A DNA stretch of 49,364 nt from Candidatus Tayloriibacteriota bacterium (lineage in GTDB: Bacteria; Patescibacteriota; Minisyncoccia; Phycocordibacterales; SIBU01), in the NCBI GenBank assembly GCA_016188455.1, contig JACPHR010000006.1, forward strand, positions 1 to 49,364, in the 5' to 3' direction. Within the stretch, counting starts at the first letter, position 1, and each line of letters starts with the position of its first letter. The notes below the pieces were generated by a model that saw only the letters and a list, made by a program, of their open reading frames with translations, was not told the origin of the DNA and did not search any database. Position numbers and translations under genes: made by a program. Of the stretch, positions 1-49,364 are shown one piece after another.

Positions 1-141
1 CTCGGCCTTCTGCACGGAAAGCACCACGACCTCGCCGAGCTCCGCGTAACGTTTTTTTGAGCCGCCGAGCACTTTGAAAATCCTGCCGACCTTGGCGCCG
101 GAATTGTCGACGATATTGACGATGGAACGGGGCTGAATCAT
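1..141 (-). CDS. rplN: 50S ribosomal protein L14, N-terminal part (truncated by window edge)
   Basis: Reverse translation MIQPRSIVNIVDNSGAKVGRIFKVLGGSKKRYAELGEVVVLSVQKAE matches the L14 N-terminus; position in S10 operon order. Confidence 0.93.
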   Translation of the reverse strand, partial: MIQPRSIVNIVDNSGAKVGRIFKVLGGSKKRYAELGEVVVLSVQKAE

Positions 142-209
142 AAAAAATTTAAAAAATTAAAAATAAAAATTGAAAACTGTGGAATCCGCCTCCGGCGGAT
201 ACAGCAATT

Positions 210-491
210 TTACATTTTACTTTTTGCACTTTCCGTTATCCTGAAATGTTTATTCTTGGATATCGGCCGGCATGCCACAATCGTCACCCAATCTCCCAGT
301 TTCTTGCTGTTGCCGGCGTCGTGCGCCTTATAACGTTTGGTTATCCGCCTATATTTACCGTACTTTGGATGTTTGACAAACCTTTCAACGGAAACAACCG
401 CCGTGTCTTTCATCTTCACGGAAATCACTTTGCCGGAAAGCGTTTTACTTCCTCTTTTATCCGTTTTTTGTTTTTGCCAATCTTCGGCCAT
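210..491 (-). CDS. rpsQ: 30S ribosomal protein S17
   Basis: ORF KTLSGKVISVKMKDTAVVSVERFVKHPKYGKYRRITKRYKAHD; operon order. Confidence 0.95.
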   Translation of the reverse strand: MAEDWQKQKTDKRGSKTLSGKVISVKMKDTAVVSVERFVKHPKYGKYRRITKRYKAHDAGNSKKLGDWVTIVACRPISKNKHFRITESAKSKM

Positions 492-496
492 AAAAT

Positions 497-685
497 TTAT
501 TTTATTCTTTGAGCGTTAATCTCCGTCAAGATTTGGGCGATGGCGGTCCTGATGGCCCGGCCGGCTTTAACGTTTTTGATTTTACTGCCGGCCATTTCAA
601 AACGAAATGTCCGCAAGGCTTCCCGCTTTTCAAGCAGCAGTCTTTCCAACTCAACCGTGCTTTTGTCTTCGAATTCTTTCGGCAT
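497..685 (-). CDS. rpmC: 50S ribosomal protein L29
   Basis: 62 aa ORF, LLLEKREALRTFRFEMA...; operon order. Confidence 0.93.
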   Translation of the reverse strand: MPKEFEDKSTVELERLLLEKREALRTFRFEMAGSKIKNVKAGRAIRTAIAQILTEINAQRIK

Positions 686-689
686 GGTA

Positions 690-1112
690 TTAGGTCTCTC
701 GGCTGATTATTTTCGTCCCGACCGGCAGCTTGGTTCCGGCTTTTCGGAGCGCCTCGCGGGCTCCGGCCGCTTCAACGCCGTCAATTTCAAAAATGACCCT
801 GCCCGGCTTAACCTGGACGCAGTAGCCTTGCGGGTCGCCTTTGCCTTTACCCATGCCAACCTCGGCGGCTTTCTCCGTAAAAGGCCGGTCCGGAAAAACT
901 CGAATCCAGATTTTGCCCAGCTTGCCGGCCGAATGGACCATTGCTTTTCTAGCCGCTTCAAGCTGTTTCGACTCAACGCGGGCGGCAGAGATGGCTTTCA
1001 AACCGAAAGAACCGAAGGACAAATCCGTACCTCGGGTTTCAACCCAAGGGCGCTTGGCATTGCGCCTCGTGGTATGCCACTTTCTGAATTTTACTTTTTT
1101 GGGTAACAACAT
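690..1112 (-). CDS. rplP: 50S ribosomal protein L16
   Basis: MLLPKKVKFRKWHTTRRN..., GKGKGDPQGYCVQVKPGRVIFEIDGV. Confidence 0.95.
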   Translation of the reverse strand: MLLPKKVKFRKWHTTRRNAKRPWVETRGTDLSFGSFGLKAISAARVESKQLEAARKAMVHSAGKLGKIWIRVFPDRPFTEKAAEVGMGKGKGDPQGYCVQVKPGRVIFEIDGVEAAGAREALRKAGTKLPVGTKIISRET

Positions 1113-1234
1113 GAGAATAATTTAAAAACGTAAAGATTAAAAATCAAAATGACAATCCAAAATGCAAAATGGGCCGAATCGGATAATTTTAAATTTTAGA
1201 TTGTAGTTTTCCATTTTGACTTTTCAATTTTCAA

Positions 1235-1906
1235 CTATTTTCGCTGATTCTTATCAGCGAAAACCTCCCCCTTATAAACCCACACCTTAATGCCGATGTC
1301 GCCGTAGGTCATGTGGGCCTTGTCGCGGGCAAAATCAATGTCGGCGCGGAAGGTCTGGAGGGGAATCTGGCCTTTCTTAAGCTCTTCGGAACGGGCCATG
1401 TCGGCGCCGCCCAGCCGGCCGCCCAAGTAAATCTTTACGCCCTTAACGTCGCGGTTGGCCATGACTTTCTCAATGGTCTGCTTCATGACGCGGCGAAATG
1501 GCATACGTTTCTCCAGCCCCTCGACAACCATTTGGGCGACAATGGCGGCGTTGGATTCCGGCGAACGGACCTCTTCTATGTCAAGCTTCAGTTCTTGAGT
1601 GGCCAAAGCTTTCTCTCGGCGCAGCAGTTTGAGTATCTCGGTTTTTAGTTTTACCGCCCCTTCCCCGCTCTTGCCGATAATCAGCCCCGGCCGCGAGGTT
1701 TTAACGATAATTCTAAAAGTCTTTTGGCTCCGCTCAAGCTCCACGCCGGAAACATACAGGCCGCGCAACCGTTTCGCCAAAAATTCCCGGACGGCGATGT
1801 CGGCGCGCAGAAATTCCTTGTACTTGCTGTCCAAAGAAAACCAGCGGCTTTTCCAGTCGCGGATGATTCCCAGTCTATGAGAGTATGGATGGACGGTGTG
1901 ACTCAT
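1235..1906 (-). CDS. rpsC: 30S ribosomal protein S3
   Basis: KH-domain GLIIGKSGEGAVKLK and C-terminal KVWVYKGEVFADK. Confidence 0.95.
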   Translation of the reverse strand: MSHTVHPYSHRLGIIRDWKSRWFSLDSKYKEFLRADIAVREFLAKRLRGLYVSGVELERSQKTFRIIVKTSRPGLIIGKSGEGAVKLKTEILKLLRREKALATQELKLDIEEVRSPESNAAIVAQMVVEGLEKRMPFRRVMKQTIEKVMANRDVKGVKIYLGGRLGGADMARSEELKKGQIPLQTFRADIDFARDKAHMTYGDIGIKVWVYKGEVFADKNQRK

Positions 1907-1975
1907 AAAGATAATTCAAAATTTAAAAATAAAAAATCAAAATTATGGTGTCCCGCGGAGCGGGACTCAACAATT

Positions 1976-2335
1976 TTACACTTTACTCTTTACATTTTTA
2001 ACTTCAGCTCGTTCTCCGAGAATGAGCTTGATGTGGCTCGTGCGCTTTAAAATCTGATAGGCGCTGCCGCGGGCGCGCGGCATGCTGCGCTTGAGAGCTG
2101 TTCCCGCGTCAACCCGAAAATCTTTGACGTACAATGATTTTTCACCCATATCAAAAGTATTTTTGGCGTTTTTGACCGCGCTTAAAAGAAGCTTGCGAAG
2201 AGGCCGGGCCGCCGCTTTGGTTGTAAACGACAAAAGTCGCAAGGCTTCCGGCACAGAACGGCCCTTGACCATGTCGCTGACCAGCCGGACTTTCCGGGGC
2301 GACTGTCTGTAGGTTTTTAGTTGGGCGGTAATCAT
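1976..2335 (-). CDS. rplV: 50S ribosomal protein L22
   Basis: MITAQLKTYRQSPRKVRLVSDMVKGRSVPEAL; ORF track extends upstream to 2380 but the conserved N-terminus starts at 2335. Confidence 0.93.
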   Translation of the reverse strand: MITAQLKTYRQSPRKVRLVSDMVKGRSVPEALRLLSFTTKAAARPLRKLLLSAVKNAKNTFDMGEKSLYVKDFRVDAGTALKRSMPRARGSAYQILKRTSHIKLILGERAEVKNVKSKV

Positions 2336-2425
2336 GATAATGTATGACTTATTACTGAATAACTTATAACTGAATGACAAATCTGTGGTTTTTGGTTATT
2401 CAGTAATTCAGTTATAAGTTATCAG

Positions 2426-2770
2426 TTATTTCTTGGCTTCTGCCGTTGTGGCTTTGGCGGCCTGGGCGGCGGCGATTTCGCCTTCCTTGGCTTTTGTTTC
2501 TATCTCTTTCTGCATTTTGCCGCCGTGCTTGATGAACTTGCGGGTCATTGAAAATTCGCCCAGCCGATGCCCGACCATGTCTTCCGAAACAAACACTTCC
2601 GGAAAATCCTTACCGTTGTGGACCAGAAACTTAAAACCCACCATTTCAGGGCTAATCTGGCTGTCGCGCGACCAGGTTTTAACAGGCCCCGATTGCTCCG
2701 GCCGCTTGCCGGCAATCTTTTTTAAAAGCCTTGCGTCAACGTATGGGCCTTTGGAAACTGAACGGGTCAT
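2426..2770 (-). CDS. rpsS: 30S ribosomal protein S19
   Basis: MTRSVSKGPYVDARLLKKI..., VGHRLGEFSMTRKFIKHGGK. Confidence 0.95.
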   Translation of the reverse strand: MTRSVSKGPYVDARLLKKIAGKRPEQSGPVKTWSRDSQISPEMVGFKFLVHNGKDFPEVFVSEDMVGHRLGEFSMTRKFIKHGGKMQKEIETKAKEGEIAAAQAAKATTAEAKK

Positions 2771-2778
2771 TATAAAAA

Positions 2779-2843
2779 GGCTCTAGGCACTAGGCCTCAG
2801 GCTTTAGGATATCCTAGAGCCTGGCGCCTAATGTCTAGCGCCT
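2779..2843. repeat. Imperfect inverted repeat centred on GGATATCC upstream of rpsS
   Basis: CTCTAGGCACTAGGCCTCAGGCTTTAGGATATCC versus reverse complement of GGATATCCTAGAGCCTGGCGCCTAATGTCTAG. Confidence 0.8.
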
Positions 2844-2891
2844 TGGACTCGTGCGAGCGTGGCCATTATCCTAGCAGAACGGGAACGAATG

Positions 2892-4412
2892 TCAAACTCT
2901 CACTCGGCGAGCTTGCGGCGGGCGAAACCGCAAGAAAATCACAAAGTAAAACAGATAGAGAAAAACGACGAACCACAGCGGGAAATCTTTCACCGCCACC
3001 GAAGCGAAAGGCAAGTGGGAGAAAAAGGCCACCACCTGAAGCTCATAGGAAAGCAAACCGTAGGCCACAAGGGCGAAGGGGAGGGCGAGAGCCGTTGAAA
3101 GAAAACCGACGGCGCCGGCGAGGAAACCAAAAAGCATGGTGGCTGGTATGGCCGACAAAATCAAAAGATTTACCGGCAGGGCGACCAGAGACAGCTCCCC
3201 CATCTTATAGAGAAGCATCGGCAAAACGAAAATCTGGGTGGCGAGGGTGGCAACCGCCACGCTCCTCAAACTGAATTTTTCGGTCACGAAAGTGAAATAT
3301 TTTTCAAGCATCGGCGAAACATAAATCAGCGCCAAGGTGGACATGAAGCTCAGCTGAAAAGACGAGTCAAAAACCAGAATCTTTGGATTTTGCAGCACCA
3401 TCAGAAAACCGGCCAGGAGAAGCGCCCGAGTGATGTCGTAAGGCCGGCCGGTGGCCCGCGCCAGAATCACCAGAAGCGCCATGACGGTGGCGCGGACGAC
3501 GGTGGCGGAAGCCCCGACCATGACGGCGAAGAGGATGATGCCCGTTGACGCCAGAATCAACCTAAGGTTTCTTCTAAACCGGGAAAAGAGCCGTTCAATA
3601 AAAGCGGCGATAATCGTAATGTTGTAGCCGGAGAGCACCACAATGTGAATCACACCGGCCCGCCTGAAATCATCAAGCAGTTTCTGACCGAGCGAGCGCT
3701 TGGCGCCGACTAAGAGTCCGCCCAAAAGCGAGGTTTGGGGCTCGGCAAGGTTAGCGCTCACCCGTTCAAGAAAGCTTTGTTTCAAGTCAAAGAGTTTTGC
3801 CATGATGAAATTGCCCTGGCCGAACGCGACTGGTTGTATCTTGGGGCTGGTGATTTGGTAATAGACACCTTCCTTGGCCAGGTAGCTCCGATAGTCAAAA
3901 ATTTCACCCGACGGGTCGGCGAAATTTTTCGGCTTGGCGAGCCGGCCCGTGAATAGCAGCCGGTCGCCGTAACGGAATTTCGGATAGAGGTCGGAGACGA
4001 CGAGGGCCCGAGCCGCCACTGTAAATTTCTTGTCTCCTGTGACGAGCGAATCAAGCGCCACGGTTAAACGCATGGAGTTTTCTCTTTCATCCGGCTCGTC
4101 AACAACTTTTCCGAGAAGAGTGACGCGCTCGTTTAGGTGAGAGTCAAGAATCGGATTGTTTTTGTGAAGCTCCGACACGTCAAAACGCAGCATGCCTAGA
4201 GCCAGAGCAAAAACAAAAACCGGCAGGAGGGAGCGCCCCTGTCCCGTCCGCCGCGGCGGACGGGACAGGGGCGCGATATTTCCCGAAAGGTAAAGCGCTC
4301 CGGCAACGACAAGCAAAAACAACCCGAAGGCAAAACCGAAATCAAAAAACGAACGCGCCAAAATTCCCAGAACAAACCCGACGAGACATGCCAAAAGGAG
4401 TCTGTCTCTCAT
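2892..4412 (-). CDS. comEC: ComEC/Rec2-family competence membrane protein
   Basis: Multi-TM ORF with DUF4131-like N-terminus and ComEC core (LLGGLLVGAKRSLGQKLLDDFRRAGVIHIVVLSGYNITII). Confidence 0.9.
   Translation of the reverse strand: MRDRLLLACLVGFVLGILARSFFDFGFAFGLFLLVVAGALYLSGNIAPLSRPPRRTGQGRSLLPVFVFALALGMLRFDVSELHKNNPILDSHLNERVTLLGKVVDEPDERENSMRLTVALDSLVTGDKKFTVAARALVVSDLYPKFRYGDRLLFTGRLAKPKNFADPSGEIFDYRSYLAKEGVYYQITSPKIQPVAFGQGNFIMAKLFDLKQSFLERVSANLAEPQTSLLGGLLVGAKRSLGQKLLDDFRRAGVIHIVVLSGYNITIIAAFIERLFSRFRRNLRLILASTGIILFAVMVGASATVVRATVMALLVILARATGRPYDITRALLLAGFLMVLQNPKILVFDSSFQLSFMSTLALIYVSPMLEKYFTFVTEKFSLRSVAVATLATQIFVLPMLLYKMGELSLVALPVNLLILSAIPATMLFGFLAGAVGFLSTALALPFALVAYGLLSYELQVVAFFSHLPFASVAVKDFPLWFVVFLYLFYFVIFLRFRPPQARRVRV
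4233..4274. repeat. Perfect 42-bp palindrome inside comEC
   Basis: GCGCCCCTGTCCCGTCCGCCG/CGGCGGACGGGACAGGGGCGC, no loop. Confidence 0.95.
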
Positions 4413-5209
4413 CGTTCCTTAATAAGAGCGATAATTTCAGCTTCTTCTTCCGGACTTAAGACTTTCTGGTACTTTGCTCCGCTTTTGCCTTTTACGCGCG
4501 CTTCGCATTCGGCCCAAGTTTTGTGAGTTTGAACTACTCCGTCCACTTGACTTACGTAAGAATACGGTTTCGCTTTTTGCCGCGCTCTTGATTCACTCTT
4601 CGCCTGCTGTTTTTTATATGATATATCATATAAATTCAATACATTTTTAATCGGGTACTTTGATAGCGGCCCGTGATACAAAATTGGTTTTTGGCCATCC
4701 GCGAACGCTGTGGCGATTTCGTCGCAGCGCTCGTTGCCCGCCAATCCGACGTGGCCGCCAACCTGCTCCCACTCAATAGTACGATATATCGTACTATTGA
4801 GCAGTTTTTCCCACAGGTCTCGGTTTTCCACTTCTTTTTTTGTGGCAGTCTGCCATGAGTTTTTTTGCCAGCCAAAAAACCACTTGGTAATGCCTTTGAT
4901 GAGATAAGAAGAGTCAGAGTAAATAACAATTGACATTTGACTATTGACCTTTGACAAATAAGAAAGCGCTTTAATGGCCGCCTGCAACTCCATTCTGTTA
5001 TTAGTGGTGTGTTCTTCCCGCCCTCCAATTTCTTTATCCCGCCCTCCAATTTCTTTAACTTCGGCCTGTTTTGGATTTCGGATTTCGTGCTTCGGATTTC
5101 CGCCGTCATTATTTTGCGGCAAAATAATGACGGCGGCGTATCCGCCCGGCCCGGGATTGCCACGCGACGAGCCGTCAGTGAAAATGATGACTTTAGATTC
5201 AGGATTCAT
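4409..5209 (-). CDS. rnhA: Ribonuclease HI with C-terminal viroplasmin/hybrid-binding-like domain
   Basis: FTDGSSRGNPGPGGYAAVI, TTNNRMELQAAI, SDSSYLIKGI, GNERCDEIA; C-terminal YSYVSQVDGVVQTHKTWAECEARVKGKSGAKYQKVLSPEEEAE. Confidence 0.9.
   Translation of the reverse strand: MNPESKVIIFTDGSSRGNPGPGGYAAVIILPQNNDGGNPKHEIRNPKQAEVKEIGGRDKEIGGREEHTTNNRMELQAAIKALSYLSKVNSQMSIVIYSDSSYLIKGITKWFFGWQKNSWQTATKKEVENRDLWEKLLNSTIYRTIEWEQVGGHVGLAGNERCDEIATAFADGQKPILYHGPLSKYPIKNVLNLYDISYKKQQAKSESRARQKAKPYSYVSQVDGVVQTHKTWAECEARVKGKSGAKYQKVLSPEEEAEIIALIKER
4772..4801. repeat. Perfect 30-bp palindrome inside rnhA
   Basis: CTCAATAGTACGATA/TATCGTACTATTGAG. Confidence 0.95.
5100..5136. repeat. Palindrome inside rnhA, 17-bp arms, 3-nt loop
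   Basis: CCGCCGTCATTATTTTG-cgg-CAAAATAATGACGGCGG. Confidence 0.95.
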
Positions 5210-5254
5210 GATTTAAGAATTATGATTCACGTTTTATGTTCCATGCTTCACGAT

Positions 5255-6979
5255 TTAGACTACGTCAACAATCCGCAGCCGAAGCTCAGGAAAGTCGCGG
5301 AAAACGGAGCGCTCAAGGTGAGCCAGCAGATTGACGCGGTTGCCGGACTTTAGCGGAACGGAAAAATCCTCCGGCTTGACAAAAAACTTCACGGCAGAAA
5401 TTTTCTCGCCGTTTGATTTCTCAAAGATAAGTTTCAGGTGCTGTTTTTCCTTACCGAAGAGCTCAACGGCAGAAACCGCCAGCCGTTCAAACAAGAAAAG
5501 CGGTTTCGGGTTGCCGACGCCAAACGGCGCCAGTTTGGCAATATCCCGCCATACTTCCCAGTTCACTTCGTCAAGAGGGAGTTTTGCGTCTACGGTATAC
5601 AAAAAAGTATTGTCCTTGCTCATGCGCACCTTTTCGTAGGCCCGTTCAAGCTCTTCCTCCAGCAAATGCACTTTTTCAACCGTGGTGGAAAAACCGCCCG
5701 CTTCGCGGTGGCCGCCAAAATCGGAAAACACCGAGCGCGCCTCTGCCATAAGGAGCGAAAGGTCCACGCTGCCGTCCGAGCGGCACGAGCCCTTCAGTGC
5801 CGCCCCTCCTTCTCTGCCCCAGACAAATACTGGTTTGCGGTAATCCTCCACCAATGCGTTCGCCACCAGTCCCAAGAGCGCCGGCCGCCAGTTGGGATTA
5901 CCCGCGACCACCACGCTCGGCGCCCCGTTTAAGTGTCTCTCCGCCACATTCCGCCGTGCTTCCTTTACGAGCGAAGCCACCTTGCCCTTCCGCTCGTCGT
6001 TGATTTTGTTCAAGTGCCGCGCCAGGGCTCCGGCTTCCGCTTCGTCTGCCGTGGCGAACAAGCGAAACGCGTCCATCGGCGCTCCCATGCGCGAGGCCGC
6101 GTTGATGCGGGGCGCGATGGAAAAGCCGACGTCGTCTTCAGTCAGTTCCTGTTGATTCGCCCGTAGTTCGCGCAGAAGATGCCCGAATCCCAACCGCGGC
6201 GACTTGCGCAGAACCTTAAGACCGTAATAGGCAAACACCCTGTTCTCTCCCGTAAGCGGCACCATGTCCGACAAAGTAGCTATTCCTACCATATCTAAAA
6301 ACCATTTCTCAAAACCGACTGGCACTTTTGACAATTGACCATTGACATTTGACCGGAGGCGCAGAACAAGAGCTTGGATAAGTTTGAAAACTACCCCGGC
6401 GGCGCAAAGATTTTTTTCGGGATAAGTACAGCCGGATTGTTTTGGATTCAAAATGGCAAACGCTGGAGGCCCGCCCCCACACCCATCCGCAACGGATGGG
6501 TGTGGGGGTAAATGATGGTCGGTGACAATCACCTCCATGCCGAGTTTATTGGCGAGCGCCACTTCTGCCGCGTCCGCGATGCCGCAATCAACAGTGACAA
6601 GCAGTTTCGCGCCGCGCCCCGCCAGTTCCTCCACGGCGGCGCTATTCAAGCCGAAGCCTTCGTCGTGCCGGTCCGGAATATAGTTCTCAAAATTGCCGTA
6701 ACCGAGCTTTTTGAAAAAATCATGGAGCACAACGGCGCCGGGGATGCCGTCCGCGTCATAGTCGCTAAAAATAACGATACGTTCGCTTTTTTCAAATGCT
6801 TGGAGAATTCGCGATACCGCCTTCTCCATATCTTTCATCAAAAAGGGATCGTGGGTATGCGCCTCGTAATCTGGAGCCAAAAACTTTTCCGCCTCGGCTG
6901 GTGACTCTATGCCGCGATGAAACAGCAGATGGTCAAGCAATGTGGCGCCTTTGACGGGCCTCACGGCGTAGTTTTTCAT
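5255..6979 (-). CDS. recJ: Single-stranded-DNA-specific exonuclease RecJ
   Basis: VIFSDYDADGIPGAVVLHDFF, VTVDCGIAD, VTDHHLP, C-terminal DHHA1/OB regions. Confidence 0.93.
   Translation of the reverse strand: MKNYAVRPVKGATLLDHLLFHRGIESPAEAEKFLAPDYEAHTHDPFLMKDMEKAVSRILQAFEKSERIVIFSDYDADGIPGAVVLHDFFKKLGYGNFENYIPDRHDEGFGLNSAAVEELAGRGAKLLVTVDCGIADAAEVALANKLGMEVIVTDHHLPPHPSVADGCGGGPPAFAILNPKQSGCTYPEKNLCAAGVVFKLIQALVLRLRSNVNGQLSKVPVGFEKWFLDMVGIATLSDMVPLTGENRVFAYYGLKVLRKSPRLGFGHLLRELRANQQELTEDDVGFSIAPRINAASRMGAPMDAFRLFATADEAEAGALARHLNKINDERKGKVASLVKEARRNVAERHLNGAPSVVVAGNPNWRPALLGLVANALVEDYRKPVFVWGREGGAALKGSCRSDGSVDLSLLMAEARSVFSDFGGHREAGGFSTTVEKVHLLEEELERAYEKVRMSKDNTFLYTVDAKLPLDEVNWEVWRDIAKLAPFGVGNPKPLFLFERLAVSAVELFGKEKQHLKLIFEKSNGEKISAVKFFVKPEDFSVPLKSGNRVNLLAHLERSVFRDFPELRLRIVDVV
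6474..6508. repeat. Palindrome inside recJ, 16-bp arms, 3-nt loop
   Basis: CCCCCACACCCATCCG-caa-CGGATGGGTGTGGGGG. Confidence 0.95.
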
Positions 6980-7057
6980 TTTGATATTGTATCACAAAGG
7001 CCGCTTTTTCTTTTTTCCCTATTTACTATTTTCTATTTTCTATTTACTATTCTCCGT

Positions 7058-7462
7058 ATGGGATGTGTCTTCTGCAAAGTAATCTCGGGCGAACTGCCTT
7101 CATCAAAAGTCTACGAGGACGAAGAGGTGTTCGCTTTTCTTGACATCAAGCCGGTCAATCCGGGGCACGCTTTGGTTATCCCCAAAAAGCATTTTGAGAG
7201 CATTCACGATACGCCGGACGAGCTGGTGGCAAAAATGAGCGTCATCGCCAAAAAAATCGCCGGCGTCATAGAGCAAAAACTCGGCGCGAAAGGCGTGAAC
7301 ATTGGCATGAACAACGGAGTAGCCGCCGGCCAAATCGTCTTCCACGCCCACATCCACATCATGCCCCGCTATGGCACGGACTCCTTCAAACTCTGGGCGG
7401 GCAAAGAGTACAAGATGGGCGAACGGGAGAGTGTGGCGGAAAAAATAAAATCCGGTCTCTAG
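7058..7462 (+). CDS. HIT family hydrolase
   Basis: MGCVFCKVISGELPSSKVYEDEEVFAFLDI... HAHIHIMPR. Confidence 0.93.
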   Translation: MGCVFCKVISGELPSSKVYEDEEVFAFLDIKPVNPGHALVIPKKHFESIHDTPDELVAKMSVIAKKIAGVIEQKLGAKGVNIGMNNGVAAGQIVFHAHIHIMPRYGTDSFKLWAGKEYKMGERESVAEKIKSGL

Positions 7463-7469
7463 CATATAA

Positions 7470-7511
7470 ACACGCATGCATTATTCGCGACCGTGAATAA
7501 TGCATCCGTGT
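7470..7511. repeat. Imperfect palindrome between HIT and pgk
   Basis: ACACGCATGCATTATTCGCGACCGTGAATAATGCATCCGTGT. Confidence 0.85.
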
Positions 7512-7591
7512 ATCAATGTTATTAAAATCATTCCAACATTCTGTAGAATTCACACTTAGTCAACCGCTCCGGCACACTCACGCGGTACAGA

Positions 7592-7625
7592 GGTAAGCAA
7601 CAACGCTGTAGCGTTGTTACTTACC
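7592..7625. repeat. Palindrome (one mismatch) between HIT and pgk
   Basis: GGTAAGCAACAACGCT-gt-AGCGTTGTTACTTACC. Confidence 0.9.
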
Positions 7626-7644
7626 GATTAGATATTTCCATTTT

Positions 7645-7690
7645 ACCATCCATCTTTAAGATTGCTATAGCAATCTTAAAGATGGATGGT
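7645..7690. repeat. Perfect 46-bp palindrome; its core recurs at 48935-48980
   Basis: ACCATCCATCTTTAAGATTGCTA/TAGCAATCTTAAAGATGGATGGT. Confidence 0.95.
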
Positions 7691-7705
7691 GTTTGCGCTT
7701 AAAAA

Positions 7706-8836
7706 TTACACTGAATTCTCGAGCGCCTCGATTCCCGGCAGAGTTTCGTTCGCCAGAAAATCAAGCATGGCGCCGCCGCCGGTGGAGACAAAAGAGAATT
7801 TGTCCAAGACGTTGATTTTTGAAATGCAAGCCAGAGTATCGCCGCCGCCGACAATCGTTTCGGCGGAGGACGCCACAATCGCTTTAGCCAGCGCTTCAGT
7901 GCCGGCGGCAAAGCCTTTTTCATAAACGCCGAGCGTGCCGTTCCAGAGAATAAATTTGGCTGAGGCGAACTTTTCCGCGAGTAAGGCGAGCGTCTCCGGC
8001 CCGGCGTCAAGAATATTGTCGCCGGGTAAAACTTCGGCCGGCTTTTTCGTCGCCCGTTTGCCGGCATTTTCCGCCACAACGTCAACCGGCAGAATGAGTT
8101 TGGGACTTTGGAGTACGCCGGCAAAACCAAAATCCGCCTCGGAATGTTTTGAAAGACCGATTTCGCGGCCTTGGACCTTAAAAAGATCGTTGGCCAGCGC
8201 CCCGCCGATAAACACGGAGTCGGCTGACCGGAGAAATTTTTTGACCAATGGCAACTTTGTTTCAAACTTGGCGCCGGCCAAGACAAAGACAAAGGGCCTG
8301 GGCGCTTTAAAAGCGCGCGCCAAGCGCGCCGCTTCTTCCGCCAATAAAAAGCCCGCGTAACTCGGCAAAAATTTTGGTATGCCGACGATTGAGGCGTGGG
8401 CGCGGTGGGAAACCGAAAAGGCGTCGTTGACGTAAACGTCCCCGAAGGAAGCGAGGGTTTTGGCAAAGTCCGGATTATCGGCAACCTCGCCCGGGTCGCG
8501 CCGCAGATTTTCAAGAAAGAGGACGCCGCCGGGCTCTAGCGTCTTGAGGCTCCCGGGCAATTCGGCGAGCGACGGTACGAACTTCAGACTGACGAACTGG
8601 TTGAGATGTTCGGCGACAAGTTTCAGGGAATCCGTTTCCTGACTGTCGGTGTGCGCCAAAATAACCGTGCGGGCACGCCGCCCCACGAGGTGCTGAAGCG
8701 TCGGCAGAGAGCGCCGCAGGCGAAAATCGTCCCGCACTTGGCCCCCGACAATCGGGAGATTAAGGTCAAGTCGAAGTAAAACAGTCGCACCGGGGGAAAT
8801 TACCGTCTCGTCAACCGTTTTAAAATTAAAGCCCAT
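7706..8836 (-). CDS. pgk: Phosphoglycerate kinase
   Basis: LLRLDLNLPIVGGQVRDDFRL..., FVFVLAGAKFETKLPLV, GGGDT; start at MGFNFKTVDE; overlaps tpiA end. Confidence 0.93.
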   Translation of the reverse strand: MGFNFKTVDETVISPGATVLLRLDLNLPIVGGQVRDDFRLRRSLPTLQHLVGRRARTVILAHTDSQETDSLKLVAEHLNQFVSLKFVPSLAELPGSLKTLEPGGVLFLENLRRDPGEVADNPDFAKTLASFGDVYVNDAFSVSHRAHASIVGIPKFLPSYAGFLLAEEAARLARAFKAPRPFVFVLAGAKFETKLPLVKKFLRSADSVFIGGALANDLFKVQGREIGLSKHSEADFGFAGVLQSPKLILPVDVVAENAGKRATKKPAEVLPGDNILDAGPETLALLAEKFASAKFILWNGTLGVYEKGFAAGTEALAKAIVASSAETIVGGGDTLACISKINVLDKFSFVSTGGGAMLDFLANETLPGIEALENSV

Positions 8837-9596
8837 TGATGGTACGGAGAAGTTTTGTAAAATTTTCCGGGTCAAGACTCTCCCGACCGACCAAAAGCCC
8901 CTCAACCTCGCCCTCTTTGACAATCAATCCGGCGTTTTCAAAATTGACCGAGCCACCGTAAAGAATCGGCGCGGCAAGCGCCGCGTCTTTGCCGAAAAGG
9001 TCGGTCAAAACTTTCTTGATAAACAAACTCATTTCGTAAACATCAGCCGGTTTCATGGCCTCTTTGAAGCTCTTGCCTATGGCCCAGAGCGGTTCATAGG
9101 CGATCAAAACCCGCCGCAAATCTCTCGGCCGCGCGCCGGCGAGCGAACTCTTGATTTGATTTTTGAGAAATTCAAAATAGGCGCCGCCGGCATCGCGTTC
9201 CCGCTCGCCGACGCAAACAATCGCTCTTAAACCGGCGCGCGCCGCGGCCAGGGCTTTTTTTGAAACCACAAGGTCGGTTTCCCCCCGCGCTCGCCTTTCG
9301 GAGTGGCCGACAATGGTGAAAGAAGCGCCGAGTGAGAGCGCCATGGCCGGACTAATCTCGCCGGTGTACGGCCCGCTTCGCTCCCAAAAAATATCCTGAA
9401 CTCCCAGAGAAAAGTTCTTGCCGGTTTTAGCCGAAGACTTTTTAAAAAGCCCGAGGTAGACCGCCGGCGGGCAGATAACAACCTCCAACTGCTTGAATTT
9501 TTTCGCTCGGCGGCTGATAGTGGAAAAAATTTCCCGGGCGCGCGCCGACGTTTCCGGATTCATCTTCCAATTGCCGACAATTATTTTCTTCTTCAT
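8826..9596 (-). CDS. tpiA: Triosephosphate isomerase
   Basis: IIVGNWKMNPETS, VGHSERRA, YEPLWAIG, YGGSV. Confidence 0.95.
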   Translation of the reverse strand: MKKKIIVGNWKMNPETSARAREIFSTISRRAKKFKQLEVVICPPAVYLGLFKKSSAKTGKNFSLGVQDIFWERSGPYTGEISPAMALSLGASFTIVGHSERRARGETDLVVSKKALAAARAGLRAIVCVGERERDAGGAYFEFLKNQIKSSLAGARPRDLRRVLIAYEPLWAIGKSFKEAMKPADVYEMSLFIKKVLTDLFGKDAALAAPILYGGSVNFENAGLIVKEGEVEGLLVGRESLDPENFTKLLRTINGL

Positions 9597-9689
9597 GGTC
9601 AGATTATATCACCAGAAATCAGTAAAAAACAAAATGACGATTTCTCGCCTGTCCCCACTTTCAACTTTTCACTTTACACTTTCAACTTC

Positions 9690-11012
9690 CTATTGCACCT
9701 CCCGCCAACCGTCAAAAACATAGCTGCCAGAAGGTCCTGAAGTAAATAAGAGGTTAGCCAAGCCCGTGTCATAAACCACTTCGGCGCTGTTCTGGAGACG
9801 AAGCCGGTAAGCCGTCACTTCTTTTAGGCTGATGCTGTTTTGGAGACGAATCTCGCCTAAAGCCGCGTACAAAAGGACGGCGCCGCTGACGTTGTTCTGG
9901 GCGATAATCGCCTCTTCGCCACTTCCATTGCCTCCGTTCGCCGCCCGATTATTTTGCGATATCAACACCACGAAAGAGCCGGGTGTCCCCGACCCCTGAA
10001 ATTGGACCGAGTTACTCAGGGTAATGATACTGCTGTCGGTATGGTCAGCCGGATTGTCGGCAACAATAGGAATGCTCTTGTGGCCGAGCGAGGGCGACAC
10101 TTTAATCGTCGGACTGTTTTTGACGGTGATATTGCCGGCAACCCAAAGCGCCCCGCCCAGAGTGACGGTGTAGTTGTTGCCGCTGATTTCCAAATCGCAG
10201 TTGATTTTCGCGGGGCCGATGGTGGCGGTATCGCTGATTTTGTACGGGCACGGCGAGGCAATTGTGCCTCCCGCCGCCGCGTCATTTTGCCATTGCGTTA
10301 CCTGGGCGGCGGCAATCGGCAGTGTTGAAGTGGCCTGGTCCGCGCTCCCCGGATAAAGCGTCCCCGCCACCGTACTGCCGCTAATCGTCTGATAATACGC
10401 GTCTTTGTCAATGGTGGAGTTTCGTATGATATGAGCGTAGGCGGAACTGGTGGCGTGGACGCCGTCAATTTGGCCGTTTGGCCCGGCGGACACGGCGTCG
10501 CCTTTTATGAGATTGCTTCCCGCGCCGGTTACGGGGCCGTTTGAGTACAAATTGCCGGCAACCGAGGAGGTGTTCTCAAGTATGACGCCGCCGGCTCCAA
10601 CCTGCACGCCGTAATTAAACGAGGCGCCGCTGCCCGAAATGAGATGTGTCCGGATGTTTCTCGTGAGATTGAAGCCGTTGCCAGAAGAGTTAATTTGCAG
10701 TCCGCCCGCGACCGTCGTTGAAGTGGCCGTTGCCCGGTAGCCGCCAAGAGAGAGGGTGGAAGGCGAGGTGAATTTTTTATTGGTCTTCAGGCGGTACAGA
10801 GCGTCTTCATTGACCGATTGCGAGGCAAAGAGACTAGCCCGAGTCCGCAGAAAATCATCGGCCTGCTTTAGCTGGCGAAGAACCGGATTGATGACGCCGA
10901 TGCTCACAGTGGCGGCGATGACCAAAAAAAAGACCACGGCGGTAATGACGGCCTGGCCCCGATTAGTTGTGAGTTGTGAGTTGTGAGTTGTAAGTTTCAT
11001 TATAATTACCAA
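9690..11012 (-). CDS. PilX-like pilus assembly/pseudopilin-associated protein
   Basis: N-terminal GQAVITAVVFFLVIAATVSIGVINPV TM helix; position in the pilin operon. Confidence 0.6.
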   Translation of the reverse strand: MVIIMKLTTHNSQLTTNRGQAVITAVVFFLVIAATVSIGVINPVLRQLKQADDFLRTRASLFASQSVNEDALYRLKTNKKFTSPSTLSLGGYRATATSTTVAGGLQINSSGNGFNLTRNIRTHLISGSGASFNYGVQVGAGGVILENTSSVAGNLYSNGPVTGAGSNLIKGDAVSAGPNGQIDGVHATSSAYAHIIRNSTIDKDAYYQTISGSTVAGTLYPGSADQATSTLPIAAAQVTQWQNDAAAGGTIASPCPYKISDTATIGPAKINCDLEISGNNYTVTLGGALWVAGNITVKNSPTIKVSPSLGHKSIPIVADNPADHTDSSIITLSNSVQFQGSGTPGSFVVLISQNNRAANGGNGSGEEAIIAQNNVSGAVLLYAALGEIRLQNSISLKEVTAYRLRLQNSAEVVYDTGLANLLFTSGPSGSYVFDGWREVQ

Positions 11013-11596
11013 TAGGAATCTCTCAAAAGGGCCGTGGCGTAAAAATTGGCCGAATGAGTGGTGGAACCGGCACCGGCGGAAAGAGTCAGCTCAATTTTGA
11101 CCGCTTGAGAAATACCGGTGTTCATTTGCCGGAATATCAGATTGCCCACGGTAACGTCGGGAAGAGTCAGCGGTCCTAAATCGCCGCCGTCCTGCTTCAC
11201 TCTAAGCGCTCCACCCGAAACATAAAATTGAAAAGTTTGAGGGCTGCCGGTCGCGGTCGTGGTATTGAGCGTCAGCGCTCCCGGACTGGCATCCAAGACG
11301 CTCTGCGGCCCGTTGACACTCCTAGCGTTCCTGATGTCGCGAACCACCCTGTCTAGAGCGGTCACAGCGGAACTTTGGATGTGCCGCGAGAGCTTGAGAT
11401 AGCCGTAGGCCCGAGACATGCCGAGAAGCATGCTGACCGTCGCCACCATAACGAGCGCGAGCAGAGCGACGTAAATTATCATTTCAACGAGGGAGAATCC
11501 CCTGCGGGAAGAATCACGAATCAGGAATAACGAATCACGATAAGACCCGAAATCTCTCCTTCGAATCCCCCGCCCTATTCTTGATTCTTTATTCAT
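11006..11596 (-). CDS. Type IV pseudopilin
   Basis: Prepilin motif RRGFSLVEMIIYVALLALVMVATVSML. Confidence 0.85.
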   Translation of the reverse strand: MNKESRIGRGIRRRDFGSYRDSLFLIRDSSRRGFSLVEMIIYVALLALVMVATVSMLLGMSRAYGYLKLSRHIQSSAVTALDRVVRDIRNARSVNGPQSVLDASPGALTLNTTTATGSPQTFQFYVSGGALRVKQDGGDLGPLTLPDVTVGNLIFRQMNTGISQAVKIELTLSAGAGSTTHSANFYATALLRDSYW

Positions 11597-11604
11597 AATT
11601 CTTT

Positions 11605-12108
11605 TCAGTTACTGAACAAATTGGTAAGATAGCTTGAAATGAAACGGAGAGAGGTGGTCGCGCCGTTCGGCCATGAAACATAGATTGTGAGCTTCTTCGT
11701 GCCCGGGTCAACGCTACCGCTTTCGGCTATGTTGTCGTTGCCGTCGCGATTGACGTTTTCAAGCACAATGTAACGGCTGTACACATCGTCAATTTTTGAA
11801 GCCGTGGCGGCGGTAACCCAGCGCGTACCGTTCCAAGAAAGATAGTAGTTGGTACCGACAGCGAGATTGGCGATATTGTTGGTCCAGCCGTAATCACGAA
11901 TGACACTCATGGCTTCAAGGCCTTCTTCCAGAAGGTAAGCCGCCTTTATATTGCCGAGGGTGCTCGCGCCGACGCGCACAAAGACGTTGTAAGCGGTGAG
12001 CAGGCCGGTAACGGCCAGGAGCAGAATGGCGGTGCCGACGACAACTTCAAGGAGCGAGACGCCTCGCGAAAAACCTTTGACTTTTAACCTTTGACTTTTG
12101 ACGAACAT
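11605..12108 (-). CDS. Type IV pseudopilin
   Basis: Prepilin motif SRGVSLLEVVVGTAILLLAVTGLLTA. Confidence 0.85.
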   Translation of the reverse strand: MFVKSQRLKVKGFSRGVSLLEVVVGTAILLLAVTGLLTAYNVFVRVGASTLGNIKAAYLLEEGLEAMSVIRDYGWTNNIANLAVGTNYYLSWNGTRWVTAATASKIDDVYSRYIVLENVNRDGNDNIAESGSVDPGTKKLTIYVSWPNGATTSLRFISSYLTNLFSN

Positions 12109-12156
12109 AAATAATGGCTGGGGCTTGGTTAATGGTTAACGGTTAATGGTTAAATG

Positions 12157-12756
12157 TTAATTGCTGAAAGCAATGCCGGTGGCGAAGATGGTAATGCTTT
12201 TTGACTGAGTCGGGCTGGCCGCTAGCGAAAGCACCACCGTGCCGCTCTGGGCCGTTTCGCCGGTCAAAGCTTTAAACAAAACTTCACTGCCACCGCCGGC
12301 CAAGGTAATGGCTGAGATTTGAACGAGCGGATTCATGGGCTCAATAACATTGGAAGCGTCCGAGGACGAATAAACGGGACCGGCAAAAAGCACCGCTTTG
12401 GCCGCTTCAAAATGAACGCCGTAGACCGAACTGTTTTTGGCCGAAAGAGTTTGGCTTCTGGCTTGGTCTAAAAGAGAGAGTACCACCGCGGTCTCTTTAT
12501 CAAGCGCCTCGCGACCGGCCGCTTTGGAAAAAACTCCGGTGACGACGAGCGTGACGATGCCCGCGAGCGCCAGCACTACAAGCATTTCAAGCAAAGTGAA
12601 ACCCCTTGCCCGATGCGAAAATTGCGAATTACCATTCGAATGTTGCGAATGAAGAATCTGCTTCGGTTTCAGGTATGCATTATCCAAATTCACGGTATTC
12701 ATATTGTTCGCGTCATTCGCATGAATTCGCGGGTTCGCATCGCTGTTATTAAACAT
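12157..12756 (-). CDS. Type IV pseudopilin (GspH-like)
   Basis: RARGFTLLEMLVVLALAGIVTLVVTG. Confidence 0.85.
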   Translation of the reverse strand: MFNNSDANPRIHANDANNMNTVNLDNAYLKPKQILHSQHSNGNSQFSHRARGFTLLEMLVVLALAGIVTLVVTGVFSKAAGREALDKETAVVLSLLDQARSQTLSAKNSSVYGVHFEAAKAVLFAGPVYSSSDASNVIEPMNPLVQISAITLAGGGSEVLFKALTGETAQSGTVVLSLAASPTQSKSITIFATGIAFSN

Positions 12757-13963
12757 TATTCAAAACCGAGTACATGGGCGTAATCATGGCCACGGCGAAA
12801 AAGCCGACGACCGCCCCTATAAAAACCATCAGGAAGGGCTCTATGACGGTGGACATGTCTTTGGTCTTTTGCGCCACCTCGTCCTCGTAAAAAGCGCCGA
12901 CGCTCGCGAGCATTTCGGAAATTTTTCCCGTTTCCTCCCCGACCGCGAGCATTTCGGAAAGAAAAACCGGATACAGGTCGTCGTGCTCCATGAAGACCGC
13001 CGACATGACCGAGCCTTTTTCAATGGCTGCCTCGGCCAGCCGTAAAATTTCTTTGTAGTACGAGTTTTGAAGCACCTCGCCGGTGATGGTAAGCGCGCTT
13101 GTCACCGGCACGCCGGCCGAGAGCAGTGAGGAAAGAGTTCGGGCCGTGCGGGCGGTGTTGCTTTCCCTGACAATGGTGGAAATAAGCGGCGTGTGGAGCA
13201 AGGCGAAATCAAAAAAGCGCCGGCCAAATCTATTTTTGGCAAAGGCATAGAGAAGAACGATGGAGAGCGCGAGCAGACCGATGCTGGAAAAGATATGGCC
13301 GTGCAGAAAATCGCTCACGGCAATCACTACCTTGGTTGAAATCGGCAATTCGCTGTGGAGCTCTTTGAAAGTGGCCGTCAGCGTCGGCACGACGTATATC
13401 AAAAGCAGGCCGCCGATAACGAGCATCACCGAAAGAATAATCGCCGGATAAACCATGGCGCCGCGGACCTTGCGTTCAAGCTCGTATAAAATGTTCATCT
13501 GAAAGCCGACGGCTTTAAGCGAGCCGGACAGGCCGCCAGACTCTTCGCCCGCTTTTACCATTGACACGAAAAGGGATGAGAAAACTCCGGGAAAACCGGC
13601 CAGGCCGTCGCTCAAAGACTGGCCTTTTTTGATGCTGTCGTTCAAATCCGAAAACAACTCTTTTAGTTTCTTCTTTTTACTCTGGCGCTCCAAGACGGTT
13701 AGCGCTCGGGACAGGGGCAGGCCGGCCTCAAGCATGGAGCCGAGATTTCTAGCAAGCACGATTTTGTCGCGGGTGGTAATCCGGCCGAAAAATTTAAGAT
13801 AGTTCATCACGCTCCAAGATATTTTTGGCGCCGCCTCGGCGGTGGCCAAGACGACATCGCCCTCTTTCCGCAGGTCTCTGTAAAGAGTGAACTTGTCGGG
13901 GGCCTCCCGCTCTGCCTCATAGACTTCCCCGTTGGCTTTTTGAGCTTTGAACTTAAAACGCAT
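12749..13963 (-). CDS. pilC: Type II secretion/type IV pilus inner-membrane protein PilC/PulF
   Basis: MRFKFKAQKANGEVYEAEREAPDKFTLYRDLR, two GspF domains. Confidence 0.9.
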   Translation of the reverse strand: MRFKFKAQKANGEVYEAEREAPDKFTLYRDLRKEGDVVLATAEAAPKISWSVMNYLKFFGRITTRDKIVLARNLGSMLEAGLPLSRALTVLERQSKKKKLKELFSDLNDSIKKGQSLSDGLAGFPGVFSSLFVSMVKAGEESGGLSGSLKAVGFQMNILYELERKVRGAMVYPAIILSVMLVIGGLLLIYVVPTLTATFKELHSELPISTKVVIAVSDFLHGHIFSSIGLLALSIVLLYAFAKNRFGRRFFDFALLHTPLISTIVRESNTARTARTLSSLLSAGVPVTSALTITGEVLQNSYYKEILRLAEAAIEKGSVMSAVFMEHDDLYPVFLSEMLAVGEETGKISEMLASVGAFYEDEVAQKTKDMSTVIEPFLMVFIGAVVGFFAVAMITPMYSVLNNV

Positions 13964-14066
13964 AACTAATTACTGAATAACTTATAACTGAATAACAAAA
14001 ACGTCGCCGCTGGTAACCTCCGCTGTCGTGATTCAGTTATTCAGTAATATGTTATCAGTTATTCTG

Positions 14067-15821
14067 TCACTCCGACACCACCCTAAACACTTCCTCAATC
14101 GTCGTGATGCCCTGAACCGCTTTGAAAATGCCGTCCTCAAGCATGGTGAGCATGCCTTCTTTCCTGGCTTGGGCTTCAATCTCGCCGGCGGCGGCGCCCC
14201 GCAAGATCAGTTCTTTTATGGCGGCCGAAACTTTCAAGGTCTCATGAATGCCGATTCGGCTGCTGTAGCCGTCCTGGCACTCTTTTGAGGGCTTGGCTTT
14301 GTAAAAAGGGATTTTCTCCCAGACGGCGGTCTGAGAGACTATCTTCTCCGCTTTCAACGTAGCGAGCACCTTCACCAAATCAACCGACTTGCCGAGGGTG
14401 CCAAGCGCGGCCTTGTTTAAAAAATATTTCTCCTTGGTTTGACAAAGTTTTCTCACTAGGCGCTGGGCGATGATGACGTTAACCGTGGAAACCATGAGAA
14501 ACGGTTCCACTTTCATGTCAATCAAACGGGGAATGGCGCCCGAGGCGGAATTGGTGTGCAGGGTTGAAAGCACCAGGTGGCCGGTGAGCGCGGCGTTGAC
14601 CGCCAAGCTCGCCGTCTCGTTGTCGCGGATTTCGCCGACCATCACGATGTCCGGGTCTTGCCGAACGAGCGAGCGCAGGCCCGAGCCGAAAGTGAAGCCG
14701 ATTTCCGGCTTGACCTGGGTCTGGTTGACCCGCGGCATCTGGTATTCCACCGGGTCTTCAACGGTGGAAATGTTGACCTCCGGCGTGTTTAAAATGTCCA
14801 AAATGGTGTAAAGGGTCGTGGTCTTGCCGCAGCCGGTGGGGCCGGTGTTGAGAATCATGCCTGTCTTGAGCTTCAGCCCTTGGTGGATTTTTTCAAGCGA
14901 GTCGCCGTGGAAACCCAAACCTTCAAGGGTGAAGCCGTCGCCGCTCTCGCGCAAAAGCCGCATGACTGTTTTCTCGCCGAAGTAAGTTGGCAAGATTGAA
15001 ACGCGAAGCGACACTTTCTCGTTGTTCATTTCAATCTTGAATCGGCCGTCCTGAGGCAGACGCTTCTCGTCCAGTTTCAAATTGGAGAGCACTTTGATGC
15101 GGGCGGTCATACCGTCGCCGGCGTTTTTGGGCAAGGTCATGGTGTCGTGAAGGATGCCGTCAATCCGATAGCGGACGAGCACCTGGTTTTCCATCGGTTC
15201 AATGTGAATGTCCGACGCCCCTTGCAAAATGGCGTGCTTCAAGAGAGTGTCAATGATGCGCACCACCGGCAGGTCTTCGGCCATTTTTTTCAAATCCTTG
15301 ACGCTGGAATCCGAGCCGGCTTCGGCCGCCGGAATGTTCTTGAGGGCCGCGGACTCCTTTTCTATGATGTCGCCGAATTCGGCCTTGAGGCTCTTTTGGT
15401 ACTGGAGCAGGGCGCTTTTAACCGACTGGCTGTCGGTGAGGCGCGGCAGAATTTTCAAATGGACTTTTTTCTTGATGAAATCAATGGCCGTCAAATCATC
15501 CGTGTCAAGCATGGCCACCTCCAAGCTGTCGCCGGTCTTTTTGAACGCCACGATGTTGTGACTGCGGGCAATCGGCTCGGGGATAAGCGAGAGCACTTCA
15601 AAATCAAGCCTCTGGTCCTTGAGGTCAACGAACGGAATGCCGAGAATGTAAGCCTGAACCTTGCGCAAATCATCGTCGGTAATCTTGCCGCGGCTCACCA
15701 AAATATTGCCGACGCTCTGATTTTTTTCTTCGGCCTCTTTCTCCGTCTTTTCAAGCTCGGCCTTGGAAACCAGCCCCGAATCGGCCATAAACTCGCGCAA
15801 TTGTTTTTCTTCTATGAACAT
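14067..15821 (-). CDS. pilB: Type IV pilus assembly ATPase PilB/GspE
   Basis: GPTGCGKTTTLYTIL Walker A, VGEIRDNETASLAVNAALTGHLVLSTLHTN. Confidence 0.93.
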   Translation of the reverse strand: MFIEEKQLREFMADSGLVSKAELEKTEKEAEEKNQSVGNILVSRGKITDDDLRKVQAYILGIPFVDLKDQRLDFEVLSLIPEPIARSHNIVAFKKTGDSLEVAMLDTDDLTAIDFIKKKVHLKILPRLTDSQSVKSALLQYQKSLKAEFGDIIEKESAALKNIPAAEAGSDSSVKDLKKMAEDLPVVRIIDTLLKHAILQGASDIHIEPMENQVLVRYRIDGILHDTMTLPKNAGDGMTARIKVLSNLKLDEKRLPQDGRFKIEMNNEKVSLRVSILPTYFGEKTVMRLLRESGDGFTLEGLGFHGDSLEKIHQGLKLKTGMILNTGPTGCGKTTTLYTILDILNTPEVNISTVEDPVEYQMPRVNQTQVKPEIGFTFGSGLRSLVRQDPDIVMVGEIRDNETASLAVNAALTGHLVLSTLHTNSASGAIPRLIDMKVEPFLMVSTVNVIIAQRLVRKLCQTKEKYFLNKAALGTLGKSVDLVKVLATLKAEKIVSQTAVWEKIPFYKAKPSKECQDGYSSRIGIHETLKVSAAIKELILRGAAAGEIEAQARKEGMLTMLEDGIFKAVQGITTIEEVFRVVSE

Positions 15822-15941
15822 AGAATGTTCTAGATATTATATCAGAAAAAGGCGGAATCTTTTTCCACAAAGAACATAAAGAGTAAGAATACTTGCACCC
15901 GAGACAGTGCGAAGTGCATCAATAATATCTAATTACCATAT

Positions 15942-16595
15942 CTAAAAAATAGGAGTGAAATCCTCAAAATTAGAGTCTGTTATAAAACCCTTCACATATG
16001 TATTCCTCTTTGTTTGCTCCAGCGTATTTAACTCTATTGACCTTGGTATCTTCCCTTTGTTTTTAATAAAAATTTCAATTATCCTCATGATAAAATCGTG
16101 CGCAACAACAAGCTTGACGCCATCTTTAGATGCTATTTCATTAAAAAAACTCTGCACCCGAGCAAAAGTGTCAACATAAAATTCTGCGTTCTTCCCTGAA
16201 ACCATACCTCGAAATACCGAGCTGTTCACAGCGGCAATACCCTCACCTCCCTCAAACAATTTTCCCAAATCAAAACTGACCTCATCTAGTTCAGAAAACT
16301 TCTTGAGTGGCGGACGAACGCCTGACACCTTCTCAATCTCGTCTTGGAAAAGAATTGCGGTCTCACCGGTACGTGGTATTGTACTCGCATATATAAATTT
16401 TGAAGAAAGAATTTCTGGAAAATTAGCAGTTACCTCCTTTATCAGTAAAGTCGTCCTGTCTTTTTCTATCGGGGGATTAAGTTTGCCGCTCCCAAGATCA
16501 GAAAGTGTAGAGATTGGCATCTCGCTGTGGTCTTTGAATGGCAAAGATAATTTCCCATGCCTTAATATGAAATATCTAGAAGAATTTTTAATCAT
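15942..16595 (-). CDS. Histidine phosphatase family protein
   Basis: YFILRHGKLS, YASTIPRTGETA, VVAHDFIMR; approximate start at MIKNSSRYF. Confidence 0.65.
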   Translation of the reverse strand: MIKNSSRYFILRHGKLSLPFKDHSEMPISTLSDLGSGKLNPPIEKDRTTLLIKEVTANFPEILSSKFIYASTIPRTGETAILFQDEIEKVSGVRPPLKKFSELDEVSFDLGKLFEGGEGIAAVNSSVFRGMVSGKNAEFYVDTFARVQSFFNEIASKDGVKLVVAHDFIMRIIEIFIKNKGKIPRSIELNTLEQTKRNTYVKGFITDSNFEDFTPIF

Positions 16596-16667
16596 TAGGT
16601 TATCGTAGTATAACAAATTAATAAAAAATAGAGGGAGAAGCAATTAGTTGCCGCCCCCTCTTCCCAA

Positions 16668-19160
16668 CTACTTGGAAATGATTGTTACTTTCCCTGAAGC
16701 TCCGTCAACCTTAACTCGCATTCCTGTCTTGAGCACATGAGTCGCTCTCGGAACATTGAGTACCGCCGCAAAGCCGATTTCCCGCGCATAGATCGCTCCA
16801 TGCGCAAGCAACCCACCTACTTCGGTAATCAGTCCGCCCTTCGCCCCTACTATCGCAAGCGCGGGAGCCCAAGCCGGGTCGGTCTGTTCCGTAACAAGAA
16901 TCGAGCCTGGTTTTAGCAACTTGACAGTTTCCTTGTCTGCCAGACTTCCGACAACAACCACTTCACCGGTAACCGAAGCATTAGTAACGCCAATGCCTTT
17001 GAGCACGTTTGTGGCGTGAACAAAAGCTTGTGCGGTTCCAATGTGCGGTAGTTCCGAGACAAACGAAACCGGCGGTACATAGAGGTCCTTGTGGAGTCTA
17101 TGCATCACCTCTCTTTCGTCCGCTTTCCGTCGAAGCACCCTCGTCTTGCCCACAAGGCATCCTACTTCTTCCGGTTTAAGGTAAAAAATCCGACCTTCTT
17201 TCCAGCCAAGCTTGCGCTCGATGGCAACAGCGAGTTCCCGGAGGAGCGCGTAGCCTCGAAGATACTCGAATTTCACCTCTTCCCGCAAACCCAGATAGGT
17301 CTGGGCCATGGCGAGCAGGTCGCTCAAACCCCGCAAAGATTTCCTCCCTGGTCTGAACAACCGAGCAAGGAGTCCCAAACGTTCGGCTTCTTTCGAAGCT
17401 AGGTCGCTTTCGGGCGACTCCGTAATCCCTTGGGAGAGTTGGCGAAGTGTTTCCGGTTGATCGGCAAAGCGCGGCATTGATATTTCCAATTCATGCTGGG
17501 CAAGATGCCCGTAGCGTAGAGAAACCTCCGCAAGAGAAACAGTTCCCTGTTTCAATTTAAAGAGATCCTCCGTGAACTGCAAATTTGGATTTCTCCGCCG
17601 TGATGAACCCCCGGTTAACACGTTGAGGAACTGGTCGGCCTTCTTCCCGTAACATTTCCGTATCATCTTCCGCGCTTGCGCGTACGAGAAGAAACCGAGA
17701 CGCGCCGCTTTCACGAAGATTCGGCACGCACTGGTCCGAAGCAGCTCGCAAATCCCCATGTACTGTGAGGTGAGTTCTTTAAGCGAACCGTCACCAATCG
17801 AGTTTTTGGCTCTTGAAATAGCCTCGGTCCACTTCGGCAGGAAACTCTCTCGATACTCCTTTTCCGTCGTGGCTGCGGCATCCGAAAGCTTCTTCTCAAA
17901 AACCTCGTACGCCCTGTGGAAACGTTCGCCTTTCCGAACCCTGAAGAGGTCTGCAAGGAAACGCCTAGTGGGGTTTTGGTTGTACAAAACCACTTCAGGA
18001 TAGTTGGCAAGACTCCTGTCTGCCCGCACCCGTGCAAGGTAGTAATTAACCAGCTTGCAGTAATCAGGAAGCGGAATGCCCGCCACCCTGTAGGTAAAAG
18101 CGTCGTGAATGATACTTGAACGCGGTTGTCCTCCCACGAGAACAAAAAAACCGCGTTCCAATTCATCCCCGATCTCGTACCCAAGCTCGTTTCGAGCCGT
18201 TCGTATCGCTCCGTCAGCGTGGGCGAAACAATACGTGAATAGACCAAAGCCCATGGGAGTCGGAAAGGACGTCAGAAGCTCGACGATGTTTTGGTCCGTG
18301 AACACGTCATCATCGACTTTGCACCCCAGCGCGGCAAGACGTTTTTTTTCCACCGCGACCTCCGCTATCGTCGTCTGGATGGAATCCTGAACCTCCGAAG
18401 AGAGTTTCTGGTCTTTCGACTGTCCTGCGAGTGTTCTTGAACGGCTTTTACGCCCTTGATTGACGAACAACAAGCAGGTGCCGCGTTCAAACGCCCACTC
18501 AACATCATTGACTCCGAGCTTTTTGTTAAGACGCCGTGCGGTTCCGACAAGCTCGCTGATTTGCCCTGGACTCAAATACACATCAGATATTCCCTCAACC
18601 CTTTTCACCAGTCCGGTTTTCTTGTACACATACCAACGCCTCGGCTCCACCTGCCCGGAAACCAACTTGTCCGCGGTGCCGTTTGTCGCTTCAATGACCA
18701 TGCAGTCTTTGTCGCCATTTGCCGGATTATCGGTAAAGATAACCCCCGCGACAGACGCATCGACCATTTCCTGTACAAAAAGTGCCAACCGTGGTTCCCG
18801 TGTCTGATGCACTTTCTGGTACGCGCTGGCTGTTCCGCTTTTGGCGGCTTTGGCACACTCAACCAACGCGGTGCCCAAGTCCTTGCGAGCCACAAAAAGC
18901 TTGCTCTCGAACTGCCCGGCCCAAGACAACCGCCCATCTTCATCAACTCCGGAACTACGAACCGCGAAACCGTTACTCTCGTCAAGAACTTCCGTACGGT
19001 TGAGAAGCCCGCTCGGCAAAGTGCCTTTCCGGTTAATAAAGACGACTTCCTCGGTATCCACCGCAACGAACGATTTTACGTTTGCGAACTTTGTGATGCG
19101 GTACAGCATTACTGCTTTCCGCCCGTTACTAGCGATGTTCAGTGTTTTCATAACAATCAT
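16668..19160 (-). CDS. PEP-synthase-like / PEP-utilizing phosphotransferase
   Basis: N-terminal PEP/pyruvate-binding-like FAVRSSGVDEDGRLSWAGQFES; C-terminal swivelling domain TDPAWAPALAIVGAKGGLITEVGGLLAHGAIYAREIGFAAVLNVP. Confidence 0.85.
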   Translation of the reverse strand: MIVMKTLNIASNGRKAVMLYRITKFANVKSFVAVDTEEVVFINRKGTLPSGLLNRTEVLDESNGFAVRSSGVDEDGRLSWAGQFESKLFVARKDLGTALVECAKAAKSGTASAYQKVHQTREPRLALFVQEMVDASVAGVIFTDNPANGDKDCMVIEATNGTADKLVSGQVEPRRWYVYKKTGLVKRVEGISDVYLSPGQISELVGTARRLNKKLGVNDVEWAFERGTCLLFVNQGRKSRSRTLAGQSKDQKLSSEVQDSIQTTIAEVAVEKKRLAALGCKVDDDVFTDQNIVELLTSFPTPMGFGLFTYCFAHADGAIRTARNELGYEIGDELERGFFVLVGGQPRSSIIHDAFTYRVAGIPLPDYCKLVNYYLARVRADRSLANYPEVVLYNQNPTRRFLADLFRVRKGERFHRAYEVFEKKLSDAAATTEKEYRESFLPKWTEAISRAKNSIGDGSLKELTSQYMGICELLRTSACRIFVKAARLGFFSYAQARKMIRKCYGKKADQFLNVLTGGSSRRRNPNLQFTEDLFKLKQGTVSLAEVSLRYGHLAQHELEISMPRFADQPETLRQLSQGITESPESDLASKEAERLGLLARLFRPGRKSLRGLSDLLAMAQTYLGLREEVKFEYLRGYALLRELAVAIERKLGWKEGRIFYLKPEEVGCLVGKTRVLRRKADEREVMHRLHKDLYVPPVSFVSELPHIGTAQAFVHATNVLKGIGVTNASVTGEVVVVGSLADKETVKLLKPGSILVTEQTDPAWAPALAIVGAKGGLITEVGGLLAHGAIYAREIGFAAVLNVPRATHVLKTGMRVKVDGASGKVTIISK

Positions 19161-19189
19161 TTGTCAAAGAACTCTTGGAATTTTTTGCT

Positions 19190-19547
19190 CCGCCGAACGG
19201 CGGATGGACAACAAAAAATCCCGCCCTTGTTGCACAATACAAAATTGCGCAATAAGGGCGGGATTCTAAATTCCGCGGTGCCACCTTATATATTTCTAGA
19301 ATCAAGAATCATGAATTAGGAATCATGGTCCAGAAACCAGAAAATCTTATCAGCTCGTGCTCCTTGCGGAAGAAACTGATTATCTCTGTTACGGGAGAAC
19401 CCGGACACCCACGTTGCTTTTTTAGAAAGCTTAGCAGGAACCACCTTGCTCCAATTACTTGGAAGCGACCTAAGCCCAACCCCTTAAAGTCTCCTTATAA
19501 GGGACCTAGACCGAAGATTTTGTTAATTTGACTGTGCCTTCTAGCAA
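19190..19547 (-). promoter_or_regulatory. T-box riboswitch-type leader of the PEP-synthase-like gene
   Basis: Minus strand AAGGTGGCACCGCGGAA (19271-19287) followed by ATCCCGCCCTTATTGCGCAA...TTGTGCAACAAGGGCGGGATTTTTTGT terminator (19218-19264); sigma70-type promoter TTGACA-16-TATAAT at 19577-19550. Confidence 0.78.
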
Positions 19548-19628
19548 TGATTATACATATAGACATTTTGGTGTCAAGCTTGCAATCAAATTGCTGTTGT
19601 GTCATACTTTTACCAGTCAGAAAACTGC

Positions 19629-19702
19629 GGGCGTGTAGCTCAGTGTAGAGCAGCGGTCTCCAAAACCGTCGGTCGAGGGTTCAATGCCCTCCACGCCCGC
19701 CA
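19629..19702 (+). tRNA. tRNA-Trp(CCA)
   Basis: GGGCGTG/CACGCCC acceptor stem, anticodon loop CTCCAAA, T arm GAGGGTTCAATGCCCTC, encoded 3' CCA. Confidence 0.92.
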
Positions 19703-19788
19703 TCTAGCGTCCTGGAAATGGTAAACACTATAAGTCACCCAAATAAAAGGCCCTCGAAATGAGGGTCTTGTGTTTTTATTTGCGCGTA

Positions 19789-20961
19789 TTAGACACTTCT
19801 GTTCTTAACGCCACAAACAACGATGTAGGCGCCGAAATAGGCATCACCTAAAGCCAGACTTCTGTCCAGCCTCTCAACGAAGCTCGCGACAGCTTGCTCT
19901 GTGTAAACATCATTGGGTAAGATTGCACCAACAGTAGGATGGGTAGAAACTTGAGTAACGGAGAGTAATCTGCCGGTAAACAAGTTCTCCACCTTGTCAA
20001 CACTGTAGGCTTCCGCATACACGGGTATAATTTTACCCTTACAGTGAACTTCGAGGTAGTTCTCATTCACATTTATTTCTGCGGCAAGCGTTAACGGCCA
20101 TGGCAGAAAGGTCCGATAGGCAAGGGCTTGGGCATTGTAGAACGATACGAAGAATTGCCCCTCCGGTTTCAGCACCCGTTCGATTTCAGCCAGAAGTCCT
20201 GAAATGTTCTGAATGTCGCTTCCGGTTCCCTGGTTCATAACGACAAGAGAAACGGAGTCATTGGCAAGCGGAATGCCCATCTCAATGTCGTGAACCTCAA
20301 AGTAGACATTCCGGTTGTGACGTTCGGCCGCGTGCCGTAGCGCTACTTCAATCATGTCCGGACTCACATCGTAACCGAAACGTTGCCTGAAACGAGGCCC
20401 AAACTGCAAGGCCACCCGTCCTGTAGCACAGCCAAGGTCCACTATTGCTTCGTGATGCGGAAGCGACTCGACCATCTGACCCAGAATTTCTTCCTCGTAC
20501 GCTTGGTGGAGTCGCGTTGACACAAACTCTTTCCCGTACTCCTTGTCGTACGTTGGTGCCCACATTTTAGTGAGTTCAATGAGATTGGCCCGCAACCGTT
20601 TGTGCCACGATTCTTTGTCGACGTGCACGGTTACCTCTCCGTTGCAGCTATCTTTGAGAATCATCTGCTGTTTGCAAGATTCTCCGATGACTGAATAGAG
20701 AAGGGACCTCGCGAACAGAGGGTCAATTCCTTCTGTGTCTGCCCACTTACCAACTTCCTCGAGCCGCTCTTTCTCCTTATCACCCCGATAGAGTGGTAAT
20801 TTGGCAACCATCTTAACTTTTGCTACCTCACGAGCCAATTGGACTCGTCGTGCCATAAGGTGAACCAGTAAGTGGTCAGTTTTTCCCAGACATGCACTGA
20901 TAGATTTGAGCTTACCTTGAGCCCATGCTTCCCAGTCTGTTGCATCTACAAAAACATCCAT
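19789..20961 (-). CDS. Fusion: chorismate mutase (AroQ-like) domain plus SAM-dependent methyltransferase
   Basis: LLVHLMARRVQLAREVAKVKMVAKLPLYRGDKEKERLEEVGKWADTEGIDPLFARSLLYSVIGESCKQQ resembles type II chorismate mutase; IVDLGCATGRVALQFG...YDVSPDMIEVA is class I MTase. Confidence 0.8.
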   Translation of the reverse strand: MDVFVDATDWEAWAQGKLKSISACLGKTDHLLVHLMARRVQLAREVAKVKMVAKLPLYRGDKEKERLEEVGKWADTEGIDPLFARSLLYSVIGESCKQQMILKDSCNGEVTVHVDKESWHKRLRANLIELTKMWAPTYDKEYGKEFVSTRLHQAYEEEILGQMVESLPHHEAIVDLGCATGRVALQFGPRFRQRFGYDVSPDMIEVALRHAAERHNRNVYFEVHDIEMGIPLANDSVSLVVMNQGTGSDIQNISGLLAEIERVLKPEGQFFVSFYNAQALAYRTFLPWPLTLAAEINVNENYLEVHCKGKIIPVYAEAYSVDKVENLFTGRLLSVTQVSTHPTVGAILPNDVYTEQAVASFVERLDRSLALGDAYFGAYIVVCGVKNRSV

Positions 20962-21057
20962 AAAAATGCCTTTCAAAGTTCATTATGATTAACGGTTGTT
21001 TACAATCCGATTCTGCCGAGAATCTTAATACTCAAAAATCAATCTGTCAACCAAAAG

Positions 21058-21086
21058 AAAACCGCCCGGCAAAACCGGACGGTTCG
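21058..21086 (-). terminator. Rho-independent terminator downstream of trpS
   Basis: Minus strand GAACCGTCCGGTTTTGCCGGGCGGTTTTC. Confidence 0.75.
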
Positions 21087-21094
21087 AGTCACGA

Positions 21095-22102
21095 TCAATA
21101 GATAACAATACCCATTTTTTCTCTCACCTCGGCAACCGTTTCCGAGATGATACGGCGGGCTTGTTTACCGCCCTCATGAAGAATTTCAACCACCTCGGAA
21201 CGTTTGCTGTCCAACTCTTGTCGCTTCGCTTGAAATGGTTCAATGAGTTTCGCAAGATTGTCCACGAGAAGATTCTTGCACTCAACGCAGCCAATCTCGG
21301 CCCCCCGACATTGTCGGCCAACCCGAGAGAGTTCGGCCTCGGGTGTAACCAGCGCATGAACCGGGTACACAGACAGGCACTTATTCGGGTCCCCTGGGTC
21401 GGAACGAGTTTTCCGAGCAGGATCCGTAATGCCGTCTTTCAAATAACGGCGACGCATGTCATCAATAGGGGCTCCTATGTCAACGGCGTTAACCGCGTCT
21501 GACTTACCCATCTTCTCGCCGTTGAGACCGGGCACCTTGATTTTCTCTTTTATAGCCTCCGGCATGGGGAACGTTTCCCCATAACGATTGTTGAAACGCC
21601 GGGCTAGTTCACGCGCCAGTTCAACATTGGCCGTCTGGTCTTCGCCAACGGGAATAACCGTCGCTTTGGGACCAAGGATATCTGCCGCCATGAGAACCGG
21701 ATAAGTCACGAGGCCGAGCGTTGCTGACCCGTGTTTACGAACGAGGTCTTTTACCGTGGTCAAACCTTGCAGTCTGCCGAGGGGTTGGAGCATGCTCAAA
21801 CATAGTGACAATTCGGCAATCTCCGGCACGCTTGACTGGGCGTAGATTATTGACTTTTCTGGGTCAAGACCGGCCGCCAGATAGTCCGTCACCATTTCAA
21901 TGAGGTTGCCTCGCAACTTTGTCGGGTCGGGACATTCCGTCAAGGAGTGCCAATCAGCGACAAAATACATGCACCTATTGCTACCCGTCTGGTATTCAAC
22001 AAAATGTCGGACTGCGCCAAGATAGTTGCCTAAATGCAACCGTCCGGTGGCGCGAATACCTGACAAAACTACTGCTTTCTTTTCTGTAATTTCAGAGTTC
22101 AT
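21095..22102 (-). CDS. trpS: Tryptophanyl-tRNA synthetase
   Basis: SGIRATGRLHLGNYLGAVRHF, PVGEDQTANVELARE, GEKMGKSD. Confidence 0.95.
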   Translation of the reverse strand: MNSEITEKKAVVLSGIRATGRLHLGNYLGAVRHFVEYQTGSNRCMYFVADWHSLTECPDPTKLRGNLIEMVTDYLAAGLDPEKSIIYAQSSVPEIAELSLCLSMLQPLGRLQGLTTVKDLVRKHGSATLGLVTYPVLMAADILGPKATVIPVGEDQTANVELARELARRFNNRYGETFPMPEAIKEKIKVPGLNGEKMGKSDAVNAVDIGAPIDDMRRRYLKDGITDPARKTRSDPGDPNKCLSVYPVHALVTPEAELSRVGRQCRGAEIGCVECKNLLVDNLAKLIEPFQAKRQELDSKRSEVVEILHEGGKQARRIISETVAEVREKMGIVIY

Positions 22103-22425
22103 AAGTCGTAAGGAATTCCGTCAATGAGTGCTTGACATTTGATTTCTACTGGCGCAACCCCGATTCCATCGGGGCGCTTCGTTATGGTTGGAAAACGCTG
22201 CCACGACATGCTCAATGCGACATATTCTGGTGCCACGGTGTGACCGCAATGATCACAAACAACTGTGTCACCTCGAATAGTCGCTGAAACATAGGAACCG
22301 CACTGGCTACACTGAACGAGAGGTGAATTGCATCTCGGACACCAACGACGATTCGAAGCTGGGTCGTTGATAACACCCGAAGTGACGAAGCCACAATCAG
22401 GTTTCTCACAAGTAAAAATAGGCAT
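22099..22425 (-). CDS. Zinc-ribbon protein translationally coupled to trpS
   Basis: CxxC-type pairs CEKPDC, CPRC, CSQC, CDHC; 4-nt overlap with the trpS start. Confidence 0.75.
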   Translation of the reverse strand: MPIFTCEKPDCGFVTSGVINDPASNRRWCPRCNSPLVQCSQCGSYVSATIRGDTVVCDHCGHTVAPEYVALSMSWQRFPTITKRPDGIGVAPVEIKCQALIDGIPYDL

Positions 22426-22494
22426 AGAAACAAAGGGAAAATTGTTTAAGAGCTTCAAAAAGGCTCATATGAACCTTTCGGTTTGTCTGTATTG

Positions 22495-22522
22495 ACAATA
22501 GCAACCCCCTAAAATTTGTCAA
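22495..22522 (-). promoter_or_regulatory. Sigma70-type promoter for zinc ribbon-trpS
   Basis: TTGACA-16 nt-TATTGT on minus strand. Confidence 0.65.
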
Positions 22523-22563
22523 CCAGAAATCGCGCTGTCTGACAATGACGATTGTGGTGGCGG

Positions 22564-22592
22564 TTGACAAGAACCGCTCAATCGGCTAGCAT
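22564..22592 (+). promoter_or_regulatory. Sigma70-type promoter for the 22600 transcript
   Basis: TTGACA-17 nt-TAGCAT. Confidence 0.7.
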
Positions 22593-22599
22593 AAACCCC

Positions 22600-22736
22600 A
22601 TGTTAGGAAACAGAAAAAATCCGTTCGCGCATACTCATGCCAACCTAGAGTCAAGGGCTGGTGTTTGTGATGCGTAATTTTTTTGTTTCCTAATCTCATT
22701 ACAAAAACGAGTCCTTGAGTGAGGACTCGTTTTTGC
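22600..22736 (+). ncRNA. Candidate structured RNA (sRNA or leader/attenuator of hisI)
   Basis: 16-bp helix 22603-22618 with 22678-22693 (one G-U), nested CGCAT/ATGCG and CCA-ACC/GGG-TGG helices, then a terminator hairpin AACGAGTCCttgagtgaGGACTCGTTTTT. Confidence 0.6.
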
Positions 22737-22805
22737 GTTGCGCAAGGATGCCGTATGCGCAAAATTGGTCTGCGTCCAGATATTGTTCTTTAACAAAAAG
22801 GACTT

Positions 22806-23210
22806 ATGAGAAATGTAACTGTGTTAATACCGCAGTTCAACAGCGACGGGCTGGTTCCCGTTGTGGTTCAAGACGTAAATACAGGAGCTGTTCTTATGCT
22901 CGCCTACACCGACAAAGCGGGTTTTGAAGAAACGCTCGCCACCGGCTATGCTGTCTTCTTCTCCCGCAGCAGAAAGTGTCGGTGGAAGAAAGGCGAGCAG
23001 AGCGGCAATGTTCTGCCGGTAATCCAAATTAGCATTGACTGCGACGGAGATACAATCGTCTACAAGGTATCGGCTGGGTTCAAACCAGTTTGCCATACCG
23101 GTAAAAAAAGTTGTTTCTTCCGGTCAGTCATCGGCTCGTCGCTTGAGCAGGCCGGCCTGTCTCTCAAGATTGAGATTCTGCCAGTGCATCCAAATATAAG
23201 CGGCTTCTGA
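22806..23210 (+). CDS. hisI: Phosphoribosyl-AMP cyclohydrolase
   Basis: VLMLAYTDKAGFEETLATGYAVFFSRSRKCRWKKGEQSGN, DCDGD, CHTGKKSCFFR. Confidence 0.9.
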   Translation: MRNVTVLIPQFNSDGLVPVVVQDVNTGAVLMLAYTDKAGFEETLATGYAVFFSRSRKCRWKKGEQSGNVLPVIQISIDCDGDTIVYKVSAGFKPVCHTGKKSCFFRSVIGSSLEQAGLSLKIEILPVHPNISGF

Positions 23211-23226
23211 TTAAAGTCGCTTCGCG

Positions 23227-23261
23227 CGGCGTCAAACAAGTTTGACGCCGCTTTTCTTTGA
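23227..23261 (+). terminator. Terminator after hisI
   Basis: GCGGCGTCAAACaaGTTTGACGCCGCTTTTCTTT. Confidence 0.85.
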
Positions 23262-23300
23262 TTATCTTCGGGCGTCGCCGCAGAATTTTACCCTCTCTTG

Positions 23301-23343
23301 CGCCCCACCCACCCCGCCCGCCGCGGGCGGGGTGGGTGGGGCG
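23301..23343. repeat. Palindrome, 21-bp arms, 1-nt loop
   Basis: CGCCCCACCCACCCCGCCCGC-c-GCGGGCGGGGTGGGTGGGGCG. Confidence 0.95.
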
Positions 23344-23483
23344 GAACTGGATTTTTTGTTGTATCATTGCGTTAGAGACAACCGCTCGGGTAAGCGAATT
23401 TGTCGGAAGGAAAAATTATTATCCGCAAGCCGTCCACAGACGGACGGGCGGATAAGAAGAACCTTGAAAAAGGAATATCGGTT

Positions 23484-25907
23484 ATGAAAACAAAAATGAC
23501 TCTGCTAATCGCGGTTATGATGACGGTTTTGCTGGGAGAGAAAACTCAAACAAAGGCGAGTGAAACGGCGCCTCCCAACATGGCGCTGATTCCCGCCGGC
23601 CCATTCCAAATGGGCGACACATTCAGTGAAGGTGACCCCAACGAACTTCCGACACATACCGTCTATGTAAGCCCGTTTTACATTGATAAATACAAAGTGT
23701 CTAACAAGTTATGGGGCGAGGTGCGTCAGTGGGCCACCAACCACAACTACAACTTGGCGTGGGTTGATCCAGGAAATGGGGCAAATTATCCAGTTTACAA
23801 GGTCACATGGTATGACGCAATTAAATGGTGCAACGCGAGAAGTGAGAAGGAAGGAAGGGTGCCCGCATATTACACTTCCTCCACGCAAACGACAGTGTAT
23901 CATGAAGGACAAGTTGATATTAAAAACGATTGGGTGAATTGGAATGCGGGTTATCGGTTGCCGACAGAAGCGGAGTGGGAAAAGGCGGCGCGGGGTGGTT
24001 TGTCCGGCAAGCGGTTCCCGTGGGGAGACACCATCAGCCACAGTCAGGCCAATTACTACAGTTCCGATAAATATTCTTACGATATAGGGCCGTCTCGGGG
24101 CTATTACCTTCCAAAGGGGACTAGTCCGGTAGATTACTTCGCGCCCAACGGCTACGGACTCTACGACATGGCGGGGAACCTTCAGGAGTGGTGCTGGGAC
24201 TGGTATGGTTTTTATCCGACCGACGCGCAATACGATCCTCGAGGCCCGATCTCATTTCCGTTCTCGGATTTCGGATTCTTGTATTTTGGAAGAATAGTCC
24301 GTGGTGGAAGTTGGGGCATCGGAGCTTTGCACAGTCGGACTGCGAGTCGAGGTCCGTACCCCCCGTTCCTTGGAAGTGATAACTCCGGATTCCGTACCGT
24401 CCTACCCTCAACAGCTCTGGACCCGATAAGAGTAATTCAAACCCAACCGGTGCAACCAACATATAGTGATGGTCCAAAAAAGGAAGACGGTAAGGACAGT
24501 TTGGTATTGGTAACGCATGGGTGGCAACCGATATTGAAACCCATTGATATATCGTGGGTGGATAGCATGACCAATACCATCCGTAAGTACTTGGTCAATC
24601 AGGGCTTAAACAATTGGCAGGTTGTTGCTTACAAATGGGCAGAAAAGGCTCATACACCCTTACCAGAATCTGCTCTTGATCGTGGCAAGGAAGAAGGCGT
24701 AATCTTGGGCAGATACATCGCCAGTCAAGGATTCGGTCATGTCCACCTTATTGGCCACAGCGCCGGAGCGGGACTGATTCAAACCGCTTCGGAAACCATC
24801 AAGGCTCTACGTCCTGACACCCTAGCCCACCTCACCTTTTTGGACGCCTTCGTTGGCTTCAATTATGAGGAGCGGGGTAACTACGGCAAGGGAGCGAACT
24901 GGTCTGACAGTTACTTCTCAAGAGACTTCGAGACTAGTGGTGAAATCTATCCGTTCACGGAAAGTCAGTTGGAGCACGCCTACAATGTAGATGTCACCTA
25001 CCTGGACCCTCACAAGCCACAGGTGGATGGATACATATCAACCTCGAGCGGAATCAGCGAACCGTGTCGGGTGACAAAAACAACGCACGGCTGGCCCATT
25101 GACTTCTATGCCAACACCATCATGGGAACCGCAACATCGGAATATCAGGGCTTCGGCTTCCCATTAAGCAAGGAGGGTGGCAACTGGGATTATGCCTTAA
25201 ACAATTACACTCCCGGGAACAAAACGCCGCATCTTCTGGGAACTCCAGACCCTCCGTGCTTTGAGTACTTGTATACAAGTACTCCGGCCGTCATCGGTCC
25301 GACGATGAACTTCTCGGACTCGCCCACCCAGCAGAGCCTTACCGGTCTCATCCAAAAGAACGGTGGCGGTATCAAGTTGACGACAGATTCGCCGGCTTGG
25401 CTCGCAACATTTGTCACCGTGACCAACCCGGCCAACCTAGTCTCCTTTGACGCCGAGTTTGTAAGCGTCACTGGGGCGCAGGGACTGCTGTCGGTCTACT
25501 GGGACACAAATACGATTGGGTCAGTTGACGAACGGGCTGTACAACCAGGACTTCAACACTACTCGTTTGGGTTCCCAAGAGTGACCGGCAACAGCTCTCA
25601 CGTGCTCGGGTTCCGAGTTGACCCGTTCACCAATATCGCCTCAAGCGTTATAGTCACGAATGTCAGCTTGGGTCTCGTAGGACCAGACCAGCCGTTTTCA
25701 CTGGTCATAACTACGAACAAGGTCAATGGACTGCAGGTCTACCAGCTAAATAGTCAAGCGAGGTTCAACTACACCGTAGAAACCTCCACAAACCTCATTG
25801 ATTGGAAGACTATCGCAATCCTAGTCAACACAAACGGAGTTGTCCGTTTCATTGACCCAAACACAAACAACGCACCCGCAAGATTTTATCGAGCGGTGGT
25901 ACCTTAG
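23484..25907 (+). CDS. Secreted protein: formylglycine-generating-enzyme-like (SUMF1) domain, alpha/beta-hydrolase domain, C-terminal FYRA-type module
   Basis: Signal peptide MKTKMTLLIAVMMTVLLG; MALIPAGPFQMGD...YRLPTEAEWEKAARGG...GNLQEWCWDWY; HLIGHSAGAGL; C-terminus VETSTNLIDWKTIAILVNTNGVVRFIDPNTNNAPARFYRAVVP. Confidence 0.85.
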   Translation: MKTKMTLLIAVMMTVLLGEKTQTKASETAPPNMALIPAGPFQMGDTFSEGDPNELPTHTVYVSPFYIDKYKVSNKLWGEVRQWATNHNYNLAWVDPGNGANYPVYKVTWYDAIKWCNARSEKEGRVPAYYTSSTQTTVYHEGQVDIKNDWVNWNAGYRLPTEAEWEKAARGGLSGKRFPWGDTISHSQANYYSSDKYSYDIGPSRGYYLPKGTSPVDYFAPNGYGLYDMAGNLQEWCWDWYGFYPTDAQYDPRGPISFPFSDFGFLYFGRIVRGGSWGIGALHSRTASRGPYPPFLGSDNSGFRTVLPSTALDPIRVIQTQPVQPTYSDGPKKEDGKDSLVLVTHGWQPILKPIDISWVDSMTNTIRKYLVNQGLNNWQVVAYKWAEKAHTPLPESALDRGKEEGVILGRYIASQGFGHVHLIGHSAGAGLIQTASETIKALRPDTLAHLTFLDAFVGFNYEERGNYGKGANWSDSYFSRDFETSGEIYPFTESQLEHAYNVDVTYLDPHKPQVDGYISTSSGISEPCRVTKTTHGWPIDFYANTIMGTATSEYQGFGFPLSKEGGNWDYALNNYTPGNKTPHLLGTPDPPCFEYLYTSTPAVIGPTMNFSDSPTQQSLTGLIQKNGGGIKLTTDSPAWLATFVTVTNPANLVSFDAEFVSVTGAQGLLSVYWDTNTIGSVDERAVQPGLQHYSFGFPRVTGNSSHVLGFRVDPFTNIASSVIVTNVSLGLVGPDQPFSLVITTNKVNGLQVYQLNSQARFNYTVETSTNLIDWKTIAILVNTNGVVRFIDPNTNNAPARFYRAVVP

Positions 25908-25948
25908 TTCTTTTTGTTATTCACAGAGCTCACGCAGGTGGGCTCTTT

Positions 25949-26254
25949 TTATTGTTTGGATTTGATGCGACCAACCAGAAAACCGATAAGGGAGCAAACG
26001 ACAAACCAGCCTGCCACACTACCCACCGGTACAAAAACAAATGGCAATCGATAATGGAAAAATGGATCCAAATTATCAAATAGAATTGCGAAAGGAAAAA
26101 TCGGGCTTGTAATGATGAAAGGTAGGCAAAGGAAACTTCCCGGGGAAGTATCAAGTATATTACAAGAATAAAACAGAACCACAAAAATAAGTGTTATCCC
26201 TCCCCCAATCACCCCGCCCCGGAGCCAATACGGCCAATTTTTCCAAAATTTCAT
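25949..26254 (-). CDS. Small hypothetical membrane protein
   Basis: ORF with hydrophobic segments starting MKFWKNWPYWLRGGVIGGG. Confidence 0.55.
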   Translation of the reverse strand: MKFWKNWPYWLRGGVIGGGITLIFVVLFYSCNILDTSPGSFLCLPFIITSPIFPFAILFDNLDPFFHYRLPFVFVPVGSVAGWFVVCSLIGFLVGRIKSKQ

Positions 26255-26422
26255 AGAGTTTAGTTAGAAAATTTTCTGTCAGCCGCCAATAAGCTGGCGT
26301 GCCTGTTTTCGCAAAGCAGTCAATGTTTCTTTTTCAAGTTCGCTAAAAATGAGTGACCTGTTTTAATGTTTTCATGCCTTTAATGTGAAGCCGAATCATT
26401 CGGATATTGGCTAAGAGTGCAT

Positions 26423-26749
26423 TTACAATCTCAACATCTTTTTAATCTCCAAACCTAGTAACTTGATTTCATTTGTCGAGAGAAAGCCGATTTTCGTTTC
26501 CAATCTTTTAACATCAACGGCTCTCAGCTGAAAAACCATGGCAATGGAGTTGGAGGATAAATTATTTGAAGCGGTTGGTGAAAACTGAATGGTATGCTCG
26601 AATCGTAATGCTCTGATGTTGGAAGTAAAAGGAACAACAATAACAATACGGGCAACAATACCAGAAACGACAACGGCCGGCCGTATGCCCGACTGTTCAT
26701 GTCCACCTGAATTCCCGGAGTTAATTATCCAAATCTCACCCTTCTTCAT
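26423..26749 (-). CDS. MazF/PemK-type endoribonuclease toxin
   Basis: MKKGEIWIINSG...IRPAVVVSG...VVPFTSNIRALRFEH. Confidence 0.85.
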   Translation of the reverse strand: MKKGEIWIINSGNSGGHEQSGIRPAVVVSGIVARIVIVVPFTSNIRALRFEHTIQFSPTASNNLSSNSIAMVFQLRAVDVKRLETKIGFLSTNEIKLLGLEIKKMLRL

Positions 26750-26751
26750 GA

Positions 26752-26964
26752 CTACAGGTTGCTTTTAGCTAATGCTTCATCACTTAAATAATCCCAAAAG
26801 TCGAGCTCCTTTTTGAACTCTAATTCTCCCTTGATAGCATCCAAGTAAAATAGAGATGCTCTTTCAAGAATATCCTTTTCCTCAACGCCCAGAACCTTTG
26901 AGGCGTCCCTTATACTAGTTCTTGTTTTTTTAGTCAGCATTTTCATATATGACCATAATACCAA
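26752..26964 (-). CDS. Putative antitoxin partner of the MazF-like toxin
   Basis: Small ORF immediately upstream on the same strand, ends DEALAKSNL. Confidence 0.6.
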   Translation of the reverse strand: MVLWSYMKMLTKKTRTSIRDASKVLGVEEKDILERASLFYLDAIKGELEFKKELDFWDYLSDEALAKSNL

Positions 26965-26998
26965 AATTATCCGCTTTTACAAACATGGTTCGTACCTT

Positions 26999-27230
26999 CT
27001 AAACCAATGCAAGTTCCACAAAAAACGTCGAGCCCTTGCCCTCGCCAAACGACTCCACCCAAACCCGGCCGCCGTGGGCTTTAATCATTTCTTTGGCGAC
27101 ATAAAGACCGAGGCCGGTGCCTAAAATATTCAACCTATTGTCTAATTCGCACGAATTAGACAATAGGTTTTTAGAAATTAACTTTTGACACGTCATCGGC
27201 GCGGGAGAACTTTTAAAAAAGTTCTTGCGG
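26999..27230 (-). pseudogene. Histidine kinase C-terminal remnant containing a palindrome
   Basis: [37 protein letters not shown] nearly identical to the end of the 29351-30967 kinase; palindrome 27132-27169. Confidence 0.85.
27132..27169. repeat. Palindrome, 18-bp arms, 2-nt loop
   Basis: AACCTATTGTCTAATTCG-ca-CGAATTAGACAATAGGTT. Confidence 0.95.
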
Positions 27231-27272
27231 AGTTTTCTTTATGATACCTGTATTGATGTCAGAGAAAGACAA

Positions 27273-27521
27273 TCAAGAAGCCGTGCTCATTTTACGTCCC
27301 GATTGGAGAAATTCGGCCATTTTGGGGAGCGTGGCTCGAAAATGGCGAGAAGCATTCAAGATCTCAAAACCGAGTACATTTCCGCTCCGGTCATACTCAA
27401 CCGAAATGCCAGGCGATAATTCTTCAAAACGGTCTTCGGCGCCAGCTCGAACAACCATCGAAAGCGCGTCTGCTTCCGCATCATAGTATATTTTCAGTTT
27501 TTTTTGTCTATTCGTAGCCAT
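27273..27521 (-). CDS. DUF2283-like protein
   Basis: LKIYYDAEADALSMVV...EELSPGISVEYDRSGNVLGFEILNASR. Confidence 0.75.
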   Translation of the reverse strand: MATNRQKKLKIYYDAEADALSMVVRAGAEDRFEELSPGISVEYDRSGNVLGFEILNASRHFRATLPKMAEFLQSGRKMSTAS

Positions 27522-27606
27522 CGTTTTGTTCTCACGCGATTAAGTTCCTGATTTCTTTTCAGAGGATGGATAGTAATAAGTTTCAGTATACTATTCCTTT
27601 CAAAAA

Positions 27607-27904
27607 ATGCAACCATATGTATAAGGCCACCCATCTTTGCACTCTTGGCCTCCGATTAGCTGGTAACGAGGCAATGATAGCATGTAGCCGACCGGCGACA
27701 GTTTGTTCTCAAAGGCGAAGTGTACCCGCTCAGTGTTGTAGAACACAAGGTAATCCAGTTTGCGTGGTAATCAACAAATTCCTCCTGCACGGTACGATTG
27801 AAACGTTCCATGTGGGCATTCATCTTCGGCGTCTTGGGGTAGGTATGGTAGTGGACGAGGTGCAGTCGTCTCAACTCTTCATCGAATGGAATCGAAATCC
27901 TCAA
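27607..27904 (-). pseudogene. IS481/IS3-type transposase C-terminal fragment (frameshifted)
   Basis: YPKTPKMNAHMERFNRTVQEEFVDYH then, in another frame, KLDYLVFYNTERVHFAFENKLSPVGYMLS...YTYGCIF. Confidence 0.8.
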
Positions 27905-28330
27905 GTAAAAGTCAGAGAATTCACCAATGTTCTCCGATGGATGGGTTCACTGACCGGTGAGCTTGAAAGTATCCCCAACAAAACCGACATTTTCCCAACC
28001 ATCGGTTGGAATGGAGATGTTGTGTTGCTATCTCCTGAATTACTCGGAGCACGGTACGACGAGAATAAGAACTTTGTTGTCGGCAATATAATCAGAGAAA
28101 GCCTTGCCGAAATACTGGAGCGCGGGCAATCTTCGAGATACGTTCAAGAATACCGCGCTGGTGTACAACAATGCGAACGGGAATGTAAATTCTTTCTATA
28201 CTGCCGTGGCGGTCAGGCTTCGAATAAATTTTTCGAGCTAGGCCAAATCGCAGGAACGGAAACACAACACTGTAGGAATTCTCAACAAAAACCGTTAGAG
28301 ACAATTCTGGCTTTTATGGAGAATGTCTAG
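27905..28330 (+). pseudogene. C-terminal SPASM/twitch portion of a radical-SAM RiPP maturase (5' truncated)
   Basis: CERECKFFLYCRGGQASNKFFELGQIAGTETQHCRNSQQKPLETILAFM; no CxxxCxxC core in the remaining ORF. Confidence 0.7.
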
Positions 28331-28358
28331 CAAATCTAAATGGAGGGAGGTGATAAAT

Positions 28359-28523
28359 ATGCAAAGCGCAAGCCTTGAAATGACAAAAACGGTGCTGAAA
28401 AACGCACGAAGCGTTCGCACACTGCTCGAGAAAACGAGGCTGTGTGGCGATCAAGCTAACAGGAACAAAGTTCTCGCCTGGAATAAGGGCTGGAATCAGT
28501 TCGACAAACCGCGTGGTGATTGA
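28359..28523 (+). CDS. Putative 54-aa RiPP precursor peptide
   Basis: Strong SD GGAGGGAGGTGAT; MQSASLEMTKTVLKNARSVRTLLEKTRLCGDQANRNKVLAWNKGWNQFDKPRGD; directly after the SPASM fragment; terminator after. Confidence 0.7.
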   Translation: MQSASLEMTKTVLKNARSVRTLLEKTRLCGDQANRNKVLAWNKGWNQFDKPRGD

Positions 28524-28529
28524 ACACGC

Positions 28530-28569
28530 ACAGGGTCCGGGATTTGTAACACAGCCCGGGCCTTTTTAT
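28530..28569 (+). terminator. Terminator after the putative precursor gene
   Basis: GGTCCGGGatttgtaacacagCCCGGGCCTTTTTATT. Confidence 0.7.
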
Positions 28570-28581
28570 TGATGTGGGTTA

Positions 28582-29342
28582 CTACAGTTTTTTGATAATT
28601 TTGTTTACAAGGTATTTCTTTAATGCAGGAATATGCCCATTACCATAAACCAGGAAAATACTCTTGCCACTATTCCACTGCTTGATGATATTTTTCGTAA
28701 TATAAGCATCCCGTATTTCCCCAGAAGCTTTAGAAACTTTATTGATTACTGTTTTTGTGTAATGAGGATTGATAATAGAATAAAAGAAATTTTTGTCGTC
28801 AGACTTAAACGGTCGGCTGAATTTCTTTCTAAAGATGGTCTCGATATTTTCCAAAGAGAAGTCAAATTTTTTCCATCTGCTCTGGTGTTTATCCTGCTTC
28901 AGAAAACTATTTATATAATCCGCAAACGGCGGTTTTTTGCTGAAACGGTTCCACTGGTACGCATATCGGGTAAAATAATATAGTTCAATATCCTCTCTGG
29001 AAAATTGTTTTTCGAGATTGCGGCGTTCTTCACCCCGGGGAGGCTCGGGCGAATCTACAAGCACACCAACTCTTTCAGCCAGCCAAACTGTAAAATCGCC
29101 TTCCCCGCCTTTTTCTATAGCTTCTCTGCGAGAACAGGCAAGCGGACGTTTCCCGCCCTCCACAAAAACAATACGCTTTTGTCCTTTCGTCGCCTCAAGA
29201 AATTTCCGCCAAAATTTTTCAATGGCAGGAAACTGCTTGTGCTTGGGATTATAAACATGCATCGCTCCGAAACAAAAAATGTACTGCGACCTCCTTCGTA
29301 TTATAAAACTATGGGCAAATTTTAATACTTCACTGTTGGACA
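28582..29342 (-). CDS. Hypothetical protein, possibly TraB/Tiki-like
   Basis: IVFVEGGKRP...ERRNLEKQFSREDIELYY...IFLVYGNGHIPALKKYL; start approximate. Confidence 0.4.
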
Positions 29343-29350
29343 TATTTGTC

Positions 29351-30967
29351 TTACAAAACCGTTCTAAGCTCCACAAAGAAAGTGGACCCCTTGCCCTCGC
29401 CAAACGATTCCACCCAAATCCTCCCGCCGTGGGCTTTAATCATTTCTTTGGCCACATAGAGGCCGAGGCCGGTGCCGAAGAGATTAAACTTTGAGGCGTC
29501 CTCGGCGCGGCTGAACTTTTGGAACAGGTGTGGAATAGTTTCCGGCCTGATGCCGACGCCGGTATCCTTGACGGCAAGAGTCACTTTGCCGGCGGCCTTG
29601 TCCGATAACAGCGAAACATTGATGCTCCCTTTTGGCGTATATTTAGTGGCGTTATCCAGAATGTTGCCGATCACTTGCTTTATTTTCCCCCTATCACCCT
29701 TGATGTTAATCGGCTCTGGACAGACGCCTACAGAAATCGCCAAACCTTTTTTCTCAATGTTAGGTTTGGCCTCGTTCACTACTTCATTCACGAGCGCGCA
29801 GAGGTCAAAGGTCGTGAAATCATACTTCATCCTGCCCTGCTCAATCCGCGAGACATTGAGAAAATCATCAACAATAACCGCCAAGGATTTGCTGGATTGG
29901 TAAATCGTATCAATAGTTTCGCGCAAGTTTTCCGGCACCTCGCCATAATCGCCCTCAATCATCATTGAAGCGTAACCTTTAATGGCCGTAAGCGGGCCCC
30001 GAATCTGGTGCGTCGCCAGCGACACAAACTCGCTTTTGAGTTGGTCAAGCTCCTTCAGCCGCTCATTGGCCTTTTCCAACTCTCCGGCCAATTTCTCAAT
30101 TTTTTCCCGCTGCGAAACTTCACTAATAACACTACGTATAAGCAGGATGCCAAAAAATACTACAAGAATAAGAAGGACGCCATTTGTCAGTCTGGCTTGC
30201 AAAGTTTCAGAGAGTATTGTTTGTACCAAAATGAAAATCCAAATTGCAAAGGTTAACAATTCAGTCGCAACAACCTTGATGTCAAAGAGGTGATGTTTGA
30301 GAATGGCGTACGCTAGTATTACAGGATATAGGGAAAAAAATATGACACCTACTGGCATAATTAATACATTAAAAGTGGGCAAAAAAGCCATACCACCACC
30401 AATGAAACCGACTAGGGCCGCAATAAAAATAAATTTTAATTGCAAAACCTTAAAGCCCTGACTTGTTTGTATTTGTTTAAACAGTAACAATAAAGAATAG
30501 GGTATTGAGATAGCATAAAATAAAATAAGTAAATAATAACCTAGCCCAGCTGTAGGGTAATAATTAAATAGCAATTTTGGTTCCAAACTTGTCACAAAAA
30601 CTCCAGGATAAAAAATTTCTAACACATTCAACAAAACTATAAGGCCTGCGGCAAGATAGACAAAAAACAATGCTTTGGTTCTAACTCTATTTTGACCCAG
30701 ATTTACTAAAACAAAATGTACCCAAAAGGCAGGTAATAAAATTGAACCAAAATCCATTATCAAGCGCCACATATACGCGGTGTTGTAAGACGTGGAGTTA
30801 AGTAAAGATAAAAATCCGACACTCCAAACCGCACTAGAAATAGAGAGAAAGAAAAAACTCAAATCAACATTCTCTTTGTTGTTTCTTAAAAGGATAACCA
30901 GTCCAACTAAAAAAGAAAGAACTGATCCCAATAAAAGACTTATCTTAAAAAAGTAAAGTAATGTCAT
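29351..30967 (-). CDS. Multi-TM (7TM-like N-terminus) sensor histidine kinase
   Basis: SEFVSLATHQIRGPLTAIKGYASMM H-box, DNATKYT N-box, [14 protein letters not shown]; multiple N-terminal TM helices. Confidence 0.9.
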   Translation of the reverse strand: MTLLYFFKISLLLGSVLSFLVGLVILLRNNKENVDLSFFFLSISSAVWSVGFLSLLNSTSYNTAYMWRLIMDFGSILLPAFWVHFVLVNLGQNRVRTKALFFVYLAAGLIVLLNVLEIFYPGVFVTSLEPKLLFNYYPTAGLGYYLLILFYAISIPYSLLLLFKQIQTSQGFKVLQLKFIFIAALVGFIGGGMAFLPTFNVLIMPVGVIFFSLYPVILAYAILKHHLFDIKVVATELLTFAIWIFILVQTILSETLQARLTNGVLLILVVFFGILLIRSVISEVSQREKIEKLAGELEKANERLKELDQLKSEFVSLATHQIRGPLTAIKGYASMMIEGDYGEVPENLRETIDTIYQSSKSLAVIVDDFLNVSRIEQGRMKYDFTTFDLCALVNEVVNEAKPNIEKKGLAISVGVCPEPINIKGDRGKIKQVIGNILDNATKYTPKGSINVSLLSDKAAGKVTLAVKDTGVGIRPETIPHLFQKFSRAEDASKFNLFGTGLGLYVAKEMIKAHGGRIWVESFGEGKGSTFFVELRTVL

Positions 30968-30969
30968 AT

Positions 30970-31764
30970 TTATACTGATATAGCTTTACCAGCAATTTCT
31001 ACAGCATTGGGATAAAACACTGTGGCAATTTTTTTTTCTATACCTAATTCATTTAGTATATTCCCTATCTCATGATCACCAATTGTAATTTTAAAATCTC
31101 TATTACCTATCCATGTTTTACAAAAAAGAAGTGTGTTAAGCTCAACATGACGCAATTCTTTATTACACATAAAATATGTATTAAATCTCTTCCTTTGAAA
31201 TTTAAACTTAGAATTTTTAGGCAAACTTTCAGATATTGTTAAAATATTGTCATTATTCTCTTTTATTGTAGATGTAAGACGCCCATTATCTTGTGTTAAA
31301 GAAATATTTAAATTATTTTTATATGTTGGATAACCCCATATATCTTCTATGTGTTTTCTACCTAAATCATTACTTGCTCCTAATTGAATAACATAGAAAC
31401 CTAACTTACTAAACCTTTGATCAAAAATTAAAGGCAGGATAGGAATATTAAACTTTCCATCCATCATTATTGGAACAGAAAAAGTAAACTCATTAAATGC
31501 CCCGACTGCGCTCTCTCTATATTCAAATACATTTATAGCTAATAACGTCTTCCCCATAAAAACAGAAACTGGTTTTGCTCTTTTGTTGTGGATAAAATTT
31601 ATCACTTTTTTAATATCTACCAACATAAGACACATTACTGCACTGGCATCCTCATATATCATTGGAATATCAATATCAACACCATTAACACGGTGTACAT
31701 AATCTCTATGATAAGGATAAAATTGTAGTTCCCTCTTAAGTTTAGAATAATACTCTTTATTCAT
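30970..31764 (-). CDS. Acetoacetate-decarboxylase-like (ADC superfamily) protein
   Basis: AVGAFNEFTFSVPIM..., LGRKHIEDIWGYPTYKNNLNI; overall ADC-like organisation. Confidence 0.55.
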   Translation of the reverse strand: MNKEYYSKLKRELQFYPYHRDYVHRVNGVDIDIPMIYEDASAVMCLMLVDIKKVINFIHNKRAKPVSVFMGKTLLAINVFEYRESAVGAFNEFTFSVPIMMDGKFNIPILPLIFDQRFSKLGFYVIQLGASNDLGRKHIEDIWGYPTYKNNLNISLTQDNGRLTSTIKENNDNILTISESLPKNSKFKFQRKRFNTYFMCNKELRHVELNTLLFCKTWIGNRDFKITIGDHEIGNILNELGIEKKIATVFYPNAVEIAGKAISV

Positions 31765-31777
31765 ACCTTAAAAAATC

Positions 31778-32981
31778 TTAGGTTAGGTTAAGTTCTTTTT
31801 TGATTGTCTTACATGCGTTCAGCAATTTATTCATCTGTTCCTTAGTATGCGTTGCCATCACCGTAAACCTGATTCTTGCCTTATTTTTTTCAACCGCTGG
31901 CCATCTGACATTGGGCCCGAAAATTCCCTCTTCTAAGAGTCTTCTACTGAAAGCAATGGCTTTTCTATCATCGCCAATAAGAATAGGAATAATTTGAGTT
32001 TGACTTGTCAGGGTATCAAACCCCAATTCATGAAACGAATTTCTCAAATAGTCACTGTTCTCTAGAAGACGAATTCGATGCTGGGGTTCTGTCTCAATAA
32101 TCTCAAGGGCTTTGATTAGAGCCGCCGATGCGGCTGGCATCATTGCCGTAGAAAACATATAGGACCTGCTCGCCACCCTAAGAAATCGTACAAGGTCTCT
32201 GTCACCCACCACAAATCCCCCAGTGGCCGCAAGGGCCTTGCTGCAAGTTCCAAGCACAATGTCAACATCTTTCCCGGTCCTTAAACCAAAATGTTCAAGA
32301 CTACCGTGGCCGGTTTTTCCTAGTATTCCGGTAGCGTGGGCTTCGTCAATCATAAGCATTGCATTGTACTTCTTCTTGAGCTCTGCAATTTTATCAAGAG
32401 GCGCGATATCGCCATCCATGCTAAACACGCTGTCAGTAACAATCAACTTTCTCCGCCATTTGTATCTTTTTAACTGACTTTCAAGATCAGTCATGTCACG
32501 ATGTTTGTACTTAGCCTTTATCTGTTTGCTCAATTTTGCACCGTCAATAATGCTTGCGTGATTAAGCTCGTCACTAATTATCACACCCTTAAATCTCAAA
32601 AAATCTTGCGGGCCGACCTTGAAAGGATTCATGAGAGCGCTGATTGTGCCTAAATTCGCGGCGTATCCGGTGGGCCAAACAATAGCGTCCTCTCCTCCCT
32701 TAAACTTCGCAATCGCCTTTTCAAACTCTCTGTGTATTTTTATATTACCGGATAGTAAACGAGAACCGTCAGAACCAACTCCGTACTCTTTTATCCCCGC
32801 AATGGCACTCTCAATTACTTTCGGATGATTCGATAATCCCAGATAGTTATTTGACGAAAACATAAGAACCTTTCTGCCATCAATAAACACCTCGGGTTCA
32901 GCGGGCCCGTCTATAATTTTCATATCAGGATAGAGGTCATTCTTATCAGCATAATCTAAAATTCGTTTGACATATTTCATC
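31778..32981 (-). CDS. Alpha-oxoamine synthase (BioF/Kbl/SPT/CqsA superfamily), PLP-dependent
   Basis: MFSSNNYLGLSNHPKV, GSRLLSGN, DEAHATGILGKTGHG, GTCSKALAATGGFV. Confidence 0.9.
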
Positions 32982-33017
32982 TCTTGAATTTTAGCATAAA
33001 AGACGATCGCACACTGC

Positions 33018-33115
33018 ACTAAGCAAGCGGGAGCATGAATGAAAATACCGTTTGCCCTTGCTTTCCGTCCTCAAGTTTTATCTTTCCTTTATGCGCTTCA
33101 ATGATTGTCTTTGGA
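33018..33115 (-). pseudogene. Histidine kinase C-terminal remnant
   Basis: Reverse translation PKTIIEAHKGKIKLEDGKQGQTVFSFMLPLA*. Confidence 0.65.
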
Positions 33116-33163
33116 GGGCGTAGCAAGGAGAGGGCGTAGCAAGGAGACTCCTTGCTACGCCCT
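33115..33163. repeat. Palindrome with half-copy: AGGGCGTAGCAAGGAG + AGGGCGTAGCAAGGAG-a-CTCCTTGCTACGCCCT
   Basis: Perfect arms of 16 bp at 33131-33163 plus direct half-repeat 33115-33130; same arrangement at 35931-35981. Confidence 0.95.
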
Positions 33164-33189
33164 TAAAGATGGATGGGTTTGGGCGAATA

Positions 33190-34149
33190 TTAAAACTCTT
33201 GGAACATTGGCCGAATGATATTAACATCAAGAGATATGGTAACGCTGTGATCAATTGAACTGGCGCCAGTCACGGTTATCTTATCCGGATAATGACCTTT
33301 GGCAATCGGCGTCTGGGCTTGAATGACCATGTCAATGCCTTTTGAGTACAGGTCACTGGTCATAGTGGCATTTTCAACTGAAGTGCCGTGATTGTAAAAA
33401 ACGTAAGTAACCTCAACTCCCGCTATTTTTGATGGCGAGGCGGAGAGCGTCACGGGGTCGGTAAAGCCGCTTGACGACACCACATAGATGGCAACACGGT
33501 TTGACACCGCGCTCTGGCCCACAAAATTCATGACGGCTAACGGGTCGGCGTTCAGACCATAATCCGCCATTGGGCTAGAGACGCGAACGGCGCTGGAGCA
33601 TTGGGTCGGCGGATTGAGTTGGGTTTGGGCATTGGAATCCGTAACCGTTACATAGGCATTTTTAAGTCCGGCGGTTGAGTATCTTACAGTCACCGGATTG
33701 CCCGTGGACGGCTTGCCGGCGTCATCAACAATAGGCGAATCGCCCGTCCATGTATAGCTATATGGGGGCGCTCCGGCCGAAGCTTCCGCTGTCCATGTTA
33801 CATCCTGATTAATAGAAGCGGCGGCGCTGGAAGGAGAGCAAGAGACGGTTATTGGAGCTGGTAAAACGGTAATGGTAACGGAGGAGGAGAAATGTGGGTC
33901 GGTAGGTTTAGTGGTATCATAGCAATCAATAGTAAATGTTCTGTCCACAGACGATGGGTCAGTATTAACCAATGCATCAGTAATCGCAGTACCTGTAGGA
34001 ACGGCAAGGTCGCCCGCAAAACTACCCGATACGGATTCTGGAGTTGGATTACATTGTATAGCCGCCATCGCAGGTCTTGTGTAAAAAACCGAACCGGCAA
34101 TGGCGAGAATGGCGCAAAGATATATAAGAGAAGAAAAACGAGATTTCAT
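33190..34149 (-). CDS. Secreted PKD-like repeat protein
   Basis: Signal peptide, ITVSCSPSSAAASINQDVTWTAEASAGAPPYSYTWTGDSP. Confidence 0.75.
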   Translation of the reverse strand: MKSRFSSLIYLCAILAIAGSVFYTRPAMAAIQCNPTPESVSGSFAGDLAVPTGTAITDALVNTDPSSVDRTFTIDCYDTTKPTDPHFSSSVTITVLPAPITVSCSPSSAAASINQDVTWTAEASAGAPPYSYTWTGDSPIVDDAGKPSTGNPVTVRYSTAGLKNAYVTVTDSNAQTQLNPPTQCSSAVRVSSPMADYGLNADPLAVMNFVGQSAVSNRVAIYVVSSSGFTDPVTLSASPSKIAGVEVTYVFYNHGTSVENATMTSDLYSKGIDMVIQAQTPIAKGHYPDKITVTGASSIDHSVTISLDVNIIRPMFQEF

Positions 34150-34248
34150 AGAATACGAAAATTATGCGAATGGTTACGAAATGATACGAAAAGAGTTTAA
34201 ATTATTATATCACAAACACGAACTGTTTGTTGTCCACACGGATAAAAA

Positions 34249-34291
34249 ATAGCCCGCCTAAGTTTGCTTGGGCAAACATTTAGGCGGGCTG
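34249..34291 (-). terminator. Terminator for the 34312-35322 gene
   Basis: GCCCGCCTAAatgtttgcccaagcaaacTTAGGCGGGCTATTTTTTA on minus strand. Confidence 0.85.
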
Positions 34292-34311
34292 TGAGACTAC
34301 TAAAGAGCCGG

Positions 34312-35322
34312 TCAGTTCCCAACCCTAGCGCGGTAGAACCGCGCGGAACCGGTGGCCGAGTCCGTCGTGGAGACGGAGCCGGTGGTGTTGGTGAGCACCG
34401 TCAGAACTTGCCAGTTCTTCAGGTTTTCACTGTACTCCAGGGTAACCGAACCAGGGCCGCCGGTTACCGTCAGCTTGACCGCCGGATCTACCGGCTCGGC
34501 GCTTTTGGCCGAAAACACCGGCTGCACCGACGCAATCGTCAGCGTCGGCGACAACGGCGAGAGGAGCGAGCCGTCCGCCAGGTTGAAAACCTGGAAGGTG
34601 CCGTCGGTGTACCAGAGTTGTATGGTGCCGGGTTGTTGACCAAAGACGTAGGCGTTGTTAAAACCAATCACCTTGTTTGGCAACCAACTCAAGGCGGTTT
34701 CAGACTCAAGCACATTTCCTTGCTCGTTTCTGATTTCCCCCTTGACGATGCCGTCAATGAAGAATCCTTGATTTACCCGGATAGTAATCGCCTTTTCCAT
34801 ATCTGCCTCGTAGGCGCTCTCGGGGATTACCGTTTTCCCATGAGAATCTTTAAAGGCACCGATGGTGAAGTAATTCTGAACAGAAAAGGTGGTAACACTC
34901 TGTTGATAATTGACAGAAGCAGGTTGCCAATTACCACCAATCAATACCCCAACCACCTTCCCTTGAAGCTCCGGGTCATTCGGGTCAACTGAAACTCGCA
35001 CCGCCTCCCTCATCATTGTCTGAAGGAGCGCTTTGAGCTCCGCTTTGTCCGAAGTGGCGGCAGAGCGTTGGCAGAGAGCGTTGACGCTCTCGGTGGTGCC
35101 GTCGCTCTTGGTGTACGACCACCAATAATTCCAGTAGACGATGGTAAAATTCTTTCCGCTATCATCCATCAGATCGACATTGATATCGATTCTGTGTGTA
35201 TTTTGAAGCTCGTGATTAAGCACCTTCTCCACGCTCCCGATGGGGAGTGAACTGACTGCCGCGAAGGTTTGGAACCCGGCGGCAAAGGAGGCGACAAACA
35301 TCGCCAAAACTAACTTTTTCAT
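34312..35322 (-). CDS. Secreted protein with C-terminal FYRA-type module
   Basis: SD GGAAAGG, signal peptide MKKLVLAMFVASFAAGFQTFAA, C-terminus VTLEYSENLKNWQVLTVLTNTTGSVSTTDSATGSARFYRARVGN; start approximate. Confidence 0.7.
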   Translation of the reverse strand: MKKLVLAMFVASFAAGFQTFAAVSSLPIGSVEKVLNHELQNTHRIDINVDLMDDSGKNFTIVYWNYWWSYTKSDGTTESVNALCQRSAATSDKAELKALLQTMMREAVRVSVDPNDPELQGKVVGVLIGGNWQPASVNYQQSVTTFSVQNYFTIGAFKDSHGKTVIPESAYEADMEKAITIRVNQGFFIDGIVKGEIRNEQGNVLESETALSWLPNKVIGFNNAYVFGQQPGTIQLWYTDGTFQVFNLADGSLLSPLSPTLTIASVQPVFSAKSAEPVDPAVKLTVTGGPGSVTLEYSENLKNWQVLTVLTNTTGSVSTTDSATGSARFYRARVGN

Positions 35323-35702
35323 TTTTCCTTTCCGCCGTTGAGACACGGCTAGTAGAGATTTCGCCGCTTTCTTCCAAGAAAGCGCGAAGCTCTCTGTTGT
35401 CAAAAAATCTAATGCCTACCTCTAGATTATCACATTGTCAATAGATAATCAATACCAAACATCACTACCGTCCAATCGTCAAACCACCCTAAAGTAGCCT
35501 GAAATAAGGGCTTTTTTTCTTTACTGCCAAAACTATCCCCTTTTTGTCAACTGCTTTGTCCCCATCTCCCCCTTGAAGGGCCAATGTCTTTGTTCGGCAC
35601 CCCTCCGAAAGCTACGGATTTTCTTGCTGGAAAAATCCTGAAGTTTCGGCGCCGACTGCGTTGCTGTTTGGCACTTTTATACTTCGCTAAGCTTCAACTT
35701 TT

Positions 35703-35930
35703 TTACGGATTACTTATTACCTGCCATTTGAGAGTTGCCGGATTTCCCGACCTGACCGAGGCGGCTTTTGTTTCTGTACCGTCGGGATTTACAATTAGAA
35801 GATTGACTGTTTTGACGCAAGCCGCCGAGGATGTATTCATACTAAAATCAGACCAAGAGGAACCGCTATCGCCTACGGCTTCAACTTGATAGGTATACGG
35901 ATGGTTTTTAGTAAGATTTTTATCGGCATA
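35703..35930 (-). pseudogene. Fragment of an extracellular (fibronectin/PKD-like) protein
   Basis: NLTKNHPYTYQVEAVGDSGSSWSDFSMNTSSAACVKTVNLLIVNPDGTETKAASVRSGNPATLKWQVISNP; abuts palindrome cassette. Confidence 0.5.
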
Positions 35931-35981
35931 AGGGTGTAGCAAGGAGACAGGGCGTAGCAAGGAGACTCCTTGCTACGCCCT
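35931..35981. repeat. Second copy of the GGGCGTAGCAAGGAG palindrome cassette
   Basis: AGGGTGTAGCAAGGAGAC + AGGGCGTAGCAAGGAGACTCCTTGCTACGCCCT. Confidence 0.95.
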
Positions 35982-36006
35982 GTTATTGGAGCTGGTAAGA
36001 CGGTTT

Positions 36007-36032
36007 GGCTTAACACAAGAGAATTATAGCAC
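36007..36032 (-). repeat. MLSQ repeat copy 1 (promoter + GTG start)
   Basis: Minus strand GTGCTATAATTCTCTTGTGTTAAGCC. Confidence 0.9.
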
Positions 36033-36171
36033 AGGAGAAAACCGACAGTCAGTCTTGCCTTGCGCTATTCTTAAGTATGTGGTAACTTTTCTGTTAGAGC
36101 TACCGGTAAGAGCCGAATAGTTCTTGTTCAAGTATAATAACCCTTAAAGAAAAGGAAGGAGCAGAAAACGG

Positions 36172-36567
36172 ATGAGTATAGCAACACTCGAACCACCCCA
36201 AACTAGTAGGGAGCTCGCCTCCCCGGACCAGCCCACTCTGCCTGACATTTCAAAGGTTACTCCTCTGTCAGAAGCAGATAAACCGTTGATTGATGACATT
36301 GTGACAGTGCTGAAAAAGCACGGTGCCCAACATCGGTTTGGACTGACACTGCTCCACCAACACTTTGATATGTCTCCAGATGAAGTATTGGTGGAGTCCA
36401 CAGATGTGGAAACTCGCACTCAAACCATCAAGCCCGATAAGAAAGTTAATCTCAAGGGTCTACCGGTCACCGAGACTGCTTGGCGCCTGGATACCGGGAA
36501 ACCGATGATGGCTTGTGTTTGTGTCCAGATGGGTGATAGTCACGACCATCGAAGAAGAGGGGGTTGA
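36172..36567 (+). CDS. Hypothetical protein
   Basis: SD AAGGAAGGAG; 131-aa ORF KKHGAQHRFGLTLLHQHFDMSPDEVLVESTDVETRTQTI; followed by terminator 36589-36617. Confidence 0.65.
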   Translation: MSIATLEPPQTSRELASPDQPTLPDISKVTPLSEADKPLIDDIVTVLKKHGAQHRFGLTLLHQHFDMSPDEVLVESTDVETRTQTIKPDKKVNLKGLPVTETAWRLDTGKPMMACVCVQMGDSHDHRRRGG

Positions 36568-36588
36568 GTTCCCTGTCTTGAGTTCGCA

Positions 36589-36622
36589 GTCTCGTTGCGT
36601 GAGTTTGCAACGAGACCTTTTA
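36589..36622 (+). terminator. Terminator
   Basis: GTCTCGTTGCgtgagtttGCAACGAGACCTTTT. Confidence 0.85.
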
Positions 36623-36643
36623 TTTTTTTGATACTATGCTTAT

Positions 36644-37339
36644 ATGATTTCTTGGAACCAAAAAGAAGTTCTGTTTAAGGGTATATCTTATTACATATAT
36701 AGATACAATATAAAATCAGTTCTTGATATAGGAGCTGGTGATGGAACATTGGCGGATAAGATTTCTCACATCGTCAATAAATATCTTGCCGTGGAAAGAG
36801 ACAATAAGAAAGTCAGTATTCTAAAAACCTCCGGCCTTAATGTGGTTAAAGGAGAGTTTCCATCGGTTAAAATTTCGAAAAAATATGATTTAGTTCTCTC
36901 TTCGCATTCAATCCCAGAAAATACAAAAACCCTAGAAAAATTTATACGTACGGCGTGGCAATTAGTCAAACCGGCAGGCATACTCCTCATAGTAACCTTT
37001 AAGGGCGGAAAGGGAGATGAATTTAAATTGATAAGAGAATTAGAAGGAAAAAGTGTTGAATTAAATGAACTTATTTTTAAGAGAACAATGTGTATTCTTC
37101 AAGAGCTCGGAAAACCAAAGATTAAGAAACGAATAAGTAACATTGAAACTACGAGCTTACAAGAAATGCTAGAAGTTGTTTTGTTTTCTTTAGCGGCGGA
37201 AGGCAAAAGTACCAGATATAAAAAAGAAGTTGAGGATTTGCTAAAAAGGGACTTCAAACAAAGTAATAAATACTCATTATCTTATGAGCATCTTTTTATA
37301 GCGATGCAAAAAAATCATCCTCATGCGGCGCTCAAATAA
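36644..37339 (+). CDS. SAM-dependent methyltransferase
   Basis: VLDIGAGDGTLADKI...YDLVLSSHSIPE...LVKPAGILLIVTF. Confidence 0.8.
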   Translation: MISWNQKEVLFKGISYYIYRYNIKSVLDIGAGDGTLADKISHIVNKYLAVERDNKKVSILKTSGLNVVKGEFPSVKISKKYDLVLSSHSIPENTKTLEKFIRTAWQLVKPAGILLIVTFKGGKGDEFKLIRELEGKSVELNELIFKRTMCILQELGKPKIKKRISNIETTSLQEMLEVVLFSLAAEGKSTRYKKEVEDLLKRDFKQSNKYSLSYEHLFIAMQKNHPHAALK

Positions 37340-37545
37340 ACAAAAGCGATTTGGGATACCTAGTCGACAGAATAAAAATCTTAAAAGGGCTGCCGCAAGT
37401 GTACGGTACGCAATATAAAAAATTGGCGACCGGGAAAATTATTTTTTTTGATATTGAAGATGTTAAAAATGTAGATAAAAGGAGAAAGAAATTGGGAATG
37501 GAAACGTTCGCGCAATATCAAAAAAGGATACCGGAAAATCAATAA
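37326..37545 (+). pseudogene. C-terminal fragment of a DUF6624-like gene, paralogous to 44133-44621
   Basis: SDLGYLVDRIKILKGLPQVYGTQYKK...DKRRKKLGMETFAQYQKRI; shares GCGCTCAAATAAACAAAAGCGA junction. Confidence 0.8.
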
Positions 37546-37599
37546 TGGCGGGATTATTAATGTTGGGCCTTGCAGCTGCCTTGCCCACGATCCGAGTCG

Positions 37600-37652
37600 C
37601 CCAGAATTTTTTGGATTGCTTCTTCACTTAACACAAGAGAATTATAGCACGG
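37600..37652 (-). repeat. MLSQ repeat copy 2
   Basis: Minus strand CCGTGCTATAATTCTCTTGTGTTAAGTGAAGAAGCAATCCAAAAAATTCTGGG. Confidence 0.92.
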
Positions 37653-37746
37653 AAAACCGCCCCCCGAGCCACCGCCAGAGGCGGGGGTTTTTAGTTTTTA
37701 ATCCTTTAAGATCATCAAGATTGGGCCCTGCTACGGCCTCATCCAC

Positions 37747-38847
37747 CTAATGCCATCTAAAATTACTTCTATAATCCCACTGGTCAATCGTATTGTCATC
37801 AATAACCTTTACTTTTTTTATAAATCTTAAGATATCCCGATATATTATATTTGAATGTGTTATCTTTCTCAGATCTTTCCCTAAAAACGCATATGCATAT
37901 AAATAACGAGGAGAAAATTTTTTTTGTAATGCATTTTGAGGCAACTCAATATGTTTATTTTGCAACCTTTTAGGATGAATGCGTAGTCGGATTTCTTTGA
38001 TGTCATTAATGCGAAGTAATAATTGTTTTCTATCTCGTAGAGCTAGGTCAATGACCCCATGAAAACTACCACATACATCATATTTCTTAAATAAAAATTC
38101 ATCTATCAATGGAAGGTGCTTTTTAAGTAATCTGGATAAAGTTTTAATCTCTTTTGTCCCGATCGTTTTGTTTATAAATACTTTCAAAACGTTATTTTGT
38201 TGCAATAAATCGATGTTAGCAGTAAATCCATTTTTTGAACACAGTGCCGATAATAATCCGTTTTGGGTGGCATTTGCTACTTGCAAAGCCTTCGCATGAG
38301 ATCCAAAATTTCCCTTAACGCCACTCATAAAGCTAAAAGCTATACCAAGGGCATTAACCGTTTGATCTGTTGTAAGATGCAACAGTTTTGCTGAAAGCGC
38401 AGTAGAGCCCAATATACCAATAATGGAAGTTGGATGATACTGACTATGGTAAAGCCCGGGGTTGAATATTTTTCCTAAAGCAATTTCGATTTTTAGCCCC
38501 TGCAAGAGGGTGATTTTATTTTGTTTCAACGGAGACAGCAGTTTGAAAACGGGATAAAGTGTTGCCATGGGGTGTCCACCAATACTATATGACATTTCAT
38601 CAAAATCCCTATAGTGGATAGCATAAGAATTGAGAAATACATCCTTTTTATCAACCATTTTCCTCTCTTTCTGTGTTAGATAGTAAAATGCTAATGCTAA
38701 TTTATTATACTGCTCGCTTTTTCGGAAAATAGCCATCTCTCGTTCTGCATTTACTATAAGTTTATCGAGAATCCTAGTGTCCTCTTTTGTAAAATTACGC
38801 TCAATTGACATTGCGTAGTTACCGATAGTAGATAACAATTTCCTCAT
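37747..38847 (-). CDS. MmgE/PrpD family protein
   Basis: GLYHSQYHPTSIIGILGSTALSAKLLHLTTDQTVNALGIAFSFMSGVKGNFGSHAKALQVANATQNGLLSALCSKNGFT. Confidence 0.75.
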   Translation of the reverse strand: MRKLLSTIGNYAMSIERNFTKEDTRILDKLIVNAEREMAIFRKSEQYNKLALAFYYLTQKERKMVDKKDVFLNSYAIHYRDFDEMSYSIGGHPMATLYPVFKLLSPLKQNKITLLQGLKIEIALGKIFNPGLYHSQYHPTSIIGILGSTALSAKLLHLTTDQTVNALGIAFSFMSGVKGNFGSHAKALQVANATQNGLLSALCSKNGFTANIDLLQQNNVLKVFINKTIGTKEIKTLSRLLKKHLPLIDEFLFKKYDVCGSFHGVIDLALRDRKQLLLRINDIKEIRLRIHPKRLQNKHIELPQNALQKKFSPRYLYAYAFLGKDLRKITHSNIIYRDILRFIKKVKVIDDNTIDQWDYRSNFRWH

Positions 38848-39617
38848 ATAAGTTTTGTAATTTTCAGAATATCACCAATTTTTGCATTGATCGATTTGGC
38901 ACCGTACTCGCGTACTTTACCCAACTCATACATACCCAAAGAACTACCCGGAAAAATTACCCAGCTGCCAGTTTCTTGCGACATCATTCTTTTACAAAAA
39001 ATGGCTTTAATTTTGGTTTCATTAATCTCAACTTTATAATAATTATTTTCTTTAATGTTATCTAAGTCTCCGGTAAATTTCATCATTCCAAAATTATCAA
39101 TGTGAACGATAGTATGACCTACTATATTTAATCTCGTAATTTCTTCCGGAGAAACAGGTGCCCCTAAATTTTTTATATCTTCACCACATGCTATTTTTGC
39201 AATTGTCGGTGCAGTGACCAATTTCCCACTAAAAGAAAGAAATTGTTTACTTAAATCGGTAAATAAACCGGAAGCATCATAAAGCTCCGTACAACCAAAA
39301 TCTCTCGTGAGCCAATCAAATGCTCCTGTATTTCTTCCCATGAAGATAAAGTCTTTCTTCTTTGTTTTTCCGATAAGAGATTTTGGTCTTTCTTTTACTG
39401 GATTAAAAATAACAGAAAAAAGAGTTCCTGGTGGGTATAGGTCCGCCATCAACCTCAAGGCAAAATTGCAGTTAACGACCGAGAACTCGCGAATTGGAAC
39501 AAACGGCTCTATCTCAATATCTTTACGGTCTCCTATTTCATTTATAATACTTGCTCTTAATTCATTAGCGGCGATATCGACACAATCAGTTACGATAACT
39601 AAGCGTTTTATTTGCAT
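38844..39617 (-). CDS. SAM hydroxide adenosyltransferase (DUF62/fluorinase-chlorinase superfamily)
   Basis: VIVTDCVDIAANELRASI, ALRLMADLYPPGTLFSVIFNP, HIDNFGMMKF. Confidence 0.75.
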   Translation of the reverse strand: MQIKRLVIVTDCVDIAANELRASIINEIGDRKDIEIEPFVPIREFSVVNCNFALRLMADLYPPGTLFSVIFNPVKERPKSLIGKTKKKDFIFMGRNTGAFDWLTRDFGCTELYDASGLFTDLSKQFLSFSGKLVTAPTIAKIACGEDIKNLGAPVSPEEITRLNIVGHTIVHIDNFGMMKFTGDLDNIKENNYYKVEINETKIKAIFCKRMMSQETGSWVIFPGSSLGMYELGKVREYGAKSINAKIGDILKITKLI

Positions 39618-39620
39618 TTT

Positions 39621-40199
39621 TTATTTCTTAACTTTATCAAGTTGGAAAAATTTTATTATTTTTAATACAACCTTTTGGGCAGATAAATGTGTGTTATCAA
39701 CAATAAAAGTTTGATCAACCGGTGTTAGTGTAGAAAAGTCCAGTTTATTCATAACTTCAGTTAATTCATTAATAGTATTGGGTTTGTTGTATTTTACTCT
39801 TTCTTTATTCAACACTCGTTTTTTTTGTTCCCCTGAATCACAAACTAGTTTAACGTAATTAATAGTTCCACCGTTTTTTCGCATTAATTTATCTAATTTT
39901 TTATAGAAGGCATGGGTATCTTTAGTATTGGGGAATCCAGTCGTCCATATCAAACCAGGAACTTTCTCAACCAATAATTCGTTAATAATATCAAGACGTA
40001 TTTTTCTTATTAAATTACTAAAAGGTTTACTATAAAAAGAAAAGAAGTTTTCTGCTAAATCAATAGTCATGTGATTATGCAGTATGGGGTATCCAGTTTT
40101 TTTAGATAATTCATTGGCTGTGGTCAATTTGCCAACAGCTGTTGCTCCGTAAATGACTATTAATTTCATAATTAATTTTATTTTAACATTAATCATCAA
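39621..40199 (-). CDS. P-loop nucleotide/small-molecule kinase-like protein
   Basis: MKLIVIYGATAVGKLTTANELSKKTGYPILHNH. Confidence 0.65.
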   Translation of the reverse strand: MMINVKIKLIMKLIVIYGATAVGKLTTANELSKKTGYPILHNHMTIDLAENFFSFYSKPFSNLIRKIRLDIINELLVEKVPGLIWTTGFPNTKDTHAFYKKLDKLMRKNGGTINYVKLVCDSGEQKKRVLNKERVKYNKPNTINELTEVMNKLDFSTLTPVDQTFIVDNTHLSAQKVVLKIIKFFQLDKVKK

Positions 40200-40265
40200 T
40201 GAATGTCTACATTTTACATAAATTTGGTAAAAAACAGTCTGATATAGTATAATAAAAATACAATT

Positions 40266-41681
40266 ATGAACTCAGTTAAAAGCTTTCCAGACGACAGCCA
40301 GCCAAATGACAATAATTATAATCCGACCATTAAGGTCGATGAAGATACTACAAAAACTCCATTTGTCAGACATTTTACTAAAACTGGCGTAACTTTTTCG
40401 TGCATTTATTCTGACGAAAAGCAGATTGCTTTAGTTGCAGTGTTTAGTAAGCCTGAGTTGCTAGACACTTCACGTACGATTCCTGTAAGATTGCACTCCT
40501 CTTGTGCTAATAGTGATATATTGGGAAGTTTTGACTGCGATTGTCGGAGCCAACTTCTTCATTCAATTGACATTCTGAGAGAAAGAAACGGGGTGCTCAT
40601 TCACTTATTTCAAGAGGGACGCGAGGCTGGGATTTTCGCAAAATATCTGGGAATGTACACAATGCAATCTAAAGGTCTGAACACTTATGGTGCCTACAGG
40701 AAGCTGGCTTTGGATGTTGACGGACGAATCTACTCGCTTGCTTTTAAGATTTTGCGTAATCTTGGAATTAAAAGGATATCTCTTTTGAGCAATAATCCAA
40801 AGAAAGCTGTGGCTTTTCATGAAGCTGGCTTTTCAGTTACTTCAGAGGCTCTACTTGGTGAAATTACACCTCAGAACTTTAGATATCTTTTCAGCAAATT
40901 TTCCGAGGGCCAGCATAAAATTTCAGAACTATTTCCAGAGGGTGGAGACTATTATTTTTGTAAGACAACCTCATCAGTTGGACCATTTCGTAGAACATGG
41001 ATACTGGATGGAGATGACATGCTGTGGGAGGACAATATTGTTTATATGAAAATAGTTGATGACTTTGTTAAACATTGCCTTCCTTATACACCCCAAACCG
41101 CAGAACAACAGATTCGTCAGATGATAGATGATACGGAAGAAAAGACAATTCAAGAATACGGTTTAGGCGCAATTGGCTTCCGACAGTCCTTGGAAACCGT
41201 TTATGAACTTCTCTCTGCTAAAAATAATGTAATTCCCCGACCCGCAGAATTGCTCGACTCGGTTGTTCAAATCCTTAAAAATCAACCGGAAGTCCTGACT
41301 GCCGACGTGGTTACAGTTTTGTCCGAACTAGAGAAGCGGGGTGATGGGCTTATTCTCTACACTCAAGGGCCTCCCCGTATTCAATTTGAGAAAATTGCTC
41401 GCTCAGGTTTGGCAGAATATTTTCATGCACTCTGTGTTGTGAAATTTAAGGACGATAGTTCATTGAGACGACTACAGCATGATTTTAATTTTAACCCTGG
41501 AGAATTTATTTTGGTGGGGAACAGTCTGCGTTCTGATATTGAGCCCGCTATAAAAGCAGGTTTAAAAGCAATTCATTTTAATAACCCTAATTCTTGGCAC
41601 ATTCAGAATCTTTCTAAGTTGGAGAAATCGCAGTATCTGCAAATTGATAGTCTAACCGAACTTCTCGAACTCAGTATTTAA
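40266..41681 (+). CDS. Fusion: GTP cyclohydrolase II-like domain plus C-terminal HAD-type domain
   Basis: RLHSSCANSDILGSFDCDCRSQL, FQEGREAGIFAKYLGMYTMQSKGLNTYGAYRKLALDVDGRIYSLAFKILRNLGIKRISLLSNNPKK; WILDGDDMLWEDN, FILVGNSLRSDIEPAIKAGLKAI. Confidence 0.85.
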   Translation: MNSVKSFPDDSQPNDNNYNPTIKVDEDTTKTPFVRHFTKTGVTFSCIYSDEKQIALVAVFSKPELLDTSRTIPVRLHSSCANSDILGSFDCDCRSQLLHSIDILRERNGVLIHLFQEGREAGIFAKYLGMYTMQSKGLNTYGAYRKLALDVDGRIYSLAFKILRNLGIKRISLLSNNPKKAVAFHEAGFSVTSEALLGEITPQNFRYLFSKFSEGQHKISELFPEGGDYYFCKTTSSVGPFRRTWILDGDDMLWEDNIVYMKIVDDFVKHCLPYTPQTAEQQIRQMIDDTEEKTIQEYGLGAIGFRQSLETVYELLSAKNNVIPRPAELLDSVVQILKNQPEVLTADVVTVLSELEKRGDGLILYTQGPPRIQFEKIARSGLAEYFHALCVVKFKDDSSLRRLQHDFNFNPGEFILVGNSLRSDIEPAIKAGLKAIHFNNPNSWHIQNLSKLEKSQYLQIDSLTELLELSI

Positions 41682-41703
41682 GCAAAATATCATTTTCTGC
41701 GCT

Positions 41704-42720
41704 TTAGTGCTTAATGATTTCAAAAACCACTTTGCCTACTTTTGCATTTATTCGCCCCGTTCCTCCTATTGGAAAAGTAAATTGAGGATATGTGTGTCCA
41801 AAATTTAGATTAGCAACCACTGGGATTTGTGAGAATTTGGGATAATTGCGAATTATTTTAACCAAGATACCGTCACTAATCTGGCTAGCGGATGTAAATC
41901 TACCGATCAAGAGTGCTTTTACTCCCTTGAATCCTTTTTGATGTATCAGAGATTGTAGTAGGCGGTCAAATGATCGAGGTCTGATTTCACCATTCTCTTC
42001 CAACATCAAAATAGAGTTTGATAAGTCAGGAAGGAATTCAGTTCCAAAAAGCGTAGTTAGTGAAGTTAGATGACCTCCAATTAAACGCCCCTCGGCATCT
42101 CCTTCAGCAATTATTAATGGACCAGGATTTGGAAGAAATTTTCTATTTTCTTGGTCAAGCCACCAAAAATCATCGCTCCAAGAACGAGTTGGATTGATTA
42201 TAAACGGCTCTGTTGAAAAAACGCATGTCCGAAATGTTTCCAATGTATATTCAACCCCTTTCTTCATCCCGAATGTCCCGTAGAAAGGACCGTAATATGT
42301 TACGATTCCTGTCTTGGCATAAATTGCGTTCACTAGCACTGTGATATCGGAGAATCCGCAAAAAATCTTTGGGTTGTCTCTTAGTAAATTCCAATTAATC
42401 GACTGCAGAATTTGAGCGGTGTTCATGCCTCCTAAGCCAGACAGTATCAACTTAACTTCAGGATCCATCAGTGCTTCGTTAAGATCCTCCACCCGATCTG
42501 CAACACTGGAAGTGTCAAATTCATCGCTAACTTCGACGTACTTACCAAAAGATACTCGGAGACCCAACGCCACAAGGTTTGTGTTGCAAACTTCACGCTG
42601 AGAGGGAGACACGCCTTTTAAACTGAGTCCGAAAGATATCACTCTAACAAGATCTCCTTTTCGGAGACGTCCTGAAAACTGTGTTGCATTATTTATTTGA
42701 ATGGCTTCTTGACTTAACAC
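41704..42720 (-). CDS. S66-family LD-carboxypeptidase/MccF-like peptidase; GTG start lies inside the MLSQ repeat
   Basis: LKLILSGLGGMNTAQILQSINWNLLRDNPKIFCGFSDITVL, IAEGDAEGRLIGGHLTSLTTLFGTEF, VVANLNFGHTYPQFTFPIGG. Confidence 0.85.
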   Translation of the reverse strand: MLSQEAIQINNATQFSGRLRKGDLVRVISFGLSLKGVSPSQREVCNTNLVALGLRVSFGKYVEVSDEFDTSSVADRVEDLNEALMDPEVKLILSGLGGMNTAQILQSINWNLLRDNPKIFCGFSDITVLVNAIYAKTGIVTYYGPFYGTFGMKKGVEYTLETFRTCVFSTEPFIINPTRSWSDDFWWLDQENRKFLPNPGPLIIAEGDAEGRLIGGHLTSLTTLFGTEFLPDLSNSILMLEENGEIRPRSFDRLLQSLIHQKGFKGVKALLIGRFTSASQISDGILVKIIRNYPKFSQIPVVANLNFGHTYPQFTFPIGGTGRINAKVGKVVFEIIKH

Positions 42721-42738
42721 AAGAGAATTATAGCACGG
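42701..42738 (-). repeat. MLSQ repeat copy 3
   Basis: Minus strand CCGTGCTATAATTCTCTTGTGTTAAGTCAAGAAGCCAT. Confidence 0.92.
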
Positions 42739-42883
42739 CTTAGAACAAAGCTCGTGTTTCGTTATGTGATTTCGTCATTACTAGAGCAGGAGTGCCATAA
42801 TGTGGTTGACGTACAAATCATTGACAATTAATTGGTCTTGTGTAATGTGTACTTAGAAACCAACTCAACAGAAAGTATGTTCC

Positions 42884-43882
42884 ATGAAAACAAAAAAGGT
42901 GCTTATTGTTTCCCACGCTGAAGATGGGAGTTCTAAACTCCTCATGCAACGGTTAAAAGAGAGTGACGAGCCATACCAACTCGTTGATTTAGGAAAGTTC
43001 CCTCTTGAAGCAACGGCCTCAATTGATCTATCTAGTGAAGTATCTATGAGATTCGTTGAAGATAAGTTTGGATTTACAGGGGACAGCGTAAAAAGTGTCT
43101 GGTGGAGAAGACCAAAAGGAAAAGCGCGTCCATCGACAAACAACCCGCTCCAAAGATACATCGAGCTAGAATCCGAAGTGTTCATCAGTTCACTTTTTAA
43201 CCTGCTCGGCACTGATACACAGTGGGTATCTCATCCAGAGAAAACAAGACTTGCTAACAGAAAACCGCTACAACTTGAAGTTGCCAGGCAAATTGGATTT
43301 AGAATACCGAAAACTCTCGTATCCAACGACCCGGAAGCCGTTAGGGATTTTCTCGAAGTAAATCATAACATGCCCATAATTATGAAACCGGTTGGCACTA
43401 GCTTCGTGAGACTTTCAGACGACCCGACTGATGCTGAAGGAAAAAACCTGGCGATTTATACCAAGATAGTGGACAAAGATTTGTTGCTTCGCAATATCCA
43501 AAAAGTCAAAAATTGTCCGGTGATCTTCCAAGAAGCGGCAATGCAAGAGTTCGACATAAGAGTTACTGTAGTAGGACGCAAAGTGTTTGCCGTAAAGATT
43601 AGTCACAGCAAAGAACGGGAGATTAATGATGGCAACCTTGATTGGCGACATCACGAACTTGACCGTGTGTACGAAAAGTACCAACTACCGAGCGAGCTGG
43701 AAAATAAGTGTGTTGAGATTGTCAATCGTTTGGGGTTGAACTTTGGTGCCATTGATATGTGCTTTTCCAAAGAGAAAGGGTATATATTCTTTGAAATTAA
43801 CCCTCAAGGGCAATGGGTTCCGTCAGAGGTCACCGCCGGGCACCCCATATCCATCGCACTTGCAGAATTCCTGTCCATGTGA
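42884..43882 (+). CDS. ATP-grasp RiPP maturase of the MvdC/MvdD (graspetide synthetase) type
   Basis: SVWWRRPKGKARPS, NRKPLQLEVARQIGFRIPKTLVSNDPEAVRDF, DIRVTVVGRKVFAVKI, DWRHHELDRVYEKYQLP, LNFGAIDMCFSKEKGYIFFEINPQGQW. Confidence 0.88.
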   Translation: MKTKKVLIVSHAEDGSSKLLMQRLKESDEPYQLVDLGKFPLEATASIDLSSEVSMRFVEDKFGFTGDSVKSVWWRRPKGKARPSTNNPLQRYIELESEVFISSLFNLLGTDTQWVSHPEKTRLANRKPLQLEVARQIGFRIPKTLVSNDPEAVRDFLEVNHNMPIIMKPVGTSFVRLSDDPTDAEGKNLAIYTKIVDKDLLLRNIQKVKNCPVIFQEAAMQEFDIRVTVVGRKVFAVKISHSKEREINDGNLDWRHHELDRVYEKYQLPSELENKCVEIVNRLGLNFGAIDMCFSKEKGYIFFEINPQGQWVPSEVTAGHPISIALAEFLSM

Positions 43883-43925
43883 TAGGTTGATATTAGTCTA
43901 GCATAAGAAAGGGGGGTGAGAAAAA

Positions 43926-44066
43926 ATGAAAAATGAGGAAGCGCTTCCTATCACGTTTCTCCATTCTGAGCCGTGTGAGTCAAAGGTTACAGAGTGTCCA
44001 GAAACTGACTTCGCCCGCGAACATGATACCATGATCCAGCGAACGGGAGATTCAGACACCATCTAA
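43926..44066 (+). CDS. Putative 46-aa graspetide precursor peptide
   Basis: SD AAGGGGGGTGAG; MKNEEALPITFLHSEPCESKVTECPETDFAREHDTMIQRTGDSDTI; 43 nt after the ATP-grasp; terminator follows. Confidence 0.72.
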   Translation: MKNEEALPITFLHSEPCESKVTECPETDFAREHDTMIQRTGDSDTI

Positions 44067-44087
44067 CACTGATGTCTGACATAAACC

Positions 44088-44124
44088 CTCCTCCGGCATA
44101 CGCTTGCCGCAGGAGGATTTTTTA
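44088..44124 (+). terminator. Terminator after the putative precursor
   Basis: CCTCCTCCGGCatacgcttGCCGCAGGAGGATTTTTTA. Confidence 0.8.
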
Positions 44125-44132
44125 TATCCAAC

Positions 44133-44621
44133 ATGTACACAAAAAAGCTAATCAAGAAAATTGAAGCCCTCTACGATGTAGACCAGCGGTCTATACGATT
44201 ATATAGGTTGGGAAAGTTATCTGGACTGGTGCTTGAGAAAATAAACCTTGGGCACACAGCAATCCTAAAAAAAATTATTGCCAAGCACGGCTTCTCTTTT
44301 AAAAATAGTACTTCTGAAAAAGCATACGCCTCCGCATTTTTGATTACGCAACACTCCGACGACTTGGGTTTTATGGAGCGCGTAAGACGAATTTTTTCTG
44401 GCTCCAGTGGCGCTCAAATAAACAAAAGCGACCTAGGGTACTTAATAGACAGAATAAAAGTTTTAAAAGGACTGCCGCAAGTGTACGGCACGCAGTATAA
44501 AAAGACGAGAGCCGGGAAAATTACTTTTTTTGATATTAAAGATATTAAAAATTTAGATAAAAGAAGAAAAAAATTGGGCATGGAAACCTTAAATGAATAC
44601 AGAAAAAATTTAGTACAGTAG
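44133..44621 (+). CDS. DUF6624-like hypothetical protein
   Basis: SAFLITQHSDDLGFMERV...LIDRIKVLKGLPQVYGTQY. Confidence 0.6.
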   Translation: MYTKKLIKKIEALYDVDQRSIRLYRLGKLSGLVLEKINLGHTAILKKIIAKHGFSFKNSTSEKAYASAFLITQHSDDLGFMERVRRIFSGSSGAQINKSDLGYLIDRIKVLKGLPQVYGTQYKKTRAGKITFFDIKDIKNLDKRRKKLGMETLNEYRKNLVQ

Positions 44622-44660
44622 GAAAGGAAAAAATGTGACATTAAACTTATTCACCACGGT

Positions 44661-44742
44661 CTCCGGCGTGAGATACACTTTTTCCTCAATGCCCAAAATT
44701 TTTTGGATTGCTTCTTGACTTAACACAAGAGAATTATAGCAC
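44661..44742 (-). repeat. MLSQ repeat copy 4 (long form)
   Basis: Minus-strand reading MLSQEAIQKILGIEEKVYLTPETVVNKFNVTFFPFLLY*. Confidence 0.92.
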
Positions 44743-44831
44743 AAGAAAAGAACCTTGCTGAAAACAGGGCAAAAAAATCCCAACGCAATAAATTACGGTC
44801 AACTATTTTGTACTTATGTTATAGTATGTGT

Positions 44832-45644
44832 ATGGAAACAAAAACAAATAACCACAAGCTCTATGAATGTAAGCTCTTTTTTGACTTCCCTAGTAATGTT
44901 AAAAATTCAAAAGAATTTATTTCCCGTCTTGTCCAAAATGTGCGAAAAACCGAGCTTGGTTTTCTAGGGTTTTCTAAAAAAGAGCACCTAAAAAATTGTC
45001 TTGAGAGGCAAATTTTTGATGTGGCAAAAAGATTTGAGAGTATTTCCAGTAACCATGAGCAGGCTATAGAAAAAACAATCGAAACTGAAATTCATCGACT
45101 CAAAAAACTCGTCTTGTCTCAAAAAACTCACATCTATATTTTCCCCACTTTTTCAGATTTTGTATTGAATAAAATGAGTGGAATAAGTGGTTATACACCA
45201 TGGAAAGACATTGTCTTTTTGTTTGTCCATCCAAAAACGAAAAATATTAACCCGTTTTTAAATATAACCTTGGCGCATGAGTATGTCCATTCCGTAAGTC
45301 GTGAATATCATGAATGGAATAGGTTACTTGACACTATTGTGTTTGAGGGTTTGGCAGAACTTTTTATAGCAGAACATTTTAATGGGTACATATCACCGTG
45401 GACGAAGACGCTTACTATAGATGATTGTCACAAATATCTTGCTCAGATCAGAAAAAAACTCAAGTCAAAAAATCATGATGACTATAGGGATGTATTTTTC
45501 AAAAATAAAATGTACCCTCTCTGGGCTGGATATTCGATCGGGTATCAAATAGTAAGATTTTATCGTCAAAAGAATAAAAACATCACATGGAATGAATTAT
45601 TGAAGAAAGAGGTAGATGAAATTTTTGAAAATTCAGGTATATAA
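44832..45644 (+). CDS. DUF2268-like putative zinc metalloprotease
   Basis: HExxH motif TLAHEYVHSVSREYH...DTIVFEGLAELFIAEHF. Confidence 0.75.
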   Translation: METKTNNHKLYECKLFFDFPSNVKNSKEFISRLVQNVRKTELGFLGFSKKEHLKNCLERQIFDVAKRFESISSNHEQAIEKTIETEIHRLKKLVLSQKTHIYIFPTFSDFVLNKMSGISGYTPWKDIVFLFVHPKTKNINPFLNITLAHEYVHSVSREYHEWNRLLDTIVFEGLAELFIAEHFNGYISPWTKTLTIDDCHKYLAQIRKKLKSKNHDDYRDVFFKNKMYPLWAGYSIGYQIVRFYRQKNKNITWNELLKKEVDEIFENSGI

Positions 45645-45646
45645 AA

Positions 45647-45675
45647 AGTCCCGGAAATTGTTCCCGGGACGATGT
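45647..45675. terminator. Bidirectional terminator between convergent genes
   Basis: AAAAAGTCCCGGAAATTGTTCCCGGGAC. Confidence 0.75.
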
Positions 45676-45695
45676 GTTCTACAGGTTGGCTCAGA

Positions 45696-45815
45696 TCAGT
45701 CTTTGCTTTGAGCGGAACCGCCCGATGAGTCGCTGCTCTTTTTTGCAACAACCACATTCTGGCGCTCTTTGACGGAAACTCTGAATTTGAGCGGCCGTTT
45801 GATTTTCATTTTCAT
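45696..45815 (-). CDS. Short basic Ser/Gly-ending peptide
   Basis: MKMKIKRPLKFRVSVKERQNVVVAKKSSDSSGGSAQSKD; followed by a hairpin shared with the 44832 gene; start approximate. Confidence 0.5.
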   Translation of the reverse strand: MKMKIKRPLKFRVSVKERQNVVVAKKSSDSSGGSAQSKD

Positions 45816-45956
45816 AGTGTCAACCCCACTGATTCTTTGGTTGAAATTGCCTTTTTCAAGACAAAGACTATTCCAATAGTCTACTACCAAACTATCATAC
45901 TCATATTTAAATAGCAATATCCCCGAATTAGCTCACGAAAATCTATCTGCCATACT

Positions 45957-46038
45957 CTCCGGTGTGAGATGCACTTTTTCCTCAATCCCCAGAATTTTTT
46001 GGATTGCTTCTTGGCTTAACACAAGAGAATTATAGCAC
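45957..46038 (-). repeat. MLSQ repeat copy 5 (long form)
   Basis: Leaderless micro-ORF 46022-45933 MLSQEAIQKILGIEEKVHLTPESMADRFS*. Confidence 0.92.
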
Positions 46039-46047
46039 GGAAAATCC

Positions 46048-46081
46048 TCCCCCGCCCCGCCCTCGGCGGGCGGGGCGGGGG
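46048..46081. repeat. GC-rich hairpin
   Basis: CCCCCGCCCCGCCCtcggcGGGCGGGGCGGGGG. Confidence 0.85.
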
Positions 46082-46127
46082 TATTCATAATATTGTTTTA
46101 AAACTGGTATCTTGCTATAGTGTTGTT

Positions 46128-46352
46128 ATGACCCTTATCACTATACCAAAAAAAGCCCAAAGAGAAGATCTCGTCATTATTCCTAAAAGCGAGTATGAAC
46201 GACTTGTGAGCGTAAAGATGCCACGCATATTTAAAGAGGTCTCCATGACCAAAAATCAAAAGTGCGCTTTTGAACGCGCCAAACGAAATTTTGCGAAAGG
46301 CAATTTTGTAACCCTTGATGCACTCAAACGAGATTTGGAGCGTCGGTGTTGA
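46128..46352 (+). CDS. Antitoxin (paralogue of 48545-48778)
   Basis: MTLITIPKKAQREDLVIIPKSEYERL...MTKNQKCAFERAKRNFAKGNFVTL. Confidence 0.75.
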   Translation: MTLITIPKKAQREDLVIIPKSEYERLVSVKMPRIFKEVSMTKNQKCAFERAKRNFAKGNFVTLDALKRDLERRC

Positions 46353-46587
46353 CCCGTCGGTACGAAAAACGCTGAAAAGATTCAATAAAAAAGACGTGAG
46401 GAAAATTCTCGCGGTTTTTGAAGGGTTGTCTCTCAATCCTTACTCCGGCGACATCGAAAAGTTGAAGGGCGGAGAGAATAAATGGAGGCGAAGAATTGGT
46501 GTATACCGAATCTTTTACCAAATTTATCAGAGTAGCCGAACAGTCTATGTTGCTCACATTGAACGCCGCGGCTCTCACACCTACTAA
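46315..46587 (+). CDS. RelE-family toxin
   Basis: GGENKWRRRIGVYRIFYQIYQSSRTVYVAHIERRGSHTY. Confidence 0.85.
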   Translation: MMHSNEIWSVGVDPSVRKTLKRFNKKDVRKILAVFEGLSLNPYSGDIEKLKGGENKWRRRIGVYRIFYQIYQSSRTVYVAHIERRGSHTY

Positions 46588-46647
46588 ACTTCTCAGGGCG
46601 ACTTTTTTCTACAAACACTACCGGCACCAGAATTTTTTGAAAAAGAC

Positions 46648-47142
46648 TTGATGGAAATTAAATCACAACTTAAAAATCGATCGCGGCGGGGATTCAATCT
46701 TGTGTATCGTGATGCCGATTCGCTCACCGAACTTGGCAAAAGAATCGTCTCCGGTGTGTACGGATATTGTTTCTATGGAGAAAAACTGATTGTGGTTTAC
46801 GCCGAAACAAAAGGTTACTGGACGCTTCCGGGTGGCAGCGTCGAATCAGGAGAATCTGTGGAACAAGCGCTCGCACGAGAGGTGAGAGAGGAAACGACTA
46901 TGAGGATAATTACTCAACTGCTTATCGGCTACCAAGATATTTTCGAGCCAACAGGCACGGTCACGCAAACCATATCCGTGTGTGTCGTTGAACCCATCGG
47001 TCCCTTTGAAAGCGATCCGGCAGGTGAAGTTACGGAAATAAAATTGATTAACCCGAAAGATTACAAGAAATATTTTGATTGGGGAGCTGTAGGAGAGCGT
47101 CTTTTGAAAAGAGCGCTTGAAGTTAACGAGGCAATAAAATGA
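46648..47142 (+). CDS. NUDIX hydrolase
   Basis: Nudix box GGSVESGESVEQALAREVREET. Confidence 0.9.
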   Translation: MMEIKSQLKNRSRRGFNLVYRDADSLTELGKRIVSGVYGYCFYGEKLIVVYAETKGYWTLPGGSVESGESVEQALAREVREETTMRIITQLLIGYQDIFEPTGTVTQTISVCVVEPIGPFESDPAGEVTEIKLINPKDYKKYFDWGAVGERLLKRALEVNEAIK

Positions 47143-47594
47143 TCAACTGTATTTTCTGCAAAATTGCAAAAGGAGAAGCACCCGCGCACAAAATTTGGGA
47201 AGATGGAAAACACCTGGCCTTTCTTTCCATTTTTCCGAACACCGAGGGATTTTCGGTAGTGATTACAAAAGAGCATTACCCATCGTATGCATTTGATTTA
47301 CCAGAAGAAGTTCTGATTGGTTTGGTAAAGGCCGCGAAGCAGGCGGCAAAATTACTTGATGCGAAACTAGAAGATGTTGGGCGCACGGGTATGATTTTTG
47401 AGGGTTTTGGCGTTGACCATCTGCATGCCAAGCTTTTCCCCATGCATGGAACGGAAAATATAAAAGAGTGGAAGCCGATAAAATCAAATGTTGATAAATA
47501 TTTTGAAAAATATGAAGGGTACATTTCTTCCCACGACTGGAAACGAGCCGATGATGCGAAGCTTGCCGAGCTAGCGCGGCGGATTACAGGCTAA
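47139..47594 (+). CDS. HIT family protein
   Basis: INCIFCKIAKGEAPAHKIWEDGKHLAFL...GVDHLHAKLFPMHG. Confidence 0.88.
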   Translation: MINCIFCKIAKGEAPAHKIWEDGKHLAFLSIFPNTEGFSVVITKEHYPSYAFDLPEEVLIGLVKAAKQAAKLLDAKLEDVGRTGMIFEGFGVDHLHAKLFPMHGTENIKEWKPIKSNVDKYFEKYEGYISSHDWKRADDAKLAELARRITG

Positions 47595-47619
47595 TTGATT
47601 CTCAATCACCAACTCTGAT

Positions 47620-48303
47620 TTACAGCAGTGCGGCCACTTTTCGCATAATCACCCGAGCGGCGGTTTTAAAGTCGGCTACCGTTGGATTTTCAACCGATAC
47701 GACGTCCTCAAAATAGAACGGCGCGCCAAAAATAATTCTTACTCTTCGTCTCCTAAGGAAAAAATCGGCCGGAGTAGTGCGATAGGCACTGCTGATTCTC
47801 ACCGGCACGACAGTCGCCCCCGTCCGCCACGCCAGATAACCCGCTCCGCCGTGGGCAATGGAGCCGATATCGCTTTCGGGCAACCGCTTGCCGTCTGGAA
47901 ACATACACAGGCTGTGCCCGTCATTAAGAATTTGAATATGAGGCGCGAGGGAAACCGCGTAACTATGTTGCCCTGACCCTAGGCGATGAGCCCCCCAGAG
48001 CTTAAAGAAAAATCCTCCATAGAAAAATTTTCGCCAGCCGCTATTTTTGTAAAATTGCTCTTCGCGCGAGGTATAAAACATGGGCATCAAGGGCGAAAGA
48101 AACGGCAGGCTGGCCGGCAAGAGAATCGGGTCAAGCTCGCTTCCGTGATTGACGGCAAAAATCATGCCCCTGTCGCGCGGCAGACTTTTAAGACGCTCTA
48201 TGCCGTGAATGTCTAACCGCAGAAAAAAAAGAAACATCGGTCGGACAATCGGCCAAATGGCGGTTTGCAAAATAAATGGAGTGATGTAGAAAAAGCGGCG
48301 CAT
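47620..48303 (-). CDS. 1-acyl-sn-glycerol-3-phosphate acyltransferase (PlsC-like)
   Basis: FAVNHGSELDPILLP (NHxxxxD) and MFPDGKRLPES. Confidence 0.85.
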   Translation of the reverse strand: MRRFFYITPFILQTAIWPIVRPMFLFFLRLDIHGIERLKSLPRDRGMIFAVNHGSELDPILLPASLPFLSPLMPMFYTSREEQFYKNSGWRKFFYGGFFFKLWGAHRLGSGQHSYAVSLAPHIQILNDGHSLCMFPDGKRLPESDIGSIAHGGAGYLAWRTGATVVPVRISSAYRTTPADFFLRRRRVRIIFGAPFYFEDVVSVENPTVADFKTAARVIMRKVAALL

Positions 48304-48309
48304 GGCGGG

Positions 48310-48579
48310 CTAGTAAGTATGTGACCCGCGCCGTTTAATCTCAACCACAACTACGGCTCGCGATTCTTGGTAAATTTTGTAAAAAATACGATATACTCCG
48401 ACCCGTCGCCGCCAGCGATTTTCTTCGCCTTTGATTTTCTCAATATCTCCAGCGTATGGATTTTCTTTTAATGACTCAACCGCCTCAAAAATGCGACGTC
48501 TATCGGACATTGAAAATTTCGCGCTGTACCGATATACATCTGGGTCAACGTGTAAGGCCCAATTTCTGTTTGAATTCAT
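48310..48579 (-). CDS. RelE-family toxin
   Basis: GEENRWRRRVGVYRIFYKIYQESRAVVVVEIKRRGSHTY. Confidence 0.85.
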   Translation of the reverse strand: MNSNRNWALHVDPDVYRYSAKFSMSDRRRIFEAVESLKENPYAGDIEKIKGEENRWRRRVGVYRIFYKIYQESRAVVVVEIKRRGSHTY

Positions 48580-48778
48580 TGAGAGTTAAAGACTTTCCTT
48601 GGGCAAAATTGCGCTCTGCTCTCTCAAATGCTTTTTTTTGCGCCTTTGTCATTCGCACTTCCCTGTACTTCTTTGGGAGCGCGAAGTTGGCGCGTTCCTG
48701 AAGCGCTTCGAACTCTGCCTTTGGAACAAGTATTAGCTCCTTCCCCGCAAGATGTTTGGGTATAGTAACGGTAGTCAT
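48545..48778 (-). CDS. Antitoxin
   Basis: MTTVTIPKHLAGKELILVPKAEFEALQERANF. Confidence 0.75.
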   Translation of the reverse strand: MTTVTIPKHLAGKELILVPKAEFEALQERANFALPKKYREVRMTKAQKKAFERAERNFAQGKSLTLNEFKQKLGLTR

Positions 48779-48934
48779 GCTGACAGTATAACAAGGTGTG
48801 GAATCTAAAACAATGTCCAAGCAACTAGTTAAAGGGGCATTTTCTTTTTCCAAAACCCCCGCCCAACTTCTAGAGGTTGAACCTTAGGTCAGGAGAAAGG
48901 TTCAACCTCGTTTTGTTGTTGTTAATCTTAATCT

Positions 48935-48980
48935 CCCATCCATCTTTAAGATTGCTATAGCAATCTTAAAGATGGATGGG
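48935..48980. repeat. Perfect 46-bp palindrome, second copy of 7645-7690
   Basis: CCCATCCATCTTTAAGATTGCTA/TAGCAATCTTAAAGATGGATGGG. Confidence 0.95.
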
Positions 48981-48992
48981 TTTGGGCGAATA

Positions 48993-49364
48993 TTAAAACT
49001 CTTGGAACATTGGCCGAATGATATTAACATCAAGAGATATGGTAACGCTGTGATCAATTGAACTGGCGCCAGTCACGGTTATCTTGTCCGGATAATGACC
49101 CCTGGCAATCGGCGTCTGGGCTTGAATGACCATGTCAATGCCTTTCGAGTACAGGTCACTGGTCATAGTGGCATTTTCAACTGAAGTGCCGTGATTGTAA
49201 AAAACGTAAGTAACCTCAACTCCTGCTATCTTTGATGGCGAGGCGGAGAGCGTCACGGGGTCGGTAAAGCCGCTTGACGACACCACATAGATGGCAACAC
49301 GGTTTGACACCGCGCTCTGGCCCACAAAATTCATGACGGCTAACGGGTCGGCGTTCAGACCATA
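48993..49364 (-). CDS. C-terminal part of a PKD-like protein, near-identical to 33190-33560 (truncated by window end)
   Basis: MNFVGQSAVSNRVAIYVVSSSGFTDPVTLSASPSKIAGVEVTYVFYNHG...IIRPMFQEF; one K/R difference in the protein. Confidence 0.9.
   Translation of the reverse strand, partial: YGLNADPLAVMNFVGQSAVSNRVAIYVVSSSGFTDPVTLSASPSKIAGVEVTYVFYNHGTSVENATMTSDLYSKGIDMVIQAQTPIARGHYPDKITVTGASSIDHSVTISLDVNIIRPMFQEF

Follow-up and report, generated by a model that had tools for sequence, protein, structure and literature searches.

The 49,364-nucleotide stretch of contig JACPHR010000006.1 from a Candidatus Tayloriibacteriota bacterium that was analysed here (the window) carries five short, related fragments, which separate four modules of unlike cargo ranging in size from 1.3 to 5.1 kb (Table 1). 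A 24-nt core, GTGCTATAATTCTCTTGTGTTAAG, has exactly five occurrences in the 893-kb genome, all on the minus strand and all inside 10 kb, and a scan of the genome at up to 3 mismatches returned nothing beyond these. The 28-mer GTGCTATAATTCTCTTGTGTTAAGYSAA is matched exactly on the minus strand at 36005–36032, 37623–37650, 42709–42736, 44715–44742 and 46011–46038, against a chance expectation of 0.00 (100 shuffles). The core is the leaderless extended -10 promoter and start codon (GTG) of a gene, X. Beyond it the copies, which all share one orientation, continue into the X coding sequence, VLSQEAIQKILGIEEKV(H/Y)LTPE, each to a different length; about 10 to 105 nt are retained per copy, and the extension is nearly absent in the left terminal copy only. 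A first-pass annotation had noticed both the recurring minus-strand repeat and its unequal reach into this coding sequence, and both observations hold, the five copies being real and the sole ones in the genome; its start coordinates for copies 2–5, however, were displaced, the offsets ranging from a few bases to about 55.

Table 1. Gene-start copies, intervening modules and ancestral neighbours of X in the window
Feature	Position	Strand	Content
Copy 1	36009..36032	-	24-nt core (leaderless -10 + GTG of X); ~10 nt X coding only; left terminal
Module A	36033..37589	+	131-aa ORF (36172-36567), methyltransferase (36644-37339), DUF6624 C-terminal fragment (37351-37545)
Copy 2	37590..37650	-	Core + ~33-36 nt X coding; faces DUF6624 tail
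Module B, part 1	37651..42692		MmgE/PrpD (37747-38847 -), SAM hydroxide adenosyltransferase-like (38844-39617 -), P-loop kinase-like (39621-40199 -)
Module B, part 2	37651..42692		GTP cyclohydrolase II-HAD (40266-41681 +), S66 peptidase (41704-42720 -, copy 3 start codon)
Copy 3	42693..42736	-	Core + ~8 X codons, in-frame fusion to S66 peptidase (VLSQEAIQ-INNATQF...)
Module C	42737..44621	+	MvdD/TIGR04187-like ATP-grasp peptide maturase (42884-43882), 46-aa putative precursor peptide (43926-44066), full DUF6624 (44133-44621)
Copy 4	44622..44742	-	Core + 35 X codons (to NVTFFPF); ends beside DUF6624 stop codon
Module D	44743..45935		DUF2268 Zn-protease (44808-45644 +), 73-aa peptide (45696-45917 -)
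Copy 5	45936..46038	-	Core + 29 X codons
Right flank	46039..47619	+	RelBE-type TA pair (46128-46587), NUDIX (46648-47142), HIT (47139-47594); copy 5 to acyltransferase
Acyltransferase	47620..48303	-	Ancestral upstream neighbour of X
Histidine kinase	29351..30967	-	Family after X in 18/18 loci
TrpS	21095..22102	-	Ancestral downstream neighbour of X

The cargo assignments made at first reading were confirmed by Pfam and NCBIfam, and its remark that no integrase lies in the window was borne out; none of the module genes was recognised as an integrase, a relaxase or a phage gene. With a GC content of 0.38, as against 0.49 for the genome, the array falls at the bottom of 139 ten-kb windows. The cargo had been described as unrelated between copies, which is apt in so far as it is heterogeneous and low in GC, but not for the DUF6624-repeat ends of modules A and C, which are homologous. 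Judged by their sequences these two modules are diverged siblings: they have in common a DUF6624–X 5' end with 75% identity over 338 columns, in which the core is identical at 24/24 positions (P=0.0085 if the core had diverged like DUF6624). The right flank, with its TA pair, NUDIX and HIT genes, is possibly a fifth module. The reading frame of the S66 peptidase begins at the in-frame start codon from copy 3, and this gene at least, among the foreign ones, is predicted now to take its promoter and start codon from X. Of the regenerated gene start which had been postulated for each insertion event, it is this part that stands, copy 3 starting a new gene, while the site-specific step and the mobility of the modules stay at the level of a proposal.

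In relatives X is a conserved, full-length gene of ~550 aa (~1650 nt), single-copy in 18/18 loci, whose product found no sequence match in Pfam, NCBIfam or PDB. The gene order there is acyltransferase–X–histidine kinase–TrpS, the kinase family following X in every one of the 18 loci and the acyltransferase often preceding it. The array replaces X at this ancestral locus: the window retains acyltransferase, histidine kinase and TrpS in the ancestral order, and the array occupies the place of X. The X body is lost from the genome, a tblastn search of its entire 893,420 bases with 12 X proteins having returned 5' pieces only. X and its start are also missing from the same-genus genomes G001 and G002. 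A second, partial histidine kinase is present in the window as a fragment (26999–27196), which is 84% identical to the kinase of the same-genus genome G003 and 75% to the window's own; one relative has three tandem kinases after X. The view that the repeat is the promoter and start-codon module of one gene is thus supported by the full-length gene in relatives and by the position of the array between that gene's usual neighbours; the complete gene, which the first-pass annotation had thought might be found elsewhere, is present in relatives, with none in the genome itself. A competing view, that the repeat is the conserved 5' end of an ordinary paralogous family, is correct in that relatives carry a normal gene with a conserved 5' end, but this is a single gene: no full-length X occurs in the genome, no multi-copy X was seen elsewhere among the genomes searched, and fragments with differing cargo were found in this genome alone.

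The edges of the copies are graded on both sides. On the promoter side copies 2 and 5 share about 16–32 nt upstream, a GGAAAA-like stretch of 8–12 nt is common to copies 1, 2 and 4 on that side, and the 10-nt upstream windows are more similar than chance (p=0.0025). The extension likewise lacks a fixed end point. Variable columns number 0/24 in the core, against 7/29 in the coding extension next to it (p=0.01), and promoter function by itself can account in part for the conserved block. Over their first 22 codons copies 4 and 5 differ by four synonymous changes and one non-synonymous change, which indicates that the fragments derive from once functional genes. Every copy retains at most 105 of the ~1650 nt of X coding sequence, for which independent random truncation gives a probability of about 1e-5 (our own arithmetic, four copies being taken as independent). 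Microhomology-like joints were seen as well, for example where the methyltransferase runs into DUF6624 DNA.

The array is known from a single genome and is a partly decayed case. Outside this genome the core was not matched at up to 3 mismatches in 397 genomes of the order, nor did scanning GTDB genomes and IMG/VR for exact 21-mers yield a match, the sample comprising one genome per species. No second X start was found among the other genomes of the class that were searched, no arrays were seen at other X loci (12 plus 18 loci examined), and a de novo search near homologues of DUF6624 and of S66 in 20 further genomes gave no gene-start repeats; those repeats that did appear at these places were palindromic or otherwise dispersed and unconnected to gene starts. 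At the sensitivity used, viral contigs contained nothing related to X, to DUF6624 or to the ATP-grasp protein. Beyond the window the search for an integrase led only to an Xer-like gene on another contig, which is the genome's one tyrosine recombinase, scores highest to XerC/XerD and lies far under the integron-integrase cut-offs; neither an integron integrase nor a serine recombinase was found in the genome. Large serine recombinases are present in same-genus genomes, and since two of them (G002 and G003) end, by eye, in apparent read-through of tRNA DNA, these probably target tRNA genes rather than X.

We tentatively favour the explanation that the 5' end of X was the point of entry through which small modules accumulated in tandem, in a manner resembling the accretion of cis-mobilizable islands. 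One end of each module would consist of an X 5' fragment, and the modules would integrate successively by single-crossover (circle-type) events through the repeated X 5' end, each integration leaving a same-orientation gene-start copy between two cargoes. Derivation of the modules from different relatives would explain an identical core beside extensions whose differences within the first 22 codons are mostly synonymous. The X body would have been removed in one later deletion or replacement next to copy 1. Recombination enzymes presumably act in trans, as they do for cis-mobilizable elements without an integrase of their own, and fragments supplying cargo with a working promoter and start codon may have been co-opted, as copy 3 by the S66 peptidase. 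Against this explanation stand the lack of a second genome with such an array and of any recognised integrase, relaxase or phage gene in the modules. The recombinase content of the genome (one Xer-like tyrosine recombinase on another contig, no serine recombinase), the missing dyad symmetry of the core, the graded edges and the part that promoter function may play in conserving the block weigh in the same direction. That we are dealing with a cassette system of reduced Patescibacteria genomes, its recombination site derived from the promoter and start of a host gene and served by a host recombinase in trans, is a distinctly unlikely extension.

The graded repeat edges, alleles that differ as do homologues of different strains, and the microhomology-like joints would all be expected if related-strain DNA had entered by RecA-type homologous recombination through the X 5' end (30–100 bp of homology), the other end being joined illegitimately, at a hot spot with neither a dedicated mobile unit nor a site-specific step. 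Breakage extends to the native histidine kinase, so that the entire locus is scrambled. This account is possible, if rather doubtful; alone it leaves unexplained why all copies keep at most 105 nt, in one orientation and with an invariant core. It is unlikely that the copies are relics of five full X (or X–kinase) genes, which arose by duplication or were acquired in tandem and were each gutted later by unrelated insertions and deletions. The operon is plastic, witness the three tandem kinases of one relative and the partial second kinase in the window, and promoter function would preserve the 24 nt, but random decay should have spared internal or 3' pieces of X, of which the genome holds none, and among the loci examined none carried two X genes.

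It is very improbable that this is an integron-type or Xer/dif-type cassette array with the core as attC/attI or dif-like site. By eye GTTAAGY agrees with the integron core GTTRRRY, yet starts of the form ATG/GTG-TTR-AGY always yield that motif, the codons M-L-S giving GTTRAGY automatically; there is no IntI, and no attC imperfect hairpin was found at the junctions (fold z-scores 0.03 to -1.7). The core matches the dif consensus at 14/24 positions (p=0.03), and the sole tyrosine recombinase is Xer-like, but TATAAT followed by GTTAA is enough to yield this likeness, dyad symmetry is lacking in the core (p=0.7), and the dif-like pattern is about as frequent in 60 relatives as in a reversed control; absence of the X start from G001 and G002 makes it unlikely that the core is a chromosomal dif. 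An artefact in which metagenome assembly joined different strains at a short sequence common to them is scarcely credible. The assembly is fragmented (31 contigs) and the five alleles do resemble different strains, but contig-end overlaps of 140 nt, typical of a k=141 graph, exceed the exact repeats of 24–48 nt, each copy has two different breakpoints rather than one, and the gene content and GC of the array are coherent.

Among described systems the ssrA genomic islands of Dehalococcoides consist of tandem cargoes bounded by 20 bp direct repeats, each a copy of one end of a host gene that occurs once (PMC3146451; reviewed in PMC5704250). These islands and CIMEs share with our array the tandem arrangement of unlike, low-GC or accessory cargoes, the same-orientation direct repeats of one end of a single-copy host gene (here the X 5' end, 18/18 loci) and many units without their own integrase. 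They differ in that our repeat is the 5' promoter and start of a gene for a protein, where theirs is the 3' end of one for an RNA, that the target gene is not intact at an array end, its body being absent genome-wide, that the units measure merely 1.3–5 kb, and that one genome is involved, with no integrase-bearing unit known at the same site (no array at the other X loci examined). ICEs of the SXT/R391 group integrate in the 5' end of prfC (PMC4542580). Their target, like ours, is thus the 5' end of a protein-coding gene, but our array has no integrase, conjugation genes or intact target, and SXT/R391 elements are tens of times larger. SXT supplies a replacement 5' end of its target gene. As in an integron, small cassettes stand in a row with a repeat at every junction and a terminal site unlike the internal ones; unlike an integron, there is neither IntI nor an attC fold, a module may hold up to five cargo genes, and the repeat encodes a promoter and start codon. 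The pdif/Xer modules of Acinetobacter are also small, lie between short repeats and depend on a recombinase of the host, but our core offers no convincing dif; pdif sites, which are 28 bp long with a XerC and a XerD half site, occur in alternating orientation.

Little is known of the ways in which gene-poor Patescibacteria acquire accessory genes. Here a foreign island comprising a graspetide-like pair, proteases, DUF6624, a methyltransferase and a five-gene metabolic block has been assembled at one gene start. Should the 5' fragments really be recombination sites, DNA capture and expression would be joined in one element of 24–46 nt; were the cassette reading true, captured modules would receive a ready-made leaderless promoter and start, one short sequence serving for insertion and expression. 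If the fragments are not recombination sites, the array nonetheless documents clearly that DNA was acquired repeatedly via one gene.

The 28-mer GTGCTATAATTCTCTTGTGTTAAGYSAA occurs five times in the genome (893,420 bases in 31 contigs, estimated 98% complete), always on the minus strand of contig C16, the 49,364-base window, and exact at each specified base; shuffled sequences held none. With up to three mismatches allowed there was no sixth copy genome-wide, nor any elsewhere in a sample of 397 genomes from the same order; GTDB genomes and IMG/VR held no exact match to a 21-mer taken from the repeat. Start-to-start spacings are 1618, 5086, 2006 and 1296 bp. The genome's other short multi-copy repeats (at least 20 nt, classed by eye) are mostly palindromes, contig-end overlaps and low-complexity runs. 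The five-copy array is a real and well-described observation.

Translation downstream of the GTG in the repeat gives VLSQEAIQKILGIEEKV(H/Y)LTPE, the N-terminus of a ~550-aa protein, here called X, in 12 other genomes (247 of the same order searched). In G003, a genome of the same genus with full X, the gene begins CCGTGCTATAATTTCTCC-ATG-TTGAGCCAAGAG, which on sequence is clearly the same promoter and start. Many ORFs of at least 100 codons in this genome have TATAAT 6 to 9 nt ahead of their ATG, the spacing peaking sharply at 6 nt, so the repeat (TATAAT-6 nt-GTG) is an ordinary leaderless promoter joined to its start codon; the first-pass annotation was correct in calling it a promoter plus start-codon module.

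X is found at 18 loci in GTDB r220, its bearers being Patescibacteria/Parcubacteria metagenome-assembled genomes. Across the order the proteins are 46–52% identical to that of G003 and share many invariant residues, among them HWHGY and HxEPHHGxN. There was no Pfam match above cut-off and no NCBIfam or PDB sequence match. The structural neighbours of an AlphaFold2 model (mean pLDDT 86.8) form a single group of weak matches, to the class II aldolase L-rhamnulose-1-phosphate aldolase (E=4.9e-4, target TM 0.45, 9% identity), a predicted likeness that serves only as a lead. Gene order in relatives is acyltransferase, X, histidine kinase, TrpS, with the kinase after X in 18/18 loci and the acyltransferase ahead of it in many. 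Because the window keeps the other three genes in this order, in the relatives' orientation, and the array separates acyltransferase from kinase, the array occupies the former place of X. The body of X is gone: when 12 full-length X proteins were compared with every base of the genome, they matched 5' pieces only.

Features of the array, its surroundings and the X locus (window positions unless a locus is named)
Feature	Position	Description
Module A	36033-37589	131-aa ORF, methyltransferase, DUF6624 tail
Module B	37651-42692	PrpD, SAM hydroxide adenosyltransferase-like, kinase-like, GTP cyclohydrolase II-HAD, S66 peptidase
Module C	42737-44621	ATP-grasp peptide maturase, 46-aa peptide, full DUF6624
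Graspetide-like pair, module C	42884-44066	ATP-grasp maturase and 46-aa peptide MKNEEALPITFLHSEPCESKVTECPETDFAREHDTMIQRTGDSDTI
Module D	44743-45935	DUF2268 protease, 73-aa peptide
TrpS	21095-22102	kept in window
Kinase, same family	29351-30967	kept in window
Acyltransferase	47620-48303	kept in window
X	L202:4464-6107, and 17 other loci	uncharacterised ~550-aa protein, histidine kinase always next
Kinase C-terminal fragment	26999-27196	84% identity to G003 kinase, 75% to the window's full kinase
ORF	27566-28330	includes sequence recurring at contig ends; probable IS remnant
400-bp duplicate	33162-33561, 48965-49364	98.5% identical; secreted-looking protein gene
RelBE/ParE-type toxin-antitoxin pairs	46128-46587 (+), 48310-48853 (-)	related, 47% and 58% identical
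Perfect palindromes, 20-52 bp	7646-7689, 48936-48979, 33133-33158, 35951-35976, and on many further contigs	several families; likely to be terminators or REP-like elements

In the surroundings, the native kinase seems, from the fragment's identities, to be broken and the full kinase to belong to a second lineage. The 400-bp duplicate lies on both sides of the region, and a larger duplication is possible because the contig ends within the second copy. The toxin-antitoxin pairs border a HIT-NUDIX-acyltransferase block on both sides, and some of the palindromes, which are scattered genome-wide, adjoin array copies.

Copies 1 to 5 retain about 10, 33, 24, 105 and 87 nt of X coding sequence after the GTG. 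Copies 4 and 5 differ in their first 22 codons by four synonymous and one non-synonymous changes, the proteins diverging beyond; as these differences are mainly synonymous, the fragments derive from different, once-functional X alleles and not from fresh duplication of one fragment. No column varies in the 24-nt core vs seven in the next 29 (p=0.01), or 0/11 vs 4/10 among freely variable columns (p=0.035); promoter function alone could explain part of this conservation. The upstream flanks are mostly unrelated, with an edge that is not cleanly cut; a pyrimidine-rich stretch of 10 nt is common to the copies beyond chance (p=0.0025), and a longer stretch, extending into a GC-rich hairpin, is common to copies 2 and 5. 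Copy 3 forms the correctly placed, in-frame start of the S66 peptidase, standing in place of the ATG that homologues have about eight codons downstream.

The GC content of the array (0.38; genome 0.49) lies under that of all 139 ten-kb windows. The ATP-grasp protein of module C matches TIGR04187 at E=1e-58, under that family's curated cut-off, and together with the short peptide resembles a graspetide pair. The repeat-proximal ends of modules A and C (DUF6624 tail, X 5' piece, core) are 75% identical over 338 columns. The two modules are siblings that differ in their inner cargo, and the truncation of X beside DUF6624 is probably older than their split. Their cores are identical and their DUF6624 sequences 82% so; 24/24 identity at the DUF6624 rate has a probability of 0.0085.

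Genes for tRNA and tmRNA are well-known targets of repeated integration through their 3' ends. We propose that circles integrated one after another by single crossover through the X 5' end, since this process leaves one end of a gene repeated in a single orientation, with other cargo between each copy and the next. X would have been lost once, instead of by five separate truncations; had decay been independent, it would be very improbable for all five fragments to end in the first 105 of ~1650 nt (~1e-5, arithmetic for four independent copies). The unequal extension lengths, which accretion alone leaves unexplained, would follow from an assumed later trimming of unneeded coding sequence.

Exchange by RecA through the same repeats is a serious rival, because the accretion model comes without any recombinase signature: the core has no dyad symmetry and only marginal dif likeness, and an integron-type attC site was rejected as the core lacks the attC fold. 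The genome's only tyrosine recombinase, on contig C15, is closest to XerC/XerD, and the genome has no serine recombinase. Large serine recombinases are present in each of the genus's three remaining genomes (loci L220, L221 and L222); two of these recombinases end in sequence resembling tRNA DNA, which suggests elements that target tRNA. A false join in assembly is unlikely, for the overlaps between contig ends measure exactly 140 nt, as a k=141 assembly graph predicts, and repeats of 24–48 nt should thus be resolved. The cassette-like accretion of the first-pass annotation is unproven and is the best-supported reading.

No repeated X starts were present at the other X loci examined (12 loci; 18 loci), no second X start in the other genomes of a set of 384 from the class, and no comparable array at the 20 loci centred on homologues of DUF6624 or S66; the array is one case. 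In Dehalococcoides strains, 20-bp copies of the ssrA 3' end delimit many islands arranged in tandem, some of which lack an integrase (PMC3146451). A described route to tandem arrays is that an element decays until it is only cis-mobilizable and the next one then integrates (PMC5704250). The likeness lies in tandem cargo between same-orientation gene-end copies, although the end is 3' there and 5' here; SXT/R391 in prfC is a known case in which, as proposed for the array, a 5' gene end is the target (PMC4542580). The array is a new variation on tandem accretion at a gene end, unusual in that the repeat is a promoter with a start codon and the target gene is gone.
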